Shown: one piece after another, positions 1 to 64,000 of the stretch | Layout: the number at the start of each line of letters is the position of its first letter | How positions within the stretch are numbered: the first letter of the stretch is position 1 | NCBI RefSeq assembly: GCF_001011035.1 | Contig: NZ_CP011492.1 | Span: 4,943,001-5,007,000 of the forward strand | DNA length: 64,000 bases | Source: Streptomyces sp. CNQ-509 | GTDB lineage: Bacteria > Actinomycetota > Actinomycetes > Streptomycetales > Streptomycetaceae | Direction: 5' to 3' | Translations under genes and position numbers: made by a program | The notes under the pieces: model-generated | Databases searched by the model: none | What the model saw: the letters and a program-made list of their open reading frames with translations, nothing else | What the model was told of the DNA's origin: nothing

Positions 1-675
1 CGTGACGCGGGTGCGGCCGTCGCGGCCGGGGAGCGCGGGCTGGAGCACGTTGAGGCCCTCGACGATGAGTATGTCGGGGCGCTGCACCTTCAGCCGCTCG
101 CCGGGGACGATGTCGTACGTGAGGTGGTCGTAGACGGGCGCGGTGACCTCGTCCTTCCCGGACTTCACGTCGGCGACGAAGCGGGTCAGCGCGCGGCGGT
201 CGTACGACTCGGGGAAGCCTTTGCGCGCCATCAGCCCGCGGGCTTCGAGTTCGGCGTTGGGCAGCAGGAACCCGTCGGTGGTGACGAGTTCCACGCGCGG
301 GTGCTCGGGCCAGCGCGCGAGCAGCGCCTGGAGCAGCCGCGCGACGGTGGACTTGCCGACGGCCACGCTGCCGGCGACGCCGATGACGAACGGGGTGCCG
401 GCCTGGGGGCCCGCGGTCTCGCCGGGGCCGCGGAGGAAGGTGTGGACGGCGTCCCGCAGGCCGTGGGTGGCGCCGACGTAGAGGTTGAGCAGACGGGAGA
501 GGGGCAGGTAGACCTCCCGCACCTCGTCGAGGTCGATCACGTCGCCGAGGCCGCGCAGCCGCTCGACCTCCGCCGCGGTCAGTGGCAGCGGGGTCCGGTC
601 CCGCAGGGCGCTCCACTCGGCGCGGGAGAGGTCGACGTACGGGGAGGGACTGTGCGTGCTCGTCGGCGAGGCCAC
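1..675 (-). CDS. coaA: Pantothenate kinase type I, partial (C-terminal part outside window)
   Basis: Phosphorylates pantothenate with ATP, the first and controlling step of coenzyme A synthesis in the cytoplasm. The 225 codons present hold the N-terminal region typical of bacterial type I Coa[11 protein letters not shown] near residue 15, the P-loop [12 protein letters not shown] at about residues 98-109, [10 protein letters not shown], and KGFPESYD. The family is about 310-330 residues, so roughly 100 residues lie beyond position 1. The GTG at 675 begins MASPTSTHS; an ATG at 683 is in another frame. The frame is clean and no damage is visible. The gene is transcribed leftward, away from the rest of the window. 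Confidence 0.93.
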
Positions 676-791
676 GGGGACATTGTGCGCGGGGGCGCGG
701 GGGGACGCGCGGGCGGGGCGTGTCCTGCCTCTAGGCCGGGGCCGGACGGAGGGTTAGGGTCCGGATGCGTATTCGAATCCAGGGGGCGAGA

Positions 792-1058
792 ATGTCAGTA
801 ATGCAGACGGTTTGGCATGAGAGACGCAGACGGTTCGCGGCGGCGGACGCCCGGCGGCGGCGGGCCCGGGGCGCGCGCGAGGCGTTCGCGGGCCGGGTGA
901 GGGGCGACCTGGCGGCGGAGCTGCCGGATGAGGACCTGGGGGAGGACCTGGTCGAGTCGCTCGACCTGTACCGCATGGGCAGCAAGCCGCGCTGCGAGGA
1001 AGTGGAGTACCTGGACCTGGTGCAGGAGGCGGTGGAACGGATGGCGTGGGGCAGATAG
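792..1058 (+). CDS. Small charged protein of unknown function (88 aa)
   Basis: Not recognised. The protein is rich in Arg, Glu and Asp, begins MSVMQTVWHERRRRF and ends VQEAVERMAWGR, and has no membrane segment or signal peptide. An in-frame ATG at 765 exists, but an AGGGGG Shine-Dalgarno sequence lies five bases before the ATG at 792, which decides the start. The acidic middle (PDEDLGEDLVESLDLYR) and a single Cys in SKPRCEEVEY are the only notable features. It lies between divergent coaA and the end of convergent acpS, 20 bp away. A small cytoplasmic protein conserved in actinomycetes is plausible, but no function is supported. Confidence 0.6.
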   Translation: MSVMQTVWHERRRRFAAADARRRRARGAREAFAGRVRGDLAAELPDEDLGEDLVESLDLYRMGSKPRCEEVEYLDLVQEAVERMAWGR

Positions 1059-1078
1059 CCCCCTCGGTCGCCCCTGGG

Positions 1079-1453
1079 TCATCCTTCGGCGATGACGACG
1101 GCGGAGGCGACGCCGGCGTCGTGGCTCAGCGACACGTGCCAGGTACGCACCCCCAGCTCGGCGGCGCGCGCGGCGACGGTGCCGCGGACGCGGAGGTGGG
1201 GGCGCCCGTTGTCGTACACGCACACCTCGGCGTCGTGCCAGTGCAGCCCGGACGGCGCCCCCAGCGCCTTGGCCAGCGCCTCCTTGGCCGCAAACCGCAC
1301 CGCCAGCGAAGCGACCCCCCGCCGCCCGCCGTCGGGCAGCACCTGCTCCGCGGGCAGAAACAGCCGATCCGCCAGCTCCGGCGTCCGCTCCAACGCCGCC
1401 CCGAACCGCCCCACCTCGGCGACATCGATCCCGACCCCGACGATTCCACTCAT
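1079..1453 (-). CDS. acpS: Holo-[acyl-carrier-protein] synthase AcpS
   Basis: Transfers 4'-phosphopantetheine from CoA to the active-site Ser of acyl carrier proteins, activating fatty acid synthesis and possibly polyketide ACPs. At 124 aa it is the usual AcpS size. It has both family signatures: [12 protein letters not shown] near the N-terminus, with the metal-binding Asp, and [13 protein letters not shown] at about residues 53-65, with the Lys-Glu pair. The start ATG encodes [10 protein letters not shown]; extending upstream only adds Arg-rich out-of-family sequence. acpS is commonly found directly before nnr and alr in the same direction. Here it points the other way and is separated from nnr by a 2.2 kb regulator/methyltransferase cassette. 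Confidence 0.95.
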
Positions 1454-1491
1454 GCGCGGCAGAGTAACGGGTGGGCACGCAGGCGCCGCGA

Positions 1492-1962
1492 TCACGGCAG
1501 CTCCGCACTGTCGGTGCGGCTGCTCACCGTCCCGTACAGGATGACCGCCCAGACGGTCTTGCCGATGCCCCCGGGGCGTGGCGTGACACCCCACGCGTCG
1601 GCCAGCGCATCGACGATCCGGAGCCCCCGGCCCTCCTCTGCGTCGTCGGGTGCGCGGGTGAGAACCGGGGGTGCGGGTTCGGCGTCGTCGACTTCGACTT
1701 GCAGCCGTCCGCCACCGCGGGTGACCCGTACGAAGAAGTGACGGCCGGGTACGTGGCCGTGGCGAACAGCGTTGCCCGCCAGTTCGGCCACGACCTGCAT
1801 GGCGTCCTGGATGGTCGTGGCGTCGACGCCCCAGCCGCCGAGGGTGTCGGCGATGTCCATGCGCGCCAGGTGAGCGGTGCGCGGGCTGGGTACGTACGTG
1901 CGTCCCCAGGTGGTGGACGGAGGGCCCGCGGGGGTGAGGGCGGCGGTGGGCGTGGTGGTCAT
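1492..1962 (-). CDS. ATP-binding regulatory protein of the HATPase_c/RsbW-like family
   Basis: A 156-residue single-domain protein with the GHKL ATPase fold: N-box [10 protein letters not shown], a G1-like [10 protein letters not shown] segment, and G2 box [18 protein letters not shown]. Streptomyces encode dozens of these stand-alone ATPase domains; some act as anti-sigma-factor kinases, and most are uncharacterised. The start at the ATG giving [11 protein letters not shown] is supported by GAGG eight bases upstream. It lies 81 bp downstream of the GntR gene, on the same strand. A palindromic site matching the GntR gene's own upstream site sits 51-72 bp before its start, so GntR control is likely (inference). 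The partner sigma or anti-anti-sigma factor is not visible here. Confidence 0.85.
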
Positions 1963-2012
1963 GGTGCCTCGCTGGAGTGAACGCGGTGAGTAGCGGCGAC
2001 ATGACACATAGT

Positions 2013-2034
2013 GGTCCGGTGGACCGGTCCAGTC
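2013..2034. promoter_or_regulatory. Putative GntR operator A (upstream of ATP-binding protein gene)
   Basis: Contains the perfect 12-bp palindrome TGGACCGGTCCA at 2020-2031, overlapped by GGTCC-N3-GGACC. The 21-bp core matches operator B at 2800-2820 at 19 positions, in inverted orientation. TGGTC/GACCA half-sites are typical of HutC/DasR-type GntR repressors, so the adjacent GntR protein is the likely binder. Confidence 0.65.
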
Positions 2035-2043
2035 GAGCGGCGC

Positions 2044-2775
2044 TCAGCGATCTCCGCCCATCGGGTACTCGTCGCTCCGCTCCCACAACTCCCCGGGCGT
2101 GACGCCCTCTTCGCACACCAGCGGCCTCCCCTCGCCGTCGTACGCCGTGTGCAGGTCCACCGCGACCGCCAGCGGCAGCGAGCGCTCCAGCCGCTCCGCC
2201 TCCACCACCGTGGCCAGCCGGACGCCGACGACGTCGACACCGCGCGTCGGGGTACGGCCGGTCTGCCGGCTGACGTAGTGGGTGGTGCCCTCCGCCAGCG
2301 GCCCCGACTGCGTGAGCCGGGGGCATGCCTCGGCCACGTCCGGGGGAAACCACGCGCTGACGTATGTCAGCGGGGTGTCGTCTTCCAGTACCACCAGCCG
2401 GTCCCTGCGCAGCGCGCGCTCTCCCGGCTCCAGTTCCAGCGCCTGCGCCACGTGCGCCGGGGGCTCCTCGCGTCCGGGGCGCCCCACCCGGCGGAACGGG
2501 TGACCGCCCGCCAGCCGGCTGTTCCCCGAGGCCCGGTGTCCGGCAGGCCGGGCCAACGGGGTGTCCACGACCCGGAAGCCCTGACCCTGCCGCTCCCGGT
2601 CGATCACCCCGTCGAGCCGCAACACGTCCATGGCCTTGATGGCGGTGGCGCGGGAGACGCCCCAGCGCTCGCACAACTCCCGCTGGGAGGGCACCAATGC
2701 GCCCGGCGCCAACTCACCTTCGGTGATCCGTGCGCGGATCCAGTCCGCGATCTGCTCGTACTTCAGCACGGCCAT
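2044..2775 (-). CDS. GntR-family (HutC/UTRA) transcriptional regulator
   Basis: A DNA-binding repressor of 243 aa. An N-terminal winged helix (residues 5-72, with [21 protein letters not shown] as recognition region) is followed by a UTRA ligand-binding domain of about 150 residues containing [20 protein letters not shown] and [19 protein letters not shown]. The ATG start is preceded by GGAGGG. Many UTRA regulators sense small sugars or acids; the ligand here cannot be told. The intergenic region with the divergent methyltransferase holds a TGGACTGGTCCA palindrome, and a 19/21-identical site lies just past its stop, before the next gene. Autoregulation and control of both neighbours are inferred. 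Confidence 0.88.
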
Positions 2776-2799
2776 GTGCCCTCCAGGTGACTTCCGTTG

Positions 2800-2820
2800 G
2801 ACTGGACTGGTCCACCGGTC
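2800..2820. promoter_or_regulatory. Putative GntR operator B (gntR / methyltransferase divergent promoter)
   Basis: TGGACTGGTCCA at 2803-2814 lies within a 21-bp block nearly identical to operator A. It sits 25 bp upstream of the GntR start and 20 bp upstream of the methyltransferase start, so one bound dimer could cover both divergent promoters. Confidence 0.65.
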
Positions 2821-2839
2821 AAGGTAGAGCATTGCCGAC

Positions 2840-3658
2840 ATGACTTCCGAGCCCCAAGTCGCGCCCGAGATCCTGCACTTCTACGGCACCGACTTCGACG
2901 AGGCCACCCGGCTGACCGGCACCGCGGACGGACGGTTGGAGCTGGTGCGTACGCGGGAGCTGCTGCGGCGGCATCTGCCCGGGGCGCCGGCCGACGTGAT
3001 CGACGTGGGCGGAGGGCCCGGGGTGCACGCGGCGTGGCTCGCCGGGGACGGGTACCGGGTGCACCTCGTGGACCCGGTGCCCCGGCACGTCGAGGCCGCG
3101 CGCCGGGCCGGGGTGGACGCGGAGGTGGGCGACGCCAGGGCGCTGCGGGCGGCGGACGGTTCGTACGACGTGGCCCTCCTCCTCGGCCCGCTCTATCACC
3201 TGCTGGAGCGCGGCGACCGCGACCGGGCCTTCGCCGAGGCCCGCCGCGTCACCCGGCCGGGGGGTCTCGTCGCGGCGGCGGCGATCGGCCGGTACGCCTC
3301 CGTCTTCGAGCACACGGCGACCACGCTGCTCGCCAAGGACCGCGTCCACGACGCCGTACGCGACATCCTGGCCACCGGCCGCCACGATTCCGGGCGCAAG
3401 GGATTCACCGCCGCGTACTTCCACACGGCCGCGGAGCTGGAGGCCGAACTGCGTGCCGCGGAGCTGAGCGACATCACCGTGTACGGGGTCGAAGGCCCCG
3501 GCTGGGCGCAGCTCAAGGCCGTCGAGCAGCACACGGGGCAGCGGCCGGCCGAGCATCACCCGGCGTTCGAGGCAGCGCTGCGGGCGGCGCGGCTGGCCGA
3601 CGGCCATCCGGACCTGCTGGCCGCCGCGTCCCACCTGCTGGCGGTCGCCCGGCGGTGA
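2840..3658 (+). CDS. Class I SAM-dependent methyltransferase
   Basis: A 272-residue cytoplasmic methyltransferase of unknown substrate. The SAM-binding motif I is VIDVGGGPGVHAAWLA (about residues 53-68), followed by VHLVDPVPRHVEAARRAG (motif II acidic region) and VGDARAL. The segment LLLGPLYHLLERGDRDRA is characteristic of small-molecule methyltransferases of the Methyltransf_11/25 type. It is divergent from the GntR gene with only 64 bp between starts, so it is probably a regulated target. No strong Shine-Dalgarno precedes the ATG (AAGG is 16 bases away), so initiation may be weak. It ends 52 bp before nnr. Small-molecule modification or detoxification is the likeliest role, by inference only. 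Confidence 0.85.
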   Translation: MTSEPQVAPEILHFYGTDFDEATRLTGTADGRLELVRTRELLRRHLPGAPADVIDVGGGPGVHAAWLAGDGYRVHLVDPVPRHVEAARRAGVDAEVGDARALRAADGSYDVALLLGPLYHLLERGDRDRAFAEARRVTRPGGLVAAAAIGRYASVFEHTATTLLAKDRVHDAVRDILATGRHDSGRKGFTAAYFHTAAELEAELRAAELSDITVYGVEGPGWAQLKAVEQHTGQRPAEHHPAFEAALRAARLADGHPDLLAAASHLLAVARR

Positions 3659-3710
3659 GGGCGGCGGGGACGCGGCTGCGGGGCTTTGCGGGGCGGGGGA
3701 GGATGGGGGG

Positions 3711-5192
3711 ATGAGGAGTGCGTACGGGGTGGAGACGGTGCGGCGTGCCGAGGCGGCGCTCATGGCCGGGTTGCCCGAGGGGGCGCTCATGCAGCGCGCC
3801 GCCGCGGGGCTCGCCGCCGCCGCGGCCGGGTTGCTGGGGCGGGTGTACGGGCGGCGGGTGGTGCTGCTCGTGGGGAGCGGGGACAACGGCGGGGACGCGC
3901 TGTACGCCGGGGCGCGGCTGGCGCGGCGCGGGGCGCGGGTGACGGCCGTGCTGCTCCGCCCGGAGCGTACGCACGAGGGCGGGCTCGCCGCCCTGTGGGC
4001 CGTCGGGGGGCGCGTCGTGCCGGCTGAGGAGGGCGGCGACCCGGGGTCGCCCCTGTGCCGCGTGTTCGACCGCGTCGACCTCGTCGTCGACGGCATCGTC
4101 GGCATCGGCGGCTCCGGCGGCCTCCGGCCCGCCGCCGCCGCGCTCATGCGCGTCGTCCGCGACACCGGCGCCCCCGTGCTCGCCGTCGATCTGCCCAGCG
4201 GTGTGGAGGCCGGCACCGGGGAGGTATGGGGCGAGGCCGTGACCGCCGACGCCACCGTGACCTTCGGCACGTACAAGCCCGGGCTCCTCGTCGACCCCGC
4301 CGCCGAGCGGGCCGGGGCGCTGCGGCTCGTGGACATCGGGCTCGGCCCGTACCTGCCCCCGGTGCCCGACCTGGAGGCCCTCCAGCACGCCGACGTCGCC
4401 GCGCTGCTGCCGGAGCCGGCCGCCGAGAGCGACAAGTACCGGCGCGGCGTCGTCGGCGTCGTCGCCGGCTCCGAGCGCTACCCGGGCGCCGCCGTCCTCG
4501 CCGTGGGCGGGGCGCTGCGCGGCGGGGCGGGGGCCGTGCGGTACGTGGGGCCCGCGGCGCGGGCGGTCATCGAGCGGTACCCGGAGACGCTGGTCCACCC
4601 CGGGCCGCCAGGGAAGGCGGGCCGGGTGCAGGCGTGGGTCGTCGGGCCGGGGCTGGGGGACGGGCCCGGTGCGGAGGAGGTGCTGGAGCAGGTGCTCGCC
4701 ACCGACGTGCCGGTGCTGGTCGACGCCGACGGCCTGCGGCTGCTGGACCGGGCACGGGTACGGCGCCGGTCCGCCCCGACGCTGCTCACCCCGCACGCGG
4801 GGGAGGCCGCCGCACTCCTCGGCGTCGACCGGGCCGAGGTCGAGTCCCGCAGGCTCGCCGCCGTGCGGTCGCTGGCCGACGCGTACGGCGCGACCACCCT
4901 GCTCAAGGGCTCCACCACCCTGGTCGCCGACCCCGGCGGCGAACACCCCGTGCGCCAGAACCCCACCGGCACCTCCTGGCTCGCCACCGCCGGCAGCGGC
5001 GACGTCCTCTCCGGCCTCACCGGCTCCCTCCTCGCCGCCGGCCTCGCCGCCCGCGACGCCGGCTCGGCCGGCGCGTACCTCCACGGCCTCGCCGCCCGCA
5101 CCCTCGCCGCCGGCGCCCCGATCACCGCCCACGAACTCCCCGACGCCCTCCCGGCCGTCTGGCGCGACGTCCGCGACATCCGTACAGCCTGA
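3711..5192 (+). CDS. nnr: Bifunctional NAD(P)H-hydrate epimerase / ADP-dependent NAD(P)H-hydrate dehydratase
   Basis: Repairs hydrated NADH and NADPH. The N-terminal YjeF_N domain (residues 1-215) epimerises the R and S hydrates: VGSGDNGGDALYAGARLARRG, DGIVGIGGSG, and AVDLPSGVEAGTG are its hallmarks. The C-terminal carbohydrate-kinase-like domain (about 220-490) dehydrates the S form using ADP: KYRRGVVGVVAGSERYPGAA, LLTPHAGEAAALLG, LLKGSTTLVADP, and the GSGDVLSG nucleotide loop. At 493 aa it is the normal length of the fused enzyme. It is followed 27 bp later by alr on the same strand, the common actinobacterial arrangement, so the two are probably co-transcribed. Confidence 0.95.
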   Translation: MRSAYGVETVRRAEAALMAGLPEGALMQRAAAGLAAAAAGLLGRVYGRRVVLLVGSGDNGGDALYAGARLARRGARVTAVLLRPERTHEGGLAALWAVGGRVVPAEEGGDPGSPLCRVFDRVDLVVDGIVGIGGSGGLRPAAAALMRVVRDTGAPVLAVDLPSGVEAGTGEVWGEAVTADATVTFGTYKPGLLVDPAAERAGALRLVDIGLGPYLPPVPDLEALQHADVAALLPEPAAESDKYRRGVVGVVAGSERYPGAAVLAVGGALRGGAGAVRYVGPAARAVIERYPETLVHPGPPGKAGRVQAWVVGPGLGDGPGAEEVLEQVLATDVPVLVDADGLRLLDRARVRRRSAPTLLTPHAGEAAALLGVDRAEVESRRLAAVRSLADAYGATTLLKGSTTLVADPGGEHPVRQNPTGTSWLATAGSGDVLSGLTGSLLAAGLAARDAGSAGAYLHGLAARTLAAGAPITAHELPDALPAVWRDVRDIRTA

Positions 5193-5219
5193 TCAGGCGG
5201 AGTGCGAGACTGGGTACCG

Positions 5220-6413
5220 ATGAGCGACTCCCCCCTCCGCGCCCGCGCGGAGATCGACCTCACCGCGTACGGCGCGAACATCCGCGCCCTGCGCGGCATC
5301 GCCCCGCGCGCGCAGTTCATGGCCGTCGTCAAGGCCGACGCGTACGGCCACGGGATGCTGCCCTGCGTCCGCGCGGCGCGCGCCGCCGGCGCCGAGTGGA
5401 TCGGGACCGCCACCCCGCGGGAGGCGCTGGACCTGCGCGCCGCCGGCGACCGGGGCCGGATCCTGTGCTGGCTGTGGACGCCCGGCGGGCCGTGGCGGGA
5501 GGCCGTCGAGGCGGACCTCGACATCACCGTCAGCGGCCTGTGGGCGCTGCGCGAACTGCTGCCCGCCGCCCGCGCCGCCGGGCGCACCGCGCGCGTGCAG
5601 CTCAAGGCCGACACCGGCCTCGGCCGCAACGGCTGCCTCGCCGCCGACTGGCCGGAGCTCGTCGCCGCCGCCCGCGCCGCCGAGGCCGAGGGCGCCATCG
5701 AGGTCACCGGCGTCTGGTCGCACTTCGCCTGCGCCGACGAGCCGGGACACCCCTCCGTCCGCAGCCAGCTCGACGCCTTCCACGACGCCCTCGCCGTCGC
5801 CGACCGCGCGGGACTGCGCCCCGAGGTGCGGCACATGGCGAACTCGCCCGCCATGCTCACCCTCCCGGAGGCCCACTTCGACCTCGTCCGGCCCGGGATC
5901 GCGTCGTACGGGCTGTCGCCGAGCCCCGAGGTGGGCGCTCCCGCGGACTTCGGGCTGCGCCCCGTGATGGCGGTCAAGGCGTCGCTGGCGCAGATCAAGG
6001 AGGCGCCGGCCGGCCTCGGTATCTCGTACGGGCACCACTACGTCACCCCGGGCCGGACCACCCTCGCGCTCGTGCCCCTCGGCTACGCCGACGGGGTGCC
6101 GCGGCACGCGTCCGGTACGGGCCCCGTGCTGGTCGCCGGGAAGTGGCGGACGGTCGCGGGGCGGGTCGCGATGGACCAGTTCGTCGTGGACCTGGGCGGG
6201 GACACCGCGGCGGCGGGCGACGAGGCGGTGCTCTTCGGCGCCGGGGACCACGGCGAGCCGACGGCGGAGGACTGGGCGCGGGCGGCGGGCACCATCGGGT
6301 ACGAGATCGTCACGCGGATCGGACCCCGCATACCGCGCGTGTACGTGGGCGGTGCGGGGGATGCCACCCCCATGGACACCGACACGGACCGCCCCGGGCC
6401 CCGCCATGGCTGA
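5220..6413 (+). CDS. alr: Alanine racemase (PLP-dependent)
   Basis: Interconverts L- and D-alanine, supplying D-Ala for peptidoglycan. The pyridoxal-phosphate lysine lies in AVVKADAYGHG near residue 38. The substrate-side region SYGHHYVTPGRTTLALVPLGYADG carries the C-terminal-domain catalytic Tyr, and GRVAMDQFVVDLG is the usual Alr signature. The 397-residue length is normal (about 370-400). The ATG at 5220 (MSDSPLRARAEIDL) is preferred over one six codons upstream because family members begin just before RAxxxIDLxA; no strong ribosome-binding site is seen. The 3' end overlaps the next start by eight bases, implying translational coupling to the hydrolase. Confidence 0.95.
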   Translation: MSDSPLRARAEIDLTAYGANIRALRGIAPRAQFMAVVKADAYGHGMLPCVRAARAAGAEWIGTATPREALDLRAAGDRGRILCWLWTPGGPWREAVEADLDITVSGLWALRELLPAARAAGRTARVQLKADTGLGRNGCLAADWPELVAAARAAEAEGAIEVTGVWSHFACADEPGHPSVRSQLDAFHDALAVADRAGLRPEVRHMANSPAMLTLPEAHFDLVRPGIASYGLSPSPEVGAPADFGLRPVMAVKASLAQIKEAPAGLGISYGHHYVTPGRTTLALVPLGYADGVPRHASGTGPVLVAGKWRTVAGRVAMDQFVVDLGGDTAAAGDEAVLFGAGDHGEPTAEDWARAAGTIGYEIVTRIGPRIPRVYVGGAGDATPMDTDTDRPGPRHG

Positions 6414-7707
6414 CCCCCTCGCCACCCCCGTCCCCGTCTCCGGACCCGGCGGCTGGGCGAGGGCCGGCCGGCGCGCCGGTATCGCCGGCGTCGCCATCGG
6501 CGTGCTCGCCGCCGGGGCCGCCGCGGGCGTGGCCGTGGAGCGCCTGGCGATGGGCCGCGACGTACGCCGCAGGGCCCGGCAGGCGCTCGACGCGGCCGGT
6601 CCGTACGGCACCTTCCGCGGCACCTCGGGCACGGCCGTCGCGGACGACGGCACCGAGCTGTACTACGAGATCGAGGAGGCGGACGACTTCCCGCCCGTAC
6701 TCCCCGACGGCACACCCCCCGATCCGCTGACCGCCGCCCCCCGCCGCCGGCGCCGCCGCTTCGCGGGACGCCGCGACCCCGCGCCGCTCACCGTCGTCTT
6801 CTGCCACGGCTACTGCCTCACCCAGGACTCCTGGCACTTCCAGCGCGCCGCGCTCCGCGGCCGTGTCCGCACCGTCTACTGGGACCAGCGCAGCCACGGC
6901 CGCTCCGCCCGCGGCATCTCCCAGCTCGCCGGCGACGAGCCGGTCACCATCGACCAGCTCGGCCGCGACCTCAAGGCCGTCGTCGACGCCGCCGCCCCCG
7001 AGGGCCCGCTGCTGCTCGTCGGGCACTCGATGGGCGGCATGACGATCATGGCCTTCGCCGACCAGTTCCCCGACGCGGTACGGGACCGGGTGGCCGGCGC
7101 CGCGTTCCTCGGCACCTCCGCGGGCGACCTCGGCCGGGTGACGTTCGGGCTGCCCGCGGCCGGCGCCTGGGCGGTACGGCACTTCGTGCCCGGCGTCCTG
7201 AAGGCCCTCGGCAGCCGCGCCGAGCTGGCCGAGCGCGGCCGGCAGGCGACGGCCGACCTCTTCGCGGGGATCATCAAGCACTACTCGTTCGGCACCGAGG
7301 GCGTCGACCCGGGCGTCGCGCGCTTCGCCGAGCGGCTGCTGGAGAGCACGCCGATAGACGTGGTCGCCGAGTTCTACCCGGCGTTCGCGGCGCACGAGAA
7401 GGACGAGGCGCTCGCGCTCCTCCGCGACCTCCCCGGGCTCGTCCTCGTCGGCGACCGCGACATGGTCACGCCCCCGGAGCACAGCGAGCGGATCGCCGCG
7501 CGGCTGCCCGGCGCCACGTTCGAGGTCATCGAGGACGCCGGGCACCTGGCCATGCTGGAGCGCCCGGAACGGGTGAACGACGCGCTGGCCGCGCTGCTCG
7601 CCCGCGCGGGCGAGCGGCTGCCCACCGGGCCCGGGCCGGAGCCGGGGGTGGGACCGGGGGCGGGGCCCGTACGGCGGCCGCGCGGCACGTCGCGCCGGAC
7701 CCTCTAG
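6406..7707 (+). CDS. Alpha/beta-fold hydrolase, membrane-anchored
   Basis: A 433-residue serine hydrolase. The N-terminus carries one hydrophobic segment (about residues 20-45, AGIAGVAIGVLAAGAAAG) that may anchor it in the membrane. The catalytic core shows the oxyanion region FCHGYCLTQDSWHFQR, the YWDQRSHGRS strand, the nucleophile elbow GHSMGGMT, Asp in LVGDRDMVTPPEH, and His in DAGHLAMLERPE. Its substrate is unknown. Its start overlaps the end of alr by eight bases. Placement between alr and tsaE is seen in many actinomycetes, though no functional tie is established. The stop codon TAG lies inside the left arm of a long inverted repeat. Confidence 0.88.
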   Translation: MADPLATPVPVSGPGGWARAGRRAGIAGVAIGVLAAGAAAGVAVERLAMGRDVRRRARQALDAAGPYGTFRGTSGTAVADDGTELYYEIEEADDFPPVLPDGTPPDPLTAAPRRRRRRFAGRRDPAPLTVVFCHGYCLTQDSWHFQRAALRGRVRTVYWDQRSHGRSARGISQLAGDEPVTIDQLGRDLKAVVDAAAPEGPLLLVGHSMGGMTIMAFADQFPDAVRDRVAGAAFLGTSAGDLGRVTFGLPAAGAWAVRHFVPGVLKALGSRAELAERGRQATADLFAGIIKHYSFGTEGVDPGVARFAERLLESTPIDVVAEFYPAFAAHEKDEALALLRDLPGLVLVGDRDMVTPPEHSERIAARLPGATFEVIEDAGHLAMLERPERVNDALAALLARAGERLPTGPGPEPGVGPGAGPVRRPRGTSRRTL

Positions 7708-7766
7708 GGCCTGTCGTCAATCTCGCGTCGTTCGACCGCAGGCGCGGGATTGACGACAGGCCCTAG
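7704..7766. repeat. Long inverted repeat between hydrolase and tsaE (terminator or MITE-like)
   Basis: A perfect 19-bp arm (7704-7722) is repeated in inverse at 7748-7766. It extends inward by CGCG pairs to a 24-bp stem with a single T-G pair and a 15-base loop. The left arm includes the TAG stop of the hydrolase; the right arm ends 11 bp before tsaE. The stem is too long and too exact for an ordinary Streptomyces terminator and resembles short terminal-repeat elements, but it would also terminate transcription. Confidence 0.7.
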
Positions 7767-7777
7767 CATCCAGTGCC

Positions 7778-8308
7778 ATGAGCGCCGCCATGACCACCAC
7801 CGCCGTCCAGTTGACCGTCGAGTCGCCCGAGCAGATGCAGGAGCTGGGCCGCCGGCTGGCCGCCGTGCTGCGCGCCGGGGACCTCGTGCTGCTCACCGGG
7901 GCGCTGGGCGCGGGCAAGACGACGCTCGCGCGCGGGCTGGGGGCGGGGCTCGGGGTGCGGGGGGCGGTGACGTCGCCGACGTTCGTCATCGCGCGCGTGC
8001 ACCCGTCGGTCTCGGGCGGGCCGCCGCTGGTCCACGTCGACGCCTACCGGCTGGGCGGCGGTCTGGAGGAGATGGAGGACCTGGACCTCGACGTGTCGCT
8101 GCCGGAGTCGGTCGTGGTCGTGGAGTGGGGCGAGGGCAAGGTCGAGGAACTGGCCGAGGACCGGCTGCACGTCGTCATCGAGCGCCGCACGGGCGGCGCG
8201 CCCGAGGAGGAAGCGGACGCCGCCGAGGCGGACGTACGGCGCGTCACCGTCACCGGCGTCGGCGAGCGCTGGGCGCACGGCGCGCTGGCCGCGCTCGCCC
8301 GCACCTGA
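7778..8308 (+). CDS. tsaE: tRNA threonylcarbamoyladenosine biosynthesis ATPase TsaE
   Basis: The ATPase subunit that supports the TsaB-TsaD complex in making N6-threonylcarbamoyladenosine (t6A) at position 37 of ANN-decoding tRNAs. Walker A is TGALGAGKTTLARGLG (about residues 40-55). TSPTFVIARVH and VHVDAYRLG are the TsaE signatures, and VVVVEWGEGKVEEL holds the conserved Glu-Trp. At 176 aa it is slightly longer than E. coli TsaE (153), the excess being an acidic Ala/Glu stretch near the C-terminus. The ATG at 7778 starts MSAAMTTTAVQL; a second ATG five codons in is possible. A long inverted repeat ends 11 bp upstream, so a promoter inside or beyond it is needed. Confidence 0.94.
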   Translation: MSAAMTTTAVQLTVESPEQMQELGRRLAAVLRAGDLVLLTGALGAGKTTLARGLGAGLGVRGAVTSPTFVIARVHPSVSGGPPLVHVDAYRLGGGLEEMEDLDLDVSLPESVVVVEWGEGKVEELAEDRLHVVIERRTGGAPEEEADAAEADVRRVTVTGVGERWAHGALAALART

Positions 8309-8333
8309 ACAGCAGTGCTGGACGTTCCGACAA

Positions 8334-8358
8334 ATATGCCGACGCGCTGTCGGCATAT
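8334..8358. promoter_or_regulatory. 10-bp inverted repeat after tsaE, possible operator or terminator
   Basis: ATATGCCGAC at 8334-8343 and its exact complement at 8349-8358 flank a 5-base loop. It starts 25 bp past the tsaE stop and ends 37 bp before the small gene at 8396. It is AT-rich at its ends and has no T tract, so a dimeric operator is as likely as a terminator. Confidence 0.45.
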
Positions 8359-8395
8359 CGTTGCTCCAGGTCGGCGGGCGTGGTCCCATGGGCGT

Positions 8396-8581
8396 ATGGC
8401 ACCTGAGCAAGACGGGCAGCGCCCCGCCGTGGGAGTCGCCGAGCTGCTCGCCGCCTGCGCGGCGGCAGAGGCGGTCTCGACGCCGCCCGCCCCCGAACCC
8501 GAGGCGGCCGGGACGGACGGGCGGCGGGCCGGGCGGCGGGCCCCGGAGGGCCCCGCCGAGCCGGAACAGCACGCCGCGTAG
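8396..8581 (+). CDS. Small Ala/Pro-rich protein of unknown function (61 aa)
   Basis: Begins MAPEQDGQRPAVGVAELL, followed by an alanine-rich short helix (AACAAAEAV) and a Pro/Glu/Arg-rich, probably disordered tail. There are no membrane segments. The frame is open well upstream, but sequence before MAPEQ is low-quality and overlaps the inverted repeat, so this ATG is preferred; the ribosome-binding site is weak. It sits between tsaE and the LLM oxidoreductase on the same strand. Not recognised, and it could be a spurious frame. Codon third positions are G/C-rich as in real genes here. Confidence 0.45.
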   Translation: MAPEQDGQRPAVGVAELLAACAAAEAVSTPPAPEPEAAGTDGRRAGRRAPEGPAEPEQHAA

Positions 8582-8626
8582 CGCAGGATCGTGATGCCCC
8601 GCCCCGGGGCATCTAGGCTGCGCTGC

Positions 8627-9493
8627 ATGGACATCGGCATCGGACTTCCCTCCACCATCCCCGGCATCCCCGGAACGCTGATCCCTGAGTGGGCCGCCGC
8701 GGCCGAGCGGGCCGGGTTCTCGACCCTGGGCACCATCGACCGCGTCGTCTACGGCAACCTCGAAACGATCCCCACCCTCGCCGCCGCCGCGGCCGTCACC
8801 GAGCGCATCGGCCTGACGACGACCATCCTCATCGCCCCGTACCGCGGCAACGGCGCCCTGCTCGCCAAGCAGCTCGCCTCCGTCGACGCGCTCTCCGGCG
8901 GCCGGCTCACCGTCGGCGCCGCGGTCGGCGGACGGGAGGACGACTACGAGGCGACGGGCGTGCCCTTCACCGAGCGGGGCCGGATCTTCGACGACCAGCT
9001 CGCCGAGATGCGCGCCGTCTGGCGGCAGGACCCCCGGGGCCGCGCCCACCCCGTGGGCCCGGCGCCGGTGCAGGCGGGCGGGCCGCCGATCCTCTTCGGC
9101 GGGAACGCGCCCGCCGCCTTCCGGAGGGTCGCGGAGTACGGCGCCGGGTGGATCCTCGGCGGCGGCAGCCCCGAGCAACTGGCCGGCGGCGCCGAGAAGG
9201 CCAGGGCCGCCTGGCGCGAGGCGGGCCGGGAGGGCGAGCCGCGGGTGGCGGCGCTGGCGTACGTGAGCCTCGGCCCCGACGCCGAGGAGCACGCCCGCAG
9301 CTACCTGCTGGACTACTACGGGTTCCTCGGCGACTTCGCCGAGAAGATCGCCGCGGGGGCGCTGACCTCGCCGGAGGCGGTCGCCGCCGCCAAGGCCGCG
9401 TTCGCGGACGCGGGCTGCGGCGAGCTGGTGCTCTTCCCCTGCAACCCGGACGTGGCGCAGGTCCCGCTGATCGCGGAGGCCGCCGGGCTGTAG
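8627..9493 (+). CDS. LLM-class F420/flavin-dependent oxidoreductase
   Basis: A luciferase-like TIM-barrel oxidoreductase of 288 aa, the typical size of actinobacterial F420-dependent family members. Recognisable are the N-terminal IGIGLPSTIPG strand, the barrel segment ERIGLTTTILIAPYRGNGALLAKQ, LSGGRLTVGAAVGGREDDYEATG (cofactor-side loop), and GGPPILFGGNAPAAFRRVAEYGAGW. The substrate is unknown. Choice between F420 and FMN cannot be made from sequence by eye, though actinomycete relatives mostly use F420. The start ATG encodes MDIGIGLP; an upstream ATG would add a non-conserved leader. It ends 43 bp before a convergent gene. Confidence 0.85.
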   Translation: MDIGIGLPSTIPGIPGTLIPEWAAAAERAGFSTLGTIDRVVYGNLETIPTLAAAAAVTERIGLTTTILIAPYRGNGALLAKQLASVDALSGGRLTVGAAVGGREDDYEATGVPFTERGRIFDDQLAEMRAVWRQDPRGRAHPVGPAPVQAGGPPILFGGNAPAAFRRVAEYGAGWILGGGSPEQLAGGAEKARAAWREAGREGEPRVAALAYVSLGPDAEEHARSYLLDYYGFLGDFAEKIAAGALTSPEAVAAAKAAFADAGCGELVLFPCNPDVAQVPLIAEAAGL

Positions 9494-9536
9494 GGACGTA
9501 CGGAGGAAGGGGCGGGGGTCCGGCTGCGGGTCCCCG

Positions 9537-10076
9537 CTACTTCACCACCGCGACCGGGACTCCCACGGTCGCGAAGCGCCACAGCGCCCTGCCGTCCACC
9601 CGCGACGAGCGCACACCGCCCGTCTTCTCCGTCGCGTCCGGTTCCGGCCGCGAGCCGTCGACCGCGGCGCTGAACCCTATGACCGTGCCCTCGGACTCCG
9701 TGAAGATCACCACGTGCTCGACCGGCACCCCGTCCGAGCCGGTGATCTGCCGCGACCGCGAGGTCACGGTGTACATGCCGGGCGGCGGGTCGACGGTGCT
9801 CGGGGTCACCTTGTACGTCCGCAGCACCGAGTTGTCCTCGCCGACGAGCCACACGCGCTTGTCCTTCAGCGCGTACACCACCCGCAGCCCGGAGCCCGAG
9901 CGCGCCGGCAGTTCGAGCTTCTTCTCCTTGGCCTTGGTCGGCTCGGGGCTGGCGACGCCCGGGCGGCTGCGCGCCAGGGAGTCGGGGGCGTTGGCGTTGG
10001 CCTGGTAGGCGAGGAAGGCGACCACGCCCAGGGCGGCGGCCGTCAGCCCGGCCACGAATTTCCCGCTGCCTGCCAC
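9537..10076 (-). CDS. Exported/membrane-anchored protein with YkuD-like fold remnants, unknown function
   Basis: A 179-residue protein with one N-terminal membrane segment (about residues 7-25, GLTAAALGVVAFLAYQANA) and an extracytoplasmic remainder. The region RVVYALKDKRVWLVGEDNS ... TYKVTPSTVDPPPGMYTVTSRS resembles the first strands of L,D-transpeptidase (YkuD) domains. The Cys/His catalytic motif of that family is absent, so a transpeptidase activity should not be assigned. The GTG start at 10076 is chosen because AAGGGG lies nine bases upstream; the longer ATG-initiated frame adds a low-quality N-terminus. It is convergent with the LLM oxidoreductase and divergent from tsaB across 207 bp. 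Confidence 0.78.
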   Translation of the reverse strand: MAGSGKFVAGLTAAALGVVAFLAYQANANAPDSLARSRPGVASPEPTKAKEKKLELPARSGSGLRVVYALKDKRVWLVGEDNSVLRTYKVTPSTVDPPPGMYTVTSRSRQITGSDGVPVEHVVIFTESEGTVIGFSAAVDGSRPEPDATEKTGGVRSSRVDGRALWRFATVGVPVAVVK

Positions 10077-10283
10077 GCGGTACGCCCCTTCCGTACGGCG
10101 GCCGCAGGGCCGCTCTTCCCCAGTCTTCCCCCGGCCCGTCCTCATGCTGCACGCACCGGTCCGCCCCGCCTGCTCCGCCCGACGGTAGCACCCGCCGCCG
10201 CGCGCCCGGGGCGGCCGCGGCCGGAGTCACCGGCCCGGCGGACGCGCTCCGGGCACCCCTTCCGCGCGACTACCCTGAAGGGC

Positions 10284-10961
10284 GTGCTGCTCGCCATGGA
10301 TACCGCCTCCCCCGCCGTCACCGTCGCGCTCCACGACGGCGACCCCGCGTCGCCCGCGCTCGCCGCGTCGCACCAGGTCGACGCCCGGCGCCACGGCGAG
10401 CTGCTGCTGCCCGCCGTCGACCGGGTGCTCGCCGAGGCGGGCCGCGGGCTCGGGGAGCTGGCCGGCGTCGTCGTCGGCGTCGGCCCCGGTCCCTACACCG
10501 GGCTGCGGGTGGGGCTGGTGACCGCCGAGGTCCTCGGCATGACGCTCGGCATCCCCGTGTACGGGGTCTGCACGCTGGACGGCATCGCCTACGCCGCCGG
10601 CCGCGACGGCGCCGGCGGCATTGACGGCCCGTTCGTCGTGGCCACCGACGCCCGGCGCAAAGAGGTGTACTGGGCGCGCTACGCCGACGCCCGCACCCGC
10701 GTCACGGACCCGGCCGTCGACCGGCCCGCCGACCTCGCCGGACAGGTCGCGGGCCTGCCCGCCGCCGGGGCGGGCGCCGAGCTGTACCCCGAGGCGTTCC
10801 CCGACGCCCGGCCCCCGGCGCACCCGCACGCCGCCGCCCTCGCCGCGCTGGCCGCCGAGCGCCTCGCGGCGGGCACCGAGTTGCTGCCGCCCCGCCCGCT
10901 GTACCTGCGCCGCCCCGACGCGCAGGTCCCCGCCGCGTACAAGGCGGTCACCCCGCGATGA
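10284..10961 (+). CDS. tsaB: tRNA threonylcarbamoyladenosine biosynthesis protein TsaB
   Basis: The inactive ASKHA paralogue of TsaD that dimerises with it and scaffolds the t6A synthase. The N-terminal LLAMDTASPAVTVAL and the signature GVVVGVGPGPYTGLRVGLVTAEVLG (central region) identify the family. At 225 aa it is the standard length. The GTG at 10284 follows GAAGG by three bases and gives the normal MLLAxDTA start; the open frame extends far upstream but is not conserved. rimI follows 31 bp later and then tsaD, forming the common tsaB-rimI-tsaD operon. tsaE lies about 2 kb upstream; tsaC, for the first step, is not in the window. Confidence 0.94.
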   Translation: MLLAMDTASPAVTVALHDGDPASPALAASHQVDARRHGELLLPAVDRVLAEAGRGLGELAGVVVGVGPGPYTGLRVGLVTAEVLGMTLGIPVYGVCTLDGIAYAAGRDGAGGIDGPFVVATDARRKEVYWARYADARTRVTDPAVDRPADLAGQVAGLPAAGAGAELYPEAFPDARPPAHPHAAALAALAAERLAAGTELLPPRPLYLRRPDAQVPAAYKAVTPR

Positions 10962-10992
10962 CCCCGCGCCCGGACACGTACGAGAGCGGCCC

Positions 10993-11463
10993 ATGACCGC
11001 CGTCGCCCTGCGCGAGATGCGGTGGTGGGACATCGACCCCGTGCTCGCCCTCGAACGGGACACCTTCCCCGAGGACGCCTGGTCCCCGGCGATGTTCTGG
11101 TCCGAGCTGGCCCACGCCCGCGGCCCCGGCGCCACCCGTGCGTACCTCGTCGCCGAGGACGAGGCCGGCCGCGTCGTCGGCTACGGCGGCCTCGCCGCGC
11201 TCGACGGCACCGGCGACATCCAGACCATCGCCGCCGCCCGCGACCACTGGGGCACCGGCCTCGGTCCGCGCCTGCTGGAGGCGCTGCTCGCCGCCGCCCG
11301 CCGCTTCGGCTGCCGCGAGGTGCTGCTGGAGGTGCGCGTCGACAACGTGCGCGCGCAGCGCCTCTACGAGCGCCACGGCTTCGCCGTGATCGGCGTCAGG
11401 CGCGGCTACTACCAGCCCGGAAACGTCGACGCGCTCGTCATGCGCCGTACCGAGAAAGAGTGA
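10993..11463 (+). CDS. rimI: Ribosomal protein S18-alanine N-acetyltransferase RimI
   Basis: A GNAT-fold acetyltransferase that transfers acetyl from acetyl-CoA to the N-terminal Ala of ribosomal protein S18. It may also act on other N-termini. The 156 residues hold the family pattern: [12 protein letters not shown]-like N-terminal region ([16 protein letters not shown]), [21 protein letters not shown], the acetyl-CoA loop [15 protein letters not shown], and [29 protein letters not shown]. The ATG at 10993 has GAGAG upstream. It lies in frame order between tsaB and tsaD, eight bases before the latter, as in most actinobacteria and many other bacteria. Confidence 0.93.
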
Positions 11464-11471
11464 CGCCCCCC

Positions 11472-12581
11472 ATGGCAGACGAACCCCTGGTGCTCGGCAT
11501 CGAGACGTCCTGCGACGAGACCGGTGTCGGGATCGTCCGCGGGCACACGCTGCTCGCCGACGCCATCGCCTCCAGCGTCGACGCGCACGCCCGCTTCGGC
11601 GGCGTGGTGCCCGAGGTGGCGAGCCGGGCGCACCTGGAGGCGATGGTCCCGACGATCGGGCGGGCGCTGCGCGACGCCGGGGTGGCGGCCCGCGACCTGG
11701 ACGCGATCGCGGTGACGGCGGGCCCGGGGCTCTCCGGGGCGCTGCTCGTCGGGGTGTCGGCGGCCAAGGCGTACGCGTACGCGCTGGGCAAGCCGCTCTA
11801 CGGCGTCAACCACCTCGCCTCGCACATCGCCGTCGACCAGCTCGAACACGGCGCGCTGCCCGAGCCGACGATGGCCCTGCTGGTCTCCGGCGGACACTCC
11901 TCGCTGCTGATGTCCGCCGACATCACCGCCGACGTCCGCCCCCTCGGCGCGACCATCGACGACGCGGCGGGCGAGGCGTTCGACAAGGTCGCCCGCGTTC
12001 TCGGACTCGGCTTCCCCGGCGGCCCGTTCATCGACAGGGCCGCGCGCGAGGGCGACCCGGCCGCGATCCGCTTCCCGCGCGGCCTGACGGGCCCGCGCGA
12101 CCCCGTGTACGACTTCTCCTTCTCCGGTCTGAAGACCTCCGTCGCCCGCTGGGTGGAGGCCAGGCGCGCGGCGGGGGAGGACGTGCCGGTGGCGGATGTG
12201 GCGGCGTCGTTCCAGGAGTCGGTGGCGGACGTGCTGACGCGCAAGGCGGTACGGGCCTGCCGGGACAACGGCGTCGGGCACCTGATGATCGGCGGCGGCG
12301 TGGCGGCGAACTCGCGGCTGCGGGCGATGGCTGAGCGCCGCTGCGAGGACGCGGGGATCGTGCTGCGGGTGCCGCGGCCGAAGCTGTGCACGGACAACGG
12401 GGCGATGGTCGCGGCGCTGGGCGCGGAGATGGTGGCGCGGGGGCGGGCGGCGTCGGACTGGGAGCTGTCGGCGGACTCGTCGCTGCCGGTCACGGAGACG
12501 CACGTACCGGGGCACGAGCACGCGCCCGGGCACGGCCACGACCACGTGCACGAGCTGGCGAAGGACAACCTGTACTCGTGA
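11472..12581 (+). CDS. tsaD: tRNA N6-adenosine threonylcarbamoyltransferase TsaD
   Basis: The catalytic ASKHA-fold subunit that transfers the threonylcarbamoyl group to A37 of tRNA. It has the start [14 protein letters not shown], the metal-binding HLEAMVP and HLASHIAV segments, [28 protein letters not shown], and [10 protein letters not shown]. The 369 residues include a His-rich tail ([16 protein letters not shown]) before the terminal KDNLYS. This tail is not part of the catalytic fold and could bind metal. The stop overlaps the GTG of the next small gene by four bases. Confidence 0.96.
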
Positions 12582-12862
12582 CCGTCATGGCGCTGATGTG
12601 GGAGGCCAGGGCCGCGGCCGGGCGCGGCGACGAGCTGCTGGCGTGGGCGCGGGCGCAGCGCCTGCCCGCCCGGCCGCTGCGGCGCGAGACGTTCCGCGCG
12701 CCGGGGGACCGGGTGCTGGTCATCACCTGGTGGGACGCGGACTGCGGCAACCGCGAGGCCCCCATGCCGGAACTCGGGGACCCGGACGCGGGACTGCTGG
12801 CCCGGCCGGTGCACCGGTGGCGGTTCACGTCGCTGGGGCCGGACGGCCCAGAAGCACCGTAG
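12578..12862 (+). CDS. Small protein of unknown function coupled to tsaD (94 aa)
   Basis: The GTG at 12578 overlaps the tsaD stop as GTGA, a classic coupling arrangement; an ATG three codons in is the alternative start. The sequence [26 protein letters not shown] and [17 protein letters not shown] suggests a compact ferredoxin-like or dimeric alpha/beta barrel domain similar in outline to antibiotic-biosynthesis monooxygenase folds, but this is a weak impression. There are no signal peptides or membrane segments. Its 3' end overlaps the convergent methyltransferase gene by 38 bp. A function linked to t6A synthesis is not supported beyond position. Confidence 0.7.
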
Positions 12863-14036
12863 GGGCGCCGGCGACGCGGGTGAGGAAGACGGTGCAGGAC
12901 ACCGCGGCCGGGCCGGTGAGCTTCAGCTTGCGCCGCAGCTCCTCGGGTTCGACGGCGGAGCCGCGCTTCTTGACGGTGACGCTGCCGACGCCGCGTTCGC
13001 GGAGCAGGGCGCGGAGCTTCTTGACGTGGAAGGGGAGCGTGTCGGTGATCTCGTACGCCGTGGCGTACGGGGTCCGCACCAGGTCGTCGGCCGTGACGTA
13101 CGCGATGGTGGGATCCAGCAGCCGCCCGCCGGCCTGCGCCGCCACCTCGGCGACGAGGTGCGCGCGGATGACGGCGCCGTCCGGCTCGTACAGATAGCGC
13201 CCCACGGGGCCCGCCGGCGGGTCGGGCAGGCCGCGGCCCACGAGGGTGGCGCCGCCGGGCAGCAGGGTCGCGCGGCGGCGGCCGGGGGAGACGGCGCCGG
13301 ATGCGGCGCCGAACCAGAGCACGGCCTCCTTCACGTCGCCGGCGTCGGAGACCCACTCCGCCTCCGCGGCCTCCGGCACCGCCTCGTGCGGGATGCCGGG
13401 GGCGACCTTCAGCGCGGCGTGCGAGACCCGGCCGGCGACCTCGACGGCCCAGGACAGCGGCGGGGAGTACGCCTCGGGGTCGAAGACGCGGCCGCGCCCT
13501 CCGACCCGCCGCGCCGGGTCGACGAAGACCGCGTCGTATCCGGAGATGTCCACGTCCCCCACCTCCGCGCAGCGCACCTCGACCCGCTCGGCGACCCCCA
13601 GCGCCGCCGCGTTGGCGCGCGCGGCGGCGGCCGCCGCCGGGTCCCGGTCGACGGCGAGCACCGCGATCCCGGCCCGCGCCAGCGCCACCGCGTCGCCGCC
13701 GACGCCGCAGCACAGGTCGGCGACCCGGTCGACGCCGAGCGCCGTGAACCGGGCCGCGCGGTGCGCCGCCACCGCCGTACGGGTGGCCTGCTCGACGCCG
13801 TCGGGGGTGAAGTACATCCGCGCCGCGTCCGCCCCGAACTTCGCCGCCGCGCGCTGCCGCAGCCGGGCCTGCCCGAGCGCGGCGGAGACCAGCTCCGCGG
13901 GGTGGGTGCGGCGCAGCCGGGTGGCGAGGGCCAGTTCGTCGGCGGGGTCGTGCTCCCGCAGCTCGGCGAGGAGCGCCTGCCCCTCGGGGGTGAGGAGGGC
14001 GGCGAGGGGGTCGTCGGGGGCGTCGGGGCCGTGCAT
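12825..14036 (-). CDS. THUMP-like domain class I SAM-dependent methyltransferase
   Basis: A 403-residue predicted nucleic-acid or small-molecule methyltransferase common in actinobacteria. It has an N-terminal helical region with FTPDGVEQATRTAVAAHRAARF, then the SAM-binding Rossmann core (ADLCCGVGGDAVALARAG, VLAVDRDPAAAAAARANA, AEVGDVDISGYDAVFVDPARR). A C-terminal THUMP-like segment contains FHVKKLRALLRERGVGSVTVKKRG. VDPARR is the family's catalytic-loop hallmark. The start ATG gives MHGPDAPDDPL; no strong ribosome-binding site is seen. It overlaps the 3' end of the upstream convergent small gene, so both genes share terminal sequence. Confidence 0.88.
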   Translation of the reverse strand: MHGPDAPDDPLAALLTPEGQALLAELREHDPADELALATRLRRTHPAELVSAALGQARLRQRAAAKFGADAARMYFTPDGVEQATRTAVAAHRAARFTALGVDRVADLCCGVGGDAVALARAGIAVLAVDRDPAAAAAARANAAALGVAERVEVRCAEVGDVDISGYDAVFVDPARRVGGRGRVFDPEAYSPPLSWAVEVAGRVSHAALKVAPGIPHEAVPEAAEAEWVSDAGDVKEAVLWFGAASGAVSPGRRRATLLPGGATLVGRGLPDPPAGPVGRYLYEPDGAVIRAHLVAEVAAQAGGRLLDPTIAYVTADDLVRTPYATAYEITDTLPFHVKKLRALLRERGVGSVTVKKRGSAVEPEELRRKLKLTGPAAVSCTVFLTRVAGAPTVLLGRPAPAT

Positions 14037-14148
14037 GGGCCCATTGTCCGCTGTCCGCCGTACGGGCGCTGGTACGGCGTGGCGCCGTGACACCCCGTTC
14101 CGTACTGGAAGGATGCGGGCTCCGGAACTAATACGACAAAAGGATAAA

Positions 14149-15081
14149 ATGCTCCCACGTGCCCGACCATGCACCGGCCTCCTCGCCCTGGCCGCCACCG
14201 CCGCGCTCCTCGCTTCCGCCTGCTCCTCCGGCACCGCCGGGCCCGACCACCCCCGCCCCCTCACCCACCCCGACGGGGACGCCAAGCCCGCCATCGCCGG
14301 CGGCCTGGCCGCCGCCCCCGCCCGCGCGCTCGCCCGCACCGCGGAGCACCAGCAGCGCGTCCACGCGCAGCGGCTCGCCGCCGCCCGCACCTGGGGCCTG
14401 AAGGCCGCCCCGCTGCTGCCGCCGGCCCCGCCGCGCAGCAAACCCGCGCTCGCCACCGAACCCGGCTACGAGGCGAAGGGCGGCGGTCCCGGCCTGCCGC
14501 CCGTCATCACCCGGGTGCCGACCGACGACCGCGTGATCTTCCTGACCATCGACGACGGCTACCGCAAGGACCCCGAGCTGCTGCGCATGCTGCGCGAACT
14601 CGGCGTGCCCGTCAGCGCCTTCCTCGCCGACGAGGTCGCGCGCGACGACTACGGCTACTTCCGTGACCTCCGCGACCTCGGCACCACCGTCAGCAACCAC
14701 ACCCTCCACCACCCCAACCTCCGCGAACTGCCCTACGCGGCCCAGCGCGAGGAGATCTGCGGCCAGCAGCGCGTCCTGGAGCGCGAGATGGGCACCAGGC
14801 CGCGGATCTTCCGCCCGCCGTACGGCAATTACGACGCCGACACCCTGCGCGCCGCCAAGGAGTGCGGCATCGATCTCGTACCGCTCTGGCAGCAGGAGGC
14901 GTTCCCCGGACGCTGGACGTACTCCCGCGCGGACACCGCGTTCCACCCCGGCGATATCGTGCTCACCCACTTCGAAGGACCTTCCGAATTCGGCGGCACG
15001 ATGACCGACATGCTCCGTACGGTGCTCCGTAAGGCGAACGACGAGGGCTTCGCCGTTGCTCGCTTGGAGGCTTACGTATGA
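14149..15081 (+). CDS. Polysaccharide deacetylase family lipoprotein (first of a pair)
   Basis: An exported NodB-type carbohydrate esterase of 310 aa that likely removes N-acetyl groups from peptidoglycan or another cell-surface glycan. A signal peptide ends in LLASAC, a lipobox whose Cys would carry the lipid anchor. The catalytic domain (about residues 120-305) shows IFLTIDDGYRKDP (the two Asp), SNHTLHHPNL (metal His residues), RPPYGNYDADTLRAA, and GDIVLTHF. AGGA five bases before the ATG supports the start. The gene ends in ATGA overlapping the next deacetylase, so the two are co-translated. Confidence 0.9.
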   Translation: MLPRARPCTGLLALAATAALLASACSSGTAGPDHPRPLTHPDGDAKPAIAGGLAAAPARALARTAEHQQRVHAQRLAAARTWGLKAAPLLPPAPPRSKPALATEPGYEAKGGGPGLPPVITRVPTDDRVIFLTIDDGYRKDPELLRMLRELGVPVSAFLADEVARDDYGYFRDLRDLGTTVSNHTLHHPNLRELPYAAQREEICGQQRVLEREMGTRPRIFRPPYGNYDADTLRAAKECGIDLVPLWQQEAFPGRWTYSRADTAFHPGDIVLTHFEGPSEFGGTMTDMLRTVLRKANDEGFAVARLEAYV

Positions 15082-16013
15082 GGCGCACCCGCCGCTCCGG
15101 GCGGCGGTCGTCAGCCGCCGCGATAGCCGCCGTCTGCCTGCTCGCGCTCACCGCCTGCGCGGACGCGGCCAGGCCGACCGAGGAGTGGTTCCCGCAGGGC
15201 GCGGAGGAGTCCGCCGCGCCCGGGGACGGGCGGGCGGACGGCAAGCCGGGCGCGCGGCACGCGGGGCGTACGCCGCGGGCGCTGCCCGGCGGCGACGGCA
15301 CGGCCCGCAAGGACGTCCCCCGCGCCACCGGCCCCGGGGCGTACCGCCGCTGGGGCCTCGACCGCCCCCTCGCCGCGCCGCCCGCGCCCCCCGCGAGCCG
15401 CCCGGTGCGGCCGGGGGACTCCGGGCTGCCGGCGGTCGCGGGCCGGGTGCCGACCCGGGACAAGGTCGTCTTCCTCACGATCGACGACGGCTGGGACAAG
15501 GACCCCGGGTTCATCCGGATGGCGGCCGATCTGCGGCTGCCGTTCAGCATGTTCCTCTCCGACTCGGCGGCCGGCGGGGACTACGGCTACTTCGAGGAGC
15601 TGCGGCGCCTCGGCAACTCCGTCCACGGCCACACCCTCACCCACCCGGACCTCACCTCCCTCCCGTACGCCGGGCAGCGCCGCCAGATCTGCCGGCAGCA
15701 GGAGCGCGTCGCCGGGGCCTTCGGCGTCCGCCCGACGCTCTTCCGGCCGCCCTACGGCACGTACGACGCGGCGACGCTGCGGGCCGCGGCCTCCTGCGGC
15801 GTCCGCGCGATGCCGCTGTGGCGGGCCGACATGAAGGCGAGCGGCCTGGAGTACCGCAGCGGCGACCGGCTGCGCCCCGGCGACATCGTGCTGGCGCACT
15901 TCCGGGGGCCCGAGCAGCAGGGCGGGCGGACGATGACGGACGTGATGGCGGAGTTCGTACGCGAAGTCCAGCGGCAGGGCTTCACGGTGGCCCGCCTGGA
16001 GGACTACATGTGA
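15078..16013 (+). CDS. Polysaccharide deacetylase family lipoprotein (second of a pair)
   Basis: A paralogue of the preceding gene (311 aa), starting inside its stop codon (ATGA). Its signal peptide ends LLALTAC, a lipobox. After a Pro/Ala/Gly-rich linker (about residues 30-125) the NodB domain carries VFLTIDDGWDKDP, HGHTLTHPDL, RPPYGTYDAATLRAA, and GDIVLAHF. The active-site Asp and His residues are all present, so both copies look functional. Tandem duplication followed by divergence is the simplest history. Likely substrates are N-acetylated cell-wall glycans; which residue is deacetylated cannot be told. The gene ends 62 bp before the first CIRCE operator of groES. Confidence 0.9.
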   Translation: MRRTRRSGRRSSAAAIAAVCLLALTACADAARPTEEWFPQGAEESAAPGDGRADGKPGARHAGRTPRALPGGDGTARKDVPRATGPGAYRRWGLDRPLAAPPAPPASRPVRPGDSGLPAVAGRVPTRDKVVFLTIDDGWDKDPGFIRMAADLRLPFSMFLSDSAAGGDYGYFEELRRLGNSVHGHTLTHPDLTSLPYAGQRRQICRQQERVAGAFGVRPTLFRPPYGTYDAATLRAAASCGVRAMPLWRADMKASGLEYRSGDRLRPGDIVLAHFRGPEQQGGRTMTDVMAEFVREVQRQGFTVARLEDYM

Positions 16014-16074
16014 CCCGGACGGGGGCGCGGCCGGTATGACTGTACGGCCGGCGGCGGGCGACGCGGGTGGCAAT

Positions 16075-16147
16075 CTGGCACTCGGCTTGACCGAGTGCTA
16101 AAGGGCGGCATAACCTCGGCTCTGGCACTCCCCCGGGGAGAGTGCCA
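16075..16147. promoter_or_regulatory. Two CIRCE operators and the groES promoter
   Basis: CIRCE 1 is CTGGCACTC-N9-GAGTGCTAA at 16075-16101; the right half is a perfect consensus. CIRCE 2 is TGGCACTC-N9-GAGTGCCA at 16123-16147. Both match the HrcA binding site. A TTGACC -35 (16087-16092) lies in the spacer of CIRCE 1, with CATAAC about 16 bp on. HrcA repression of groES-groEL1, relieved by heat, is well established in streptomycetes. hrcA itself is not in the window. Confidence 0.93.
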
Positions 16148-16249
16148 ACACAGCGACGAGGCGGATCCGGCACCCGCGACGACGGATCCTCCAGGATCGC
16201 CACCCCAGACATTCAACCCCGCGAGATCTCCGAAGGGGGAGGTCGGATC

Positions 16250-16558
16250 GTGACGACCGCCAGCACCAAGGTTGCCATCAAGCCGCTTGAGGACCGCATC
16301 GTGGTCCAGCCGCTCGACGCCGAGGAGACCACGGCCTCGGGCCTGGTCATTCCGGACACCGCCAAGGAGAAGCCCCAGGAGGGCGTCGTCCTTGCCGTCG
16401 GCCCCGGCCGCTTCGAGGACGGCAACCGGCTTCCGCTCGACGTCTCCGTCGGCGACGTCGTTCTCTACAGCAAGTACGGCGGCACCGAGGTGAAGTACAA
16501 CAACGAGGACTACCTCGTCCTCTCGGCCCGCGACGTGCTCGCGATCATCGAGAAGTAA
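16250..16558 (+). CDS. groES: Co-chaperonin GroES (10 kDa)
   Basis: Heptameric lid of the GroEL folding chamber. The 102 residues contain [39 protein letters not shown], with the mobile loop around residues 20-35, and the roof and C-terminal part [30 protein letters not shown] written here in broken form: YSKYGG, then [13 protein letters not shown]. The GTG start at 16250 follows a strong GGGGGAGG. Transcription comes from the CIRCE-controlled promoter about 140 bp upstream. groEL1 follows after 125 bp. Confidence 0.96.
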
Positions 16559-16668
16559 TCGGGGCGCTTCCCGCTTCTTCCCACACCAGGCCGCGCCCCG
16601 GATCCGTTCGCCGAGCAGGACATATCGAAACGGGCCGGGGCGTCGGCGCTCCCTACGGCGCCCCTTGA

Positions 16669-18309
<1,641 letters not shown>

Positions 18310-18338
18310 CCTCCGGTCGGTACCACGGGCACCACACA

Positions 18339-18378
18339 CCGCAGGGCCTCGCCTCCGCAAGGGGACGAGGCCCTGCGG
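18339..18378 (+). terminator. Hairpin terminator after groEL1
   Basis: A 13-bp perfect stem (18339-18351 with 18366-18378) with a 14-base loop, starting 30 bp past the groEL1 stop. No T tract follows, as usual in high-GC actinomycetes. Confidence 0.85.
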
Positions 18379-18550
18379 CGTGCGCCCCCGCCCGGCCCGG
18401 CCCTCCGGGCCGGCCCGGAGGCCCGGTGCGGCGGAGCCGCGAGGGGCACGGGGTCCCGGGGGCGGAGCCCCGGGTTCCGGGAAGGGGCGGGGCCGGGAAC
18501 CACCTCCCCTCCCCACGGTGCCGGGCCCGGTCGGGCGGCGGCCCGACCCG
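18379..18550. repeat. GC-rich palindromic intergenic stretch after groEL1
   Basis: About 170 bp without a gene, dense in short GC palindromes such as GGGGGCGGAGCCCC (about 18458-18472) and CCGGGCCGGCCCGG. The motif around CGGGGGCGGAGCCCCGG is a frequent short intergenic repeat in Streptomyces genomes. It may act as a bidirectional terminator between groEL1 and the convergent SDR gene. Confidence 0.5.
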
Positions 18551-19330
18551 CTACTGGGGCCCGTACTTGCGGCCCGCCCCCGTCGACACCCGCCCCAGCA
18601 ACCCCCGCGGCACCAGCTTCGCCGCCCCCATCAGCGCCTTGTACCGCGGATCGGGGATCGACACCGTACGTCCCCGCCTCAAGTCCCGTAGCCCCTCCGC
18701 CGCCACCTTGTCCGCGTCCAGCCACATCCACCCCGGGATGTCGTCCGTCCCCATCCCCGCCCGCTCGTGGAACTCCGTCCGGATGAACCCCGGGCACAGC
18801 ACCATCAGCCGCACCCCGCTCCCCGCCAGATCCCGCGCCACGCCCTGCGTGAACTGCACGACCCACGACTTGCTCGCCCCGTACGTCCCCCGCGGCACGA
18901 ACGCCGCCACCGACGCGACGTTCACCACCGCACCCCGCGACCGCTCCCGCATCGCCGCCGCCGCGGCCGTCGTCAGCCGCAGCACCGCCTCGCAGTGCAC
19001 CTTCAGCATCGTCAGCTCGTCGGCGAGCGTGACCTGGAGGAAGCGCCCCTTCAGCCCGAACCCCGCGTTGTTCACCAGCAGGTCCACCGGCTGCCCCGCA
19101 CCGGCCTCGCCGAGGCGCTTCTCCACCGCCGCGATGCCCTCCTCCGCCGCCAGGTCCGCGGGCAGCACGGACGTCTCCACGCCGTACCGCTCGTGCAGCT
19201 CCGCGGCCTGTGCGTGCAGCCGCTCCGCCGTCCTGGCGACGAGCACCAGGTCGTACCCAGAAGCCGCCAGCCGGCGCGCGAACGCGGCGCCCAGGCCGGC
19301 CGTCGATCCCGTAATCAGCGCAGTCGTCAT
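18551..19330 (-). CDS. Short-chain dehydrogenase/reductase (classical SDR)
   Basis: A 259-residue NAD(P)-dependent oxidoreductase. The cofactor motif is TGSTAGLGAAFARRLA (residues 7-22). VARTAERL after beta-2 suggests NADP preference (Arg). LVNNAGFGLKG, VASVAAFVPRGTYGASK (Ser-Tyr-Lys triad), and LCPGFIRTEF complete the pattern. The last 60 residues (DPRYKALMGAAKLVPRGLLGRV) resemble the DltE/YqjQ-like group that acts on hydrophobic substrates. It lies 81 bp downstream of the multicopper oxidase on the same strand and may be co-transcribed. The substrate is unknown. Confidence 0.9.
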   Translation of the reverse strand: MTTALITGSTAGLGAAFARRLAASGYDLVLVARTAERLHAQAAELHERYGVETSVLPADLAAEEGIAAVEKRLGEAGAGQPVDLLVNNAGFGLKGRFLQVTLADELTMLKVHCEAVLRLTTAAAAAMRERSRGAVVNVASVAAFVPRGTYGASKSWVVQFTQGVARDLAGSGVRLMVLCPGFIRTEFHERAGMGTDDIPGWMWLDADKVAAEGLRDLRRGRTVSIPDPRYKALMGAAKLVPRGLLGRVSTGAGRKYGPQ

Positions 19331-19411
19331 GTCCGCACGCTAGCGGGCCGAGGTCAGGACACGGTCGGCATCCCGGTCAGCACGAGGTCAGCGGCCGGCC
19401 GGTGCGCCCGG

Positions 19412-20980
19412 TCAGTGCCCGCCGTGTCCCTCCCCGCCGCCCGGCGGGCGCCCGGCCTTCTCACCCGGGTTCACGACCGCGAACTGGCCCATCATCCCGC
19501 CGTCCTCGTGCGACAGCAGATGGCAGTGGTACATGTACGGCACGTCCGGATCGGGCGGCCCGTCGAAGCGCAGCACGAGCTTCACCTCCCGCCCGTTCGG
19601 TACGTACACCGTGTCCTTCCGCCCGCGCAGCTCCGGCGGCGGCGGTTCGCCGTCCACCTCCAGGACCCGGAACTGCACGTCGTGGACGTGGAAGTTGTGC
19701 GTGATGCCGTCCCGGTTGCGCACCGTCCAGATCTCGGTCGCGCCGCGCTCGACGGTCGCGTCGATCCGGTCCATCGCCATCGGCTGCCCGTTGATGCCGC
19801 TCGTGCGCAGGTCGAAGTGGCGCTCGCGGGAGGCGTCGGCCGGGTCCGGCAGCTCCACGTCGCCGAAGCGCGCCGGCACGGCGGGCGCCGGGCGCAGGGT
19901 GCCGGCGGCGCGCAGCTCCAGTACGTCGAAGGAGTCGTCGCCGCCGGCGAAGCGGGACTGCCAGAAGTCGCCGCCGCCCGGCGGGCTGCTGCGCAGGACG
20001 GTCCGCTCGCCCGGCCGCATCCGCACCAGGATCTCCGCGCGTTCGCCGGGGGAGAGGAGCACGCGGTCGGTGCGGTACGGGGCGCCGAGCAGGCCGCCGT
20101 CGGTGCCGACGAGTTCGAAGGCCCGGTCGTCGGCGAAGCCGAAGTCGTAGACGCGCGCGGTGGAGGCGTTGAGCAGCCGCAGCCGGACGACCGCGTCGCG
20201 TACCTCCTGGTACGGGGCGAGCGTGCCGTTGACCATCGTCTCGTCGCCCAGGAAGCCGGTGTTCCGCATCATCCGGTGACCGTGGTCGAACCGGTCGCCG
20301 TCGAAGCGCACGTCCTGGACGACGACGGGCACGTCGTTCACGCCGTACTCGTCCGGAAGCCCGAGCTTGCGCGCCTTCGCGTCGTCGACGAGGAACATCC
20401 CGGCGAGCCCGCGCTGCACGTGCCGCTCCGTCCGTCCGTGCGGGTGCGGGTGGTACCAGAGGGTGGCCGCGGGCTGGTCGACGGTCCAGTGCGGCCGCCA
20501 TTCGCCGCCGGCCTCGACCGTCTGGTGCGGGCCGCCGTCCATGGCGGCCGGCAGGTGCATGCCGTGCCAGTGGACGGTGGACGGCTCGTCGAGCCCGTTG
20601 TCCACCTCGACGCGGACCTTCTCGCCGCGCTCGGCGCGCAGTGTCGGCCCGAGGTACGTCCCGGGCCACCGCGTGTCCGCGGCCGTGGCGGGGCTGGTGA
20701 ACCCCCAGGTCGGTGTGGTCCTGCCGGGCCCGAACTCCGTCTCGCCCGCGCGCATCCCCAGCCGGAAGACCCGGGTGCCGTCCGCCTCCACCTCGCCTTC
20801 CTCCAGCGGCGGTATCCGCAGCTCGTCGGCGAAGTCGACCTTGCCGACCGTGGAGACGTCCGCGGTGGCGTAGAACCATGCTCCGGCCCCGACGGCCACC
20901 GTCACGATCGCGACCGCCACCGCGGTGAGGGCGAGGAGCACGCGCTTGAGCCGCGGTCGCGGTCCGCTCGTCTTTGTCAT
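19412..20980 (-). CDS. Multicopper oxidase (CotA/CueO/bilirubin-oxidase-like), membrane-anchored
   Basis: Oxidises phenolic or metal-ion substrates, reducing O2 to water via four coppers, outside the membrane. A 522-residue protein with one N-terminal hydrophobic helix (about residues 14-36) acting as an uncleaved anchor or signal. The type 2/3 copper ligands are in VHWHGMHLP, LWYHPHPHG, THNFHVHDVQF; the type 1 site is MYHCHLLSHEDGGMM with the axial Met. A His-rich tail (GEGHGGH) ends the protein. No Shine-Dalgarno precedes the ATG; instead a perfect palindrome abuts it. The enzyme could protect against copper or oxidise pigments; no copper chaperone is nearby. Confidence 0.92.
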   Translation of the reverse strand: MTKTSGPRPRLKRVLLALTAVAVAIVTVAVGAGAWFYATADVSTVGKVDFADELRIPPLEEGEVEADGTRVFRLGMRAGETEFGPGRTTPTWGFTSPATAADTRWPGTYLGPTLRAERGEKVRVEVDNGLDEPSTVHWHGMHLPAAMDGGPHQTVEAGGEWRPHWTVDQPAATLWYHPHPHGRTERHVQRGLAGMFLVDDAKARKLGLPDEYGVNDVPVVVQDVRFDGDRFDHGHRMMRNTGFLGDETMVNGTLAPYQEVRDAVVRLRLLNASTARVYDFGFADDRAFELVGTDGGLLGAPYRTDRVLLSPGERAEILVRMRPGERTVLRSSPPGGGDFWQSRFAGGDDSFDVLELRAAGTLRPAPAVPARFGDVELPDPADASRERHFDLRTSGINGQPMAMDRIDATVERGATEIWTVRNRDGITHNFHVHDVQFRVLEVDGEPPPPELRGRKDTVYVPNGREVKLVLRFDGPPDPDVPYMYHCHLLSHEDGGMMGQFAVVNPGEKAGRPPGGGEGHGGH

Positions 20981-21002
20981 GTGTCAGAGTTTTCTGACAC
21001 AT
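20979..21002. promoter_or_regulatory. Perfect inverted repeat overlapping the multicopper oxidase start codon
   Basis: ATGTGTCAGA and its exact complement are separated by GTTT. The right-hand element in gene orientation overlaps the start ATG at 20980. The form (10-bp arms, 4-bp spacer) suits a TetR- or MarR-type dimer. No repressor of those families is encoded beside the gene, and the LysR protein at 21848 would normally bind a T-N11-A site instead. Confidence 0.6.
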
Positions 21003-21090
21003 GAGGTGGGCGGGCATCGGGTATCGCACGGGTACGTCCCGGAGGGAACCCTGAGCCCGCCCTCCGGGTCGGCCCGGAGAACCGGGGCCG

Positions 21091-21759
21091 TCAGGACGCG
21101 CGGGCCGCCGCCTTGCGGGCCTTCTCCCGGGACTCCGGATGCAGCGCGTCCCCGGCGGCGAGGAGCCGGGGCAGCAACTCCCGCTCCAGGGTGCTCGCGC
21201 GGAACCAGAACGCGGCCGTCACCTCGTGGTCCGGGCGGTGCTCGATGCGGATCCCGTCCCCGGCCCGGATCTCGCCCGGCTCGATCACCCGCAGGTACGC
21301 GCCCGGGCGGGCCGCCTGCGTGAAGCGCTTGACCCAGCCCTGCTCGCCGAGCCAGCCGGCGAACGTGCGGCAGGGTATGCGCGAGCTGGTGACCTCCAGC
21401 AGCAGGTCGGGGCCGATCCGCCAGCGCTCGCCTATGCGCGCGCCGCAGACGTCGAGGCCGGAGGTGGTCAGGTTCTCGCCGAAGACGCCGTTGGGCAGCT
21501 CGCGGCCCAGCTCCGCGCCCCAGATGTCGAGGTCTTCGCGCGCGAACGCGTACACCGCCTGGTACGTGCCCCCGTGGTGGCGCAGGTCGCCGATGACGTC
21601 GCCGGCGAGCGCGCTGCCGCCGATGCCCTTGGGGCCCGGCTCCTCGACGCGCACCGGGCCGTCGGTCGGGCGCTTGTCGATGCCGGTGAGAAAGCCGGGG
21701 GCGTCGGTGATGCCGGGCGCGGTCTGCGGGCGGGCGAGGTTCACGGAGAGCACCTGCAT
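21091..21759 (-). CDS. MOSC domain-containing protein (YiiM-like)
   Basis: A 222-residue cytoplasmic protein of the MOSC superfamily, relatives of the molybdenum cofactor sulfurase C-terminus. Signature stretches are FLTGIDKRPTDGPVRV, DLRHHGGTYQAVYAF, ELPNGVFGENLTTSGLD, IGERWRIG, and the putative catalytic Cys in SSRIPCRTFAGWLG. YiiM-like proteins reduce N-hydroxylated compounds with molybdenum cofactor, but activity here is inferred only from family. The start at MQVLSVNLARP has GGGG upstream. It is divergent from the LysR gene with 88 bp between starts, which makes it a possible LysR target. Confidence 0.88.
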   Translation of the reverse strand: MQVLSVNLARPQTAPGITDAPGFLTGIDKRPTDGPVRVEEPGPKGIGGSALAGDVIGDLRHHGGTYQAVYAFAREDLDIWGAELGRELPNGVFGENLTTSGLDVCGARIGERWRIGPDLLLEVTSSRIPCRTFAGWLGEQGWVKRFTQAARPGAYLRVIEPGEIRAGDGIRIEHRPDHEVTAAFWFRASTLERELLPRLLAAGDALHPESREKARKAAARAS

Positions 21760-21847
21760 CCCCCGACCGTAACCGCCCCTTCCCGCCAGGCTCAACGGGC
21801 TTTTCGATCGCGCGGGCCCGAGCGCGCGACTCGCCTAGGCTGGGGGC

Positions 21848-22816
21848 ATGTTCGACGCCCGTCACCTGCGTGTTCTCCGGGCCGTTGCCGCGACCGGCTC
21901 GTTCTCCGCCGCCGCCCGCGAACTCGGCCTCACCCAGCCCGCCGTCAGCCAGCAGATGAAGGCGCTGGAACAGACGGCGGCCACGCCGCTGCTCGTCCGC
22001 GCCGGCCGCGAGCTGCGGCTGACGGAGGCGGGGGAGGCGCTCGTCCGGCACGCGGGCGGCATCCTCGCCGGGCTGGCCGCGGCGGAGGACGAAATCGCGG
22101 CGCTCGCGGGGCTGCGTGCGGGGCGGGTGCGGCTGGTGTCCTTCCCGAGCGGCAGCTCCACGATCGTGCCGGGCGCGCTGGCGGCGATGCGGGAGGCGCA
22201 CCCGGGGACACGGATCTCGCTGGTGGACGCGGAACCGCCGCGGTCGGTGGAGATGCTGCGGGAGGGGGAGTGCGAGATCGCGCTGGCGTTCCACTACCCG
22301 CCCGCCGGCGAGACCGTGCCGGAGCGCGGTGCCGACGCCGCCGCCGCGGGCGGCGGTGCCGCCGGCGAGCCCGTCGACGGCTGGGACGGCCTCGTCGTAC
22401 GGCCGCTGCTCGCCGACCGGCTGCTGTGCCTCGTGCCGGAGGGCCACCCCGCCGCCGCGGCGGGCCGGGTGGAGCTGGCGGAGCTGGCCGCGCAGCCGGT
22501 GATCGCGGGCTGCCCGCGGTGCCGGCGGCACCTGGTGGAGCTGTGCGAACGGGCCGGCTTCGCGCCCCGTATCGACTTCGCGACCGACGACTACCCCGCC
22601 GTCGTCGGCCTGGTGCGCGCCGGGCTGGGGACCGCGGTGCTGCCGGGGCTCGCGGTGCGCGCGGTGCCGCCGCGGGGGGTCGTCACCGTGCCGCTGACGC
22701 CGGAGGCGCGGCGGGAGGTGGTCGCGCTGACGCTGCCGGACCTGGCGCGGGTGCCGGCGGTGGCGGCGATGCTCGACCGCCTGGCGGCGGCGGCGAAGGA
22801 CGCCCGGGACGCGTAG
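21848..22816 (+). CDS. LysR-family transcriptional regulator
   Basis: A 322-residue DNA-binding regulator. The N-terminal winged helix (residues 1-65) has ATGSFSAAARELGLTQPAVSQQ as helix-turn-helix. The effector domain includes GRVRLVSFPSGSSTIVPGAL and LVRAGLGTAVLPGLAV. An Ala/Gly-rich insert (about residues 160-175) lengthens a loop of the effector domain. It is divergent from the MOSC gene. The 88-bp spacer would hold the operator, but no obvious T-N11-A palindrome stands out. The regulated pathway is unknown. Confidence 0.9.
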   Translation: MFDARHLRVLRAVAATGSFSAAARELGLTQPAVSQQMKALEQTAATPLLVRAGRELRLTEAGEALVRHAGGILAGLAAAEDEIAALAGLRAGRVRLVSFPSGSSTIVPGALAAMREAHPGTRISLVDAEPPRSVEMLREGECEIALAFHYPPAGETVPERGADAAAAGGGAAGEPVDGWDGLVVRPLLADRLLCLVPEGHPAAAAGRVELAELAAQPVIAGCPRCRRHLVELCERAGFAPRIDFATDDYPAVVGLVRAGLGTAVLPGLAVRAVPPRGVVTVPLTPEARREVVALTLPDLARVPAVAAMLDRLAAAAKDARDA

Positions 22817-22892
22817 GACGCGGACAACGCCCGGAGCAGGGGGCGCGGGATACGGAGGACACCACCCCGGCGACTCCCCGCGGCGGTCCGCC

Positions 22893-23264
22893 TCAATTGT
22901 GGGGTGTCGGCGTCCGCGTCGGCGCTTCTTCCGGGGCGGGTGCCGCCGCGGGTGCCGGGGACGCGGACCCCGGGGGCGGCGTCCGGTGCCGGGCGCGCCC
23001 CAGCAGTTCCTCGCGCTCGTCCTCCGTCAGCCCACCCCACACGCCGTACGGCTCACGAACCGCCAGCGCGTGCGCGGCGCACTCCGCGCGCACGGGACAG
23101 CGCATGCAGACCTCTTTGGCGGACGCCTCCCGCGCGCTCCGGGCTGCGCCCCGCTCCCCCTCCGGGTGAAAGAACAACGAGCTGTCGACGCCGCGGCACG
23201 CCGCGATGAGCTGCCAGTCCCACAGATCGGCGTTCGGGCCCGGCAGCCGGGAGAAATCAGCCAT
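22893..23264 (-). CDS. whiD: WhiB-family iron-sulfur regulator WhiD
   Basis: A developmental regulator needed for late sporulation in Streptomyces; the [4Fe-4S] cluster binds four Cys and the protein works with the principal sigma factor. The 123 residues start MADFSRLPGPNADLWDWQL. They hold C23, C53, C56 and C62 (C-X29-C-X2-C-X5-C), followed by the GVWGG turn and a basic helix. These match my recollection of S. coelicolor WhiD. The neighbour bldM confirms the assignment, and the mycobacterial equivalent position is whiB3. The C-terminal 30 residues are Pro/Ala-rich and variable. AAGGTGA supports the start. Confidence 0.93.
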   Translation of the reverse strand: MADFSRLPGPNADLWDWQLIAACRGVDSSLFFHPEGERGAARSAREASAKEVCMRCPVRAECAAHALAVREPYGVWGGLTEDEREELLGRARHRTPPPGSASPAPAAAPAPEEAPTRTPTPHN

Positions 23265-23676
23265 TTTGTATCACCTTGGGAGCGCCGTGGGGACCCTTAA
23301 TGGTCGTGACACTACCCTTCCAGGCTTACCAGATGTAAATAGTACTCATCCGGAAAAGAGAAAATAGCTGATCAGAGCGGTAGGAATAGGTGCATTCGGG
23401 TCACGGCGCGGCGCGGCGCGGTGACTGCTTCTCCGTGACCGCTTCCTCACGTAGAGTGGCGACGTGTGTGGCCCCGGTCCCCGTGGCGACGGCCGTTGCA
23501 ACAGGTGCCACCAGCCCCCGTAACTCTTTCGGGTGACCGTCGTTGAGAGTGCGGAAGCGGTTGACTGCGAGCGCGTTCGTCCCGGGCGCGCCCGACGCGC
23601 GGTCGACCGCCGAAGGTGACGATACGTACCAGCCCTGGAGGCTCAAGGTGACGCGCATCAGCTCCGGAGGGCGGCC
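23265..23676. promoter_or_regulatory. whiD-bldM divergent regulatory region
   Basis: A 412-bp gap with no gene. Its left part (about 23265-23400) is unusually AT-rich for this window (for example GATGTAAATAGTACTCATCC at 23333-23352), as expected for developmental promoters read toward whiD. The right part holds the BldN-type promoter of bldM at 23519-23546. The untranslated leader of bldM from that promoter would be about 125 bases. Confidence 0.75.
23519..23546 (+). promoter_or_regulatory. Sigma-BldN-type promoter of bldM
   Basis: CGTAAC at 23519-23524 and CGTTGA at 23541-23546 with exactly 16 bases between reproduce the consensus recognised by the developmental ECF sigma factor BldN. bldM is its classic target in Streptomyces. 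bldN is not in the window. Confidence 0.88.
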
Positions 23677-24288
23677 ATGACTTCCGTCCTCGTTTGCGAC
23701 GACTCCCCACTCGCCCGAGAGGCGCTGCGCCGTGCGGTTGCGACCGTGCCCGGCGTCGAGCGCGTGACGACGGCGGCTAACGGCGAGGAAGTACTGCGCC
23801 GCTGGGGTGCCGATCGTTCGGACCTGATTCTGATGGATGTACGGATGCCAGGGCTCGGCGGCGTCGAGACGGTGCGCCGGCTGCTCTCGGCCGACCCTGG
23901 GGCCCGGATCATCATGCTGACCGTGGCCGAGGACCTCGACGGCGTGGCCCTCGCCGTCGCCGCCGGCGCCCGCGGCTATCTGCACAAGGACGCCTCCCGC
24001 GCCGAGCTGCGGGCCACCGTCACGCAGGCCCTCGCCGACCCCACGTGGCGGCTCGCGCCGCGGCGGCTTCGCTCCACCGAGATGGGGGCCGCGCCGACGC
24101 TCACGGCGCGTGAGATCCAGGTGCTCGAAGGCATGAGCCACGGGCGGTCCAACGCCGAGATCGGCCGCGAGCTGTTCCTCTCCGAGGACACCGTGAAGAC
24201 CCACGCGCGCCGGCTTTTCAAAAAGCTCGGCGCCTCCGACCGGGCGCACGCGGTGGCGCTCGGTTTCCGCTGGGGTCTCGTACGCTGA
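23677..24288 (+). CDS. bldM: Atypical response regulator BldM
   Basis: An orphan developmental regulator required for aerial mycelium formation; as a homodimer or as a heterodimer with WhiI it switches on sporulation genes. At 203 aa, it has an N-terminal receiver domain ([14 protein letters not shown]; Asp54 in [17 protein letters not shown]) and a C-terminal LuxR-type helix-turn-helix ([36 protein letters not shown]). No kinase partner lies beside it, and phosphorylation is not thought to be needed in the known BldM. The start follows GGAGGGCGGCC. Expression is expected from the BldN-type promoter upstream. Confidence 0.95.
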
Positions 24289-24589
24289 CCTGCTGCGCAT
24301 CCGCCGCGCCGGGGCTTCGCGCCCCGGGCCGGCACACCCGCCCCGTAGCCGGCGGCGGGCCCGCGGAACGGGGCCGCGGGCCACGGGGCGATCCGGTTTC
24401 CCGCGCGAAGGCGCATGCTTGAGGCATGGGTTCTCCGGAACGAGGCGCATCGGGCACAGCCGAATCCCGCACGGGGGCAGCGAAGGGAGGGCGCGCGTGG
24501 TGACCGTCCGCGCGGTTGCGCATAACGCTTCGGTCTACAACGACGGCCGCGACACCGCGGAACGTTCGGGGGCGAGGCACCATGGACGG

Positions 24590-25192
24590 ATGCGCGGCAA
24601 CGAGACCACTGTTTCCCAGACGGCCGAAAGGCCCGTCGAGATCAGGGGACTCGTGCAGCTCGCGGCCGAGGGGGACGAGCGCGCGACGCACGACCTGCTG
24701 GCCCACGTGCACCCCCTGGCGCTCCGCTATGTTCGCACGCGGCTGCACCGGTTGCCCGGCGACGCACGGCACTTCGTCGACGATCTCGCGCAGGAGGTCT
24801 GCATCGCGGTGCTCTGCGCGCTCCCGCGCTACCGCGACACCGGCCGCCCCTTCGAGGCGTTCGTCTTCGCCATCGCCGCGCACAAGGTCGCGGACCTCCA
24901 GCGCGCCGCGATGCGCGGTCCAGGATCCACCGCCGTGCCCTCCGACGAGATGCCGGAGCGGCCGGACGACTCGCTGGGCCCCGAGGAGCAGGCGCTGCTG
25001 AGCAGCGACGCGGAGTGGGCGAAGCAGCTCCTGGCGAGCCTGCCGGCGAACCAGCGGGAGCTGCTGCTGCTGCGGGTGGCGGCGGGCTTCAGCGCGGAGG
25101 AGACCGGCCAGATGCTCGGCATGACGCCGGGTGCGGTGCGGGTGGCGCAGCACCGGGCGCTGAGCAGGCTGCGGGCGCTGGCGCGGCAGTAG
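24590..25192 (+). CDS. sigD: Sigma-70 family RNA polymerase sigma factor (SigD-like ECF)
   Basis: A 200-residue sigma factor. Region 2 contains [65 protein letters not shown] in pieces. Region 4 contains [45 protein letters not shown] as its helix-turn-helix, again split by recognised motifs. Position between bldM/whiD and guaB mirrors mycobacterial sigD near whiB3 and guaB2. No anti-sigma gene follows. The start ATG ([10 protein letters not shown]) fits homologue length. A GTG at 24500 has a better AGGGAGGG site and would add 30 residues, so the start is uncertain. Confidence 0.85.
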
Positions 25193-25357
25193 GCGCCGGA
25201 CGGACGGGCCGTGGCGCGGGGGCGTACGGGCCGTCGCCCGGGGCGTACGGCAGGGGCGCGTACGGCGTACGGAGAGCGGGCCGCGGCGCCGGTCCGAAGG
25301 TCCCGCCGGCCCCGGACCTCGTACCTTCGTACACCGGCCACCAGCCCCGTTACGTGA

Positions 25358-26923
<1,566 letters not shown>

Positions 26924-26976
26924 CCGGACCGACCGGGGGATACTGGGGCGGCAACCGTCTGGAAAGGGCAGCATCC

Positions 26977-28092
26977 GTGACTGAGATCGAGATCGGCCGG
27001 GGCAAGCGCGGGCGCACGGCGTACGCGTTCGACGACATCGCCATCGTGCCGAGCAGGCGCACCCGGGACCCGAAGGAGGTCTCGATCGCCTGGCAGATCG
27101 ACGCCTACCGCTTCGAGCTGCCCTTCCTCGCCGCCCCGATGGACTCCGTCGTCTCGCCGGAGGCGGCCATAAGGATCGGGCGCTTCGGCGGCCTCGGGGT
27201 GCTCAACCTCGAAGGGCTGTGGACCCGTTACGAGAACCCGGAGCCGCTGCTCGCCGAGATCGCCGGGCTGGACGAGCGCGACGCGACGCGGCGGATGCAG
27301 GAGATCTACGACGAGCCGATCAAGGAGGAGCTGATCGGCCGGCGGCTCGCGGAGGTCCGCGAGTCGGGCGTGGTCACGGCGGCGGCGCTGTCGCCGCAGC
27401 GTACGGCGCAGTTCTCCAAGGCGGTCGTGGACGCGGGGGTGGACATCTTCGTCATCCGCGGCACGACGGTCTCCGCGGAGCACGTCTCGTCGGCGGCGGA
27501 GCCGCTGAACCTCAAGCAGTTCATCTACGAGCTGGACGTGCCGGTCATCGTCGGCGGCTGCGCGACGTACACGGCGGCGCTGCACCTGATGCGCACGGGC
27601 GCGGCGGGCGTGCTGGTCGGCTTCGGCGGCGGCGCGGCGCACACGACGCGCAACGTGCTGGGCATCCAGGTGCCGATGGCGACTGCGGTGGCCGATGTCG
27701 CCGCGGCGCGCCGGGACTACATGGACGAGTCCGGCGGCCGCTACGTGCACGTGATCGCGGACGGCGGCGTCGGCTGGTCCGGCGACCTGCCGAAGGCGGT
27801 GGCGTGCGGGGCGGACGCGGTGATGATGGGCTCGCCGCTGGCCCGCGCGACGGACGCGCCGGGGCGGGGGCACCACTGGGGGATGGAGGCGGTCCACGAG
27901 GACGTGCCGCGGGGGAAGGTGATGGACCTGGGCACGGTGGGCACGACGGAGGAAGTCCTGCTGGGCCCGTCGCACACCCCGGACGGATCGATGAACTTCT
28001 TCGGCGCGCTGCGCCGGGCGATGGCGACGACGGGCTACTCGGAGCTGAAGGAGTTCCAGCGCGTCGAGGTCACGGTGGCCGCCTCCCGCTGA
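26977..28092 (+). CDS. guaB3: GuaB3 family IMP dehydrogenase-related protein
   Basis: An actinobacterial paralogue of IMP dehydrogenase lacking the CBS domains (371 aa). It retains the barrel pieces FLAAPMDSVVSPEAAIRIGRFGGLGVLN, VPVIVGGCATYTAALHLMRTGAAGVLVGFGGGAAHTTRNVLG, VIADGGVGWSGDLPKAVACGADAVMMGSPLA, each recognisable in order. At the position of the IMPDH catalytic Cys loop, the sequence reads GGGAAHTTRNV, without Cys, so classical dehydrogenase chemistry is doubtful. Some GuaB3 proteins are reported to act as GMP reductases; this one cannot be decided. The GTG start follows GGAAAGG. A hairpin terminator follows. Confidence 0.92.
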   Translation: MTEIEIGRGKRGRTAYAFDDIAIVPSRRTRDPKEVSIAWQIDAYRFELPFLAAPMDSVVSPEAAIRIGRFGGLGVLNLEGLWTRYENPEPLLAEIAGLDERDATRRMQEIYDEPIKEELIGRRLAEVRESGVVTAAALSPQRTAQFSKAVVDAGVDIFVIRGTTVSAEHVSSAAEPLNLKQFIYELDVPVIVGGCATYTAALHLMRTGAAGVLVGFGGGAAHTTRNVLGIQVPMATAVADVAAARRDYMDESGGRYVHVIADGGVGWSGDLPKAVACGADAVMMGSPLARATDAPGRGHHWGMEAVHEDVPRGKVMDLGTVGTTEEVLLGPSHTPDGSMNFFGALRRAMATTGYSELKEFQRVEVTVAASR

Positions 28093-28105
28093 CGAGCACC
28101 ACCCC

Positions 28106-28136
28106 GGCCCCGGCGGGAGGGCAGTCCCGCGGGGCC
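28106..28136 (+). terminator. Hairpin terminator after guaB3
   Basis: GGCCCCG(G)CGGGA pairs with TCCCGCGGGGCC around a six-base loop, one base bulged, 13 bp past the stop. It closes the guaB-guaB3 transcription unit. Confidence 0.65.
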
Positions 28137-28514
28137 AGGGGGTGCGCTCACGAACCGCCGCCCGGCGGCCAGGTCTCCCGCTCCCGGTACGCCCCGGCCC
28201 GTACCGGCTCCCGCATCGGCGAACTCCCCGGCGACGGCGGCCGATTCGCGGCACCCGCATGATTAGCGCCCGGCACCGGACGACCGCAAGCGCACGGACA
28301 TCCACGCCAAGCCGGACATATCCGAGGGATTCCCGAAGACCCGCTGGTCCGCGCCGTTTTGCTGATTGCCGGAGCTGGCAGGTTGTGCATTTGTCCAGAC
28401 CTCGGTGGTGACCCCTCGTGTGGGAAGTGTCACCCCTCGGAGGTGTGACGTTTAAGCGGGGTCCCGGCGCTGTTCATGTGAAGGTCGCTACCGACGAGCG
28501 TGGAGGGGATTCCC
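28137..28514. promoter_or_regulatory. Long leader/promoter region before the 148-aa unknown gene
   Basis: About 380 bp with no gene. The stretch 28406-28449 is repetitive: GTGACCCCTC, then GTCACCCCTC, then GTGTGACG. Within it TCACCCCTC-G-GAGGTGTGA (28430-28448) is a near-perfect inverted repeat (8 of 9 pairs). GTTTAAGCGG follows. This looks like a regulated promoter with clustered operator half-sites, but the binding protein is unknown. Confidence 0.5.
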
Positions 28515-28961
28515 ATGGGGCGTGCGAGCGATGTGTTACCCGAAGCGGCCGGGATGAGCCGGTACGTGGAGGGGGTGGTGGCCGAGTGGTTGCGGGCGGC
28601 GCGGCGGTTGCCGTTGGACTACTCCGTGGAGAGCCTCCGCGTCGCGGACCGGATCGTCGCCGGGATCCGCGCCGGGCAGGGGGCCGACGAGCGGGCGGTG
28701 GCGCAGGCGCTGCGCGGGGTCGGGGCGTACGTCGGGGAGGTCATGGTCCGGGCCGGGGGCGGGAGTTGGGTGGACCTCGACGACCGGCAGCGCGACTACT
28801 TCGAGCAGCCCGTCGGCGTACGGATGCCGGACGGGCGGGTGTGGAACCCCCTCGGCCGCGCCCTGCGCCGCTACGACCGCGGCAAGGGCGGCCGGGAGTC
28901 GCTGTACGTCTTCTACCTGCTGCTGCACGGCCGGCTGAGCACCGCCCTGCCGCCCGCCTGA
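28515..28961 (+). CDS. Conserved soluble protein of unknown function (148 aa)
   Basis: A cytoplasmic protein with no membrane segments. Sequence features are SRYVEGVVAEWLRAARRLPLDYSVESLRVADRI (split here: a helix, then LPLDYSVESLRVAD), ALRGVGAYVGEVMVRAGGGSW, and RMPDGRVWNPLGRALRRYDRG. The pattern of GAYVGEVM..GG.W followed by a P-x-GR-x-WNPLG motif is like that of DUF3806-type immunity or housekeeping proteins, but this is only a resemblance. GGAGGGG six bases upstream fixes the ATG at 28515 rather than the one at 28500. The long, repeat-rich upstream region suggests regulated expression. A bidirectional terminator follows. Confidence 0.75.
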   Translation: MGRASDVLPEAAGMSRYVEGVVAEWLRAARRLPLDYSVESLRVADRIVAGIRAGQGADERAVAQALRGVGAYVGEVMVRAGGGSWVDLDDRQRDYFEQPVGVRMPDGRVWNPLGRALRRYDRGKGGRESLYVFYLLLHGRLSTALPPA

Positions 28962-28994
28962 CGCACGGCGGTGCCGTCCGGTCCCGGCGGCGCG

Positions 28995-29043
28995 ACGACG
29001 CAGGGCCGGGACCGCGAAGTACGCGGTGCCGGCCCTGCGTCGT
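28995..29043. terminator. Bidirectional terminator between convergent genes
   Basis: A perfect 15-bp stem, 28995-29009 with 29029-29043, further extended inside by ACCGCG/CGCGGT. It lies midway between the stops at 28961 and 29062. Confidence 0.85.
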
Positions 29044-29061
29044 GTGCCGTCTGCTGCTGCC

Positions 29062-29583
29062 TCAGCCGTTGCCGAGGCGCTTGGTCAGGGCGAAGCCCGC
29101 CGCGCCGCCGACCGCGTACATCGCGGCCACCAGGGCGTCGAAGTCCTCCTTGAAGGCTTCCTTCAGCAGGTCGAACTCGTCGGTGAACGCGGTCGCGATG
29201 CCGATCTGGCCGTCCGTCCAGTGGTTGATCAGCATCGCGTAGCCGAGGAACTGGCCCATGATGGCGCCGAGGATGCCGAGGACGATGGCGACGAAGGGCA
29301 GCGCCGGGTTCCGGCCGCCGAGCTTGCCGAACGCGAGGCCGACGAGGATGCCGGCCGCGGCGGCGGGGTAGGCGTACAGCGTGTACTCGCCGGCGTCTCC
29401 CCCGGACGCGCGCATGATGGCGCCGTAGATGACGGCGCCGACGATCATCGCGACGATGCCGACGCCCACGGCGAGGCCCGTGTTGCCGGAGGCGGCCGGC
29501 GGCTGCGCGTAGGGCGGCGGGGCACCGTACGGCTGCTGGCCCGGGGCGCCTGGACCTGGTTGCTGCTGGTAGGGCTGGGACAT
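29062..29583 (-). CDS. Four-helix integral membrane protein with Pro/Gln-rich N-terminus
   Basis: A 173-residue membrane protein. Residues 1-33 are a cytoplasmic Pro/Gln/Tyr-rich stretch (QPYQQQPGPGAPGQQPYG), common in actinobacterial membrane proteins. Hydrophobic segments follow at about 35-58 (GLAVGVGIVAMIVGAVIYGAI), 70-85 (YAYPAAAAGILVGLAFG), 95-118 (LPFVAIVLGILGAIMGQFLGYAML) and 150-167 (AAMYAVGGAAGFAL). The acidic loop TDEFDLLKEAFKEDFD lies between the last two. GGGGG precedes the ATG. No catalytic motif is seen; the function is unknown. Confidence 0.8.
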   Translation of the reverse strand: MSQPYQQQPGPGAPGQQPYGAPPPYAQPPAASGNTGLAVGVGIVAMIVGAVIYGAIMRASGGDAGEYTLYAYPAAAAGILVGLAFGKLGGRNPALPFVAIVLGILGAIMGQFLGYAMLINHWTDGQIGIATAFTDEFDLLKEAFKEDFDALVAAMYAVGGAAGFALTKRLGNG

Positions 29584-29699
29584 GGGTGTTTCCCCCCGGA
29601 GAGATGAGTCTGCCGTGCCCGGGGACAGTTGGTGTGGTGGGCGCGGTCAGTGGGAACCCGCGGCACGCTAGCAGTTGAGCGGTGCCCGACAACAAGCCC

Positions 29700-30152
29700 T
29701 TAAGGGGAGTCGTGACGCGACTGCGACATGCTGTTTCGAACTTCGGACACTCGCTGGCTGACCAGGAACGCTTCCGCCGCGGCCACGAGGTAGAACGTCA
29801 TGTCGTTCTTCCCCAGCACCCCGCTGCGCCAGAAGTCGTACGCCGCGCCCACGTCCGCCGTGCCGAGGTGTACGGCCGTCGCGGCGAGCTGGGTGAGGAG
29901 GACGCCGGCGAGCGCCACGGGGATCGCCAGGAACGCCGAGCCGCGGGACTCCGCGCCCGCGCGGCCCACGGCGGCGCCGACGAGGAGGCCGAGGGCCAGC
30001 GCCCAGTAGCCGAGCTCCAAGCCGCGTTCGCCCACCAGGCCCTGCGTCCCGCCCAGAACCAGCGCTCCCGCCACGGTGGCGGCGGCGCCGACGGCGAGCG
30101 CCTGCAGCAGCCGGCCGCGGCTGTCGGCCGTCGTCATCACCGCATCACCCAT
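29700..30152 (-). CDS. Small integral membrane protein of unknown function (150 aa)
   Basis: Begins MGDAVMTTADSRGRLLQ and has hydrophobic segments around residues 17-38 (LAVGAAATVAGALVLGG), 47-63 (YWALALGLLVGAAVG), 75-96 (AFLAIPVALAGVLLTQLAAT) and 120-134. The YDFWRSGVLGKNDMTFYLVAAAEAF loop and C-terminal SQSRHDSP tail are soluble. An ATG five codons in, or a longer frame from 30230, are alternative starts. It has the same strand and membrane character as the gene at 29062 and may be related by family, both resembling tail pieces of DUF-type four-helix membrane proteins. Not recognised. Confidence 0.7.
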   Translation of the reverse strand: MGDAVMTTADSRGRLLQALAVGAAATVAGALVLGGTQGLVGERGLELGYWALALGLLVGAAVGRAGAESRGSAFLAIPVALAGVLLTQLAATAVHLGTADVGAAYDFWRSGVLGKNDMTFYLVAAAEAFLVSQRVSEVRNSMSQSRHDSP

Positions 30153-30276
30153 ACGGCCGAACGGTAGCAGTTCCGCCGCGCCACCTCCGGTTCCGGCACT
30201 CTGCGGGACGGGTGATCCCGAGGTGGTCACGTCCCCTGCCGCACGCCCTGCCGCATGCCGCCGCGCCGCGCGCCGC

Positions 30277-31554
30277 TCACAGCCGGTGCGCCGCTCCCGG
30301 CGGCGTCGCCCCCCGGGTGTCGAGGAGGAGCTGCGCCTTCACCGCCAGCGCCTGGAGGTCGTACGTCCGGTGCGGCTGGAGCAGCACCGTCAGGTCCGCG
30401 TCCGCAGCCGCGTCGTACACCGGCCCCGTCCGCGGCACCGGCCTGCCCAGCACCTGCCACGCCGTGACGTACGGGTCGTGGAACCCCACCCGCGCGCCCA
30501 GCTCCGTCAGCCGCGCCGCGACGTCGGTCGCCGGGGTGCGCTCCAGGTCGGCGACGTCCGGCTCGTACGTGACGCCGAGGAGCAGCACGCGGGCGCCGCG
30601 GGCGGACTTGCCGTGCTCGTTGAGGAGCTGGGCGCAGCGCTGGACGACGTACCGCGGCATCCGGCCGTTGACCTCGCGGGCGAGGTCGACCATCCGCAGC
30701 GGGTGGTCGAAGCCGGGCGCGGTCCTGCCGCCCGGATGCGGTACGGGGACGGGGACGCGGCCCGGGTCGACCGGCACCCCGTGGCCGCCGATGCCGGGGC
30801 CCGGGCGGAAGCTGTGCGCGGTGCCGAAGGGGCGGGTCTCGGCGCAGCGGACGACGTCCCACAGGTCGATGCCCCGGTCGTGGCAGAACCACGTCAGCTC
30901 GTTGACGAGGGCGAAGTTCACGTGCCGTACGTTGCCCTCCAGCAGCCGCACCGTCTCCGCCTCGCGCGGCCCCCTGGCCCGTACGACCCGCTCCGCGAAC
31001 CGCCCGTAGAACGCCACCGCCGCCTCCGTGCACCCCGGGGTCAGCCCGCCGACGACCTTCGGCGCCGAGGCGGTGTCGGCGGGGTCGAGGGGGCCGGGGG
31101 AGTAGGCGAGGTGGAAGTCGCGCCCGGCGCGCAGCCCGGAGCCCTGCTGGAGGAGGGGCCGCAGGAGGTTCTCGGTGCTCCCCGGGTAGGCGGCGGACTC
31201 CAGCAGCACGGTGGTGCGGGGCTTGAGGTGCCGCGCCAGTTCGCGCGCCGCGTCGGCGACCGGGCCGAGGTCGAGCGCGCCGTCCTCGGCGAGCGGGGTG
31301 GGCACGCAGATGACGGCGGTACGGACCCCGCCGAGGTCGGCGGGGTCCGCGGAGGCGCGGAACCCGGTGGTGAGGAGTCTGCGTACCTCGGCTGCCGTCA
31401 GCGAGCCGCCGACCGGCGGGCGGCCGGTGGCGAGGGCCTCGGCGGCGCGGGGATCGGGGTCGTATCCGACGACGGAGAAGCCGGCCGCCGCCGCGGCCCG
31501 GGCGAGCGGCAGGCCGTGGTGGCCGATTCCGATGACGGCGACGTCTGCGGGCAT
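30277..31554 (-). CDS. Nucleotide-sugar dehydrogenase homologue lacking the catalytic Cys
   Basis: A 425-residue member of the UDP-glucose/GDP-mannose dehydrogenase family. The NAD-binding Rossmann start is VAVIGIGHHGLPLARAAAAAG. VPTPLAEDGALDL, LLESAAYPGSTENLLRPLL, and VRLLEGNVRHVNFALVNELTWFC match family positions. The active-site motif should read GGHCIPVDP or GGSCFPKD; here it reads GIGGHGVPVDP, so Gly replaces the nucleophilic Cys. The C-terminal nucleotide-sugar domain (VLLLGVTYEPDVADLERTPATDV) is intact. It may be a dead enzyme, a regulator, or a dehydrogenase stopping at the aldehyde. Divergent from glpD across 260 bp. Confidence 0.88.
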   Translation of the reverse strand: MPADVAVIGIGHHGLPLARAAAAAGFSVVGYDPDPRAAEALATGRPPVGGSLTAAEVRRLLTTGFRASADPADLGGVRTAVICVPTPLAEDGALDLGPVADAARELARHLKPRTTVLLESAAYPGSTENLLRPLLQQGSGLRAGRDFHLAYSPGPLDPADTASAPKVVGGLTPGCTEAAVAFYGRFAERVVRARGPREAETVRLLEGNVRHVNFALVNELTWFCHDRGIDLWDVVRCAETRPFGTAHSFRPGPGIGGHGVPVDPGRVPVPVPHPGGRTAPGFDHPLRMVDLAREVNGRMPRYVVQRCAQLLNEHGKSARGARVLLLGVTYEPDVADLERTPATDVAARLTELGARVGFHDPYVTAWQVLGRPVPRTGPVYDAAADADLTVLLQPHRTYDLQALAVKAQLLLDTRGATPPGAAHRL

Positions 31555-31814
31555 GTCTGGGGGACTTTCCTTCCCGGAGGGCCCCGGACGCCGGGCCCGG
31601 GGTGGAGAGAGGCTCTTGTCAGGCTACGGGCATATATGACTGTTATTCAGTATTGGGCGGTTTGCGGCGCCCGTGGCGGCGGTTGCGCCCGCCGTACGGC
31701 GGCTGCGCGCCGTGCCGCGAAGGCCGACGCACGGTGGCTGTACGGCGCGGGTGCGGACAGAATCGACGTGGGCACGTGGACTGCCGCAACGGGGCGACAG
31801 GACGGGAGGCATCC
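31555..31814. promoter_or_regulatory. Divergent promoter region, sugar dehydrogenase homologue / glpD
   Basis: A 260-bp spacer with an AT-rich island, 31628-31657 (CATATATGACTGTTATTCAG), that holds ACTG-N5-CAGT. This is the only low-GC patch in the region and the best candidate for the promoter elements of either gene. No assigned operator is recognised. Confidence 0.45.
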
Positions 31815-33521
31815 GTGAAGACAGCGGTACTGGGGCCGGCCGAGCGCGGCGCGGCCCTCGCACAGATGGCCGAGCGCGAGCTGGACCTGCTGGTCGTCGG
31901 CGCCGGCGTGGTCGGCGCGGGCACCGCGCTGGACGCGGCGACCCGCGGCCTGGCCACCGGGCTGGTCGAGGCGCGGGACTGGGCGTCGGGCACGTCGAGC
32001 CGGTCGAGCAAGCTCATCCACGGCGGGCTGCGCTATCTGGAGATGCTGGACTTCGCGCTCGTCCGCGAGGCGCTGAAGGAGCGCGGGCTGCTCACCGAGC
32101 GCCTGGCGCCGCACCTCGTCAAGCCGGTGCCGTTCCTCTATCCCCTCAAGCACCGCGCCTGGGAGCGGGCGTATGCCGGCTCCGGCGTGCTGCTCTACGA
32201 CGCCATGTCCGTCGCCCGCGCACACGGCCGCGGCATGCCCGCGCACCGTCACCTCTCCCGCTCGCACGCCCTGCGTGTCGCGCCGTGTCTGCGGAAGGAC
32301 GCGCTCGTCGGCGCACTGCAGTACTACGACGCGCAGGTCGACGACGCCCGTTACGTCGCCACGCTCGTGCGCACCGCCGCGCAGTACGGGGCGCAGGTCG
32401 CCAACCGCGCGCGGGTCGTGGGCTTCCTGCGGGAGGGCGAGCGCGTCGTGGGCGCGCGGGTGCACGACCTGGAGCAGGGCGGGGAGTTCGAGGTACGGGC
32501 GCGGCAGGTCGTCAACGCCACCGGGGTGTGGACGGACGAGACGCAGGCGATGGTCGGCGAGCGCGGGCAGTTCCACGTGAGGGCGTCGAAGGGCATCCAC
32601 CTCGTCGTACCGAAGGACCGCATCCACTCCACCTCCGGCCTCCTCCTGCGCACCGAGAAGAGCGTGCTCTTCGTCATCCCCTGGGGGCGGCACTGGATCA
32701 TCGGCACCACGGACACCGACTGGGACCTCGACAAGGCCCATCCCGCGGCCTCCTCCGCCGACATCGACTACCTGCTGGAGCACGTCAACGCCGTGCTCGC
32801 GGTGCCGCTGACGCGAGACGACGTCGAGGGCGTGTACGCGGGCCTGCGGCCGCTGCTCGCCGGCGAGTCCGACGCGACCAGCAAGCTGTCGCGCGAGCAC
32901 ACCGTGGCGCACCCGGTGCCCGGGCTCGTCGTCGTCGCGGGCGGCAAGTACACGACGTACCGGGTGATGGCCAAGGACGCCGTCGACGAGGCCGTGCACG
33001 GGCTCGACCAGCGCGTCGGGCCGTGCGTCACGGAGGACGTGCGGCTGCTGGGCGCGGAGGGGTACCAGGCGCTGTGGAACGCGCGGGCGCGGACCGCGGC
33101 GCGGACGGGGGTGCACGTCGCGCGGGTGGAGCACCTGCTGAACCGGTACGGGTCGCTGTCGGAGGAGGTGCTGGAGCTGATCGAGCGGGACCCGTCGCTC
33201 GGCCTGCCGCTCACGGGCGCGGACGACTATCTGCGCGCGGAGGTCGTCTACGCGGCCTCGCACGAGGGCGCGCGCCACCTCGACGACGTGCTGACGCGGC
33301 GTACCCGGATCTCCATAGAGACCTTCGACCGCGGTACGCAGTGCGCCGCCGAGGTCGCCGCGCTGATGGCGCCGGTGCTCGGCTGGGACGGCGACCAGGT
33401 CGAGCGTGAGGTGGCGCACTACGACAAGCGGGTCGAGGCCGAGCGCGAGTCGCAGCGGCAGCCGGACGACCAGACGGCGGACGCGGCGCGGCTGGGCGCA
33501 CCGGAGATCGTGCCGTTGTGA
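31815..33521 (+). CDS. glpD: Aerobic glycerol-3-phosphate dehydrogenase (FAD)
   Basis: Oxidises sn-glycerol 3-phosphate to dihydroxyacetone phosphate at the membrane, passing electrons to quinone. The 568 residues contain the FAD-binding LLVVGAGVVGAGTALDAATRG, the GTSSRSSKLIHGGLRYLE substrate/FAD signature, QVVNATGVWTDE, IPWGRHWIIGTTDTDWD, and VVVAGGKYTTYRVMAKD. The GTG start follows GGGAGG by six bases. There is no glpF or glpK beside it, so this is a stand-alone copy. Confidence 0.95.
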   Translation: MKTAVLGPAERGAALAQMAERELDLLVVGAGVVGAGTALDAATRGLATGLVEARDWASGTSSRSSKLIHGGLRYLEMLDFALVREALKERGLLTERLAPHLVKPVPFLYPLKHRAWERAYAGSGVLLYDAMSVARAHGRGMPAHRHLSRSHALRVAPCLRKDALVGALQYYDAQVDDARYVATLVRTAAQYGAQVANRARVVGFLREGERVVGARVHDLEQGGEFEVRARQVVNATGVWTDETQAMVGERGQFHVRASKGIHLVVPKDRIHSTSGLLLRTEKSVLFVIPWGRHWIIGTTDTDWDLDKAHPAASSADIDYLLEHVNAVLAVPLTRDDVEGVYAGLRPLLAGESDATSKLSREHTVAHPVPGLVVVAGGKYTTYRVMAKDAVDEAVHGLDQRVGPCVTEDVRLLGAEGYQALWNARARTAARTGVHVARVEHLLNRYGSLSEEVLELIERDPSLGLPLTGADDYLRAEVVYAASHEGARHLDDVLTRRTRISIETFDRGTQCAAEVAALMAPVLGWDGDQVEREVAHYDKRVEAERESQRQPDDQTADAARLGAPEIVPL

Positions 33522-33784
33522 ACGTTCCGCTGTGACCGTGCCCCCGCGGGGGTGCGCGCGCCGGTGCTCCCGCGGGTGCCGCGGGGGGCCGGCGCCGCGG
33601 TGGCGGCATGCCGGTTGTAGGTGCATGTAAGCAACCGCGGCACGGGACTTGGGCGGCGTCAACGCCGCAGACCGGGCCGCCCGCGGCGGGAGATCGATCG
33701 TGGCAAACCTCGCCCGGCGCTCAGGGGTGTCCGTGCGATAAGACACAATGGAGGTCCTGCCGGGGTGAATCGCTGAGGGGATCG

Positions 33785-35980
33785 ATGGGGCGCGAAGGGG
33801 ACGGCGCGACGGGTCGGCTGCTGGCCGGCCGCTATCGGCTCGGGGAGGTGCTCGGCCGCGGTGGCATGGGCACCGTCTGGCGTGCCACGGACGAAGTGCT
33901 GGGCCGTGCGGTGGCGGTCAAGGAGCTGCGGCTGCCCACCAGTGTGGACGAGGACGAGAAGCGCCGCCTCGTCACGCGAACGCTCCGCGAGGCGAAGGCG
34001 ATCGCCCGCATCAGGAACACCGGCGCGGTCACGGTCTACGACGTGGTGGACGAGGACGACCGCCCCTGGATCGTCATGGAGCTGATCGAGGGCCGCTCGC
34101 TCTCCGACCTCACCCGCGACGACGGCCCGCTGACGCCCCGGCGCGCCGCCGAGGTCGGCCTCGCCGTGCTCGACGTGCTGCGCGCGGCCCACAGCGAGGG
34201 CATCCTGCACCGCGACGTGAAGCCGTCGAACGTGCTCATCTCCGACGACGGCCGCGTCGTGCTCAGCGACTTCGGCATCGCGCAGGTCGAGGGTGACCCG
34301 TCCATCACGACGACGGGCATGCTCGTCGGCGCCCCGTCGTACATCTCGCCCGAGCGCGCCCGCGGGCAGAAGCCGGGCCCCCCGGCGGACCTGTGGTCGC
34401 TCGGCGGGCTGCTGTACGCGGCGGTGGAGGGGCATCCTCCGTACGACCTGGGGTCGGCGATCGCCACCCTGACCGCGGTGATGACCAAGCCCATCGATCC
34501 GCCCGAGAACGCCGGTCCGCTGGAAGACGCCATCTACGGACTGCTGCGCAAGGACCCCGGCGAGCGGCTCGACGACGCGGGCGCGCGGGCGCTGCTGCGC
34601 GCCGTCGTCGACGCGCCGGAGGACGTGCCCGGCGAGCCCTCGGCGGCGACGGCGCCCACGACGATGGTGCCGCTGCCGGTGGTGCCGGACGCGGGCGGCG
34701 GGGCGGGCGCGGGGCAGGGCACGGCGGCGCCGGCGCGGCGGAAGACGGAGCGGAAGAAGACGTCGCGCAGACTGACTTCGGGGGCGCAGGGAAGCAGGCG
34801 TACGGCGGGACGGGCCGGGACGGCCGCGGGCGCGTCGGGCGCCGGTGCCGCCGCTGCCGGTGCGGGTTCCGCCGCGGCGGCGGAGGCGGCGGCTCCGGCC
34901 GACGCGCCGGCACCGCCGCAGACGCCGCCGCGCTCCGACGCCGCGCCCGGTACGCCGGATCGGCCGACGGCGCCGCCGCGGTCCGGGGCGGCTGCCGCCG
35001 GGACCTCGGGCGCGGCCGCCGCCGGTCCGGGGACGGCCGGGGCCGGAGGCCGGGAGGCCGGTGCGTACGGCGCCGAGGGCCCCGCCGCCCGTACGGCGGT
35101 CACGGGTGCGGCACCGCCGGCGGCCCGGGCACGGGCGGGCGCCGGTGACCTCGCCGCGCGCGTGGCGGCGCTGCCCCGGCGCACGCTGGCGGTCATCGCC
35201 GCCGTGGTGGCGCTGGCGATCCTCGGCACGGTGCTCGCCGTGGCGCTCGGCGGCGACGACTCCGACTCGGGCACGTCCGGCGACGGCGGCGGGCAGAGCG
35301 CGGGCGCGGGCACGCAGGACGGCAAGGAAGCGAAGCAGGACAAGGACCAGGGCGGCAGCGGCGAGAACGACGCCCAGGAGGACAAGCGCAAGCAGGACGA
35401 CGACGGCGCGGCGGGCGACGAGGACGACGACTCCTCGGGCCCGGGGTCCGGAAAGAACGAGGACGGGGGCGACGACGGCTCCGGATCCGGTTCCGGAAAG
35501 GACCCCACGAACGTACCCGGCGGTTACGCGACGCTCACGGAGCCGGAGTTCAAGTTCTCCGTCGCCCTCCCCGACGGCTGGAAGCGCACCGCCACCTCGC
35601 CGGGCGGCGGCGGCGCGATCCTCAGCGGATCGTCCTCCTTCCCGCGCGTGCAGATCGACTTCACGTCCCAGCCCAACAACACCGAGGGCGGCGCGCTGTC
35701 GAACTGGCAGAAGATAGAGGGCGCCGTGAGTTCCTCCAGCTCCGGCTACCGCAAGATCTCGATGAAGGAAATCGAGTGGCGCGGTTATCCCACGGTCGCG
35801 GACTGGCAGTTCAGCCGCGTGCAGGACGGCCAGAGGATCAGGGTCCTGGACCGCGGATTCGCCGTCGACGACAACCACGGCTACGCGATAATGATCAGTT
35901 GTCCGGAGAACGAGTGGAACGGCGCGGAGTGCCGCGGGCTGCGCGACACGGCGTTCGAAACCTTCAAGCCGGTCGACTAA
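33785..35980 (+). CDS. Receptor Ser/Thr protein kinase with extracellular sensor domain (731 aa)
   Basis: A membrane-spanning kinase. The cytoplasmic catalytic domain (residues 15-275) is complete: GRGGMGTVWRA glycine loop, Lys in VAVKELRLP, HRDVKPSNVL catalytic loop, DFGIAQVEG, and YISPERARG. A basic and Ala/Pro-rich juxtamembrane stretch (about 300-460) precedes one helix (about 468-490, TLAVIAAVVALAILGTVLAV). An acidic, Gly/Ser-rich linker leads to a C-terminal external domain, FKFSVALPDGWKRTATSPGGG ... ETFKPVD. There are no PASTA repeats. This domain resembles those of the two other kinase genes nearby. The ligand is unknown. Confidence 0.93.
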   Translation: MGREGDGATGRLLAGRYRLGEVLGRGGMGTVWRATDEVLGRAVAVKELRLPTSVDEDEKRRLVTRTLREAKAIARIRNTGAVTVYDVVDEDDRPWIVMELIEGRSLSDLTRDDGPLTPRRAAEVGLAVLDVLRAAHSEGILHRDVKPSNVLISDDGRVVLSDFGIAQVEGDPSITTTGMLVGAPSYISPERARGQKPGPPADLWSLGGLLYAAVEGHPPYDLGSAIATLTAVMTKPIDPPENAGPLEDAIYGLLRKDPGERLDDAGARALLRAVVDAPEDVPGEPSAATAPTTMVPLPVVPDAGGGAGAGQGTAAPARRKTERKKTSRRLTSGAQGSRRTAGRAGTAAGASGAGAAAAGAGSAAAAEAAAPADAPAPPQTPPRSDAAPGTPDRPTAPPRSGAAAAGTSGAAAAGPGTAGAGGREAGAYGAEGPAARTAVTGAAPPAARARAGAGDLAARVAALPRRTLAVIAAVVALAILGTVLAVALGGDDSDSGTSGDGGGQSAGAGTQDGKEAKQDKDQGGSGENDAQEDKRKQDDDGAAGDEDDDSSGPGSGKNEDGGDDGSGSGSGKDPTNVPGGYATLTEPEFKFSVALPDGWKRTATSPGGGGAILSGSSSFPRVQIDFTSQPNNTEGGALSNWQKIEGAVSSSSSGYRKISMKEIEWRGYPTVADWQFSRVQDGQRIRVLDRGFAVDDNHGYAIMISCPENEWNGAECRGLRDTAFETFKPVD

Positions 35981-36117
35981 CCCGCGCGAGCGGGGCACAG
36001 ACCACCCGTCGAGCACGTATCGTGATGTCTCGCGGACCGTACGCATCCGGACCAGGCTGAATACCGACCGCATTTGGCCCGGTCTCAGGTTCATTGCGCG
36101 GTTGTGGGGAGGCGTTC

Positions 36118-39100
36118 GTGGACGACTACGCGGGCCGAGTGCTCGCCGACCGTTACCGGCTACCGGCTGCCGTCGACGCCGAACCCATCCACACGCGCGC
36201 CTTCGACACTTATAGCGGGCAGGACGTCCTCATCGGGCAGGTGCCGCTGCCGGAGATCGTCGAGGCCGAGTTCATCGAGGACGGCGGCGGCGCGGATCCC
36301 TCCGGGTACGGCGACGGGGCGGGTCGCGGCGCGGCGAGCGCGGTGGTGCAGCGCGCGATGGACGCGGCCCGCGCGGCGGCGGCCATTCCGGACCACCCCC
36401 GGCTGGCGCAGGTCTTCGACGTCTTCGAGGAGGGCGGCAGCCTCTGGATCGTCAGCGAGCTGGTGCCCGCGCGGACGCTCGAAGGGCTGCTGGAGGAGCG
36501 GCCGTTGAGCCCGTACCGCGGGGCGGAGGTCGCGGCGGACATCCTCACGGCGCTGCGCGCGCTGCACGCGCACGGCTGGACGCACCGGAACATCACGACG
36601 CGCACGGTGCTTGTCTGCGACGACGGCCGGGTGGTCCTCACGGGCCTGGCGTCGGGCGCGGCGGAAGAGGCGCTGTGCGGCTACGATCCGCTGCCCCCGC
36701 CGCCCGGCCGCGGCGAACCCCCGCGCCCGTCGGGCAGCCCGGGGCCCCGCCCCGGCGTCACCGCGGAGCAGGCGGCGGGAGCGGAACCGGGTCCCGGCGA
36801 CGCGCCGGGCCTGCCGCAACTCCCGGACCCGGCGACGGGGTTCCTGCCGGCGCAGGGCGCGCCCGGCGCTCCGCGGGGTGCGGTCGGCGGGCCGGAGGGC
36901 GGTATCTTACCGCCGGGGTGGGACGACCGCGGGGGACCGTACGGCGACAGCGCGGAGGCGCGCGGTGGTGCGGGCCCGTACGGCACGCCGCCGTACGACG
37001 AGGACGACGAGGTGTGGCGCTCCGCTCCGTACGGGGCGGGTCGCGGCACTGATCCGGCGGAGGACGAGCCGCGGGGCGGCGACGGCCGCGAACCGGGCTG
37101 GGGCGCGCCGGGCGGCTCGGCCACCGGAGCGGGCACGGGCGAAGCCGCGGCGGAGGGCTGGCCGTTCGGCGCGTGGCAACAGGGCGGCCCGGCAGCGGGT
37201 GCGACGGGCGGCGAGCGCGGCGGCCCGCAGGGCGGACACCCGGGCGGCGGTGCCGCCGGGACCCCCGGGCAGAGGCCCGGCGTGCCGGGCGGTGGACCGG
37301 CTCAGCAGGCGCAGAGGAGTGGCGCGCAGTCGGGCGGCGGTGCCCCTGTGGCGCGCGGGCAAGGATCCGGGGCCCCGGGCGTAGGCCCGGCCCAACGGCC
37401 GTACGCCGGTGGTGCGCAGGGCGGCGCCGCGCAGGGTGCGCCGGGAGGGCAGCCGGGCGGCGGCCCTGCCGGGGCCCGCGGGCAGGGGCCCGCGGTGCCG
37501 GGTGGTGGACCGGTTCAACAGCCGTACGGGAGCGGGCCGCAGGGCGGCCCTCCCGCGGGGCAGGGGCCTCGCGGTGCCGGACCGGCCCCGCGCGAGGGGC
37601 AGTCGGGCGGTCGCCCCGTCCCCGCCGGTGGCGGGGACGTGCCCGCGGCGCGGGCCGGGGTGATGGCCGCGTACCAGGCCGGTACGCGCGCCGCCGAGGC
37701 ACGCATCGCCGGTGGCGCCGGCGGCGCGAGACCTCCGGTGGTGCCGGGGCAGGCCGCGCGTACGCCCGAGGCCGGCCGGCCTCCCGGTGCGGGGGCGGGT
37801 CCGGCGTACAGCGACCGCATCGACATCGGCGGCGGTCCTCCCGCGCAGGGCGGCGCCGCCAACCCGGCCCCGCAGACCGCCGGTTCGCCGGATACCGGCG
37901 CCCCCTGGGACGACCTGCCGCACGACGCGGGCGACGACGGCTACGACGAGTACGGCACCGCGGACCCCTACGGCACACGGACGGCCGCCCCCGGCGGCCC
38001 GTACCGGTCCACAGGCGCGCCCCCCGGCGCCCCGGCCCCCCACGCCGGCGGCCCTGTTCCGCCCGGCGCCCCCGGCTCCGGCGGCGCACCCGGTGCGCCC
38101 GTGCCCGGCCGCGCGCCCGGCGCCACCGGTGCGCCGGGTTCCTACGGCTCCGGCCCGCCCGGCGGTGCGCCCGCGGGCGGTGCGCCCGGTCCGTATCGCG
38201 GTACGGGCGCACCCGGCGCCCACGGCGGCATCGGGTCCGGCTCCTACGACCACTCCGGTCCTGCCTACGGCGGTCCGGGCACGGCCGCCGGAACGCCCGC
38301 GCCCGGCGGGCCCCCCGCATCCCGCGGGCCGGGACCGGGCCCCGCGCCCGGCGGCGCCGCCCCCGGCCACCACCACCCCACCGACCGTGCCCGCCCGCCC
38401 GGCGCCCCCGGGGGCCACCCCGCCGCCGGCCAGCCCGGCGGTCGCGGTCCCGGTGCCTACGGCACCCCCGGCGCCAGGCCCGCCGAGTTCGCCGAGCCCG
38501 AGCAGCAGTCCCTTCCCGACTCCCTCCCCGGCGGCGCCTCCTACGGCGGCAGCCTGCCCGGGGTGCGCCCCGGGGCGTCCATCGCCGTGCCCGTCGGCGC
38601 GCAGGCCGTGCCCGCGGACCGCGACGCGCCGCCGGGACCCGAGGCCGGCGGGGCCACCCGCTACCCCGGGCCCAGCACCCGGCTCGCCGCCGAGCGCGCG
38701 CGGACGACGCGGATGCAGGTCGTCGGCGCCGTCACCGAGCGGTGGGCGCCCGAGCAGGCCGGGCCCGTCCACGAGCACTGGCAGCTCGCGCCCCCCGTCG
38801 GCCCCGCCGCCGACCTCTGGGCGCTCGGCGCGCTGCTCTTCCGCGCCGTCCAGGGGCACTCCGCGTACCCCGAGGAGGACGTCGCCGAGCTGGTGCAGCT
38901 CGTCTGCTCCGAGCCCCCCGCGCACGCGGAGGAGTGCGGGGCCCTGCGCCCCGTCGTGGAGTCGCTGCTCCGCCAGGACCCCACGGAGCGGCCGGACTTC
39001 GAGGAGCTGCGCGGCTGGCTGCGGTCCCTGATCCGGACCGCGCCCGAGCCCGGCATCGGCAGCCGTACGGTCACCGTGCCGCAGCACGGCACCGGCCGCG

Positions 39101-39960
39101 GCGGCGATCCGCGGCGGCTGCCGATACTGCGCAGGCGCGGCGAGCTGATGCGCAGACGGCGCGCGAACAAGTCGCCGGTGCCGGTGCGGAAGCGGCACAA
39201 ACGCCGGGCGCGGCGCGGTCCGCGCGGGCCGCGCAGCCTCGGCCGTACGCTCATCGCCCTGATCTTCGTCGCCATGGCGGGCGCCATCGCGTACGCGGCG
39301 ATGTTCATGCCCGGGGCCGACGAGGCGGGCCGCGACCAGCGCAGCGCCGTCGGCGCGGGCCGCGGGGACGAACCGGGGGAGCCGGCGGCACCGCCCTCGG
39401 ACTCCGACGACACGAGCGAGGCCGGGGAACGCGGGCAGCCGAAGGAGTCCGGGGACGCCCCCGACAAGCCGAAGGACGACGGGCAGGGCAGCGGCGAGGG
39501 TTCCGAACTGCCCGACGGCTTCGTGCTCCGCGAGGACCCGGCGGGCTTCGAGGTCGCCGTCCGCGACGACTGGCAGCGCACGGCCGGGAGCGACGGCCAG
39601 GTCAGCTACGTCGGCGGGGACTACGAACTCCTCGTCGTCCCCGGCCGCGACGGTGTCGGCGAGTTCGGCAGCGATCCGATGGCGTACCAGCAGCAGAGCG
39701 AGCCGGAGCTGGACGAGTACCGCGACTCCGCGTGGGCGCAGGCCGACGGGCTGCGGCGGATCGAGGTCGGGCAGCGGGTCATGGCGGAGGGCGAGTTCGA
39801 CTGGACCGACGGCAGCGGGCGCCAGGTGCACGCCCGCAACCTGGCGATGATCTGGGACGACCATTACCACGTGGTCCTGCTGATCGGCCCGGACGGGAAG
39901 AACGACGAGGTGGAGCGGTTCCACCGGATCGCGGCGGAGAGCTACCGGCCCACAGGGTGA
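36118..39960 (+). CDS. Membrane pseudokinase with a ~670-residue Gly/Pro-rich insertion (1280 aa)
   Basis: The kinase fold is present but catalytically degenerate. There is no glycine loop and no VAIK Lys near residue 35. The catalytic loop reads HRNITTRT (residues 156-163) instead of HRDxKxxN, and the DFG site reads TGLAS (175-179). From about residue 190 to 860 lies a low-complexity Gly/Pro/Gln/Ala region with imperfect repeats (PGGGPAQQ, PGGGPVQQPYG, PGVGPAQRPYA). The kinase fold then resumes at RWAPEQ (875-880, an APE motif) with DLWALGALLFRAVQG. A membrane helix (about 1041-1063) and an external domain follow. The GTG at 36118 has GGGGAGG. Likely a scaffold or allosteric partner of the flanking kinases. 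Confidence 0.9.
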   Translation: MDDYAGRVLADRYRLPAAVDAEPIHTRAFDTYSGQDVLIGQVPLPEIVEAEFIEDGGGADPSGYGDGAGRGAASAVVQRAMDAARAAAAIPDHPRLAQVFDVFEEGGSLWIVSELVPARTLEGLLEERPLSPYRGAEVAADILTALRALHAHGWTHRNITTRTVLVCDDGRVVLTGLASGAAEEALCGYDPLPPPPGRGEPPRPSGSPGPRPGVTAEQAAGAEPGPGDAPGLPQLPDPATGFLPAQGAPGAPRGAVGGPEGGILPPGWDDRGGPYGDSAEARGGAGPYGTPPYDEDDEVWRSAPYGAGRGTDPAEDEPRGGDGREPGWGAPGGSATGAGTGEAAAEGWPFGAWQQGGPAAGATGGERGGPQGGHPGGGAAGTPGQRPGVPGGGPAQQAQRSGAQSGGGAPVARGQGSGAPGVGPAQRPYAGGAQGGAAQGAPGGQPGGGPAGARGQGPAVPGGGPVQQPYGSGPQGGPPAGQGPRGAGPAPREGQSGGRPVPAGGGDVPAARAGVMAAYQAGTRAAEARIAGGAGGARPPVVPGQAARTPEAGRPPGAGAGPAYSDRIDIGGGPPAQGGAANPAPQTAGSPDTGAPWDDLPHDAGDDGYDEYGTADPYGTRTAAPGGPYRSTGAPPGAPAPHAGGPVPPGAPGSGGAPGAPVPGRAPGATGAPGSYGSGPPGGAPAGGAPGPYRGTGAPGAHGGIGSGSYDHSGPAYGGPGTAAGTPAPGGPPASRGPGPGPAPGGAAPGHHHPTDRARPPGAPGGHPAAGQPGGRGPGAYGTPGARPAEFAEPEQQSLPDSLPGGASYGGSLPGVRPGASIAVPVGAQAVPADRDAPPGPEAGGATRYPGPSTRLAAERARTTRMQVVGAVTERWAPEQAGPVHEHWQLAPPVGPAADLWALGALLFRAVQGHSAYPEEDVAELVQLVCSEPPAHAEECGALRPVVESLLRQDPTERPDFEELRGWLRSLIRTAPEPGIGSRTVTVPQHGTGRGGDPRRLPILRRRGELMRRRRANKSPVPVRKRHKRRARRGPRGPRSLGRTLIALIFVAMAGAIAYAAMFMPGADEAGRDQRSAVGAGRGDEPGEPAAPPSDSDDTSEAGERGQPKESGDAPDKPKDDGQGSGEGSELPDGFVLREDPAGFEVAVRDDWQRTAGSDGQVSYVGGDYELLVVPGRDGVGEFGSDPMAYQQQSEPELDEYRDSAWAQADGLRRIEVGQRVMAEGEFDWTDGSGRQVHARNLAMIWDDHYHVVLLIGPDGKNDEVERFHRIAAESYRPTG

Positions 39961-40074
39961 CGGGGCGGCGGGCCCCCGGCCGGGCCCGCCCCTTCCGTCC
40001 CGTACGCGCCACACGCCCCCCGCGTGACCCCGCGCGCCCCCTTCCCGTCACTTCGCTCCGCTACCCTCCCGCCC

Positions 40075-41325
40075 ATGTCCGACCAGGCCACCCCTCTCGC
40101 CCGCCGCCTCGGCGTCGGCGACGCCGTGCTCGTCGGCCTCGGCGCCATGCTCGGCGCCGGGATCTTCGCCGCCCTCGCGCCCGCCGCCCGCGCCGCCGGC
40201 TCCGGGCTGCTCATCGGGCTCGGCGCCGCCGCCGTCGTCGCGTACTGCAACGCCACCTCCTCCGCCCGTCTCGCCGCCCGCTACCCCGCCTCCGGCGGCA
40301 CCTACGTCTACGGCCGCGAGCGCCTCGGCCCCTTCTGGGGCTACCTCGCCGGGTGGGCGTTCGTGGTCGGCAAGACCGCGTCGTGCGCGGCGATGGCGCT
40401 GACGGTCGGCGCGTACGCCTGGCCGGAGCAGAAGCACGCCGTCGCGGTGGCCGCCGTCGTGGCGCTGACGGCCGTCAACTACCGCGGGGTGCAGAAGTCC
40501 GCGCTCCTCACCCGGGCGATCGTCGCGGCCGTGCTCGCGGTGCTGGCCGCCGTCGTCGTGGCGGCGTTCACCAGCGGCGCCGCCGAGGCGGACCGGCTGC
40601 GGCCGGGCGGCGACACCTCGCTGTGGGGGGTGCTGGAGGCGGCCGGGCTGCTGTTCTTCGCCTTCGCCGGGTATGCGCGCATCGCCACGCTGGGCGAGGA
40701 GGTGCGCGATCCGGAGCGCACCATCCCGCGCGCGGTGCCGGTGGCGCTGGGCATCACGCTCGTCGCGTACGCGGCGGTGGCGGTGGCCGTCCTCGCCGTC
40801 CTCGGCGCCGGCGGTCTCGCGCACGCGACGGCGCCGCTGTCGGACGCGGCGTCGGCGGCGGGCGCGGGGTGGCTGGAGCCGGCGGTGCGGGTCGGGGCGG
40901 CGGTGGCGGCGCTGGGCTCGCTGCTGGCGCTGATCCTCGGGATCTCCCGTACGACGCTCGCGATGGCCAGGGACCGCCATCTGCCGCACGGTCTCGCCGC
41001 GGTGCACGAGCGGTTCCGGGTGCCGCACCGGGCGGAGCTGGCGGTCGGCGCGGCGGTGTCGGTGGCGGCTGCGACAGTGGACGTGCGCGGGGCGATCGGG
41101 TTCTCGTCGTTCGGGGTGCTGCTGTACTACGCCGTGGCCAACGCCTCGGCGTGGACGCTCCACCCGGAGGAGGGCCGCCCGCCGCGCGTGGTGCCGGCGG
41201 TGGGTCTTGCGGGGTGCGTGGTGCTGGCGTTCTCGCTGCCGCCGGCGTCGGTGGCGGCGGGCGCGGGGGTGCTGGCGGCGGGCGCGGTGGCGTATGCGGT
41301 ACGGGGACGGTGGGCGGAGCGGTGA
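40075..41325 (+). CDS. APC-family amino acid/polyamine permease
   Basis: A 416-residue polytopic transporter, about 12 helices, of the amino acid-polyamine-organocation superfamily. The N-terminal GVGDAVLVGLGAMLGAGIFAAL has the unwound GxG substrate-binding helix typical of APC members. YPASGGTYVYGRERLGPFWGYLAGW and FFAFAGYARIATLGEEVRDPERTIPRAV are further family hallmarks. The substrate is not known. No Shine-Dalgarno is evident before the ATG. Its last bases overlap a GTG of the next gene, so the two may be co-translated. It interrupts the kinase cluster but may be an independent insertion. Confidence 0.9.
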   Translation: MSDQATPLARRLGVGDAVLVGLGAMLGAGIFAALAPAARAAGSGLLIGLGAAAVVAYCNATSSARLAARYPASGGTYVYGRERLGPFWGYLAGWAFVVGKTASCAAMALTVGAYAWPEQKHAVAVAAVVALTAVNYRGVQKSALLTRAIVAAVLAVLAAVVVAAFTSGAAEADRLRPGGDTSLWGVLEAAGLLFFAFAGYARIATLGEEVRDPERTIPRAVPVALGITLVAYAAVAVAVLAVLGAGGLAHATAPLSDAASAAGAGWLEPAVRVGAAVAALGSLLALILGISRTTLAMARDRHLPHGLAAVHERFRVPHRAELAVGAAVSVAAATVDVRGAIGFSSFGVLLYYAVANASAWTLHPEEGRPPRVVPAVGLAGCVVLAFSLPPASVAAGAGVLAAGAVAYAVRGRWAER

Positions 41326-41339
41326 CGGAAGGCGGCGCG

Positions 41340-42392
41340 GTGACCGGCTCCGCGGTGCTCCTCGCGCGGGCGCGGGCGCAGTGCCTCGCGGGAGGCGTGC
41401 GGTGCGCCGGCGCGGAGGAGGTCGTGGCGCGCGTCTTCGCCGTGCAGGCGCAGGACCTGGAGGCCGCGGCGCTCGGGCTGCGGGCGCGCGCGTACGGGCT
41501 CACGCGCACTGCCGTGCGCGAGGCGCTGGAGGAGCGGCGGACCCTGGTCCGCGGCTGGTTCATGCGCGGCACGCTGCACCTCGTACCCGCGGCCGACGTG
41601 CACTGGCTGCTCGCCCTCTACGGCCCCCGCCTCGTCTCCCGCGCCGCCCGGCGCTACCGCGACCTCGGTCTGGACGAGGACGTGTACGCGCGCGCGGAGC
41701 GCGTCGTCGTGGACGCCGTCGCGGCGCACGGGCCGCTGACCCGCGCCGAGTTGGCCGAGCGGCTGGCGCGCGTCGGCGTCGAGCCCGGCGGGCAGGCGCC
41801 GTTCCACGTCATCCGCAGGGCGGCGCTCGCGGGGCTGGTCTGCCACGGGCCGCTGCGGGCGGGGGAGCCCACGTACGTCGCGCTGCGCGACTGGCTGCCG
41901 CCCCCGGCAGGACCGCAGCCGGCCGGCGACGCCGCGGTGCGCGAGCTGGTCCGGCGCTACCTCCGCGGCCACGGACCCGCCGCCCCGGGCGACTTCGCCG
42001 CCTGGTCCGGCCTGCCACCGGGCACGGCCCGCCGCGTATGGCCGGAGCCGGCGCCGTACGGGCAGGGTGCGGAAGAACCACCCGGAACGGGCGACCAGCG
42101 CCCGGACGAGCCGGGACCGCCTCCCGACGTGCGTCTCCTCCCCGCCTACGACGACTACTGGCTCGGCTGGCGCGACCGCGACGCCGCCATCCCCCGGGAC
42201 TTCATCCGCTCCGTCCGCCCCGGCGGCGGGCAGATTCGCGCCGCTGTTACCGTAAATGGCCGCGCGGCCGGCACATGGACCCGCCCGCGGCCGGGAAACG
42301 TGCAGGTCAGCATCTTCGCCGAAGGCCCCGACCCGGTTGCGGCGGATGTCACGGCGGAGGCCGCGGATGTCGCACGTTTTCTACAGAGCTGA
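41340..42392 (+). CDS. Winged helix DNA-binding domain protein (HTH_42/YcaQ-like)
   Basis: A 350-residue protein of the AlkZ/YcaQ-like family, some members of which are DNA glycosylases that unhook crosslinks; most actinobacterial members are uncharacterised. Recognisable parts are VARVFAVQAQDLEAAALGLRAR, RGWFMRGTLHLVPAADVHWLL (core), LTRAELAERLARVGVE (winged helix), and LLPAYDDYWLGWRDRD near the C-terminus. The GTG at 41340 has GGAAGG seven bases before it. A GTG at 41322 overlaps the permease stop and is the alternative. It ends 44 bp before the next kinase gene. Confidence 0.82.
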   Translation: MTGSAVLLARARAQCLAGGVRCAGAEEVVARVFAVQAQDLEAAALGLRARAYGLTRTAVREALEERRTLVRGWFMRGTLHLVPAADVHWLLALYGPRLVSRAARRYRDLGLDEDVYARAERVVVDAVAAHGPLTRAELAERLARVGVEPGGQAPFHVIRRAALAGLVCHGPLRAGEPTYVALRDWLPPPAGPQPAGDAAVRELVRRYLRGHGPAAPGDFAAWSGLPPGTARRVWPEPAPYGQGAEEPPGTGDQRPDEPGPPPDVRLLPAYDDYWLGWRDRDAAIPRDFIRSVRPGGGQIRAAVTVNGRAAGTWTRPRPGNVQVSIFAEGPDPVAADVTAEAADVARFLQS

Positions 42393-42436
42393 TATCCCGG
42401 GGAACGACCGCGCGGTAGTGCGCTATTGATGGTGCC

Positions 42437-44032
42437 ATGACGGACGAGGGGGACAAGGTGGGGGACGAGCCCACGAGCTACGGCCTGCGGCCACCGCAGC
42501 AGAACGCCGGCGGAATCGCGCAGGGGCCCGCGGCCACCCAGTTCGTCGGCGATCCTTCGGTGGGCCGGCTGATCGGCGGGCGCTACCGCCTCGCCGCCCG
42601 CCTCGGCGTCGGCGGCATGGGCACCGTCTGGCGGGCCCACGACGAGGTCGTCGACCGCGACGTCGCCGTGAAGGAGCCCCGGCTGCCCGCCGACCTCGAC
42701 GAGCGGACGCGGCAGACGGCGTACGAGCGGATGCAGCGCGAGGCCCGCGCCGCCGCCCGGATCGACCACCCCTCCGTCGTCACCGTGCACGACGTGGTGA
42801 TGGAGGACGGCAGGCCCTGGATCGTGATGGAGCTGGTCCGCGGCCGCTCCCTCGGCGACCAGCTCACCGAGGGCACCCTCGACCCGCGCGAGGTGGCGCG
42901 CATCGGCGTCGCCGTGCTCGGCGCGCTGACCGCCGCGCACGAGGCGGGGATCCTCCACCGCGACGTCAAGCCCGACAACGTGCTGCTCGGCCGGCACGAC
43001 CGCGTCGTGCTCACCGACTTCGGCATCGCCCAGATCGAGGGGGAGCAGGGGCTGACGGAGACCGGCGCTTTCGTCGGGTCGCCGGAGTACATCGCGCCGG
43101 AGCGGGTGCTCGGCCAGCGGCCGGGCCCCGAGTCCGACCTGTGGTCGCTGGGCGTCGTGATGTACGCGGCCGTGGAGGGCATGTCCCCGTACCGCCGGCA
43201 GACCGCGCCGGCGACGCTGCAGGCCGTGCTCTCCGCCGAACCGGCGGCGCTCGCGCGCGGGTCCGGGGCGCTGGGCACGGTCGTGATGCAGTTGCTGCGC
43301 AAGGACCCGGCGGCGCGGCCGGCGCCGGACGAGGTGCGCCGGCAGCTGGAGGCGGTGGCCAGGCCGGCGCCGGCGCCGACGATGATCGCCCCGGTGGGCG
43401 GCGGCGCGGGCGGCGGGCTCGGCGGGAAGCTCGCGGCGGCGCTGCCGAAGGGGCGCGGCGGGAGGCTGGCCGTGCTGGGCGGGGCGATAGCCGTGGTGGC
43501 GGCGCTGGTGCTGACGCTGGCGAACCCGTTCGGCGGTGGCGACGGCGCGCCGGAGGGCTGGAAGACGTACGACGAGACGGAACAGCTCAAGGCGTCGCTG
43601 GCGGTGCCGGAGGACTACAAGCGCAGCGTCGACGAGGGCACGGTCACGTACACGGACCCGGGCGGCACGCCCAGCCTGTGGCTCACCCGCTCCTCCGGCA
43701 ACGAGGACAGCGCGCTGGCCGAGGCCAACCAGACGCTGGACTGCGACAAGGGCGAGAACCTGGAGTGCACCGAGCTGAGTTCCGACGTCGACGGGTCGGT
43801 CGAGGAGTTCGAGTACCGGGGCAAGGACGCCGCCGTGATGGTCACGACGTGGACCCGCGACGAGGGGTACGAGACCGAGACCGAGATGCGCAGCCGGGAG
43901 TTCTTCTACGTCAACGACGACAACATCGGCTGGCACCTGACCGTGGAGATGCCGGCCGCGGGCGAGGGCAAGCGGGACGGCGATCGGGTCTTCGAGGAGG
44001 TCGTCGACTCGCTCGACATCCAGGATCTGTGA
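42437..44032 (+). CDS. Receptor Ser/Thr protein kinase with extracellular sensor domain (531 aa)
   Basis: The third kinase-like protein of the cluster, catalytically complete: GVGGMGTVWRAHDE, Lys in DVAVKEPRLP, HRDVKPDNVLL, DFGIAQIEGE, and YIAPERVLG, in residues about 49-310. The juxtamembrane region is short compared with its neighbours. One helix (about 342-364, LAVLGGAIAVVAALVLTLA) leads to an external domain of some 165 residues starting GWKTYDETEQLKASLAVPEDYKRS. Its early strands resemble the sensor domains of the genes at 33785 and 36118. Two Cys (DCDKGENLECTE) could form a disulfide. Confidence 0.93.
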   Translation: MTDEGDKVGDEPTSYGLRPPQQNAGGIAQGPAATQFVGDPSVGRLIGGRYRLAARLGVGGMGTVWRAHDEVVDRDVAVKEPRLPADLDERTRQTAYERMQREARAAARIDHPSVVTVHDVVMEDGRPWIVMELVRGRSLGDQLTEGTLDPREVARIGVAVLGALTAAHEAGILHRDVKPDNVLLGRHDRVVLTDFGIAQIEGEQGLTETGAFVGSPEYIAPERVLGQRPGPESDLWSLGVVMYAAVEGMSPYRRQTAPATLQAVLSAEPAALARGSGALGTVVMQLLRKDPAARPAPDEVRRQLEAVARPAPAPTMIAPVGGGAGGGLGGKLAAALPKGRGGRLAVLGGAIAVVAALVLTLANPFGGGDGAPEGWKTYDETEQLKASLAVPEDYKRSVDEGTVTYTDPGGTPSLWLTRSSGNEDSALAEANQTLDCDKGENLECTELSSDVDGSVEEFEYRGKDAAVMVTTWTRDEGYETETEMRSREFFYVNDDNIGWHLTVEMPAAGEGKRDGDRVFEEVVDSLDIQDL

Positions 44033-44186
44033 CGGGGCGGGGCGGCCGTTGGTGCGCCCCGGCGGTACGGGCTGCCGGCCGTGACCGGCGCCGGTACCGC
44101 CCCGCACGTATGAGCCAGCAATCGCTGGCGGAATTCGGTTACCGGCAGGTATCCAAAGGCGCTGCCGGAGTCCTACCCTCGGCCTT

Positions 44187-45812
44187 ATGACGGAGACCGC
44201 CGTAGGCAACCCCACCGCTTCCGCTTCCGACGGCGCCCGCACCGCCGGCGCCGTCGCCGCCGAGTTCGTCACCCCCGCGCTTGTCGAGCGCCTCACCCGC
44301 GGCGTCGCCGGCACCGGCACCGTCGCCGTCCGGTCCCCGCTCACCGGCGACGTGCTGGCCGACGTGCCGGAGGCCGGGCCCGCGGACGTGGAGGCCGCGT
44401 TCGAGCGGGCCCGCGCCGCACAGCGCGCCTGGGCGGCCAGGCCCGTACGCGAGCGGGCCGCCGTGCTGCTGCGCTTCCACGACCTGCTCCTGCGCGACCA
44501 GGACGAGGTGCTGGACCTCGTGCAGTTGGAGACCGGCAAGGCGCGGCTGCACGCGCACGAGGAGGTGCAGTCCGTCACCCTGGCCGCCCGCCACTACGGC
44601 CGCAGGGCCCCCGCCTACCTCGGCCCCAAGCGCCACACCGGCGCGCTGCCGACGCTGACCAAGGTCACGGAACTGCGCCACCCGCGCGGCGTCGTCGGCC
44701 AGATCGCGCCCTGGAACTACCCGCTCGAACTCTCCGTCGGCGACGCCCTGCCCGCCCTCGCCGCGGGCAACGCCCTCGTCATGAAGCCCGACTCCAAGAC
44801 CCCGCTGACCGCCCTCTGGGCGCGCCGGAAGCTGGTCGGGGCCGGGCTGCCGGAGGAGGTGTGGCAGGTCGTGATCGGCCCGGGGCCCGTCGTCGGCCCC
44901 GAGATCGTCCGGCACGCCGACTACGTCTCCTTCACCGGCTCCACCCGCACCGGACGCGAGGTCGCCCAGGGCGCCGCGGCCCGGCTCGTCGGCGCCTCGC
45001 TGGAACTGGGCGGCAAGAACCCCATGCTGGTGCTCGCCGACGCCGACGTGGAGAAGGCGGCGGAGGGCGCGGTGCGCGCGGCGTTCGCGTCGGCGGGGCA
45101 GTTGTGCATCTCCGTCGAGCGGCTGTACGTGCACGAGTCGGTCGCCGACGCCTTCCTCGCCCGCTTCGTCGCCAGGACCAGGGCCCTGCGGCTGGGCAAC
45201 ACCCTCGGCTACGGCGCCGACATGGGCTCGCTGGTCAGCGCCCAGCAGTTGGAGACCGTCACCCGGCACGTGGACGAGGCGGTCGGCAAGGGCGCCGAGG
45301 TGCTGGCCGGCGGGCGGGCGCGGCCCGACGTGGGCCCGTACTTCTACGAGCCGACGATCCTCGACGGCGTCGAGCCCGGCATGACCGTCTGCGACGAGGA
45401 GACCTTCGGGCCGGTCGTCTCGGTCTACCGCTTCCGCGACGAGGACGACGCCGTCGCGCGCGCCAACGCGACGCCGTACGGGCTGAACGCGAGCGTGTGG
45501 ACGAAGGACGGCCGCCGGGGCCGCCGGATCGCGGCCAGGATCCGGTCGGGCACGGTGAACGTCAACGAGGCGTACGGGGCCGCGTATGGCAGCGTGCAGG
45601 CGCCCATGGGCGGAATGAAGGACTCCGGGATCGGCCGCCGGCACGGCTCGGAGGGGATCCTGAAGTACACGGAGTCGCAGACGGTGGCGGAACAGCGGGT
45701 GGTACCGCTGGCGCCGTTCGCGCTCGGGCCGCTGCGGTACGACGACGACAAGAGTTACGCGGCCTTCATGAGCCGCGGACTGCGCGCGCTGAAGGCGCTG
45801 CGGTTCCGCTGA
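44187..45812 (+). CDS. gabD2: Succinate-semialdehyde dehydrogenase (NADP-type)
   Basis: An aldehyde dehydrogenase of 541 aa. Family marks are the PWNYPLELSVGDALPALAAGN cofactor region, SFTGSTRTGREV, the general base Glu in LELGGKNPML, and the catalytic Cys in GQLCISVERLYV. EETFGPVVSVYRF and APMGGMKDSGIGRRHG are near the C-terminus. The pattern and length match the actinobacterial SSADH (GabD2) that feeds GABA carbon or a bypassed TCA cycle into succinate. No gabT is adjacent. Substrate assignment by family is fairly good but not proven. Confidence 0.87.
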   Translation: MTETAVGNPTASASDGARTAGAVAAEFVTPALVERLTRGVAGTGTVAVRSPLTGDVLADVPEAGPADVEAAFERARAAQRAWAARPVRERAAVLLRFHDLLLRDQDEVLDLVQLETGKARLHAHEEVQSVTLAARHYGRRAPAYLGPKRHTGALPTLTKVTELRHPRGVVGQIAPWNYPLELSVGDALPALAAGNALVMKPDSKTPLTALWARRKLVGAGLPEEVWQVVIGPGPVVGPEIVRHADYVSFTGSTRTGREVAQGAAARLVGASLELGGKNPMLVLADADVEKAAEGAVRAAFASAGQLCISVERLYVHESVADAFLARFVARTRALRLGNTLGYGADMGSLVSAQQLETVTRHVDEAVGKGAEVLAGGRARPDVGPYFYEPTILDGVEPGMTVCDEETFGPVVSVYRFRDEDDAVARANATPYGLNASVWTKDGRRGRRIAARIRSGTVNVNEAYGAAYGSVQAPMGGMKDSGIGRRHGSEGILKYTESQTVAEQRVVPLAPFALGPLRYDDDKSYAAFMSRGLRALKALRFR

Positions 45813-46173
45813 GGCGGGTGTGCGTACGGAGCCGTTGCGCGCCGCGCGTCCGCGGGCGGCGCGCACCCGGGCGGTGGCGCCGGGGCGGGCGCGGGGCGGC
45901 CGGTCCGGGCGTCCCCGGAGCCGACCGCATCCTGCCGGGACCGGGAAGCTGTCCCCTGCATCCGGTCACCGCGTCCGGTCCAACGAACCGGGTGTGGCGG
46001 CGGTCACGCCACCCGGACGCCGACCGGGTGACCCGCGAGAACGGATTTGCCCCCGCCCGTCCCCCTTGCTGAAACCATTCTGTGACTGGAGGGACCGGAC
46101 TCCCCTTCGGATATCGGATCGTCACCGTAGGAGTCTGGAACGCGGGGGTTCGTATGGCCTTGAATGCAGTGCC
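45813..46173. promoter_or_regulatory. Gene-free 361-bp gap before the 743-aa unknown gene
   Basis: No convincing gene. The right end (about 46080-46173) has several promoter-like elements, including TGGAACGCGGGGGTTCG at 46135-46151. No standard pair of hexamers is convincing. The remainder is GC-rich without clear repeats. Confidence 0.4.
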
Positions 46174-48405
46174 ATGCACTTCCTCCGGCCCCTTGTGACG
46201 TTCCCGCGCGTGGTGCGCCACTACTCCTGGGTCGGCGCCGACTTGCCCCTCGACGAAGACGTCCTGCTGGACGCTCCGGGACAGCGCGTCCGGGCGGTGC
46301 TCCCGGCCGCCGAGGCGGGCGACTTCCGCCCGGCCCGCGAACTCCTCGCCGGTGCCGGGCGGGCGGCGGAGTGGGAGCGCCGGGACACCTACGTCGCGGA
46401 GTTGGCGACCGCGGCCCTCGACGACGACGGGTGGCTGCGGCGGTGGCGGGAGTGGGACCCGGAGTGCGGGGACGCGGCGGTGGTCGAGGCGGAGCGGCTG
46501 CTGCGGGCGTGGCGGGCGGAGCGGTACGGGCCGCGCAGACGGAGGTTCGAGGGCTGGGGCGTACGCCGGCGGGGCGGGGCGGCGCCGGGGCCGTGGGCGG
46601 GCGCGGGGCCCGCCGAGGGGGCCGGTGCCGGGGGCGGTGACGGTGACGGGGCGGGTGGCGCGTGGGCCGGGATGGCCGACGCGGAGTCGTGGCCGTGGTA
46701 CGGGGTGCCGGGCGCGGGGCCCGGGTACGGACGGCCGGGTTCGGGAACGGAGCACGACCGGCCGGGTACGGGGGCGGGCGCGGGGGCCGACTCCGGCGCC
46801 GGACCGGGGGGACCGGCGCCGGGGGGCGGGGATCCCCGTACCGGCGCGGGAGGAACCGCCGGGACCGCCGGAGCCGCCGGTGCGGCCGGCCCCGGCGGCG
46901 GGCGGCGCTCCCGGGGCCCGTACGGCGCCGGCGGCCTTCCCGCCACCGACCCCCGGGCCGTGCTGCGCGACGTCCTGCCCCTCGTCCGGCTGGCCGCGGC
47001 CCATGCGCCCGGCGACCCCGTGCCGTGGCGCATCGCCCTCGACCACGCCACCGCCGTACGCGCGCCGCGGGAGGCGTTCGTCTCCCGGTTCGCCGAGGCG
47101 GTCGTCCGCGCGCCGGGACACCACGGGGCGCACGTCGCGGCGCTGCGCTACCTCGCCATCGTCGGAGACGCGGACGTCGAGGAGTTGATGGTCTTCGCGG
47201 AGGAGTCGGCGGAGGAGGCGCTGCCGGGGTCCCTGCTGCACGCGCTGCCGCTGGAGGCCGCGTCGCTGGGCGTGTGCCGGACCCGTAGCACACCGTCCGG
47301 CGGCCCCGACCCCGCCGACGCGCCCGGCTCGTCCACCACCTGGGCCGTCGAACGCGCGCTGGAGCTGTCCGCGCACTACGAGCCCGGCGACGCCGAGGCC
47401 GCCGGTTTCCGCAACTGCCTCGCCGCCGCGCTCGTCCGCGCCCGGCGCTGGGACGAGGCGCTGGAGGTCTTCCGCGCCGTCGGCTCGGACGCCCGCGGCG
47501 TGCCCTGGGCACGGCCCGGCGACGACACCGAGGCCATCAGGCGCCGCTTCCTCCTCGCCCGCCAGGAGGTACGGGCCCAACTCGCCCGGCGCGTCCCGCT
47601 CTTCGGCCCCCGCCCGGACAACGCCCCCGGCCCCGGCGCCGCCTTCGGGCCGGCAGGCCCCGGCACCCGGCCCGAGCCGGCCCCGTACGCCGGGATCGTC
47701 GTCTGCACCGCGCCCCCGGCCGCGGTCGCCAAGGCGGCCCACGCGGCGGACCTGCGGCTGCGCCTCACCCCCACCGGCGGCGCCCGCACCTGCGCCCAAC
47801 TGCGCACCCGGCAGCGCCCGGCGCCGGGCAGGCCGCCGGTGCGCGTGCCGGGACGGGCGCCGGGCCGGTGGCCGCGGGGCCGTACGGCGGCGGGGGAAGC
47901 GCCGTCGCCGGACGCGCTGCTCGCCGCCGCGGCGGCGATGACGCGGGGCGAGGGCTGGCCCGCGGTGGCGCTGTACGCGGTCGACGGCGCGGCGGGGATC
48001 GCGGTGTACCGGGGCGGGGAGCGGACGGCGGAGTTCACGTGGCGCGCGTCGGGCACGGCGGTGGCGGCGACCGTACGGGACGTGGCGCAGAGCGCGTCGC
48101 CGGGCGGCGGCGGCGCGGCGCCCGGCAGTCCTGAGCGGGCGCCGCGGGGCGGCACGGGGCGGGTGGCGCAGTTCGCGGAGGTACGGGACACGGCGGAGGC
48201 GATCGCCGCGGCACTGGCGGTCGCGGACGCCAGACCGCTCACGGGCGTGCTGCGCACGGCGGGCACGCGCCGCCCCCGCAGCACGCTGGCGGAGGCGCTC
48301 CAGGCCCTGGATCTGGCGGCGCTGGCCCCTCTCTTCGCCCCCACGCCCGCCGACCCGCCCTCCCGCCCGACCACGCCCCAGGCGGGTCCGGACCCGATCT
48401 CCTGA
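46174..48405 (+). CDS. Large protein of unknown function with TPR-like segments (743 aa)
   Basis: No family recognised. The N-terminus (residues 1-125) is helical (MHFLRPLVTFPRVVRHYSW; RPARELLAGAGRAAEWERRDTY). A Gly/Pro/Arg-rich disordered stretch (about 135-255) follows. Helix pairs after that look like tetratricopeptide repeats: LVRLAAAHAPGDPVPWRIAL, FVSRFAEAVVRAPGHHGAHV and AAALVRARRWDEALEVFRAVG. The C-terminal 200 residues include DALLAAAAAMTRGEGWPAVALYAVDGAAGIAVYRGGE, here cited in part, with no known motif. No signal peptide or helix. Codon use is typical. Antisense frames across it are long only because of composition. Confidence 0.7.
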   Translation: MHFLRPLVTFPRVVRHYSWVGADLPLDEDVLLDAPGQRVRAVLPAAEAGDFRPARELLAGAGRAAEWERRDTYVAELATAALDDDGWLRRWREWDPECGDAAVVEAERLLRAWRAERYGPRRRRFEGWGVRRRGGAAPGPWAGAGPAEGAGAGGGDGDGAGGAWAGMADAESWPWYGVPGAGPGYGRPGSGTEHDRPGTGAGAGADSGAGPGGPAPGGGDPRTGAGGTAGTAGAAGAAGPGGGRRSRGPYGAGGLPATDPRAVLRDVLPLVRLAAAHAPGDPVPWRIALDHATAVRAPREAFVSRFAEAVVRAPGHHGAHVAALRYLAIVGDADVEELMVFAEESAEEALPGSLLHALPLEAASLGVCRTRSTPSGGPDPADAPGSSTTWAVERALELSAHYEPGDAEAAGFRNCLAAALVRARRWDEALEVFRAVGSDARGVPWARPGDDTEAIRRRFLLARQEVRAQLARRVPLFGPRPDNAPGPGAAFGPAGPGTRPEPAPYAGIVVCTAPPAAVAKAAHAADLRLRLTPTGGARTCAQLRTRQRPAPGRPPVRVPGRAPGRWPRGRTAAGEAPSPDALLAAAAAMTRGEGWPAVALYAVDGAAGIAVYRGGERTAEFTWRASGTAVAATVRDVAQSASPGGGGAAPGSPERAPRGGTGRVAQFAEVRDTAEAIAAALAVADARPLTGVLRTAGTRRPRSTLAEALQALDLAALAPLFAPTPADPPSRPTTPQAGPDPIS

Positions 48406-48420
48406 GGCGCCGCGCGCCGC

Positions 48421-48591
48421 CGCGTGCTGCACGGCGGCGCGGCGGCCGGCGCCGTAGAGGCCGCACTCCGGAAGGCCGAGACCCTGGGCGGCACCCGCCG
48501 CATGGGCCCGGAAGGCACCCCCGGAACCCTGGTGGTCGGCCACTTCACCGACCCGGAGGGCCATCTGATCGGCGTAGCGGGCACGAGGTAA
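48421..48591 (+). pseudogene. C-terminal remnant of a VOC/glyoxalase-family gene
   Basis: The frame ending in TAA at 48589-48591 encodes AVEAALRKAETLGGT, then PEGTPGTLVVGHFTDPEGH and LIGVAG, the well-known closing strands of a VOC-superfamily protein (metal Glu region, FxDPxGx). Only about 55 residues remain of the usual 110-130. It starts directly after the stop of the 743-aa gene, in the same frame. No start or ribosome-binding site fits. It marks the left edge of the likely accessory insert. Confidence 0.75.
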
Positions 48592-48661
48592 CCGGAAAGG
48601 CCGGCCCCGTCGCCCCCGGGATACCGGGTGGTGACGCAGAGCGGTGGGGGCACCTGGGGTC

Positions 48662-49300
48662 TCAGGTGCCGCCGGCCCCCGGCGCGCCGTATCGGGCGAG
48701 CATGGTCAGCACCGCTTGGTCGACCGCGTTGGAGAGGGCGGAGTCGTCAGGTTCCCAGCGTGCGAGCAGCATCCGCGGCCAGAACACGTAGTTGGAGATC
48801 ATCCCGAGGAATTGGGTCGCCGCCATCTCCGCATCGTCAAGCCGGGCCGTACCGGCGGCGTTCTCCGCTGCCAGGTAGCGGCGGACCGATTCGAAGTAGG
48901 GCATCTTGCCGAGCTTGAACTGGGTTTCGCCGAGCTCGGGGAAGCGCGGTACCTCGGCGATGACGATGCGGAAGAGGGCGGCCATGCCGGGCTGGGTGAG
49001 CAGCGCCACGTATCGGCGTCCGATGGTCTCAAGCCCTGCGCGGAGGTTTCCCGGCTCGGGGAGGGGCGCCTCCCCGTCGTCGACCTTCCAGTATTCGGTG
49101 ACGATCGCCTCGAACAGGGCCGCCTTGGTGGTGAACTGCTTGAACAGGGTCGCCCTCGACACTCCGGCCGCCTCCGCGATGCGGGCCAGCGAGGTGCCGT
49201 CGTAGCCGGAGTCGAGGAACAGCTTCGTCGCCGCCTCGATGATGGACGTCCGCTTCTGGGCCGCGACGCGCCGGTGGTACTCCGAAGGCTGTGCCGTCAT
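48662..49300 (-). CDS. TetR-family transcriptional regulator
   Basis: A 212-residue repressor. The N-terminal helix-turn-helix (about residues 12-60) has SIIEAATKLFLDSGYDGTSLARIAEAAGVSRATLFKQF, given here as its start SIIEAATKLF and recognition part GVSRATLFKQF. The C-terminal domain (TetR_C, AefR-like) is helical with IGRRYVALLTQPGMAALFRIV. GGAGG precedes the ATG giving MTAQPSEYHRR. It is divergent from an SDR gene, and the spacer holds two palindromic operators, so it surely represses its neighbour and itself. The inducer may be the SDR substrate (inference). Confidence 0.92.
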   Translation of the reverse strand: MTAQPSEYHRRVAAQKRTSIIEAATKLFLDSGYDGTSLARIAEAAGVSRATLFKQFTTKAALFEAIVTEYWKVDDGEAPLPEPGNLRAGLETIGRRYVALLTQPGMAALFRIVIAEVPRFPELGETQFKLGKMPYFESVRRYLAAENAAGTARLDDAEMAATQFLGMISNYVFWPRMLLARWEPDDSALSNAVDQAVLTMLARYGAPGAGGT

Positions 49301-49324
49301 GACCTCCAGTATGCCTCTCACTAC

Positions 49325-49348
49325 GAGGTGAGTCACTTGACTCACCTC
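49325..49348. promoter_or_regulatory. TetR operator 1, overlapping the SDR promoter -35
   Basis: GAGGTGAGTCA and its exact complement are spaced by 2 bp. A TTGACT -35 (49337-49342) lies in it, and TACCTT (49361-49366) lies 18 bp on. Confidence 0.85.
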
Positions 49349-49373
49349 TAACCCTGCTCCTACCTTGAGAGAA

Positions 49374-49397
49374 GAGGTGAGTCACTCGGCTCACCCC
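49374..49397. promoter_or_regulatory. TetR operator 2, downstream of the SDR promoter
   Basis: The left half GAGGTGAGTCA is identical to operator 1; the right half matches at 8 of 11 positions. It lies about 49 bp from operator 1, just after the expected transcription start, so bound dimers would bracket the promoter. Confidence 0.8.
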
Positions 49398-49421
49398 TGT
49401 GAAAGCCTGGAAGGAAGCATC

Positions 49422-50210
49422 ATGGGACGCTTTGAGGGGCACACCGTCATCGTCACCGGTGGCACCGGGGGCATGGGCAGCAGTCATGTGCACGGCTACC
49501 ACGCCGAGGGGGCGAACGTCGTCATCGCCGGCCGCGACGACGACGCCGGCCGTGATCTCGCTGCTCAGCTCGGTCATCGGGCTCTCTCCGTCCACCTGGA
49601 TGTCGCCAGTGAGGACGACTGGGCGGCGGTGGTGCGAGACGTCGAAGGCCACTTCGGGCCGATCACCATCCTGGTGAACAACGCGGGCGTCCAGAACCCG
49701 GCGGCCCCTATCGAGCACACCGAACTCCACACCTGGGAGCACTCCTTCAGCGTCAACGTCACCGGCCAGTTCCTCGGCATCAGGGCCGTGGCTCCGTCGA
49801 TGCGCAGGGGAGGCGGCGGAACCATCGTCAACATCGCCTCGACCATGGCCCACGCCGGCACGGCCTTCTACGCCCCTTACACCGCCAGCAAGTGGGCCGT
49901 GCGCGGACTGACCAAGACGGCCGCGCTGGAACTGGGACGGGACAACATCCGGGTCAACTCCATCCACCCCGGCGTCGTCTCCACACCGCTGATCAACGAA
50001 CCCACCGTCGCAGGCCAGCCGGCCATCGCCGACTTCTACTCGCCCGACCCGTTCGCCATCCCCCGCCTCGCCGAACCCTCCGAGATCACCCGCCTGTTGC
50101 TCTTCATCACCTCCCAGGACGCATCTTTCGCTACGGGCTCGGAATTCGTCCTGGACGGGGGCCTGCTGCTCGGCCCTGCACTCCAACCCGAAGCCGACAT
50201 CGCAGCTTGA
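49422..50210 (+). CDS. Short-chain dehydrogenase/reductase (classical SDR), TetR-regulated
   Basis: A 262-residue NAD(P)-dependent oxidoreductase. TGGTGGMGSSHVHGYHAEG is the cofactor loop; LVNNAGVQNPAAP, IVNIASTMAHAGTAFYAPYTASK (Ser, Tyr, Lys), and IHPGVVSTPL complete the fold, and FVLDGGLLLG is the C-terminal signature. It most resembles 3-alpha/20-beta or 7-alpha hydroxysteroid-type dehydrogenases. The ATG at 49422 has GGAAGG. Promoter TTGACT-N18-TACCTT with two TetR operators suggests induction by a substrate. It is convergent with the next gene. Confidence 0.93.
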   Translation: MGRFEGHTVIVTGGTGGMGSSHVHGYHAEGANVVIAGRDDDAGRDLAAQLGHRALSVHLDVASEDDWAAVVRDVEGHFGPITILVNNAGVQNPAAPIEHTELHTWEHSFSVNVTGQFLGIRAVAPSMRRGGGGTIVNIASTMAHAGTAFYAPYTASKWAVRGLTKTAALELGRDNIRVNSIHPGVVSTPLINEPTVAGQPAIADFYSPDPFAIPRLAEPSEITRLLLFITSQDASFATGSEFVLDGGLLLGPALQPEADIAA

Positions 50211-50286
50211 GCCGGCATTGCAGTGCAGGGCATGGAGTCGCGGGACGTCCTGCACGGCTGCTTCACCGGCACAGGCCGATGCGGCA

Positions 50287-50652
50287 CTAGCGGCTGCTTG
50301 CGTGCTCGATGGCGTCGAAGATGTCCGCGTCTGTTTCCTGCTGCCACCCGGGGAGCTCGGACCAGTCCGCGACATAGCCCGGCTTCGGGTCCTCGATGCG
50401 GTGATGGATCTGCGCAATCCAGCAGATGGCGACGAAGCGCCCGCGCTGTTCCCTGCTCAGCCGCCCCGTGCTGCCGCCGGACACCTCGATGAACTCCCGC
50501 ACCTGACGGCACACGGCCGCCGCGGCCTCCCGCTCCCAGTCCGGGGTCTCCTCCCACGGTGTGACGTACCCGGGTTTCGGCTCTCCGGGAAAGTGCTTCT
50601 TCACCCCCGCAATCCACGCCTCGCGAAAGATACGGCCTTCCTCGATGTCCAC
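50287..50652 (-). CDS. Small soluble protein built of two homologous halves (121 aa)
   Basis: The two halves align with each other: WIAGVKKHF...PKPGYVTPWEETPDWERE (residues 13-40) and WIAQIHHR...PKPGYVADWSELPGWQQE (about 78-105). Each ends in a helix with conserved Ala. The pattern PKPGYVxxWxExPxWxxE is the repeat core. W-x-E-L-P followed by an acidic helix recalls RyR-type motifs in bacterial and phage proteins, but the match is loose. Its start lies 10 bp after the XRE regulator's stop, so it is translated from the same message. Function is unknown; pairing with a regulator hints at a linked accessory role. Confidence 0.72.
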   Translation of the reverse strand: MDIEEGRIFREAWIAGVKKHFPGEPKPGYVTPWEETPDWEREAAAAVCRQVREFIEVSGGSTGRLSREQRGRFVAICWIAQIHHRIEDPKPGYVADWSELPGWQQETDADIFDAIEHASSR

Positions 50653-50662
50653 GGATATCCCT

Positions 50663-51883
50663 TCATGCTGAGAAGTTCAGCGCAGAAATCTGCTCGCTCA
50701 GGTCTCTCACTCGGTGGTCGGACTTCAGCGGTTCGAGGTCCGTCCTGAGCCCGAGGAGCTTGCGGCCGACCCAGCCGGATCCGCGTTGGCGCGCGATCCG
50801 CAGGGCCTCGTTCGCGTACGACACGACCTGGTCGATGTCCCGCCGCTGCACGCCGATCAGGGCCAGATCCGCCAGAATTCCACCCCGCCGGCGGGACGAG
50901 GGAGGCAACTGCCTCAATGCCGCGTTGAGTGCGTCCTCGGCCAGATCGGGTCGCTGGAGTCTTGTGAAGCACGTGCCACGTTCCTCAGCGAGGCGTGAGC
51001 CGTCGAACCTCAACCACCCACCGTTATGCACGGGGTCGGAGAGCGCATGGACTTCCTCGGCTTCATCCAGGGACCGCTTGCATGCGTCGAGATCACCTAT
51101 GGCCGCGAAGATTTCGGCCTGCACCGCGGCAACCCAGTGCCGAGTGGAAAGCTGCGCATCTCCGCGCCGGGCCACGTGACGCGCCAGCCCCACCAACGGA
51201 GCGGTTTCCTCGTACCTCTGGTCTCCGTACAGACCGATGAAGGCGTGCCGCGTCAGCGCACAGGCCCACAGGTCCGGATCCTCGGCCTCCCGCGCCGCGC
51301 TGGCCGCGAGGGTGTAGCAGTGAGCTGCGTCCATGTAGCGGTTGCCGTCGAACATGATCTCGCCCGCTAGTTGGAAGAGATCCCCCGCGTCCGCGCAGAG
51401 ACGCTTGTGTTCCGCTCCGTGACCTGCCCGAAGCGCCCTGGACAGCTCGACCGCCTGATCCCGGACAAAGGGGTACACAGACTGCTTGGACGACGCCAGA
51501 CCGTATACCTGCCACAGGTGCGGGCCCATGCTCGTGTAGCCCGTCGATTCCGCCGCCGCGGCCGGCGTGGGCATGGAGACCATCGCGCCTGCCATGGTCA
51601 TGAGCTGCAAGAAGTCACGTCGGATCACGTCGTCAGAGCCGCCCCCCTGCGACCTCGTGGCCGCTGTCGGAGTCTCGCCCGGTGCCAACAGGCCCTCCAG
51701 CTCCGCCGGGGTCACCTTGAGGAGCCGCGCGAGCCTCGGCCATAGAAATCCCTGCGGGGCCGCTTCGCCGCGCACCCAGCGGCCCACCGTGGTGCGGTCG
51801 ACGGACAGGGCATGCGCCAACCGTTCCTGACTGTAGCCGCACGCCTTCATGCGCCGCGCTAAGCGATCACGCCTGTCCGCCAT
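50663..51883 (-). CDS. XRE-family helix-turn-helix regulator with TPR-like sensor region
   Basis: A 406-residue regulator. The N-terminal XRE domain (residues 5-65) reads LARRMKACGYSQERLAHALSVDRTTVGRWVRGE in family form, cited as GYSQERLAHALSVDRTTVGR. RRDFLQLMTMAG is a short hydrophobic stretch after the linker, followed by about 280 residues of helical repeats similar to TPRs (AGEIMFDGNRYMDAAHCYTLA, DPDLWACALTRHAFIGLYGD). Streptomyces have many such regulators, often followed by small partners. The ATG follows GGAGGACGAGG. It is divergent from the broken ATPase-fold gene across 150 bp. Confidence 0.88.
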   Translation of the reverse strand: MADRRDRLARRMKACGYSQERLAHALSVDRTTVGRWVRGEAAPQGFLWPRLARLLKVTPAELEGLLAPGETPTAATRSQGGGSDDVIRRDFLQLMTMAGAMVSMPTPAAAAESTGYTSMGPHLWQVYGLASSKQSVYPFVRDQAVELSRALRAGHGAEHKRLCADAGDLFQLAGEIMFDGNRYMDAAHCYTLAASAAREAEDPDLWACALTRHAFIGLYGDQRYEETAPLVGLARHVARRGDAQLSTRHWVAAVQAEIFAAIGDLDACKRSLDEAEEVHALSDPVHNGGWLRFDGSRLAEERGTCFTRLQRPDLAEDALNAALRQLPPSSRRRGGILADLALIGVQRRDIDQVVSYANEALRIARQRGSGWVGRKLLGLRTDLEPLKSDHRVRDLSEQISALNFSA

Positions 51884-51941
51884 ACCTCGTCCTCCCGGGC
51901 ATGCCGTCTTCCCTGGTCACGGTAGTGGAGGCAGCAGACGT

Positions 51942-51957
51942 GCGGCACAACTGCCGC
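51942..51957. promoter_or_regulatory. Short inverted repeat between XRE and ATPase-fold genes
   Basis: GCGGCA-CAAC-TGCCGC. On the minus strand it includes TTGTGC, a candidate -35 for the XRE gene. It may be the XRE operator. Confidence 0.4.
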
Positions 51958-52035
51958 GCAAGTGACGTGGTTACGGCCGTACCGCGACCGTTGACTGGTA
52001 GCGGCCCGCTTCAACTTTCCACGAGAGGCCGTGAG

Positions 52036-52486
52036 ATGGCCACACATGCAGAAGAGCCGCAGGCATGGAGCGCGCACACTGTGAAGTGGCAGTGGCGCAG
52101 GCATCGCGGGTGTGTCGGGCTGGCGCGGGCTCAGTTGCGCAAGGCGTTGGCCGGGTGGGGGATGGGCGAGCTGGAGGAGTCGGCTGTGCTGGTGGTGTCG
52201 GAGCTGGTGACGAACGCCGTCGTGCATGCCCGTGTGCCGCCGGGGCGGGAGATCCAGACGCGGTTCGTCCGGCAGGACCGCGGCGTGCGGATCGAGGTGC
52301 ACGACGCGTCGAGCGTATGGCCCGTGCCTCGCGTGCCGGACGAGGACGGGGGGCTACGGGCTGCTCCTGGTCGAGACCCTCTCCTCCCGGTGGGGTGTCG
52401 CCGAGCGGCGCGGGGTCGGCAAGGTGGTCTGGGCTGTCGTTCTCGCGCCTGTGGGCGGGGGCCGGGCCGGGCGGGCGGCAACGTGA
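52036..52486 (+). pseudogene. HATPase_c-type regulatory protein, frameshifted in a G run
   Basis: The first 105 codons encode a GHKL ATPase-fold protein: AQLRKALAGWGMGELEESAV, N-box VVSELVTNAVVHARV, and G1 region IEVHDASSVWPVPR. At 52348-52353 a run of six G breaks the frame. Moving back one base restores GGYGLLLVETLSSRWGV (G2 box), then GVGKVVWAVVLAP and a stop at 52486. With five Gs the gene would be a normal 150-residue protein. GAGAGG supports the ATG. Either a real one-base insertion or a sequence error in a homopolymer is possible. It is a relative of the gene at 1492. Confidence 0.85.
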
Positions 52487-52546
52487 CGTGAGCCCCCCGG
52501 CCCGGTGCACCGGCCCTCGCGCCGGGGCACCCGGTGCCGGCGGGCG

Positions 52547-52873
52547 TCACACCCGGCCGCGGCTGAGTTCCAGGAGCGTCATCGCCAGGGTCGTGCCCGG
52601 GCGGCCCAGGTGGTCGCGGTAGCGGGCCAGGATCTCCATCTCGCGGGAGAGGTTCACCCGGCGGCCGCCCGAGGCGATGCGGGCCTGCTGGATGCGGGCC
52701 GAGACCGCCATCCGTTCCTCGACCAGCGAGATGATCCGTGTGTCCAGGTCGTCGATCCGCTCGCGGGCGTCCGTGATCTCCGTCGCCGCCTCGTCCGTGC
52801 GGGCGCCGGTCCTGTCCGTGGTGCCGGTCTTCGCGGGGGCCGCGGTGCGGTCGCCCGACTGGGTTGCGTTCAT
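52547..52873 (-). CDS. Chorismate mutase (AroQ type)
   Basis: Converts chorismate to prephenate for Phe and Tyr synthesis. The 108 residues form the AroQ three-helix fold: ARERIDDLDTRIISLVEERMAVSARIQ is helix 1, with Arg and Lys/Glu in place for the active site. It then has GRRVNLSREMEILARYRDHLGRPG and a third helix LAMTLLELSRG. The N-terminal 33 residues are Thr/Ala-rich. The ATG at 52873 has AGGAG seven bases before it. A leader hairpin lies about 60 bp upstream. Its position next to guaA is a common Streptomyces arrangement. Confidence 0.9.
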   Translation of the reverse strand: MNATQSGDRTAAPAKTGTTDRTGARTDEAATEITDARERIDDLDTRIISLVEERMAVSARIQQARIASGGRRVNLSREMEILARYRDHLGRPGTTLAMTLLELSRGRV

Positions 52874-52931
52874 CTCGTCGCTCCTGGGGTCAAGGCCCCG
52901 GAGCCCGCCGCCCGGCGGCGGCAAACGCAGC

Positions 52932-52995
52932 GCGCCCCGGGCCTGCCGGCCCGGGGCGCCTGGGAAGTCGCTTGTCAGCTCAAACACACGACCAT
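52932..52995 (-). promoter_or_regulatory. Possible attenuator: six-codon leader ORF and strong hairpin before chorismate mutase
   Basis: Reading leftward, ATG at 52995 opens MVVCLS and stops at 52975. A perfect 12-bp stem follows (52948-52959 with 52932-52943, 4-base loop), ending 59 bp before the gene. No aromatic codons occur in the leader, and no ribosome-binding site precedes it, so attenuation is only a possibility; the hairpin itself is certain. Confidence 0.4.
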
Positions 52996-53163
52996 GGCAG
53001 CCGGACGGGCCGGTTGCCATAGGTAAAGACGAAGCTCCGCGTGCGCATGGCCGCCAGTATTCACCCCCGGCCCCCGGTGGCCAAAGGCGGCCCGCATGGT
53101 GAGACGGCGCCAGCCGATAGACTCGGCATCATCTCCCCCGCCCATCGCCGGAAGGCCGCAGCA

Positions 53164-54738
53164 GTGACCTCAGCGACCCCCGACACCGTTCTCGTCGTGG
53201 ACTTCGGTGCCCAGTACGCCCAGCTCATCGCGCGCCGCGTGCGCGAGGCCCGGATCTACAGCGAGATCGTGCCGCACACCATGCCGGTGCCGGAGATCCT
53301 GGCGAAGAACCCCAAGGCGATCATCCTCTCCGGCGGCCCCTCCTCGGTGTACGCGGAGGACGCCCCCGGCATCGACCCGGCGATCTTCACCGCCGGCGTT
53401 CCGGTCTTCGGGATGTGCTACGGGTTCCAGCTCATGGCCCAGGCCCTCGGGGGCACGGTCGACAACACCGGAAGCCGCGAGTACGGGCGTACGCGACTCG
53501 ACGTCACCCGCCCCGACTCCACCCTCTTCACCGGCACCCCCGAGCGCCAGGACGTCTGGATGTCCCACGGCGACGCCTGCTCCGCCGCCCCCGCGGGCTT
53601 CACGGTCACCGCGTCGACCGAGGGCGTGCCCGTCGCCGCCTTCGAGGACGACGAGCGGAAGCTGTACGGGGTGCAGCACCACCCGGAGGTCGTCCACTCC
53701 ACCCACGGCCAGCTCGTCCTGGAGCACTTCCTCTACCGCGGCGCCGGCCTCGCCCCCACCTGGACGACCGCGAACGTCGTGGAGGAGTCCGTCGCCGCCG
53801 TCCGCGCGCAGGTCGGCGACGCGCAGGCGATCTGCGCGCTCTCCGGCGGTGTGGACTCGGCGGTGGCCGCGGCGCTCGTCCAGCGGGCCATAGGGGACCG
53901 GCTCACCTGCGTGTACGTCGACCACGGGCTGATGCGCAAGGGCGAGTCCGAGCAGGTCGAGAAGGACTTCGTGGCCGCGACCGGCGTGCAGCTCAAGGTC
54001 GTCGACGCGGCGGAGCGGTTCCTCACCGCGCTCGCCGGGGTGTCGGACCCGGAGCAGAAGCGGAAGATCATCGGCCGGGAGTTCATCCGGGTCTTCGAGC
54101 AGGCGCAGGCCGAGATCGTGGCCGCGGCGGGGGAGACCGGGGCGCCCGTGCGCTTCCTCGTCCAGGGCACGCTCTACCCGGACGTCGTGGAGTCCGGCGG
54201 CGGCACGGGCACCGCGAACATCAAGTCCCACCACAACGTCGGCGGGCTGCCGGAAGACCTGGACTTCGAGCTGGTCGAGCCGCTGCGGCGGCTCTTCAAA
54301 GACGAGGTCCGGATGGTCGGCAAGGAACTGGGGCTGCCCGAGGCGATGGTGCAGCGCCAGCCGTTCCCCGGCCCGGGGCTCGGCATCCGGATCGTCGGCG
54401 AGGTCACGAAGGACCGGCTCGACCTGCTGCGCGAGGCCGACGCCATCGCCCGCGAGGAGCTGACCGCCGCCGGGCTCGACCGCGACATCTGGCAGTGCCC
54501 GGTGGTGCTCCTCGCCGACGTGCGGTCGGTGGGCGTCCAGGGCGACGGGCGCACGTACGGGCACCCGGTCGTGCTGCGGCCGGTGTCGTCGGAGGACGCC
54601 ATGACGGCGGACTGGTCGCGGCTCCCGTACGACGTGCTGGCGCGGATCTCGACGCGGATCACGAACGAAGTGGCGGACGTCAACCGCGTGGTTCTGGACG
54701 TCACGTCGAAGCCGCCGGGGACGATCGAGTGGGAGTGA
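53164..54738 (+). CDS. guaA: GMP synthase (glutamine-hydrolysing)
   Basis: Makes GMP from XMP, ATP and glutamine. The 524 residues have an N-terminal class I glutamine amidotransferase: [20 protein letters not shown], Cys in [11 protein letters not shown], His-Glu in [10 protein letters not shown]. It is joined to an ATP-pyrophosphatase with the P-loop [15 protein letters not shown] and a dimerisation domain ending [27 protein letters not shown], cited in part. [13 protein letters not shown] and [12 protein letters not shown] are present. The GTG start has GGAAGG. Together with guaB at 25418 it completes GMP synthesis. Confidence 0.97.
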
Positions 54739-54821
54739 GCGGCCCGGCGCCCCCGCCGCGGCGGCGGTAGGGCACAATTCGCTCTCATCACATGGACGGC
54801 TTGGGGTCAAGGGGGCACGAG

Positions 54822-56396
54822 GTGGCGGTGGAAGCGGGGGGCGACGACGCGCGGCCGCCTGCGGCGGGCGCGGGCGACGCGGCACCGCTCGGTGCCGGCG
54901 CGGCAGGTGGGCCGGCGGGCGGAGGCTCCGCGGGCGGCCTGCCGCCGGAGGACGCCGAAAGGGCCACGAGGACCGCGCAGGTCCCTGCGCAGCCCGGCTC
55001 CGGGGATTCGGGCACGCGCGGTACGCCGGCGGCGGGCGAGGCGGCTGCCACGGACGTCTCGCCCGGCAGCGGTACGGCGGGCGGGCCGCCGGGGCCCGGA
55101 GAGCCGTCCGGGTCCGGTGCCGCCCGGCCCGGTGGCGAGCCGTCCGGCTCCGTCGCCCCGGGGTCAGAACCCGGCTCCGCCCCCACCCCTGAATCCGACC
55201 CCGCCGTCGAGTTCGCCCGGCGCCGTGACGGGTTCGCCGCCGGCGAAGGCGTGCCCGCCGGGGTCGCCTACTCGCCCGGCGCCTCCCGCCAGTGGGTCTC
55301 CGACGAGCTGACCCGCTCCGCCGACACCCTCGCCGCCCGCGGTGCCGCCGCGGGCGGGACGTGGCCGGCGTCGCTGTGGCGGCGCAGCCTGTACGTCATC
55401 GGCGCCGGCCTGCTCGCCCTCCTCCTCGTCATCGGGCTCACCGCCCTCGGACCCGGCTGGACCCGGGCCCGTACCGCGGCGCTGCTCGCCGCCGTGCTGA
55501 CCGCGGGACTCCTCGCCGGTGCCGCGTGGCTCAACCGCGCCCGCGGAGGGCTCCTCGCCCCCGTCGTCGGCGAGGACGGCCGGCTGTCGACCGGCCGCGT
55601 GGTGGCCGGCGCCTGGACGCTGCTCGCCGGGTACGCCCTGCTGCACCTCGCCCTCGCGCTGGCCCTCGCCGACGGCTCCGCCGCCCGCGACCGGCTCCTC
55701 GACGGCCTCGGCTGGTCCGGCTCGGGCGCCGGCCCGGGCGGCGCCGCCGGGCTCGTCGTCACCGTCGCCGCCGTGTGGGCCGCCGCCCTCGGCTCCCGCG
55801 CCGTCGTCGCGCACCGGCTCCGCAGCGGCGGGCTGACCAAGACCCGCGCCGCCCGCCCCCGCGGCGCCGACCTGCTCACCGACGACGCGGGGCGTGCCGC
55901 CGCCGTCGACGTCCAGTACGTCGTCGTCTCCGCCGCCGCCCTGCTCTTCGCCCTGGTGCAACTCGGCCGCCGGCCCGAGCAGTTGCCGGGGCTGCCCTGG
56001 GGCGTGGCCGCGCTGGTCGCGGTGAGCGCGGCGGTGCACCTGGCCGCCCGGCTCGTCGACGGCGGGCGGCCCGCCGTGCTCTCCGTCGTCCGGGTCCGCG
56101 AGCCCGGCGACCTGCACACCGCCATCCGTACCGGCGACGACATCGAGGTCCGCGGCACCGGCTTCGTGCCGCCGGGCGCCGAGTCGCCGGAGTTGCTGGC
56201 GCGGGTGGTCGTGCGGATCGGCGCCGTCCACGTGCACGTACCGCTGGTCCCCGTGCCCGGCGGTTTCGCCAACCCCGCGGCCACCCGGCTGACGGTCCCG
56301 GTGCCGGTGGACGTGGAGCCGGGCCGCACGGAGTTGCGGGTCGTCACCGCCGGAGGCGCGGAGTCCGCTCCGTACCTGCTCGACATCGTCGACTGA
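54822..56396 (+). CDS. Multi-spanning membrane protein with Gly/Pro-rich N-terminus, unknown function
   Basis: About 524 residues. Residues 1-140 are Gly/Pro/Ala/Ser-rich and probably disordered. Six to seven hydrophobic segments lie in about 190-430, for example YVIGAGLLALLLVIGLTAL, AALLAAVLTAGLLAGAAWL, YALLHLALALALA, AGLVVTVAAVWAAAL, and VQYVVVSAAALLFALV. The last 100 residues are a beta-rich domain (DDIEVRGTGFVPPGAES ... RTELRVVTAGGAESAPYLLDIVD) like IPT/TIG or cell-surface folds. A GTG at 54822 with AAGGGGG is preferred over the ATG at 54792, which has no such site. Not recognised. Confidence 0.78.
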   Translation: MAVEAGGDDARPPAAGAGDAAPLGAGAAGGPAGGGSAGGLPPEDAERATRTAQVPAQPGSGDSGTRGTPAAGEAAATDVSPGSGTAGGPPGPGEPSGSGAARPGGEPSGSVAPGSEPGSAPTPESDPAVEFARRRDGFAAGEGVPAGVAYSPGASRQWVSDELTRSADTLAARGAAAGGTWPASLWRRSLYVIGAGLLALLLVIGLTALGPGWTRARTAALLAAVLTAGLLAGAAWLNRARGGLLAPVVGEDGRLSTGRVVAGAWTLLAGYALLHLALALALADGSAARDRLLDGLGWSGSGAGPGGAAGLVVTVAAVWAAALGSRAVVAHRLRSGGLTKTRAARPRGADLLTDDAGRAAAVDVQYVVVSAAALLFALVQLGRRPEQLPGLPWGVAALVAVSAAVHLAARLVDGGRPAVLSVVRVREPGDLHTAIRTGDDIEVRGTGFVPPGAESPELLARVVVRIGAVHVHVPLVPVPGGFANPAATRLTVPVPVDVEPGRTELRVVTAGGAESAPYLLDIVD

Positions 56397-56424
56397 AGCG
56401 GACGCGAACGACCCGATCCGGTTG

Positions 56425-56441
56425 AGCGTTCACGAAACGCT
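56425..56441. promoter_or_regulatory. Inverted repeat upstream of the DoxX gene
   Basis: AGCGTT-CACGA-AACGCT, about 82 bp before the start, possibly an operator. Confidence 0.35.
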
Positions 56442-56522
56442 TTACGTATCCCCTCCCACACATGAAGTATCGGCGCCGGGGCGATCACCGGCACGGTCCA
56501 CGGCAGGAGAGGCGGACTAGAC

Positions 56523-57065
56523 ATGGCACAGGACCAAGCGTCCGGCACCACGGTTCTCGGGCGGGTGCCCCAGGGAGAGCCGCCCGGCGGCCTCCGCGCC
56601 GCCGCCGCCCGGTTCGCGCTGCTGCCGCTGCGGATCTTCCTCGGCATCACGTTCGTCTACGCCGGCTTCGACAAGCTCACCGACGACGCGTTCCTCGACT
56701 CCAGCGGCCCCGGCTCGCTGCACGACACCCTGGACACCCTGCCCGACGTCGCCATCCCGGCGCTGGTGGACCTGGCGCAGCAGGCGCCGGCGGAGTTCGG
56801 GATCGCCATCTCGCTCGGCGAGATCGCGGTGGGGCTCGGCACGCTCGCCGGGCTGTGGGCGCGGCTGGCGGCGGCCGGCGGTGCGCTGCTGTCGATGACG
56901 CTGTGGTTCACGATGAGCTGGTCGGCGGACCCGTACTACTACGGCCAGGACCTGCCGTACATGATCGCGTGGATCCCGCTGATCCTGGCGGGCGCGCCGT
57001 ACTGGTCGCTGGACTCGGTGCTCGCCGTCCGCCGCCGCAGGAAGGGCCAGCAGCTCTTCGCCTAG
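56523..57065 (+). CDS. DoxX-family membrane protein
   Basis: A 180-residue four-helix membrane protein. LLPLRIFLGITFVYAGFDKLTDDAFLD is the first helix and conserved G-x-x-K-L turn. IAISLGEIAVGLGTLAGLWARLAA and AGGALLSMTLWFTMSWSADPYYYGQDLPYMIAW are helices 2-3 and following loop, and the fourth is ILAGAPYW. In mycobacteria DoxX joins SodA and SseA in a membrane oxidoreductase complex; no such partner is nearby. It may relate to quinone or thiol redox stress. It is flanked by an AGCGTT palindrome. Confidence 0.88.
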   Translation: MAQDQASGTTVLGRVPQGEPPGGLRAAAARFALLPLRIFLGITFVYAGFDKLTDDAFLDSSGPGSLHDTLDTLPDVAIPALVDLAQQAPAEFGIAISLGEIAVGLGTLAGLWARLAAAGGALLSMTLWFTMSWSADPYYYGQDLPYMIAWIPLILAGAPYWSLDSVLAVRRRRKGQQLFA

Positions 57066-57115
57066 CACGGGCCCTCCGGCGTCCGCGCCGGATCACGCAC
57101 GCGCCCTCCCCGCCG

Positions 57116-57580
57116 CTACGCCCGGCTCCCCGGCCCGCGCCGCCGGCCGCCCGCGTCCACGTCCCCGTCCGCACCCGAACCGTCCGCACCCGAACCGTCC
57201 GCACCCGAATCGTCCGCACCCGAGCCGTCCGCACCGAAGTCGTGCGCGCCCGGGCCGTCCGCGTCCCGGGTGCCGAAGCGTGCGTCGTACGTCCCGCGCA
57301 GCTCGTCCATCGGCAGCCCCCGCAGGTCCGCACCCACGTCCACGTCCCGGTCCCGCGCCGCAGCCGCGCGCGCCTCCCGCGCCCGCCGGCGTGCGCGGCG
57401 CGCGCCGTAGCCGACGGCGGCGACCAGCCCGGCCAGCGCGAGCCCCGGCGGCACCACGACCAGCGGCACCCAGTCCGGCTGCCGCAGCGCGTCCGCCGCG
57501 TCGAGCAGGGCGAACGCCGCGCCCGAGAGCAGCACGAGCCCGGCGACGAGCTTCGCGGGCTCGAACCTATGACGCCGCAC
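57116..57580 (-). CDS. Small membrane protein with a 5-residue tandem-repeat tail
   Basis: A 154-residue protein. Two hydrophobic helices (about 10-28, LVAGLVLLSGAAFALLDAA, and 40-58) are followed by a basic stretch (RRARRRAREARAAAARD), then DLRGLPMDELRGTYDARFG. The tail consists of repeats of SGADG, encoded by five 15-bp DNA units, and ends basic. Its start overlaps the end of the PspC gene by 14 bp, so it is coupled to it. Function is unknown, possibly with PspC in envelope stress. Confidence 0.75.
   Translation of the reverse strand: MRRHRFEPAKLVAGLVLLSGAAFALLDAADALRQPDWVPLVVVPPGLALAGLVAAVGYGARRARRRAREARAAAARDRDVDVGADLRGLPMDELRGTYDARFGTRDADGPGAHDFGADGSGADDSGADGSGADGSGADGDVDAGGRRRGPGSRA
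57166..57240. repeat. 15-bp minisatellite, five units
   Basis: Unit CGTCCGCACCCGAAC; the first two copies are identical, the third differs at one base, the fourth at one, the fifth is degenerate. It lies inside the coding region at 57116-57580 and does not break the frame. Copy number probably varies among strains. Confidence 0.85.
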
Positions 57581-58934
57581 GCTGGACCTCCAACTGCCCG
57601 ATCGAGACCGTCAGGTCCAGCACCAGCGTCCCCTTCGGCCCTCCGGACCCGCCGGCCGTGGGCTCCAGCACCGTCGTGCGCTCCTGCCGCGGGGAGACGT
57701 CGATGTCGCTCTCGCCGGGGTCCTCGGTGGCCGTGGTGGGCGGGAGCTGCATGTCGCCGATGTCGACCCGGGAGTGCACCTCCACGCGTACGTCGTCGGG
57801 GACCCGGACCGTCAGTTGGCCCAGGCCCACCTGGGCCGCCGTCTCGACCCGCCGGTCCTTGCCCGGATCGATCCTGCTGAGGTCGAGCCGGGCCTCGCCG
57901 CTGCCCAGCTCGTACCGGTCGCGCACGTCCGCGGCCGCCGCCGGCTGCCAGTTCCGCGTGCCCCACTCCGCCGTGACGGTGTCGGGCAGCCACAGCGCGA
58001 CGGCCAGCAGGACGGTCGTCAGCAGCGCCCAGAAGGCGGTGCCGCCGCCGGTGCGGCCGATCCAGGCGCTGAGCGTGAAGCCCGCGCCGAAGACGGCCAG
58101 CGCGCTGCCCAGGCCGTACGCCAGGGTGGTGCCCAGCGGCTCCGCGCCCCAGGTGGCGTTCATGACGACGGCGCAGGTGCCGGCGGCGGCGAGGAACGTC
58201 CAGCCGCCGATGCCGGCCGCCTCGTGCTCGTCCGGGCCGCCGCCCGACGGCGCCCCCTTCTGCGTGCGGGAGCCGGTGCCCGGCGGTCCGCCCGGCGCCG
58301 CGTCCTCCGCGTCCTGGCCGTCGTCGGGGCCCCAGAGGTAGGGCGGGAAGTCGCCGTCCTTGGTGAGCGGGTCGCGCCACCACGACGGGGAGTACGGCAC
58401 AGGCGGCGGCGCGGTCTCCGGCGGGGCCTCGGCCACGGCGTGGGCGGTGGCGTCGTCCACCGGGACGCCGTCGGCGGCCAGCTCCTCCGCCGCCCGGCGG
58501 TGGTGCGACCAGTAGGCGGCGCCGCCGAGGCAGAGGAGCAGCAGGGCGGCGAAGAAGTGGGTGTCGGTCGAGTTCAGCACGGAGAGGAAGAGGCCGCAGC
58601 CGACGATGGCGAACAGCAGCGCCGTCAGCGCCGGGCCCTCGACCCGGCCGGACAGCAGCCTGCGGCCCTCGCTGTCGTCCTCCCCGTCCAGCGGCATCAG
58701 CAGCCAGGCGAAGCCGTACGCGACGAGGCCGAGGCCGCCGGTGGCGGTGAGCACGCCGAGGACGACGCGGAAGATGACGGGGTCCATGCCGAAGAACTGG
58801 CCGAGGCCGCCGCAGACGCCGCCGACGACCTTGTAGCGGCGGCTGCGCCGCAGTCGCGGCCGGGCGGGTGGCCCTTCGGGCGCCCCCGGCGCCGGGTCCG
58901 CGGCGGCGTCCGCGCCGGGGCTCCTGTCCGTCAT
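57567..58934 (-). CDS. PspC-domain membrane protein
   Basis: A 455-residue envelope-stress-type protein. The N-terminal PspC domain (about residues 28-85) is RRSRRYKVVGGVCGGLGQFFGMDP followed by a helix. More helices follow (LTALLFAIVGCGLFL, FFAALLLLCLGGAAYW), then a Pro/Gly-rich loop (190-260) and more helices (AFWALLTTVLLAVALWL). The C-terminus (about 330-455) is a beta-sheet domain, VGLGQLTVRVPDDVRVEVHSRVDIGDMQL, of the cell-wall-active-antibiotics-response type seen in LiaF. It is divergent from the PspC-kinase gene at 59294, typical of LiaF/S/R-like systems. Confidence 0.88.
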   Translation of the reverse strand: MTDRSPGADAAADPAPGAPEGPPARPRLRRSRRYKVVGGVCGGLGQFFGMDPVIFRVVLGVLTATGGLGLVAYGFAWLLMPLDGEDDSEGRRLLSGRVEGPALTALLFAIVGCGLFLSVLNSTDTHFFAALLLLCLGGAAYWSHHRRAAEELAADGVPVDDATAHAVAEAPPETAPPPVPYSPSWWRDPLTKDGDFPPYLWGPDDGQDAEDAAPGGPPGTGSRTQKGAPSGGGPDEHEAAGIGGWTFLAAAGTCAVVMNATWGAEPLGTTLAYGLGSALAVFGAGFTLSAWIGRTGGGTAFWALLTTVLLAVALWLPDTVTAEWGTRNWQPAAAADVRDRYELGSGEARLDLSRIDPGKDRRVETAAQVGLGQLTVRVPDDVRVEVHSRVDIGDMQLPPTTATEDPGESDIDVSPRQERTTVLEPTAGGSGGPKGTLVLDLTVSIGQLEVQRAAS

Positions 58935-59293
58935 GAGTCCATCGTGGCGCACGGTACGGCAGCGCGGGAGCCGGGAAATCCCCGATGTCCCCCTGAAATC
59001 GTCCGCGGCCAACTCGTCTGGGATCCGGGATACGTCAGGGGCGCCCCTGATGCGGGGCGCCCTCGGCCATGATGTGCTCGTCAGTGTGACGATGCATGGC
59101 TTGACGTCCTCCCTCGGCGTGAGGGATTCCAACCCGCCGAACCACGTGGCAGGTTGAGTTTCGCGGTGCACCGGCCCGGCAGCCCAAGCCCTTCCCGCGC
59201 CGTAACCGCCCGCCCGGCGGCCAGCCCCTGCGGCTTGGCTGTCGCCGCTGAGGCATTGTGGACAATATCACGAGAAAGACGTAGGAAGAGGCG
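58935..59293. promoter_or_regulatory. PspC / PspC-kinase divergent regulatory region
   Basis: 359 bp without a gene. GC content dips near 59090-59110 (ATGATGTGCTCGTCAGTGTG). Autoregulation by the response regulator is typical for this type of system, but no clear palindrome was found by eye. Confidence 0.45.
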
Positions 59294-60595
59294 ATGACCG
59301 CCCCCACCGCCGCGCCCGCCTCCGAGGGCGCCGCCCCGCCCGGCGGCCCGTACGACCCGTACGAGCGGCCCGTCCGGCGCCTGTACCGCAGCGCCGACGG
59401 GCGCTGGCTCGGCGGCGTCGCGCGCGGCCTCGCCGGGCACCTCGGGCTGCCGGTGTCGTGGGTGCGGATCGTCTTCGTCGGCCTGCTCATGGCGAACGGC
59501 CTGGGCGTGCTGCTGTACGCGGTCTTCTGGTTCGTCGTCCCGCTCGGCCAGGGCGGCAGGGCGGAGAAGCCGCTCGTCGACGTCGACGCCGACGGGCGCA
59601 AGCGGCTCCGCAAGCCCGACAAGGGGCAACTGCTCGCCCTCCTCGCCCTGCTCATCGGCGCCGGTATCTTCGCCGGCAGCCTGGACCTGGGCCGCTCCAA
59701 CGCCTTCGTCTGGCCGCTGCTGCTCATCGGCGCCGGTGTGGCCCTGGTCTGGCGGCAGGCGGACAACGCGCGGCGGGCGAAGTGGGCGGCGGTCACGCGG
59801 CGCACGAAGTTCCTGCCGCTGGCGCGCGGCGCGGCCGGGGTGCTGCTGGTCGGGGCGGGGGTCAGCGCGATATTCGTCATGCAGGGCTCCACGCGGCACA
59901 TCGGCGCGGTGGTGCAGGCGTCGCTCGCGGTGCTGGTGGGCGTGGCGCTGCTGGCGGGGCCTTGGCTCGTACGGATGGTGCAGGACCTGTCCGAGGAGCG
60001 GCTGATGCGCATCCGGGCGCAGGAGCGCGCGGAGGTCGCCGCCCACGTCCACGACTCCGTCCTGCACACCCTCACGCTCATCCAGCGCAACGCGGACAAC
60101 GCCGGCGAGGTGCGCAAGCTGGCCCGCGCGCAGGAGCGGGAGCTGCGCACCTGGCTCTACAAGCCTGAGGGGACCGGCAAGGACGAGGAGGACGGGGCGG
60201 GGCCCGGGACGCTCGCCGAGGGGGTGCGCAGGACGGCGGCGGAGGTGGAGGACCACCACGGGGTGCCGGTGGAGGTGGTGTGCGTCGGCGACTGCCCGCT
60301 GGACGACAAGCTGAGCGCGCAGTTGCAGGCGGCGCGTGAGGCGATGGTGAACGCGGCCAAGTACGGTGGCGAGGCGGGGCCGGTGCAGGTCTTCGCGGAG
60401 GTCGAGGGGCGGCAGGTCTTCATCTCGGTGAAGGACCGCGGCCCCGGCTTCGATCCCGACGCGGTCCCGGCCGACAGAATGGGCGTACGCGAGTCCATCA
60501 TCGGCAGGATGGAGCGCAACGGCGGCACCGCCCGGCTGCGCACGCCGGCGGGCGGGGGCACCGAGGTGGAGCTGGAGATGGAGCGCGCGGAGTGA
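59294..60595 (+). CDS. PspC-domain sensor histidine kinase
   Basis: A 433-residue membrane kinase. A PspC domain (RLYRSADGRWLGGVARGLAGHLG) begins it, then several helices up to about residue 235. The HisKA_3-type dimerisation segment has the phospho-acceptor His in AAHVHDSVLHTLTLIQRNA. The ATPase domain shows AREAMVNAAKYGG (N-box), VKDRGPGFDPDAV (G1), MGVRESIIGRMERNGG, and GGGTEVELEM. It pairs with the LuxR-type regulator 40 bp downstream and faces the PspC protein. Such LiaSR/VraSR-like systems sense cell-wall damage. Upstream 360 bp holds the shared regulatory region. Confidence 0.93.
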   Translation: MTAPTAAPASEGAAPPGGPYDPYERPVRRLYRSADGRWLGGVARGLAGHLGLPVSWVRIVFVGLLMANGLGVLLYAVFWFVVPLGQGGRAEKPLVDVDADGRKRLRKPDKGQLLALLALLIGAGIFAGSLDLGRSNAFVWPLLLIGAGVALVWRQADNARRAKWAAVTRRTKFLPLARGAAGVLLVGAGVSAIFVMQGSTRHIGAVVQASLAVLVGVALLAGPWLVRMVQDLSEERLMRIRAQERAEVAAHVHDSVLHTLTLIQRNADNAGEVRKLARAQERELRTWLYKPEGTGKDEEDGAGPGTLAEGVRRTAAEVEDHHGVPVEVVCVGDCPLDDKLSAQLQAAREAMVNAAKYGGEAGPVQVFAEVEGRQVFISVKDRGPGFDPDAVPADRMGVRESIIGRMERNGGTARLRTPAGGGTEVELEMERAE

Positions 60596-60635
60596 GCGCG
60601 TACGCGGACGCGGTGGGCGCAGTGAGGAGCGGACG

Positions 60636-61391
60636 ATGACGGACGACGCAGCGGGCGGCACACCGGCGGCGGGGACCCCGGCGGCCGGGATCCGGGCGAG
60701 CGGCGCGGGCCCGGAGGGGGGCCGCCGGGTACGGGTCGTGCTCGTCGACGACCACCGCATGTTCCGGGCCGGGGTGCAGGCGGAGATCGGGGTGACCGAC
60801 GAGACCGGCGTCGAGGTCGTCGGCGAGGCGGCGGACGTCGAGCAGGCCGTCACGGTGATCACCGCCACCCGCCCCGAGGTCGTGCTGCTCGACGTGCACC
60901 TGCCGGGCGGCGGCGGCGTCGAGGTACTGCGCCGGTGCTCCGGGCTGATGGGGGAGTCGCCGAGCGGCGAGGCGCCGGTGCGCTTCCTCGCGCTGTCGGT
61001 GTCGGACGCCGCCGAGGACGTCATCGGCGTCATCCGCGGCGGCGCGCGCGGGTACGTGACGAAGACCATCACAGGCACGGACCTCGTCGACGCGATCTTC
61101 CGGGTCTCGGAGGGCGACGCGGTGTTCTCGCCGCGGCTCGCCGGCTTCGTCCTCGACGCCTTCGCGTCGACGGACGCGCCGCCGGTGGACGAGGACCTGG
61201 ACCGGCTGACGCAGCGGGAGCGGGAGGTGCTGCGGCTGATCGCCCGGGGGTACGCGTACAAGGAAGTGGCGAAGCAGCTCTACATCTCCGTGAAGACCGT
61301 CGAATCGCACGTCTCGGCGGTGCTGCGCAAGCTCCAGTTGTCGAACCGGCACGAGCTGACACGCTGGGCGACGGCCCGCCGCCTGGTCTGA
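60636..61391 (+). CDS. LuxR-family (NarL-type) response regulator
   Basis: A 251-residue response regulator, partner of the kinase just upstream. A disordered N-terminus (1-30) precedes the receiver: VRVVLVDDHRMFRAGVQAEIG, with phospho-acceptor Asp in VVLLDVHLPGGGGVEVL, and Lys in YVTKTITG. The C-terminal LuxR helix-turn-helix is LTQREREVLRLIARGYAYKEVAKQLYISVKTVESHVSAVLRKL, cited in part as REREVLRLIARGYAYKEVAK. A 14-residue longer loop (MGESPSGEAPVRF) lies in the receiver. The ATG is 40 bp after the kinase stop. Confidence 0.93.
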   Translation: MTDDAAGGTPAAGTPAAGIRASGAGPEGGRRVRVVLVDDHRMFRAGVQAEIGVTDETGVEVVGEAADVEQAVTVITATRPEVVLLDVHLPGGGGVEVLRRCSGLMGESPSGEAPVRFLALSVSDAAEDVIGVIRGGARGYVTKTITGTDLVDAIFRVSEGDAVFSPRLAGFVLDAFASTDAPPVDEDLDRLTQREREVLRLIARGYAYKEVAKQLYISVKTVESHVSAVLRKLQLSNRHELTRWATARRLV

Positions 61392-61419
61392 CGGGCCGCC
61401 CCCGCGCGCCTCCCCCCGC

Positions 61420-62448
61420 TCAGGCGGGACGTACCGCCGTCACGAACGGCATCGAGTCCACCGGCGCGTAGCGCACGGTCGCCCCCGGCCGGGGCGCGTG
61501 GATGATCTGGCCGCCGCCCGCGTAGATGCCGACGTGGCTGAGGCCGGAGTAGTAGAAGACCAGGTCCCCGGGCGCCAGCGCGGAGCGCGGTACGGTGCTG
61601 CCCGCCGCGGCCTGGGTGTAGGTCGTACGGGGCAGGGAGACGCCCGCAGCGCCCCAGGCGGCCTGGGTGAGCCCCGAGCAGTCGAAGGCGGCGGGGCCGA
61701 CGGCGCCCCAGACGTACGGGCTGCCGACCGCGCCCTGGGCGTACGACACGGCGCGCGCGGCCCGGGCGTTCGGCGCCTGCACCGGGCCGCGCGGGGCGCC
61801 GCGCGCCGCCCGGTCGCCCGCCGCGCCGCCGTGCCCGTCGGCGCCGAGGACGGCGTCGCGCTGGTCGGCGGTGAGGGTGTCGAGCAGCCCGCGGGCCTCG
61901 GTGAGCTTGTCCTCGATCGCGCTCTTGTGCCGCTTCAGCTCCGCCCGCGCGTCCTTCAGTTCCGCCAGCCGGTCGCGGGCCTCCGCGCGCACCTGCTCCA
62001 CCTCCCGTAACCGGTGCCCGACGCCTTCGAGCGCGGTGGCCTGCCTGTTGCCGACCCGTTCGAGGAGGGCGGCCCGGCGCAGGTAGTCCTCCGGCGCGGC
62101 GGAGAGGGCGAGCTGCACGGTGGCGTCGGCGGTGCCGTTGCGGTACTGCGCGGTGGCGAAGGAGCCGAGCGCGTTGCGGGCGTCGTTGAGCCGCGCGGTC
62201 TTGCGGGCTGCCTCGTCGCGGAGGTCGTCCAGGGTCCGTTCGGTACGGTCCGCCTTCTCCTTGACGCCGTTGTACTCCTCGACGGTCCGCTCGGCCTCGT
62301 GGTGCAGCCGGTCGACCCTGGCCCTGACCCCCGCGGGGGTCGGCTGCGGGTCGGCGTGCGCGAAGCCGCCGAGCGCGGTGGCGGTGGCGGTGCCGACGAG
62401 CACGATCGCCCCGGCGGTACGGGCCCTGGTCCTTCTGTGGGACGCCAC
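61420..62448 (-). CDS. Secreted NlpC/P60 (C40) cell-wall hydrolase with coiled coil
   Basis: A 342-residue exported endopeptidase that cleaves stem-peptide bonds of peptidoglycan. A Sec signal (about residues 5-30, AGAIVLVGTATATALGGFAHA) precedes a coiled coil (about 45-195, with ARVDRLHHEAERTVEEYNGV). The C-terminal NlpC/P60 domain has catalytic Cys in FDCSGLTQAAW, His in SHVGIYAGGG, and a third polar residue HAPRPG. The GTG at 62448 fits a GGGGTGA site eight bases upstream. A GTG at 62460 is the alternative. It resembles RipA-like enzymes; a 15-bp leader hairpin lies just upstream. Confidence 0.9.
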   Translation of the reverse strand: MASHRRTRARTAGAIVLVGTATATALGGFAHADPQPTPAGVRARVDRLHHEAERTVEEYNGVKEKADRTERTLDDLRDEAARKTARLNDARNALGSFATAQYRNGTADATVQLALSAAPEDYLRRAALLERVGNRQATALEGVGHRLREVEQVRAEARDRLAELKDARAELKRHKSAIEDKLTEARGLLDTLTADQRDAVLGADGHGGAAGDRAARGAPRGPVQAPNARAARAVSYAQGAVGSPYVWGAVGPAAFDCSGLTQAAWGAAGVSLPRTTYTQAAAGSTVPRSALAPGDLVFYYSGLSHVGIYAGGGQIIHAPRPGATVRYAPVDSMPFVTAVRPA

Positions 62449-62474
62449 TCGGGCGTTCACCCCTTCCTTGCGCT

Positions 62475-62512
62475 CCGGCGGCGGCCCGCACGGGGGAGCG
62501 GGCCGCCGCCGG
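62475..62512 (-). promoter_or_regulatory. 15-bp hairpin in the leader of the NlpC/P60 gene
   Basis: CCGGCGGCGGCCCGC pairs exactly with its complement around an 8-base loop. In the message it ends about a dozen bases before the ribosome-binding site of the hydrolase, so it may attenuate transcription or shield translation. No riboswitch (including the ydaO type) was recognised in the 250 bp before it. Confidence 0.6.
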
Positions 62513-62770
62513 CTCTCGGCGGAGGCGGCCGGCGGCCGCGCCGGTGACGCGGGCGGCGGTGAGAAGCCGACCACCTGAGCGGAGACGCTAAGCCGAGGGC
62601 GCGCCGCGAGAGGAGGGGATGAAAGAGACTTACCGGACCTGCCTGGCGGTGACAAATCGTGATCAGATGAACACGGTGAAGTGATCTGCGGGTTGGCATC
62701 CGTGACCGATGTTCCGGAAGTGGTCGCCCCCATTGGGGCGAGCTGTTACGGACCGCTACGCTCCCGTCTC
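62513..62770. promoter_or_regulatory. Divergent promoter region, NlpC/P60 gene and small membrane gene
   Basis: A candidate promoter for the hydrolase, reading leftward, is TTGTCA-N16-GTAAGT around 62625-62655. CGCCCC-CATT-GGGGCG lies near 62727-62742. The ATG of the membrane gene (62771) has no Shine-Dalgarno and may be leaderless. Confidence 0.45.
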
Positions 62771-63124
62771 ATGGATGTACTCATCAACCTCTTCGTCGCC
62801 TCGCACATCATCGGTGTCGCCGCACTGCTGGGCGGCTGGCTCACCCAGTTGAAGTCGTTGAGCACGGGCGACGTGCGCATCGCGCCCTCGATGGTGCACG
62901 GCGCGCTGGTCATGCTGGTGACCGGATTCATCCTCGTCGGCCTCAACGAGGCCGATGACGTGGAACTCAATCAGACGAAGATCAGCGTCAAGAGCCTGAT
63001 CCTGATAGCCATCCTCGTCGCGGTCTTCATCAAGCGGAAGGAAGAGCGCATCCCGAAGCCCTACTTCGCCGCCATCGGACTCCTGACCATGGCCAACGTC
63101 GTCATCGCCACCACCTGGACCTGA
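62771..63124 (+). CDS. Small integral membrane protein (117 aa)
   Basis: About four hydrophobic segments: LFVASHIIGVAALLGGWL, VHGALVMLVTGFILVGL, LILIAILVAVFI, and PYFAAIGLLTMANVVIAT, with a basic loop KRKEERIPK. The pattern, with a His in the first helix (ASHIIGVAALLGG), resembles small actinobacterial membrane proteins of unknown function found beside cell-wall hydrolases. No ribosome-binding site precedes the ATG; a leaderless transcript is possible. It lies between two NlpC/P60 genes on the other strand, and ends 57 bp before the next. Confidence 0.78.
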   Translation: MDVLINLFVASHIIGVAALLGGWLTQLKSLSTGDVRIAPSMVHGALVMLVTGFILVGLNEADDVELNQTKISVKSLILIAILVAVFIKRKEERIPKPYFAAIGLLTMANVVIATTWT

Positions 63125-63181
63125 GGGCGGTACCGTTCTTCCGGCCCTCGGAACCCCTGCAACGACCTGCAACCCACGCCT

Positions 63182-64000
63182 TCAGGCCGGGCGCACCCCG
63201 CTGTGGAACGGCATGTAGTCGATCGACTCGTACTTCACGTCGTCGCCCGGCTTGGAAGCGTGGATCATCTGCCCGTTGCCCACGTAGATCCCGACGTGGC
63301 TGACGTCGTCGTAGAAGAAGACCAGGTCGCCCGGCTGCAGATCCGCCTTGGCCACCTGCGTGCCGGCGTTGACCTGGTCGTAGGTCGTACGCGGCAGTGA
63401 GATGCCCGCCTCCCGCCAGGCCGCCTGGGTGAGGCCCGAGCAGTCGTACGAGTCCGGACCCGTGGCCCCCCACACGTACGGCTTGCCCAACTGGGCCTCG
63501 GCGAACGCCAGCACCTGCGCCGACTTCGAGGGAGCGGGGTCCGCGGGCGGCGGGTCCTCCTGCTGCTCCTCTTCCTGCTGCTCCTGCTCGCGCTGCTGCT
63601 GTTCGCGGCGCTCCTGCTCGGCCTGCTGCTGCCGCTCCAACTCCGCCTGGCGCGCGGCCTCCTCGGCCTTGCGCCGCGCCTCCTCCTCGCGCTTGCGCTC
63701 CAGTTCGGCGAGGCGCTTCTTCTCCGCCTCGGTGAGCCGGTCCAGCACCTTGCGCGCGTCGGACAGCTTGGTCTGCACCTCCTGCTTGGACGCCTGGAGC
63801 TGCTCCTGCGAGTCGGTGAGGGTGCGCAGGCTCTCCTGCGCCTCCGAGCGCTTCTTCGCGGCCTCGGCCTGGCGCACCTGGAACTGGTCGACCGCGGCCT
63901 TCTCGCGGTTCGTCAGCCGCTCCATGAGGTGCGCCTGGTCGAAGTAGGTCTGCGGGTCGGGCGCGAGCATGAACGTCGCGGTGGGCGTGATGCCCCCGGT
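63182..64000 (-). CDS. Secreted NlpC/P60 (C40) cell-wall hydrolase, partial (5' end outside window)
   Basis: A paralogue of the gene at 61420. The 272 codons present lack the start; the frame continues past position 64000 upstream of MLAPDPQTYFDQ. A long coiled coil with Lys/Glu/Gln repeats (EKKRLAELERKREEEARRK, QQQREQEQQEEEQQ) is followed by the NlpC/P60 domain: AQLGKPYVWGATGPDSYDCSGL, Cys in YDCSGLTQAAW, His in SHVGIYVGNG, and HASKPG. The missing part would hold a signal peptide. Paired C40 enzymes with coiled coils are typical in Streptomyces, comparable to RipA/RipB in mycobacteria. Confidence 0.92.
   Translation of the reverse strand, partial: TGGITPTATFMLAPDPQTYFDQAHLMERLTNREKAAVDQFQVRQAEAAKKRSEAQESLRTLTDSQEQLQASKQEVQTKLSDARKVLDRLTEAEKKRLAELERKREEEARRKAEEAARQAELERQQQAEQERREQQQREQEQQEEEQQEDPPPADPAPSKSAQVLAFAEAQLGKPYVWGATGPDSYDCSGLTQAAWREAGISLPRTTYDQVNAGTQVAKADLQPGDLVFFYDDVSHVGIYVGNGQMIHASKPGDDVKYESIDYMPFHSGVRPA

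Follow-up and report, generated by a model that had tools for sequence, protein, structure and literature searches.

The gene at 36118..39960 (+ strand) of the window, that is, of the whole 64,000-nucleotide stretch of Streptomyces sp. CNQ-509 DNA analyzed here, encodes a membrane-anchored pseudokinase of the ActPs2 type. The explanation that we favor, with a probability of roughly 0.55, is that this protein, itself without catalysis and anchored by a single membrane pass, works as a binding partner of the adjacent active kinases, and that a short conserved island inside a very long activation-segment insert could be its docking element. Matched by its described traits, the window protein is a member of the published ActPs2 family of bacterial pseudokinases (O'Boyle 2025; representative WP_053198479.1; PMC12599244). 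The ActPs2 section of that review is silent on the gene context, partners and function of the family and on any conserved part of its insert, the word "Streptomyces" is absent from its text and the function of the insert is called unclear (PMC12599244).

Gene Structure and Sampling of the Family

The open reading frame is genuine and runs on the + strand from a GTG at 36118 to a stop ending at 39960, a length of 1280 amino acids; GGGGAGG lies closely 5' of the GTG and, read by eye, resembles a ribosome-binding site, and pattern scans for a promoter and a terminator 5' of the gene gave no match. Residues 1-193 (36118..36696, +) comprise the kinase N-lobe, helices C to E, a dead catalytic loop that reads HRN, and G-L-A at the DFG position. 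There follows, within the activation segment, a Gly/Pro/Ala-rich insert (residues 194-852; 36697..38673, +) which is predicted from its composition and by AF2 to be disordered, and which contains both three imperfect 104-nt direct repeats (37226..37542, +) and the conserved island GGDVPAARAGVMAAYQAGTRAAEARIAGGA (residues 505-534; 37630..37719, +), recognized by conservation and predicted by AF2 to form a helix. The end of the activation segment (AERARTTRMQVVGAVTERWAPE) and the kinase C-lobe occupy residues 853-1005 (38674..39132, +); beyond them come a single transmembrane helix identified by hydropathy (residues 1043-1063; 39244..39306, +) and an extracellular domain (residues 1130-1280; 39505..39957, +) whose fold is PsbP-like in the model of orthologue L061.

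The family was followed in 127 sequences, 87 from Streptomyces (the window and 86 orthologues, only those with two complete lobes being admitted) and 40 loci from 10 other genera; two of these, L093 and L094, are identical, which leaves 126 distinct sequences. A 44-row family alignment combines the 40 other-genus rows with four from Streptomyces. When an insert-less orthologue was used as the query of an order-wide search, with 28 candidates scored per genome, the protein was found in all 47 genomes of the genus Streptomyces (its own included) and in none of the 13 genomes of other families. The family search gave a match in 99 of 101 genomes, many of the weak ones being ordinary kinases; the 40-locus sample leaves out weak matches in genera g15, g18 and g28 and strong ones in g21, g26 and g30.

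The C-terminal transmembrane segment was detected by hydropathy in 87/87 Streptomyces rows and in 39 of the 40 from other genera, the sole exception being L175, whose C-terminal part sits in another frame. The extracellular domain had no match in Pfam and no sequence match among solved structures; a relation to that of the adjacent kinase K1 has weak support (hhalign probability 27%, E 7e-4).

Sequence Matches to Two Halves of a Kinase Fold

The Pfam Pkinase profile matches the protein in two stretches (E 8e-12), with both lobes in the right order. In profile comparisons with the neighboring active K1 kinases the N part matched with E 2.5e-26 and the C part with E 5.8e-19, and the alignment of insert-less orthologues with K1 kinases extended over 262 columns (E 2.6e-41). 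Because of these matches the C part can be assigned by its sequence to a kinase C-lobe, as the original prediction had proposed for residues 861-1030. In the AF2 model of L061, an orthologue with a short insert, the extracellular domain is confident and the transmembrane helix fair; the kinase part, in L061 as in a model of window residues 1-1010, has pLDDT values mostly below 70 and strands and helices in the expected order. With this low-confidence window model, Foldseek returned MELK, MEK1, ASK1, PknE and others amid unrelated chains, all at E of at least 0.7, and VIA-align returned mainly helical bundles (best Z 6.8, at approximately residues 888-981) together with one KSR-MEK chain (Z 5.0).

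An Old Loss of Catalysis

In the window protein the beta3 Lys is replaced by Gly, the aC Glu by Ala, the Asp of HRD by Asn and the Asn of HRDxxxxN by Thr, and the glycine loop is absent. The protein had been called a pseudokinase on the grounds of HRN and the missing VAIK Lys and glycine loop; all of this is confirmed, and the losses are more complete than was claimed. The orthologues carry the same verdict, since none of the 127 sequences (window included, from Streptomyces and the 10 other genera) has kept the catalytic residues; the loss extends to 87/87 Streptomyces rows and 40/40 others, while the kinase fold stays. Judged from these alignments, the loss of catalysis in the family is old. 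The HRD Asp is Asn in all 87 Streptomyces rows and in 43 of the 44 rows of the family alignment, the remaining one having His. It had also been proposed that TGLAS stands in place of DFG; DFG is indeed lost, but the position reads G-L-A, the T aligning one residue before it. ActPs2 proteins are likewise actinobacterial, with HRD changed to HRN, DFG lost and a C-terminal transmembrane segment, although the review describes DFG as deleted in most of them and our alignment shows a substitution, G-L-A, in 87/87 Streptomyces rows (PMC12599244). Arg at beta3, reported for nearly all ActPs2 members, occurs in 84 of the 87 Streptomyces rows, with Gly taking its place in the other three, namely the window protein and the two sequences closest to it, L039 and L040. 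A further ActPs2 trait is an insert of ~32 residues between beta3 and aC (PMC12599244); this stretch has a median of 44 residues in Streptomyces (range 32-105, 87 rows) versus 14 in the active kinases K1 and K3, an excess of ~30, and in the window it has 34, an excess of 20.

An unlikely alternative is that the altered pocket still binds nucleotide and that the protein is a nucleotide sensor or is unusually catalytic. The ActPs2 authors present an AlphaFold3 model with ATP (iPTM 0.87) in which binding is via R42 and R177 (PMC12599244), and we take these by position to be the beta3 Arg and the Arg following HRN (R42 and R175 in L061), the second of which is present in 87/87 Streptomyces rows. 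Against this, the window protein, L039 and L040 have no beta3 Arg, the 44-row alignment is mixed at that site (R 18, E 10, D 5, H 5, F 3, others 3), the second Arg occurs in only 4 of the 40 other-genus rows, and all 127 sequences have Gly where the metal-binding Asp would be.

A Long Insert Peculiar to Streptomyces

Between DFG and APE, precisely where the original prediction had located it, the window protein carries an insert of ~660 residues that is 28% Gly, 19% Pro and 18% Ala and contains neither Lys nor Cys. The imperfect repeats also claimed for it are present but of modest extent: a 104-nt unit present three times, the reference copy being matched at 66% and 79% identity by the other two, four families of two copies each and weak tandem arrays. 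AF2 pLDDT values in the insert are mostly below 50 in the model of window residues 1-1010, and the insert of L061 is also predicted to be disordered. A known folded domain hidden in the insert was considered and rejected, there being no Pfam match up to E 1 and disorder in both models.

Across 86 complete Streptomyces orthologues the insert measures 169-696 residues (median 280), open in frame throughout. The architecture is therefore not a matter of chance, since the same layout recurs in 86 further sequences, and a sequencing artefact is rejected because the frame is open in all of them. The window's own insert, at ~670 residues, is near the top of the range of the other 86 and so not typical in length. 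ActPs2 proteins are described as having, in ~90% of cases, a disordered activation-loop insert of ~250 residues (PMC12599244). The whole activation segment has 198-725 residues in Streptomyces and 34-160 in other genera versus 22 in the two active neighbors, which it exceeds in all 120 of the 127 sequences that could be measured (7 of the 87 Streptomyces rows escaped the measuring pattern); it is at most 80 residues long in 39/40 other-genus rows, L166 with 160 being the exception. On these measurements the long insert is a Streptomyces trait.

A Conserved Island in a Variable Sea

Inside this variable insert a 20-residue island, RAARAGAIAAYRAGARAAAR, is strongly conserved in 87/87 Streptomyces rows, every one of which agrees with the consensus at 13 or more of the 20 positions, whereas 261 shuffled inserts reached 11 at most. 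A sliding-window test found it to be the sole strongly conserved stretch; a second, DPEAARRAAIEARAAGGLPA, reached 10/20, barely over the shuffle maximum of 9. Of 73,100 codon pairs compared for the island across 86 orthologues, silent differences account for 33,687 and residue replacements for 5,886, and by this measure the island is held by selection on the protein. It looks like a genuine working part of the insert. Its own genome has no other clear copy (next match E 0.9), and solved structures gave no match up to E 1. Since the island is absent from all 40 other-genus rows and the extracellular domain from 27 of them, neither would be needed for the ancestral role.

The island bears directly on the proposal that the pseudokinase works and its loop is irrelevant, the insert having grown passively as GC-rich repeats expanded. 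The fourfold range of lengths among Streptomyces and the imperfect repeats would suit such an origin, as would the tendency of GC-rich DNA to code for Gly, Pro and Ala, and, read in its other frames, the insert DNA yields mostly Arg, Pro, Ala and Gly; moreover, the insert of the Greatwall kinase can be replaced by four residues with its activity kept (PMC5342071). A passive filler, however, does not readily account for an island kept in every row while the rest is not, for silent changes that far outnumber replacements, or for the absence of any loss of the insert among the 87 complete Streptomyces rows, of which the shortest retains 169 residues. We consider this proposal improbable, to about the same degree as nucleotide binding.

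Three other roles for the insert seem less probable still. In the first, which the original prediction had suggested, the arm would be a condensate-forming scaffold that drives kinase clustering at the membrane; it is long and of low complexity, 61/87 rows have no Lys and 84/87 no Cys, and 27 aromatic residues occur in the 654 counted of the window insert, but aromatics amount to only ~3-4% and the family persists across a wide range of arm lengths. In the second, the neighboring active kinases would phosphorylate the arm, which would then recruit readers; Ser and Thr make up ~7% of the window insert (family median 10%), yet the island has no conserved Ser or Thr and the insert no other strongly conserved site. 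Finally, the island might be an amphipathic helix pinning the loop to the inner leaflet, but despite the predicted helix and five Arg in its 20-residue consensus, its hydrophobic moment (0.41 versus 0.29 in shuffles) is equaled or exceeded by 21% of shuffles, and that of the window copy, which keeps Arg at just two of these five positions, by 54%.

The Paired Kinase K1 and the Probable SCO4776 Link

Directly upstream of the pseudokinase gene lies the active Ser/Thr kinase K1 (33608..35980, +), at the position of PkaH/SCO4775, and in this genome the cluster has a second active kinase, K3, at 42437..44032 (+); the cluster is bordered on the left by a glycerol-3-phosphate dehydrogenase-type gene (glpD, 31602..33521, +) and on the right by an aldehyde dehydrogenase gene (44187..45812, +). 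K1 is immediately upstream at 110 of the 112 loci with at least 2.2 kb of upstream sequence, 39 of them from other genera, and directly precedes the pseudokinase in 66/66 complete glpD-to-aldh clusters, which contain between 0 and 4 additional kinase ORFs. In a phylogenetic tree 21 pseudokinases formed one clade (support 100/100), as did 21 K1 kinases. At 71 Streptomyces loci the C-lobe part has a median identity to the window of 80% versus 83% for the K1 domain, and the N part is conserved less (67% versus 83%); in other genera both pseudokinase parts fall far below K1 (45-48% versus 76%).

Gene order and two published PkaI peptides, rather than the sequence of SCO4776, place the pseudokinase gene at what is probably the SCO4776 position of S. 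coelicolor. A study in that species ties the SCO4775-4779 kinase cluster to spore-wall assembly and reports that its genes are each transcribed separately with differing expression profiles, that SCO4776 is transcribed constitutively and that an extra copy of it leads to aberrant spores and vancomycin sensitivity (PMC4416010). In the interaction screen of that study (Ladwig et al.), PkaI interacted with itself, PkaA and PkaD, and the passages on these partners do not name SCO4776 (PMC4416010). Another study reports a set of kinases at higher levels in S. coelicolor than in S. lividans and places SCO4776 in that set, so the protein is evidently made (PMC9739823). A 2005 survey found the catalytic Asp missing from two of the 34 kinase-like sequences of S. 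avermitilis and from none of the 18 listed for S. coelicolor (PMC1262709). If SCO4776 is dead, the effect of its extra copy cannot be due to its own phosphorylation.

Comparison with Known Systems and a Possible Mode of Action

So long an activation-loop insert in a pseudokinase had been thought undescribed; this did not hold, for the ActPs2 insert is in print (PMC12599244), and the same site is occupied by long inserts in Greatwall (~500 residues; PMC5342071) and plant RLCK XI (199-527 residues; PMC9992409). The insert of Greatwall/MASTL is, like that of the window protein, poorly conserved and between DFG and APE, but Greatwall is an active eukaryotic AGC kinase, whereas the window protein has lost all catalytic residues (PMC5342071). 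RLCK XI kinases share with it a disordered insert with conserved short motifs and attachment to the membrane; their authors, however, argue against a pseudokinase, and the motifs include functional nuclear localization signals (PMC9992409). MviN/ActPs3 of mycobacteria is also a membrane-linked actinobacterial pseudokinase, is tied to cell-wall metabolism and reportedly helps to recruit an inhibitory protein, but its activation loop has a deletion instead of an insertion (PMC12599244).

In the reading that we prefer, the pseudokinase domain would act at the membrane by holding or tuning active kinases, or the substrates of these, K1 being the foremost candidate partner among the kinases encoded alongside. 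The original prediction that the protein may gather the flanking active kinases is plausible, one of them being its constant neighbor; the island and the PsbP-like extracellular domain were not part of that prediction. The disordered arm, which in Streptomyces takes the place of the activation segment, would share in this holding or tuning; the island would most likely be the docking element, and the variable Gly/Pro-rich flanks a tether on both sides of it. A parallel would be ErbB3, of an animal tyrosine kinase family, which has HRN for HRD and partners active kinases but retains its beta3 Lys and DFG. In a more specific version, to which we would give somewhat less than even odds, the activation loop of an old pseudokinase has become in Streptomyces a tethered arm whose one conserved helix docks on PkaH/K1 or on a spore-wall component in a form of non-catalytic control.

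Relative to the earlier description of ActPs2, the conserved element within the insert, the pairing with K1 and the link to SCO4776 are new. The 20-residue island gives experiments on the function of the ActPs2 insert a well-defined place to start. The presumed link to SCO4776 would join a family known only from sequence to existing S. coelicolor mutants, and would question the published view that each of the SCO4775-4779 genes acts via its own kinase activity. Since catalysis is lost throughout the family and the long insert is confined to Streptomyces, the family lends itself, as a natural series, to the question of how a long loop benefits a pseudokinase.

Results

The pseudokinase gene (36118-39960, + strand) lies in the single 8.04-Mb contig of a member of the genus Streptomyces, and its product of 1280 residues comprises, in order, a kinase part, a single transmembrane helix and a 151-residue extracellular domain. 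The kinase domain is matched in two stretches by Pfam. When compared with a profile of the K1 kinases (K1 being the active Ser/Thr kinase encoded directly upstream), the N part (E 2.5e-26) and the C part (E 5.8e-19) each correspond to the expected lobe, and orthologues devoid of the insert align over 262 columns (E 2.6e-41). The observation behind the original prediction, a pseudokinase with a long insert within its fold, was sound: both lobes match K1 by sequence and the catalytic residues are lost. On the - strand, a 1035-codon open frame antisense to the insert (36907-40014) looks like a by-product of high GC content.

The extracellular domain has no Pfam match; that of the L061 orthologue, modeled by AF2 with high confidence, resembles PsbP (2xb3) in a Foldseek comparison (E 6e-9, TM-score 0.73 by target length). 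This domain is absent from 27 of the 40 orthologues of other genera (L149-L164, L170-L174, L183-L188), which end at most 60 residues past the transmembrane helix. In the L175 locus (4502-6907) the kinase part and the extracellular domain are in different frames, the copy being either frameshifted or mis-assembled.

In the 87 Streptomyces sequences, the window's included, the beta3 Lys is replaced by Arg in 84 and by Gly in the 3 that make up the window's clade, and all 87 have Ala for the aC Glu, Asn for the HRD Asp, Thr for the Asn that follows HRD, and G-L-A for DFG. A 44-row family alignment, containing the 40 orthologues from 10 other genera, has Asn (43) or His (1) at the HRD Asp and Gly at the DFG Asp throughout, and the beta3 Lys in none of its rows. 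Judged by these residues, the kinase is predicted to be dead in every one of the 127 orthologues examined, none being catalytically intact. The 21 pseudokinases included in a tree form one clade (100/100) that excludes the active kinases encoded alongside them in the clusters, and the simplest reading is one early origin. Among the Streptomyces sequences, Gly replaces the beta3 Arg only in the window protein (residue 40, nt 36235-36237) and its relatives L039 and L040; the same three have the longest inserts and a divergent island, possibly a further step of relaxation.

The orthologue search also gave the insert lengths. Measured between the position of the DFG Asp and the APE region, this segment has 22 residues in the two active neighboring kinases, 34-160 in the 40 other-genus orthologues (at most 80 in 39) and 198-725 in Streptomyces (80 measurable of 87), with 697 in the window. 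By this distribution the long insert is a Streptomyces trait; since catalytic loss is common to the whole family, the two features have separate histories. The long insert may have been gained in Streptomyces or lost outside it, the relevant forks of the tree being weak.

An alignment of 32 orthologues revealed, isolated prolines aside, a single block of invariant residues within the insert. When 20-residue windows of L061 were slid against 21 diverse orthologues, this island, RAARAGAIAAYRAGARAAAR, gave a median best identity of 18/20, as against at most 10 for windows away from it and at most 9 for 660 windows compared with shuffled inserts. The island is present at 13/20 or better in 87/87 Streptomyces sequences (median 20), the best score among 261 shuffled inserts being 11/20; the 40 other-genus proteins, searched whole, gave at best 11/20, and a search of the window's own genome found no second clear copy. 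The window's copy (residues 505-534; 13/20) is among the most divergent. Across 73,100 codon pairs from 86 orthologues, silent differences (33,687) far outnumber residue changes (5,886), so that selection on the island acts at the protein level. Both AF2 models predict a helix amid disorder (L061, 291-317; window, 508-531), in low-confidence regions. The island is flanked by variable tethers of 35-315 residues on its N-side and 70-426 on its C-side (87 sequences). Docking motifs typically take this form, a short conserved stretch with variable tethers on either side, and the island is therefore a candidate for one.

All 66 loci where glpD, the pseudokinase and the aldehyde dehydrogenase gene are visible on a single strand share one arrangement: glpD, one kinase ORF (in 7), K1, pseudokinase, 0-4 further kinase ORFs (some ORFs overlap) and aldehyde dehydrogenase. 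Where 2.2 kb or more of upstream sequence was available (112 loci), K1 immediately precedes the pseudokinase in 110; 37 other loci had insufficient context. The exceptions are L090, with a 2.3-kb gap, and L087 (Streptomyces himastatinicus), in which the N part is a separate upstream ORF, owing either to a frameshift or to mis-assembly of the GC-rich insert. Two genes at 40024-42392, one for an amino-acid permease and one AlkZ-like (PF06224), separate the pseudokinase from K3, the second active kinase of the window's cluster; the permease (window and L039) and the AlkZ-like gene (window) fill the place of further kinases in many other Streptomyces. Some other genera (L165, L168, L176, L178) have an extra kinase gene between glpD and K1, a relative of which lies remotely in the window's genome (L005), ~0.1 Mb from one contig end. 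The pseudokinase gene was detected in 35/37 genomes of the genus (E ≤1e-20; one of the two misses is only 79% complete) and, in a second search, in 47/47 genomes of the genus and 0/13 of other families in the order.

Discussion

The original prediction took such an insert to be undescribed, wrongly in view of the literature. According to O'Boyle et al. (2025, PMC12599244), the ActPs2 family has Arg for the beta3 Lys, HRN for HRD, no DFG, inserts of 32 residues between beta3 and aC and of 250 disordered residues in the activation loop, and C-terminal transmembrane segments, its function being called unclear. Every testable one of these features was found in the Streptomyces orthologues, and the window protein, although its beta3 residue is Gly, fits ActPs2; its insert is extreme in length. 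Greatwall (PMC5342071) and plant RLCK XI (PMC9992409) likewise have long inserts at this site. An open-access search for "ActPs2" returned no other kinase paper. The island and the connection to SCO4776 appear in none of the texts consulted, which were located by searches that cannot query a peptide.

We consider it most likely, with a probability of roughly 0.55, that the pseudokinase would serve at the membrane as a dead partner for K1 and the neighboring kinases. That the island contributes as the docking helix of this partner is more tentative, at somewhat less than even odds. Nucleotide binding through two arginines, an idea already in print, is weakened here: Gly takes the place of the beta3 Arg in the window's clade, many other-genus sequences carry Glu, Asp, His or Phe at that position, and the second Arg occurs in 4 of the 40 other-genus sequences. 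Lower odds attach to a passive insert, a condensate scaffold (part of the original prediction), a phosphorylation platform or a membrane-binding helix.

The partner role can be set beside genetic work in Streptomyces coelicolor (Ladwig et al. 2015, PMC4416010), where SCO4775-4779 are five kinase genes: pkaH, SCO4776, pkaD, pkaI and pkaJ. Two PkaI peptides from Table 1 of that paper match a single ORF of the L063 locus (14/14 and 13/14 residues). Among the kinase-type genes of that cluster, this ORF comes fourth and the pseudokinase second, which by gene order places the pseudokinase at the SCO4776 position. The same source reports that SCO4776 is constitutively transcribed, that deletion of all five genes causes a sporulation defect restored by no single gene, and that an extra SCO4776 copy produces aberrant spores and vancomycin sensitivity, which its authors attribute to unbalanced kinase activity. 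According to a proteome study (PMC9739823), SCO4776 is one of the kinases whose abundance in S. coelicolor exceeds that in S. lividans. Against a dead SCO4776, however, a 2005 survey records no kinase without the catalytic Asp among the 18 that it lists for S. coelicolor, and 2/34 in S. avermitilis (PMC1262709).

Three points are new and testable: the island conserved within the insert, K1 as the constant neighbor, and the connection to a gene of known phenotype. Should SCO4776 be dead, as by their residues all 127 sequences are, the extra-copy phenotype would, in our own reinterpretation of the published account, require a non-catalytic explanation.
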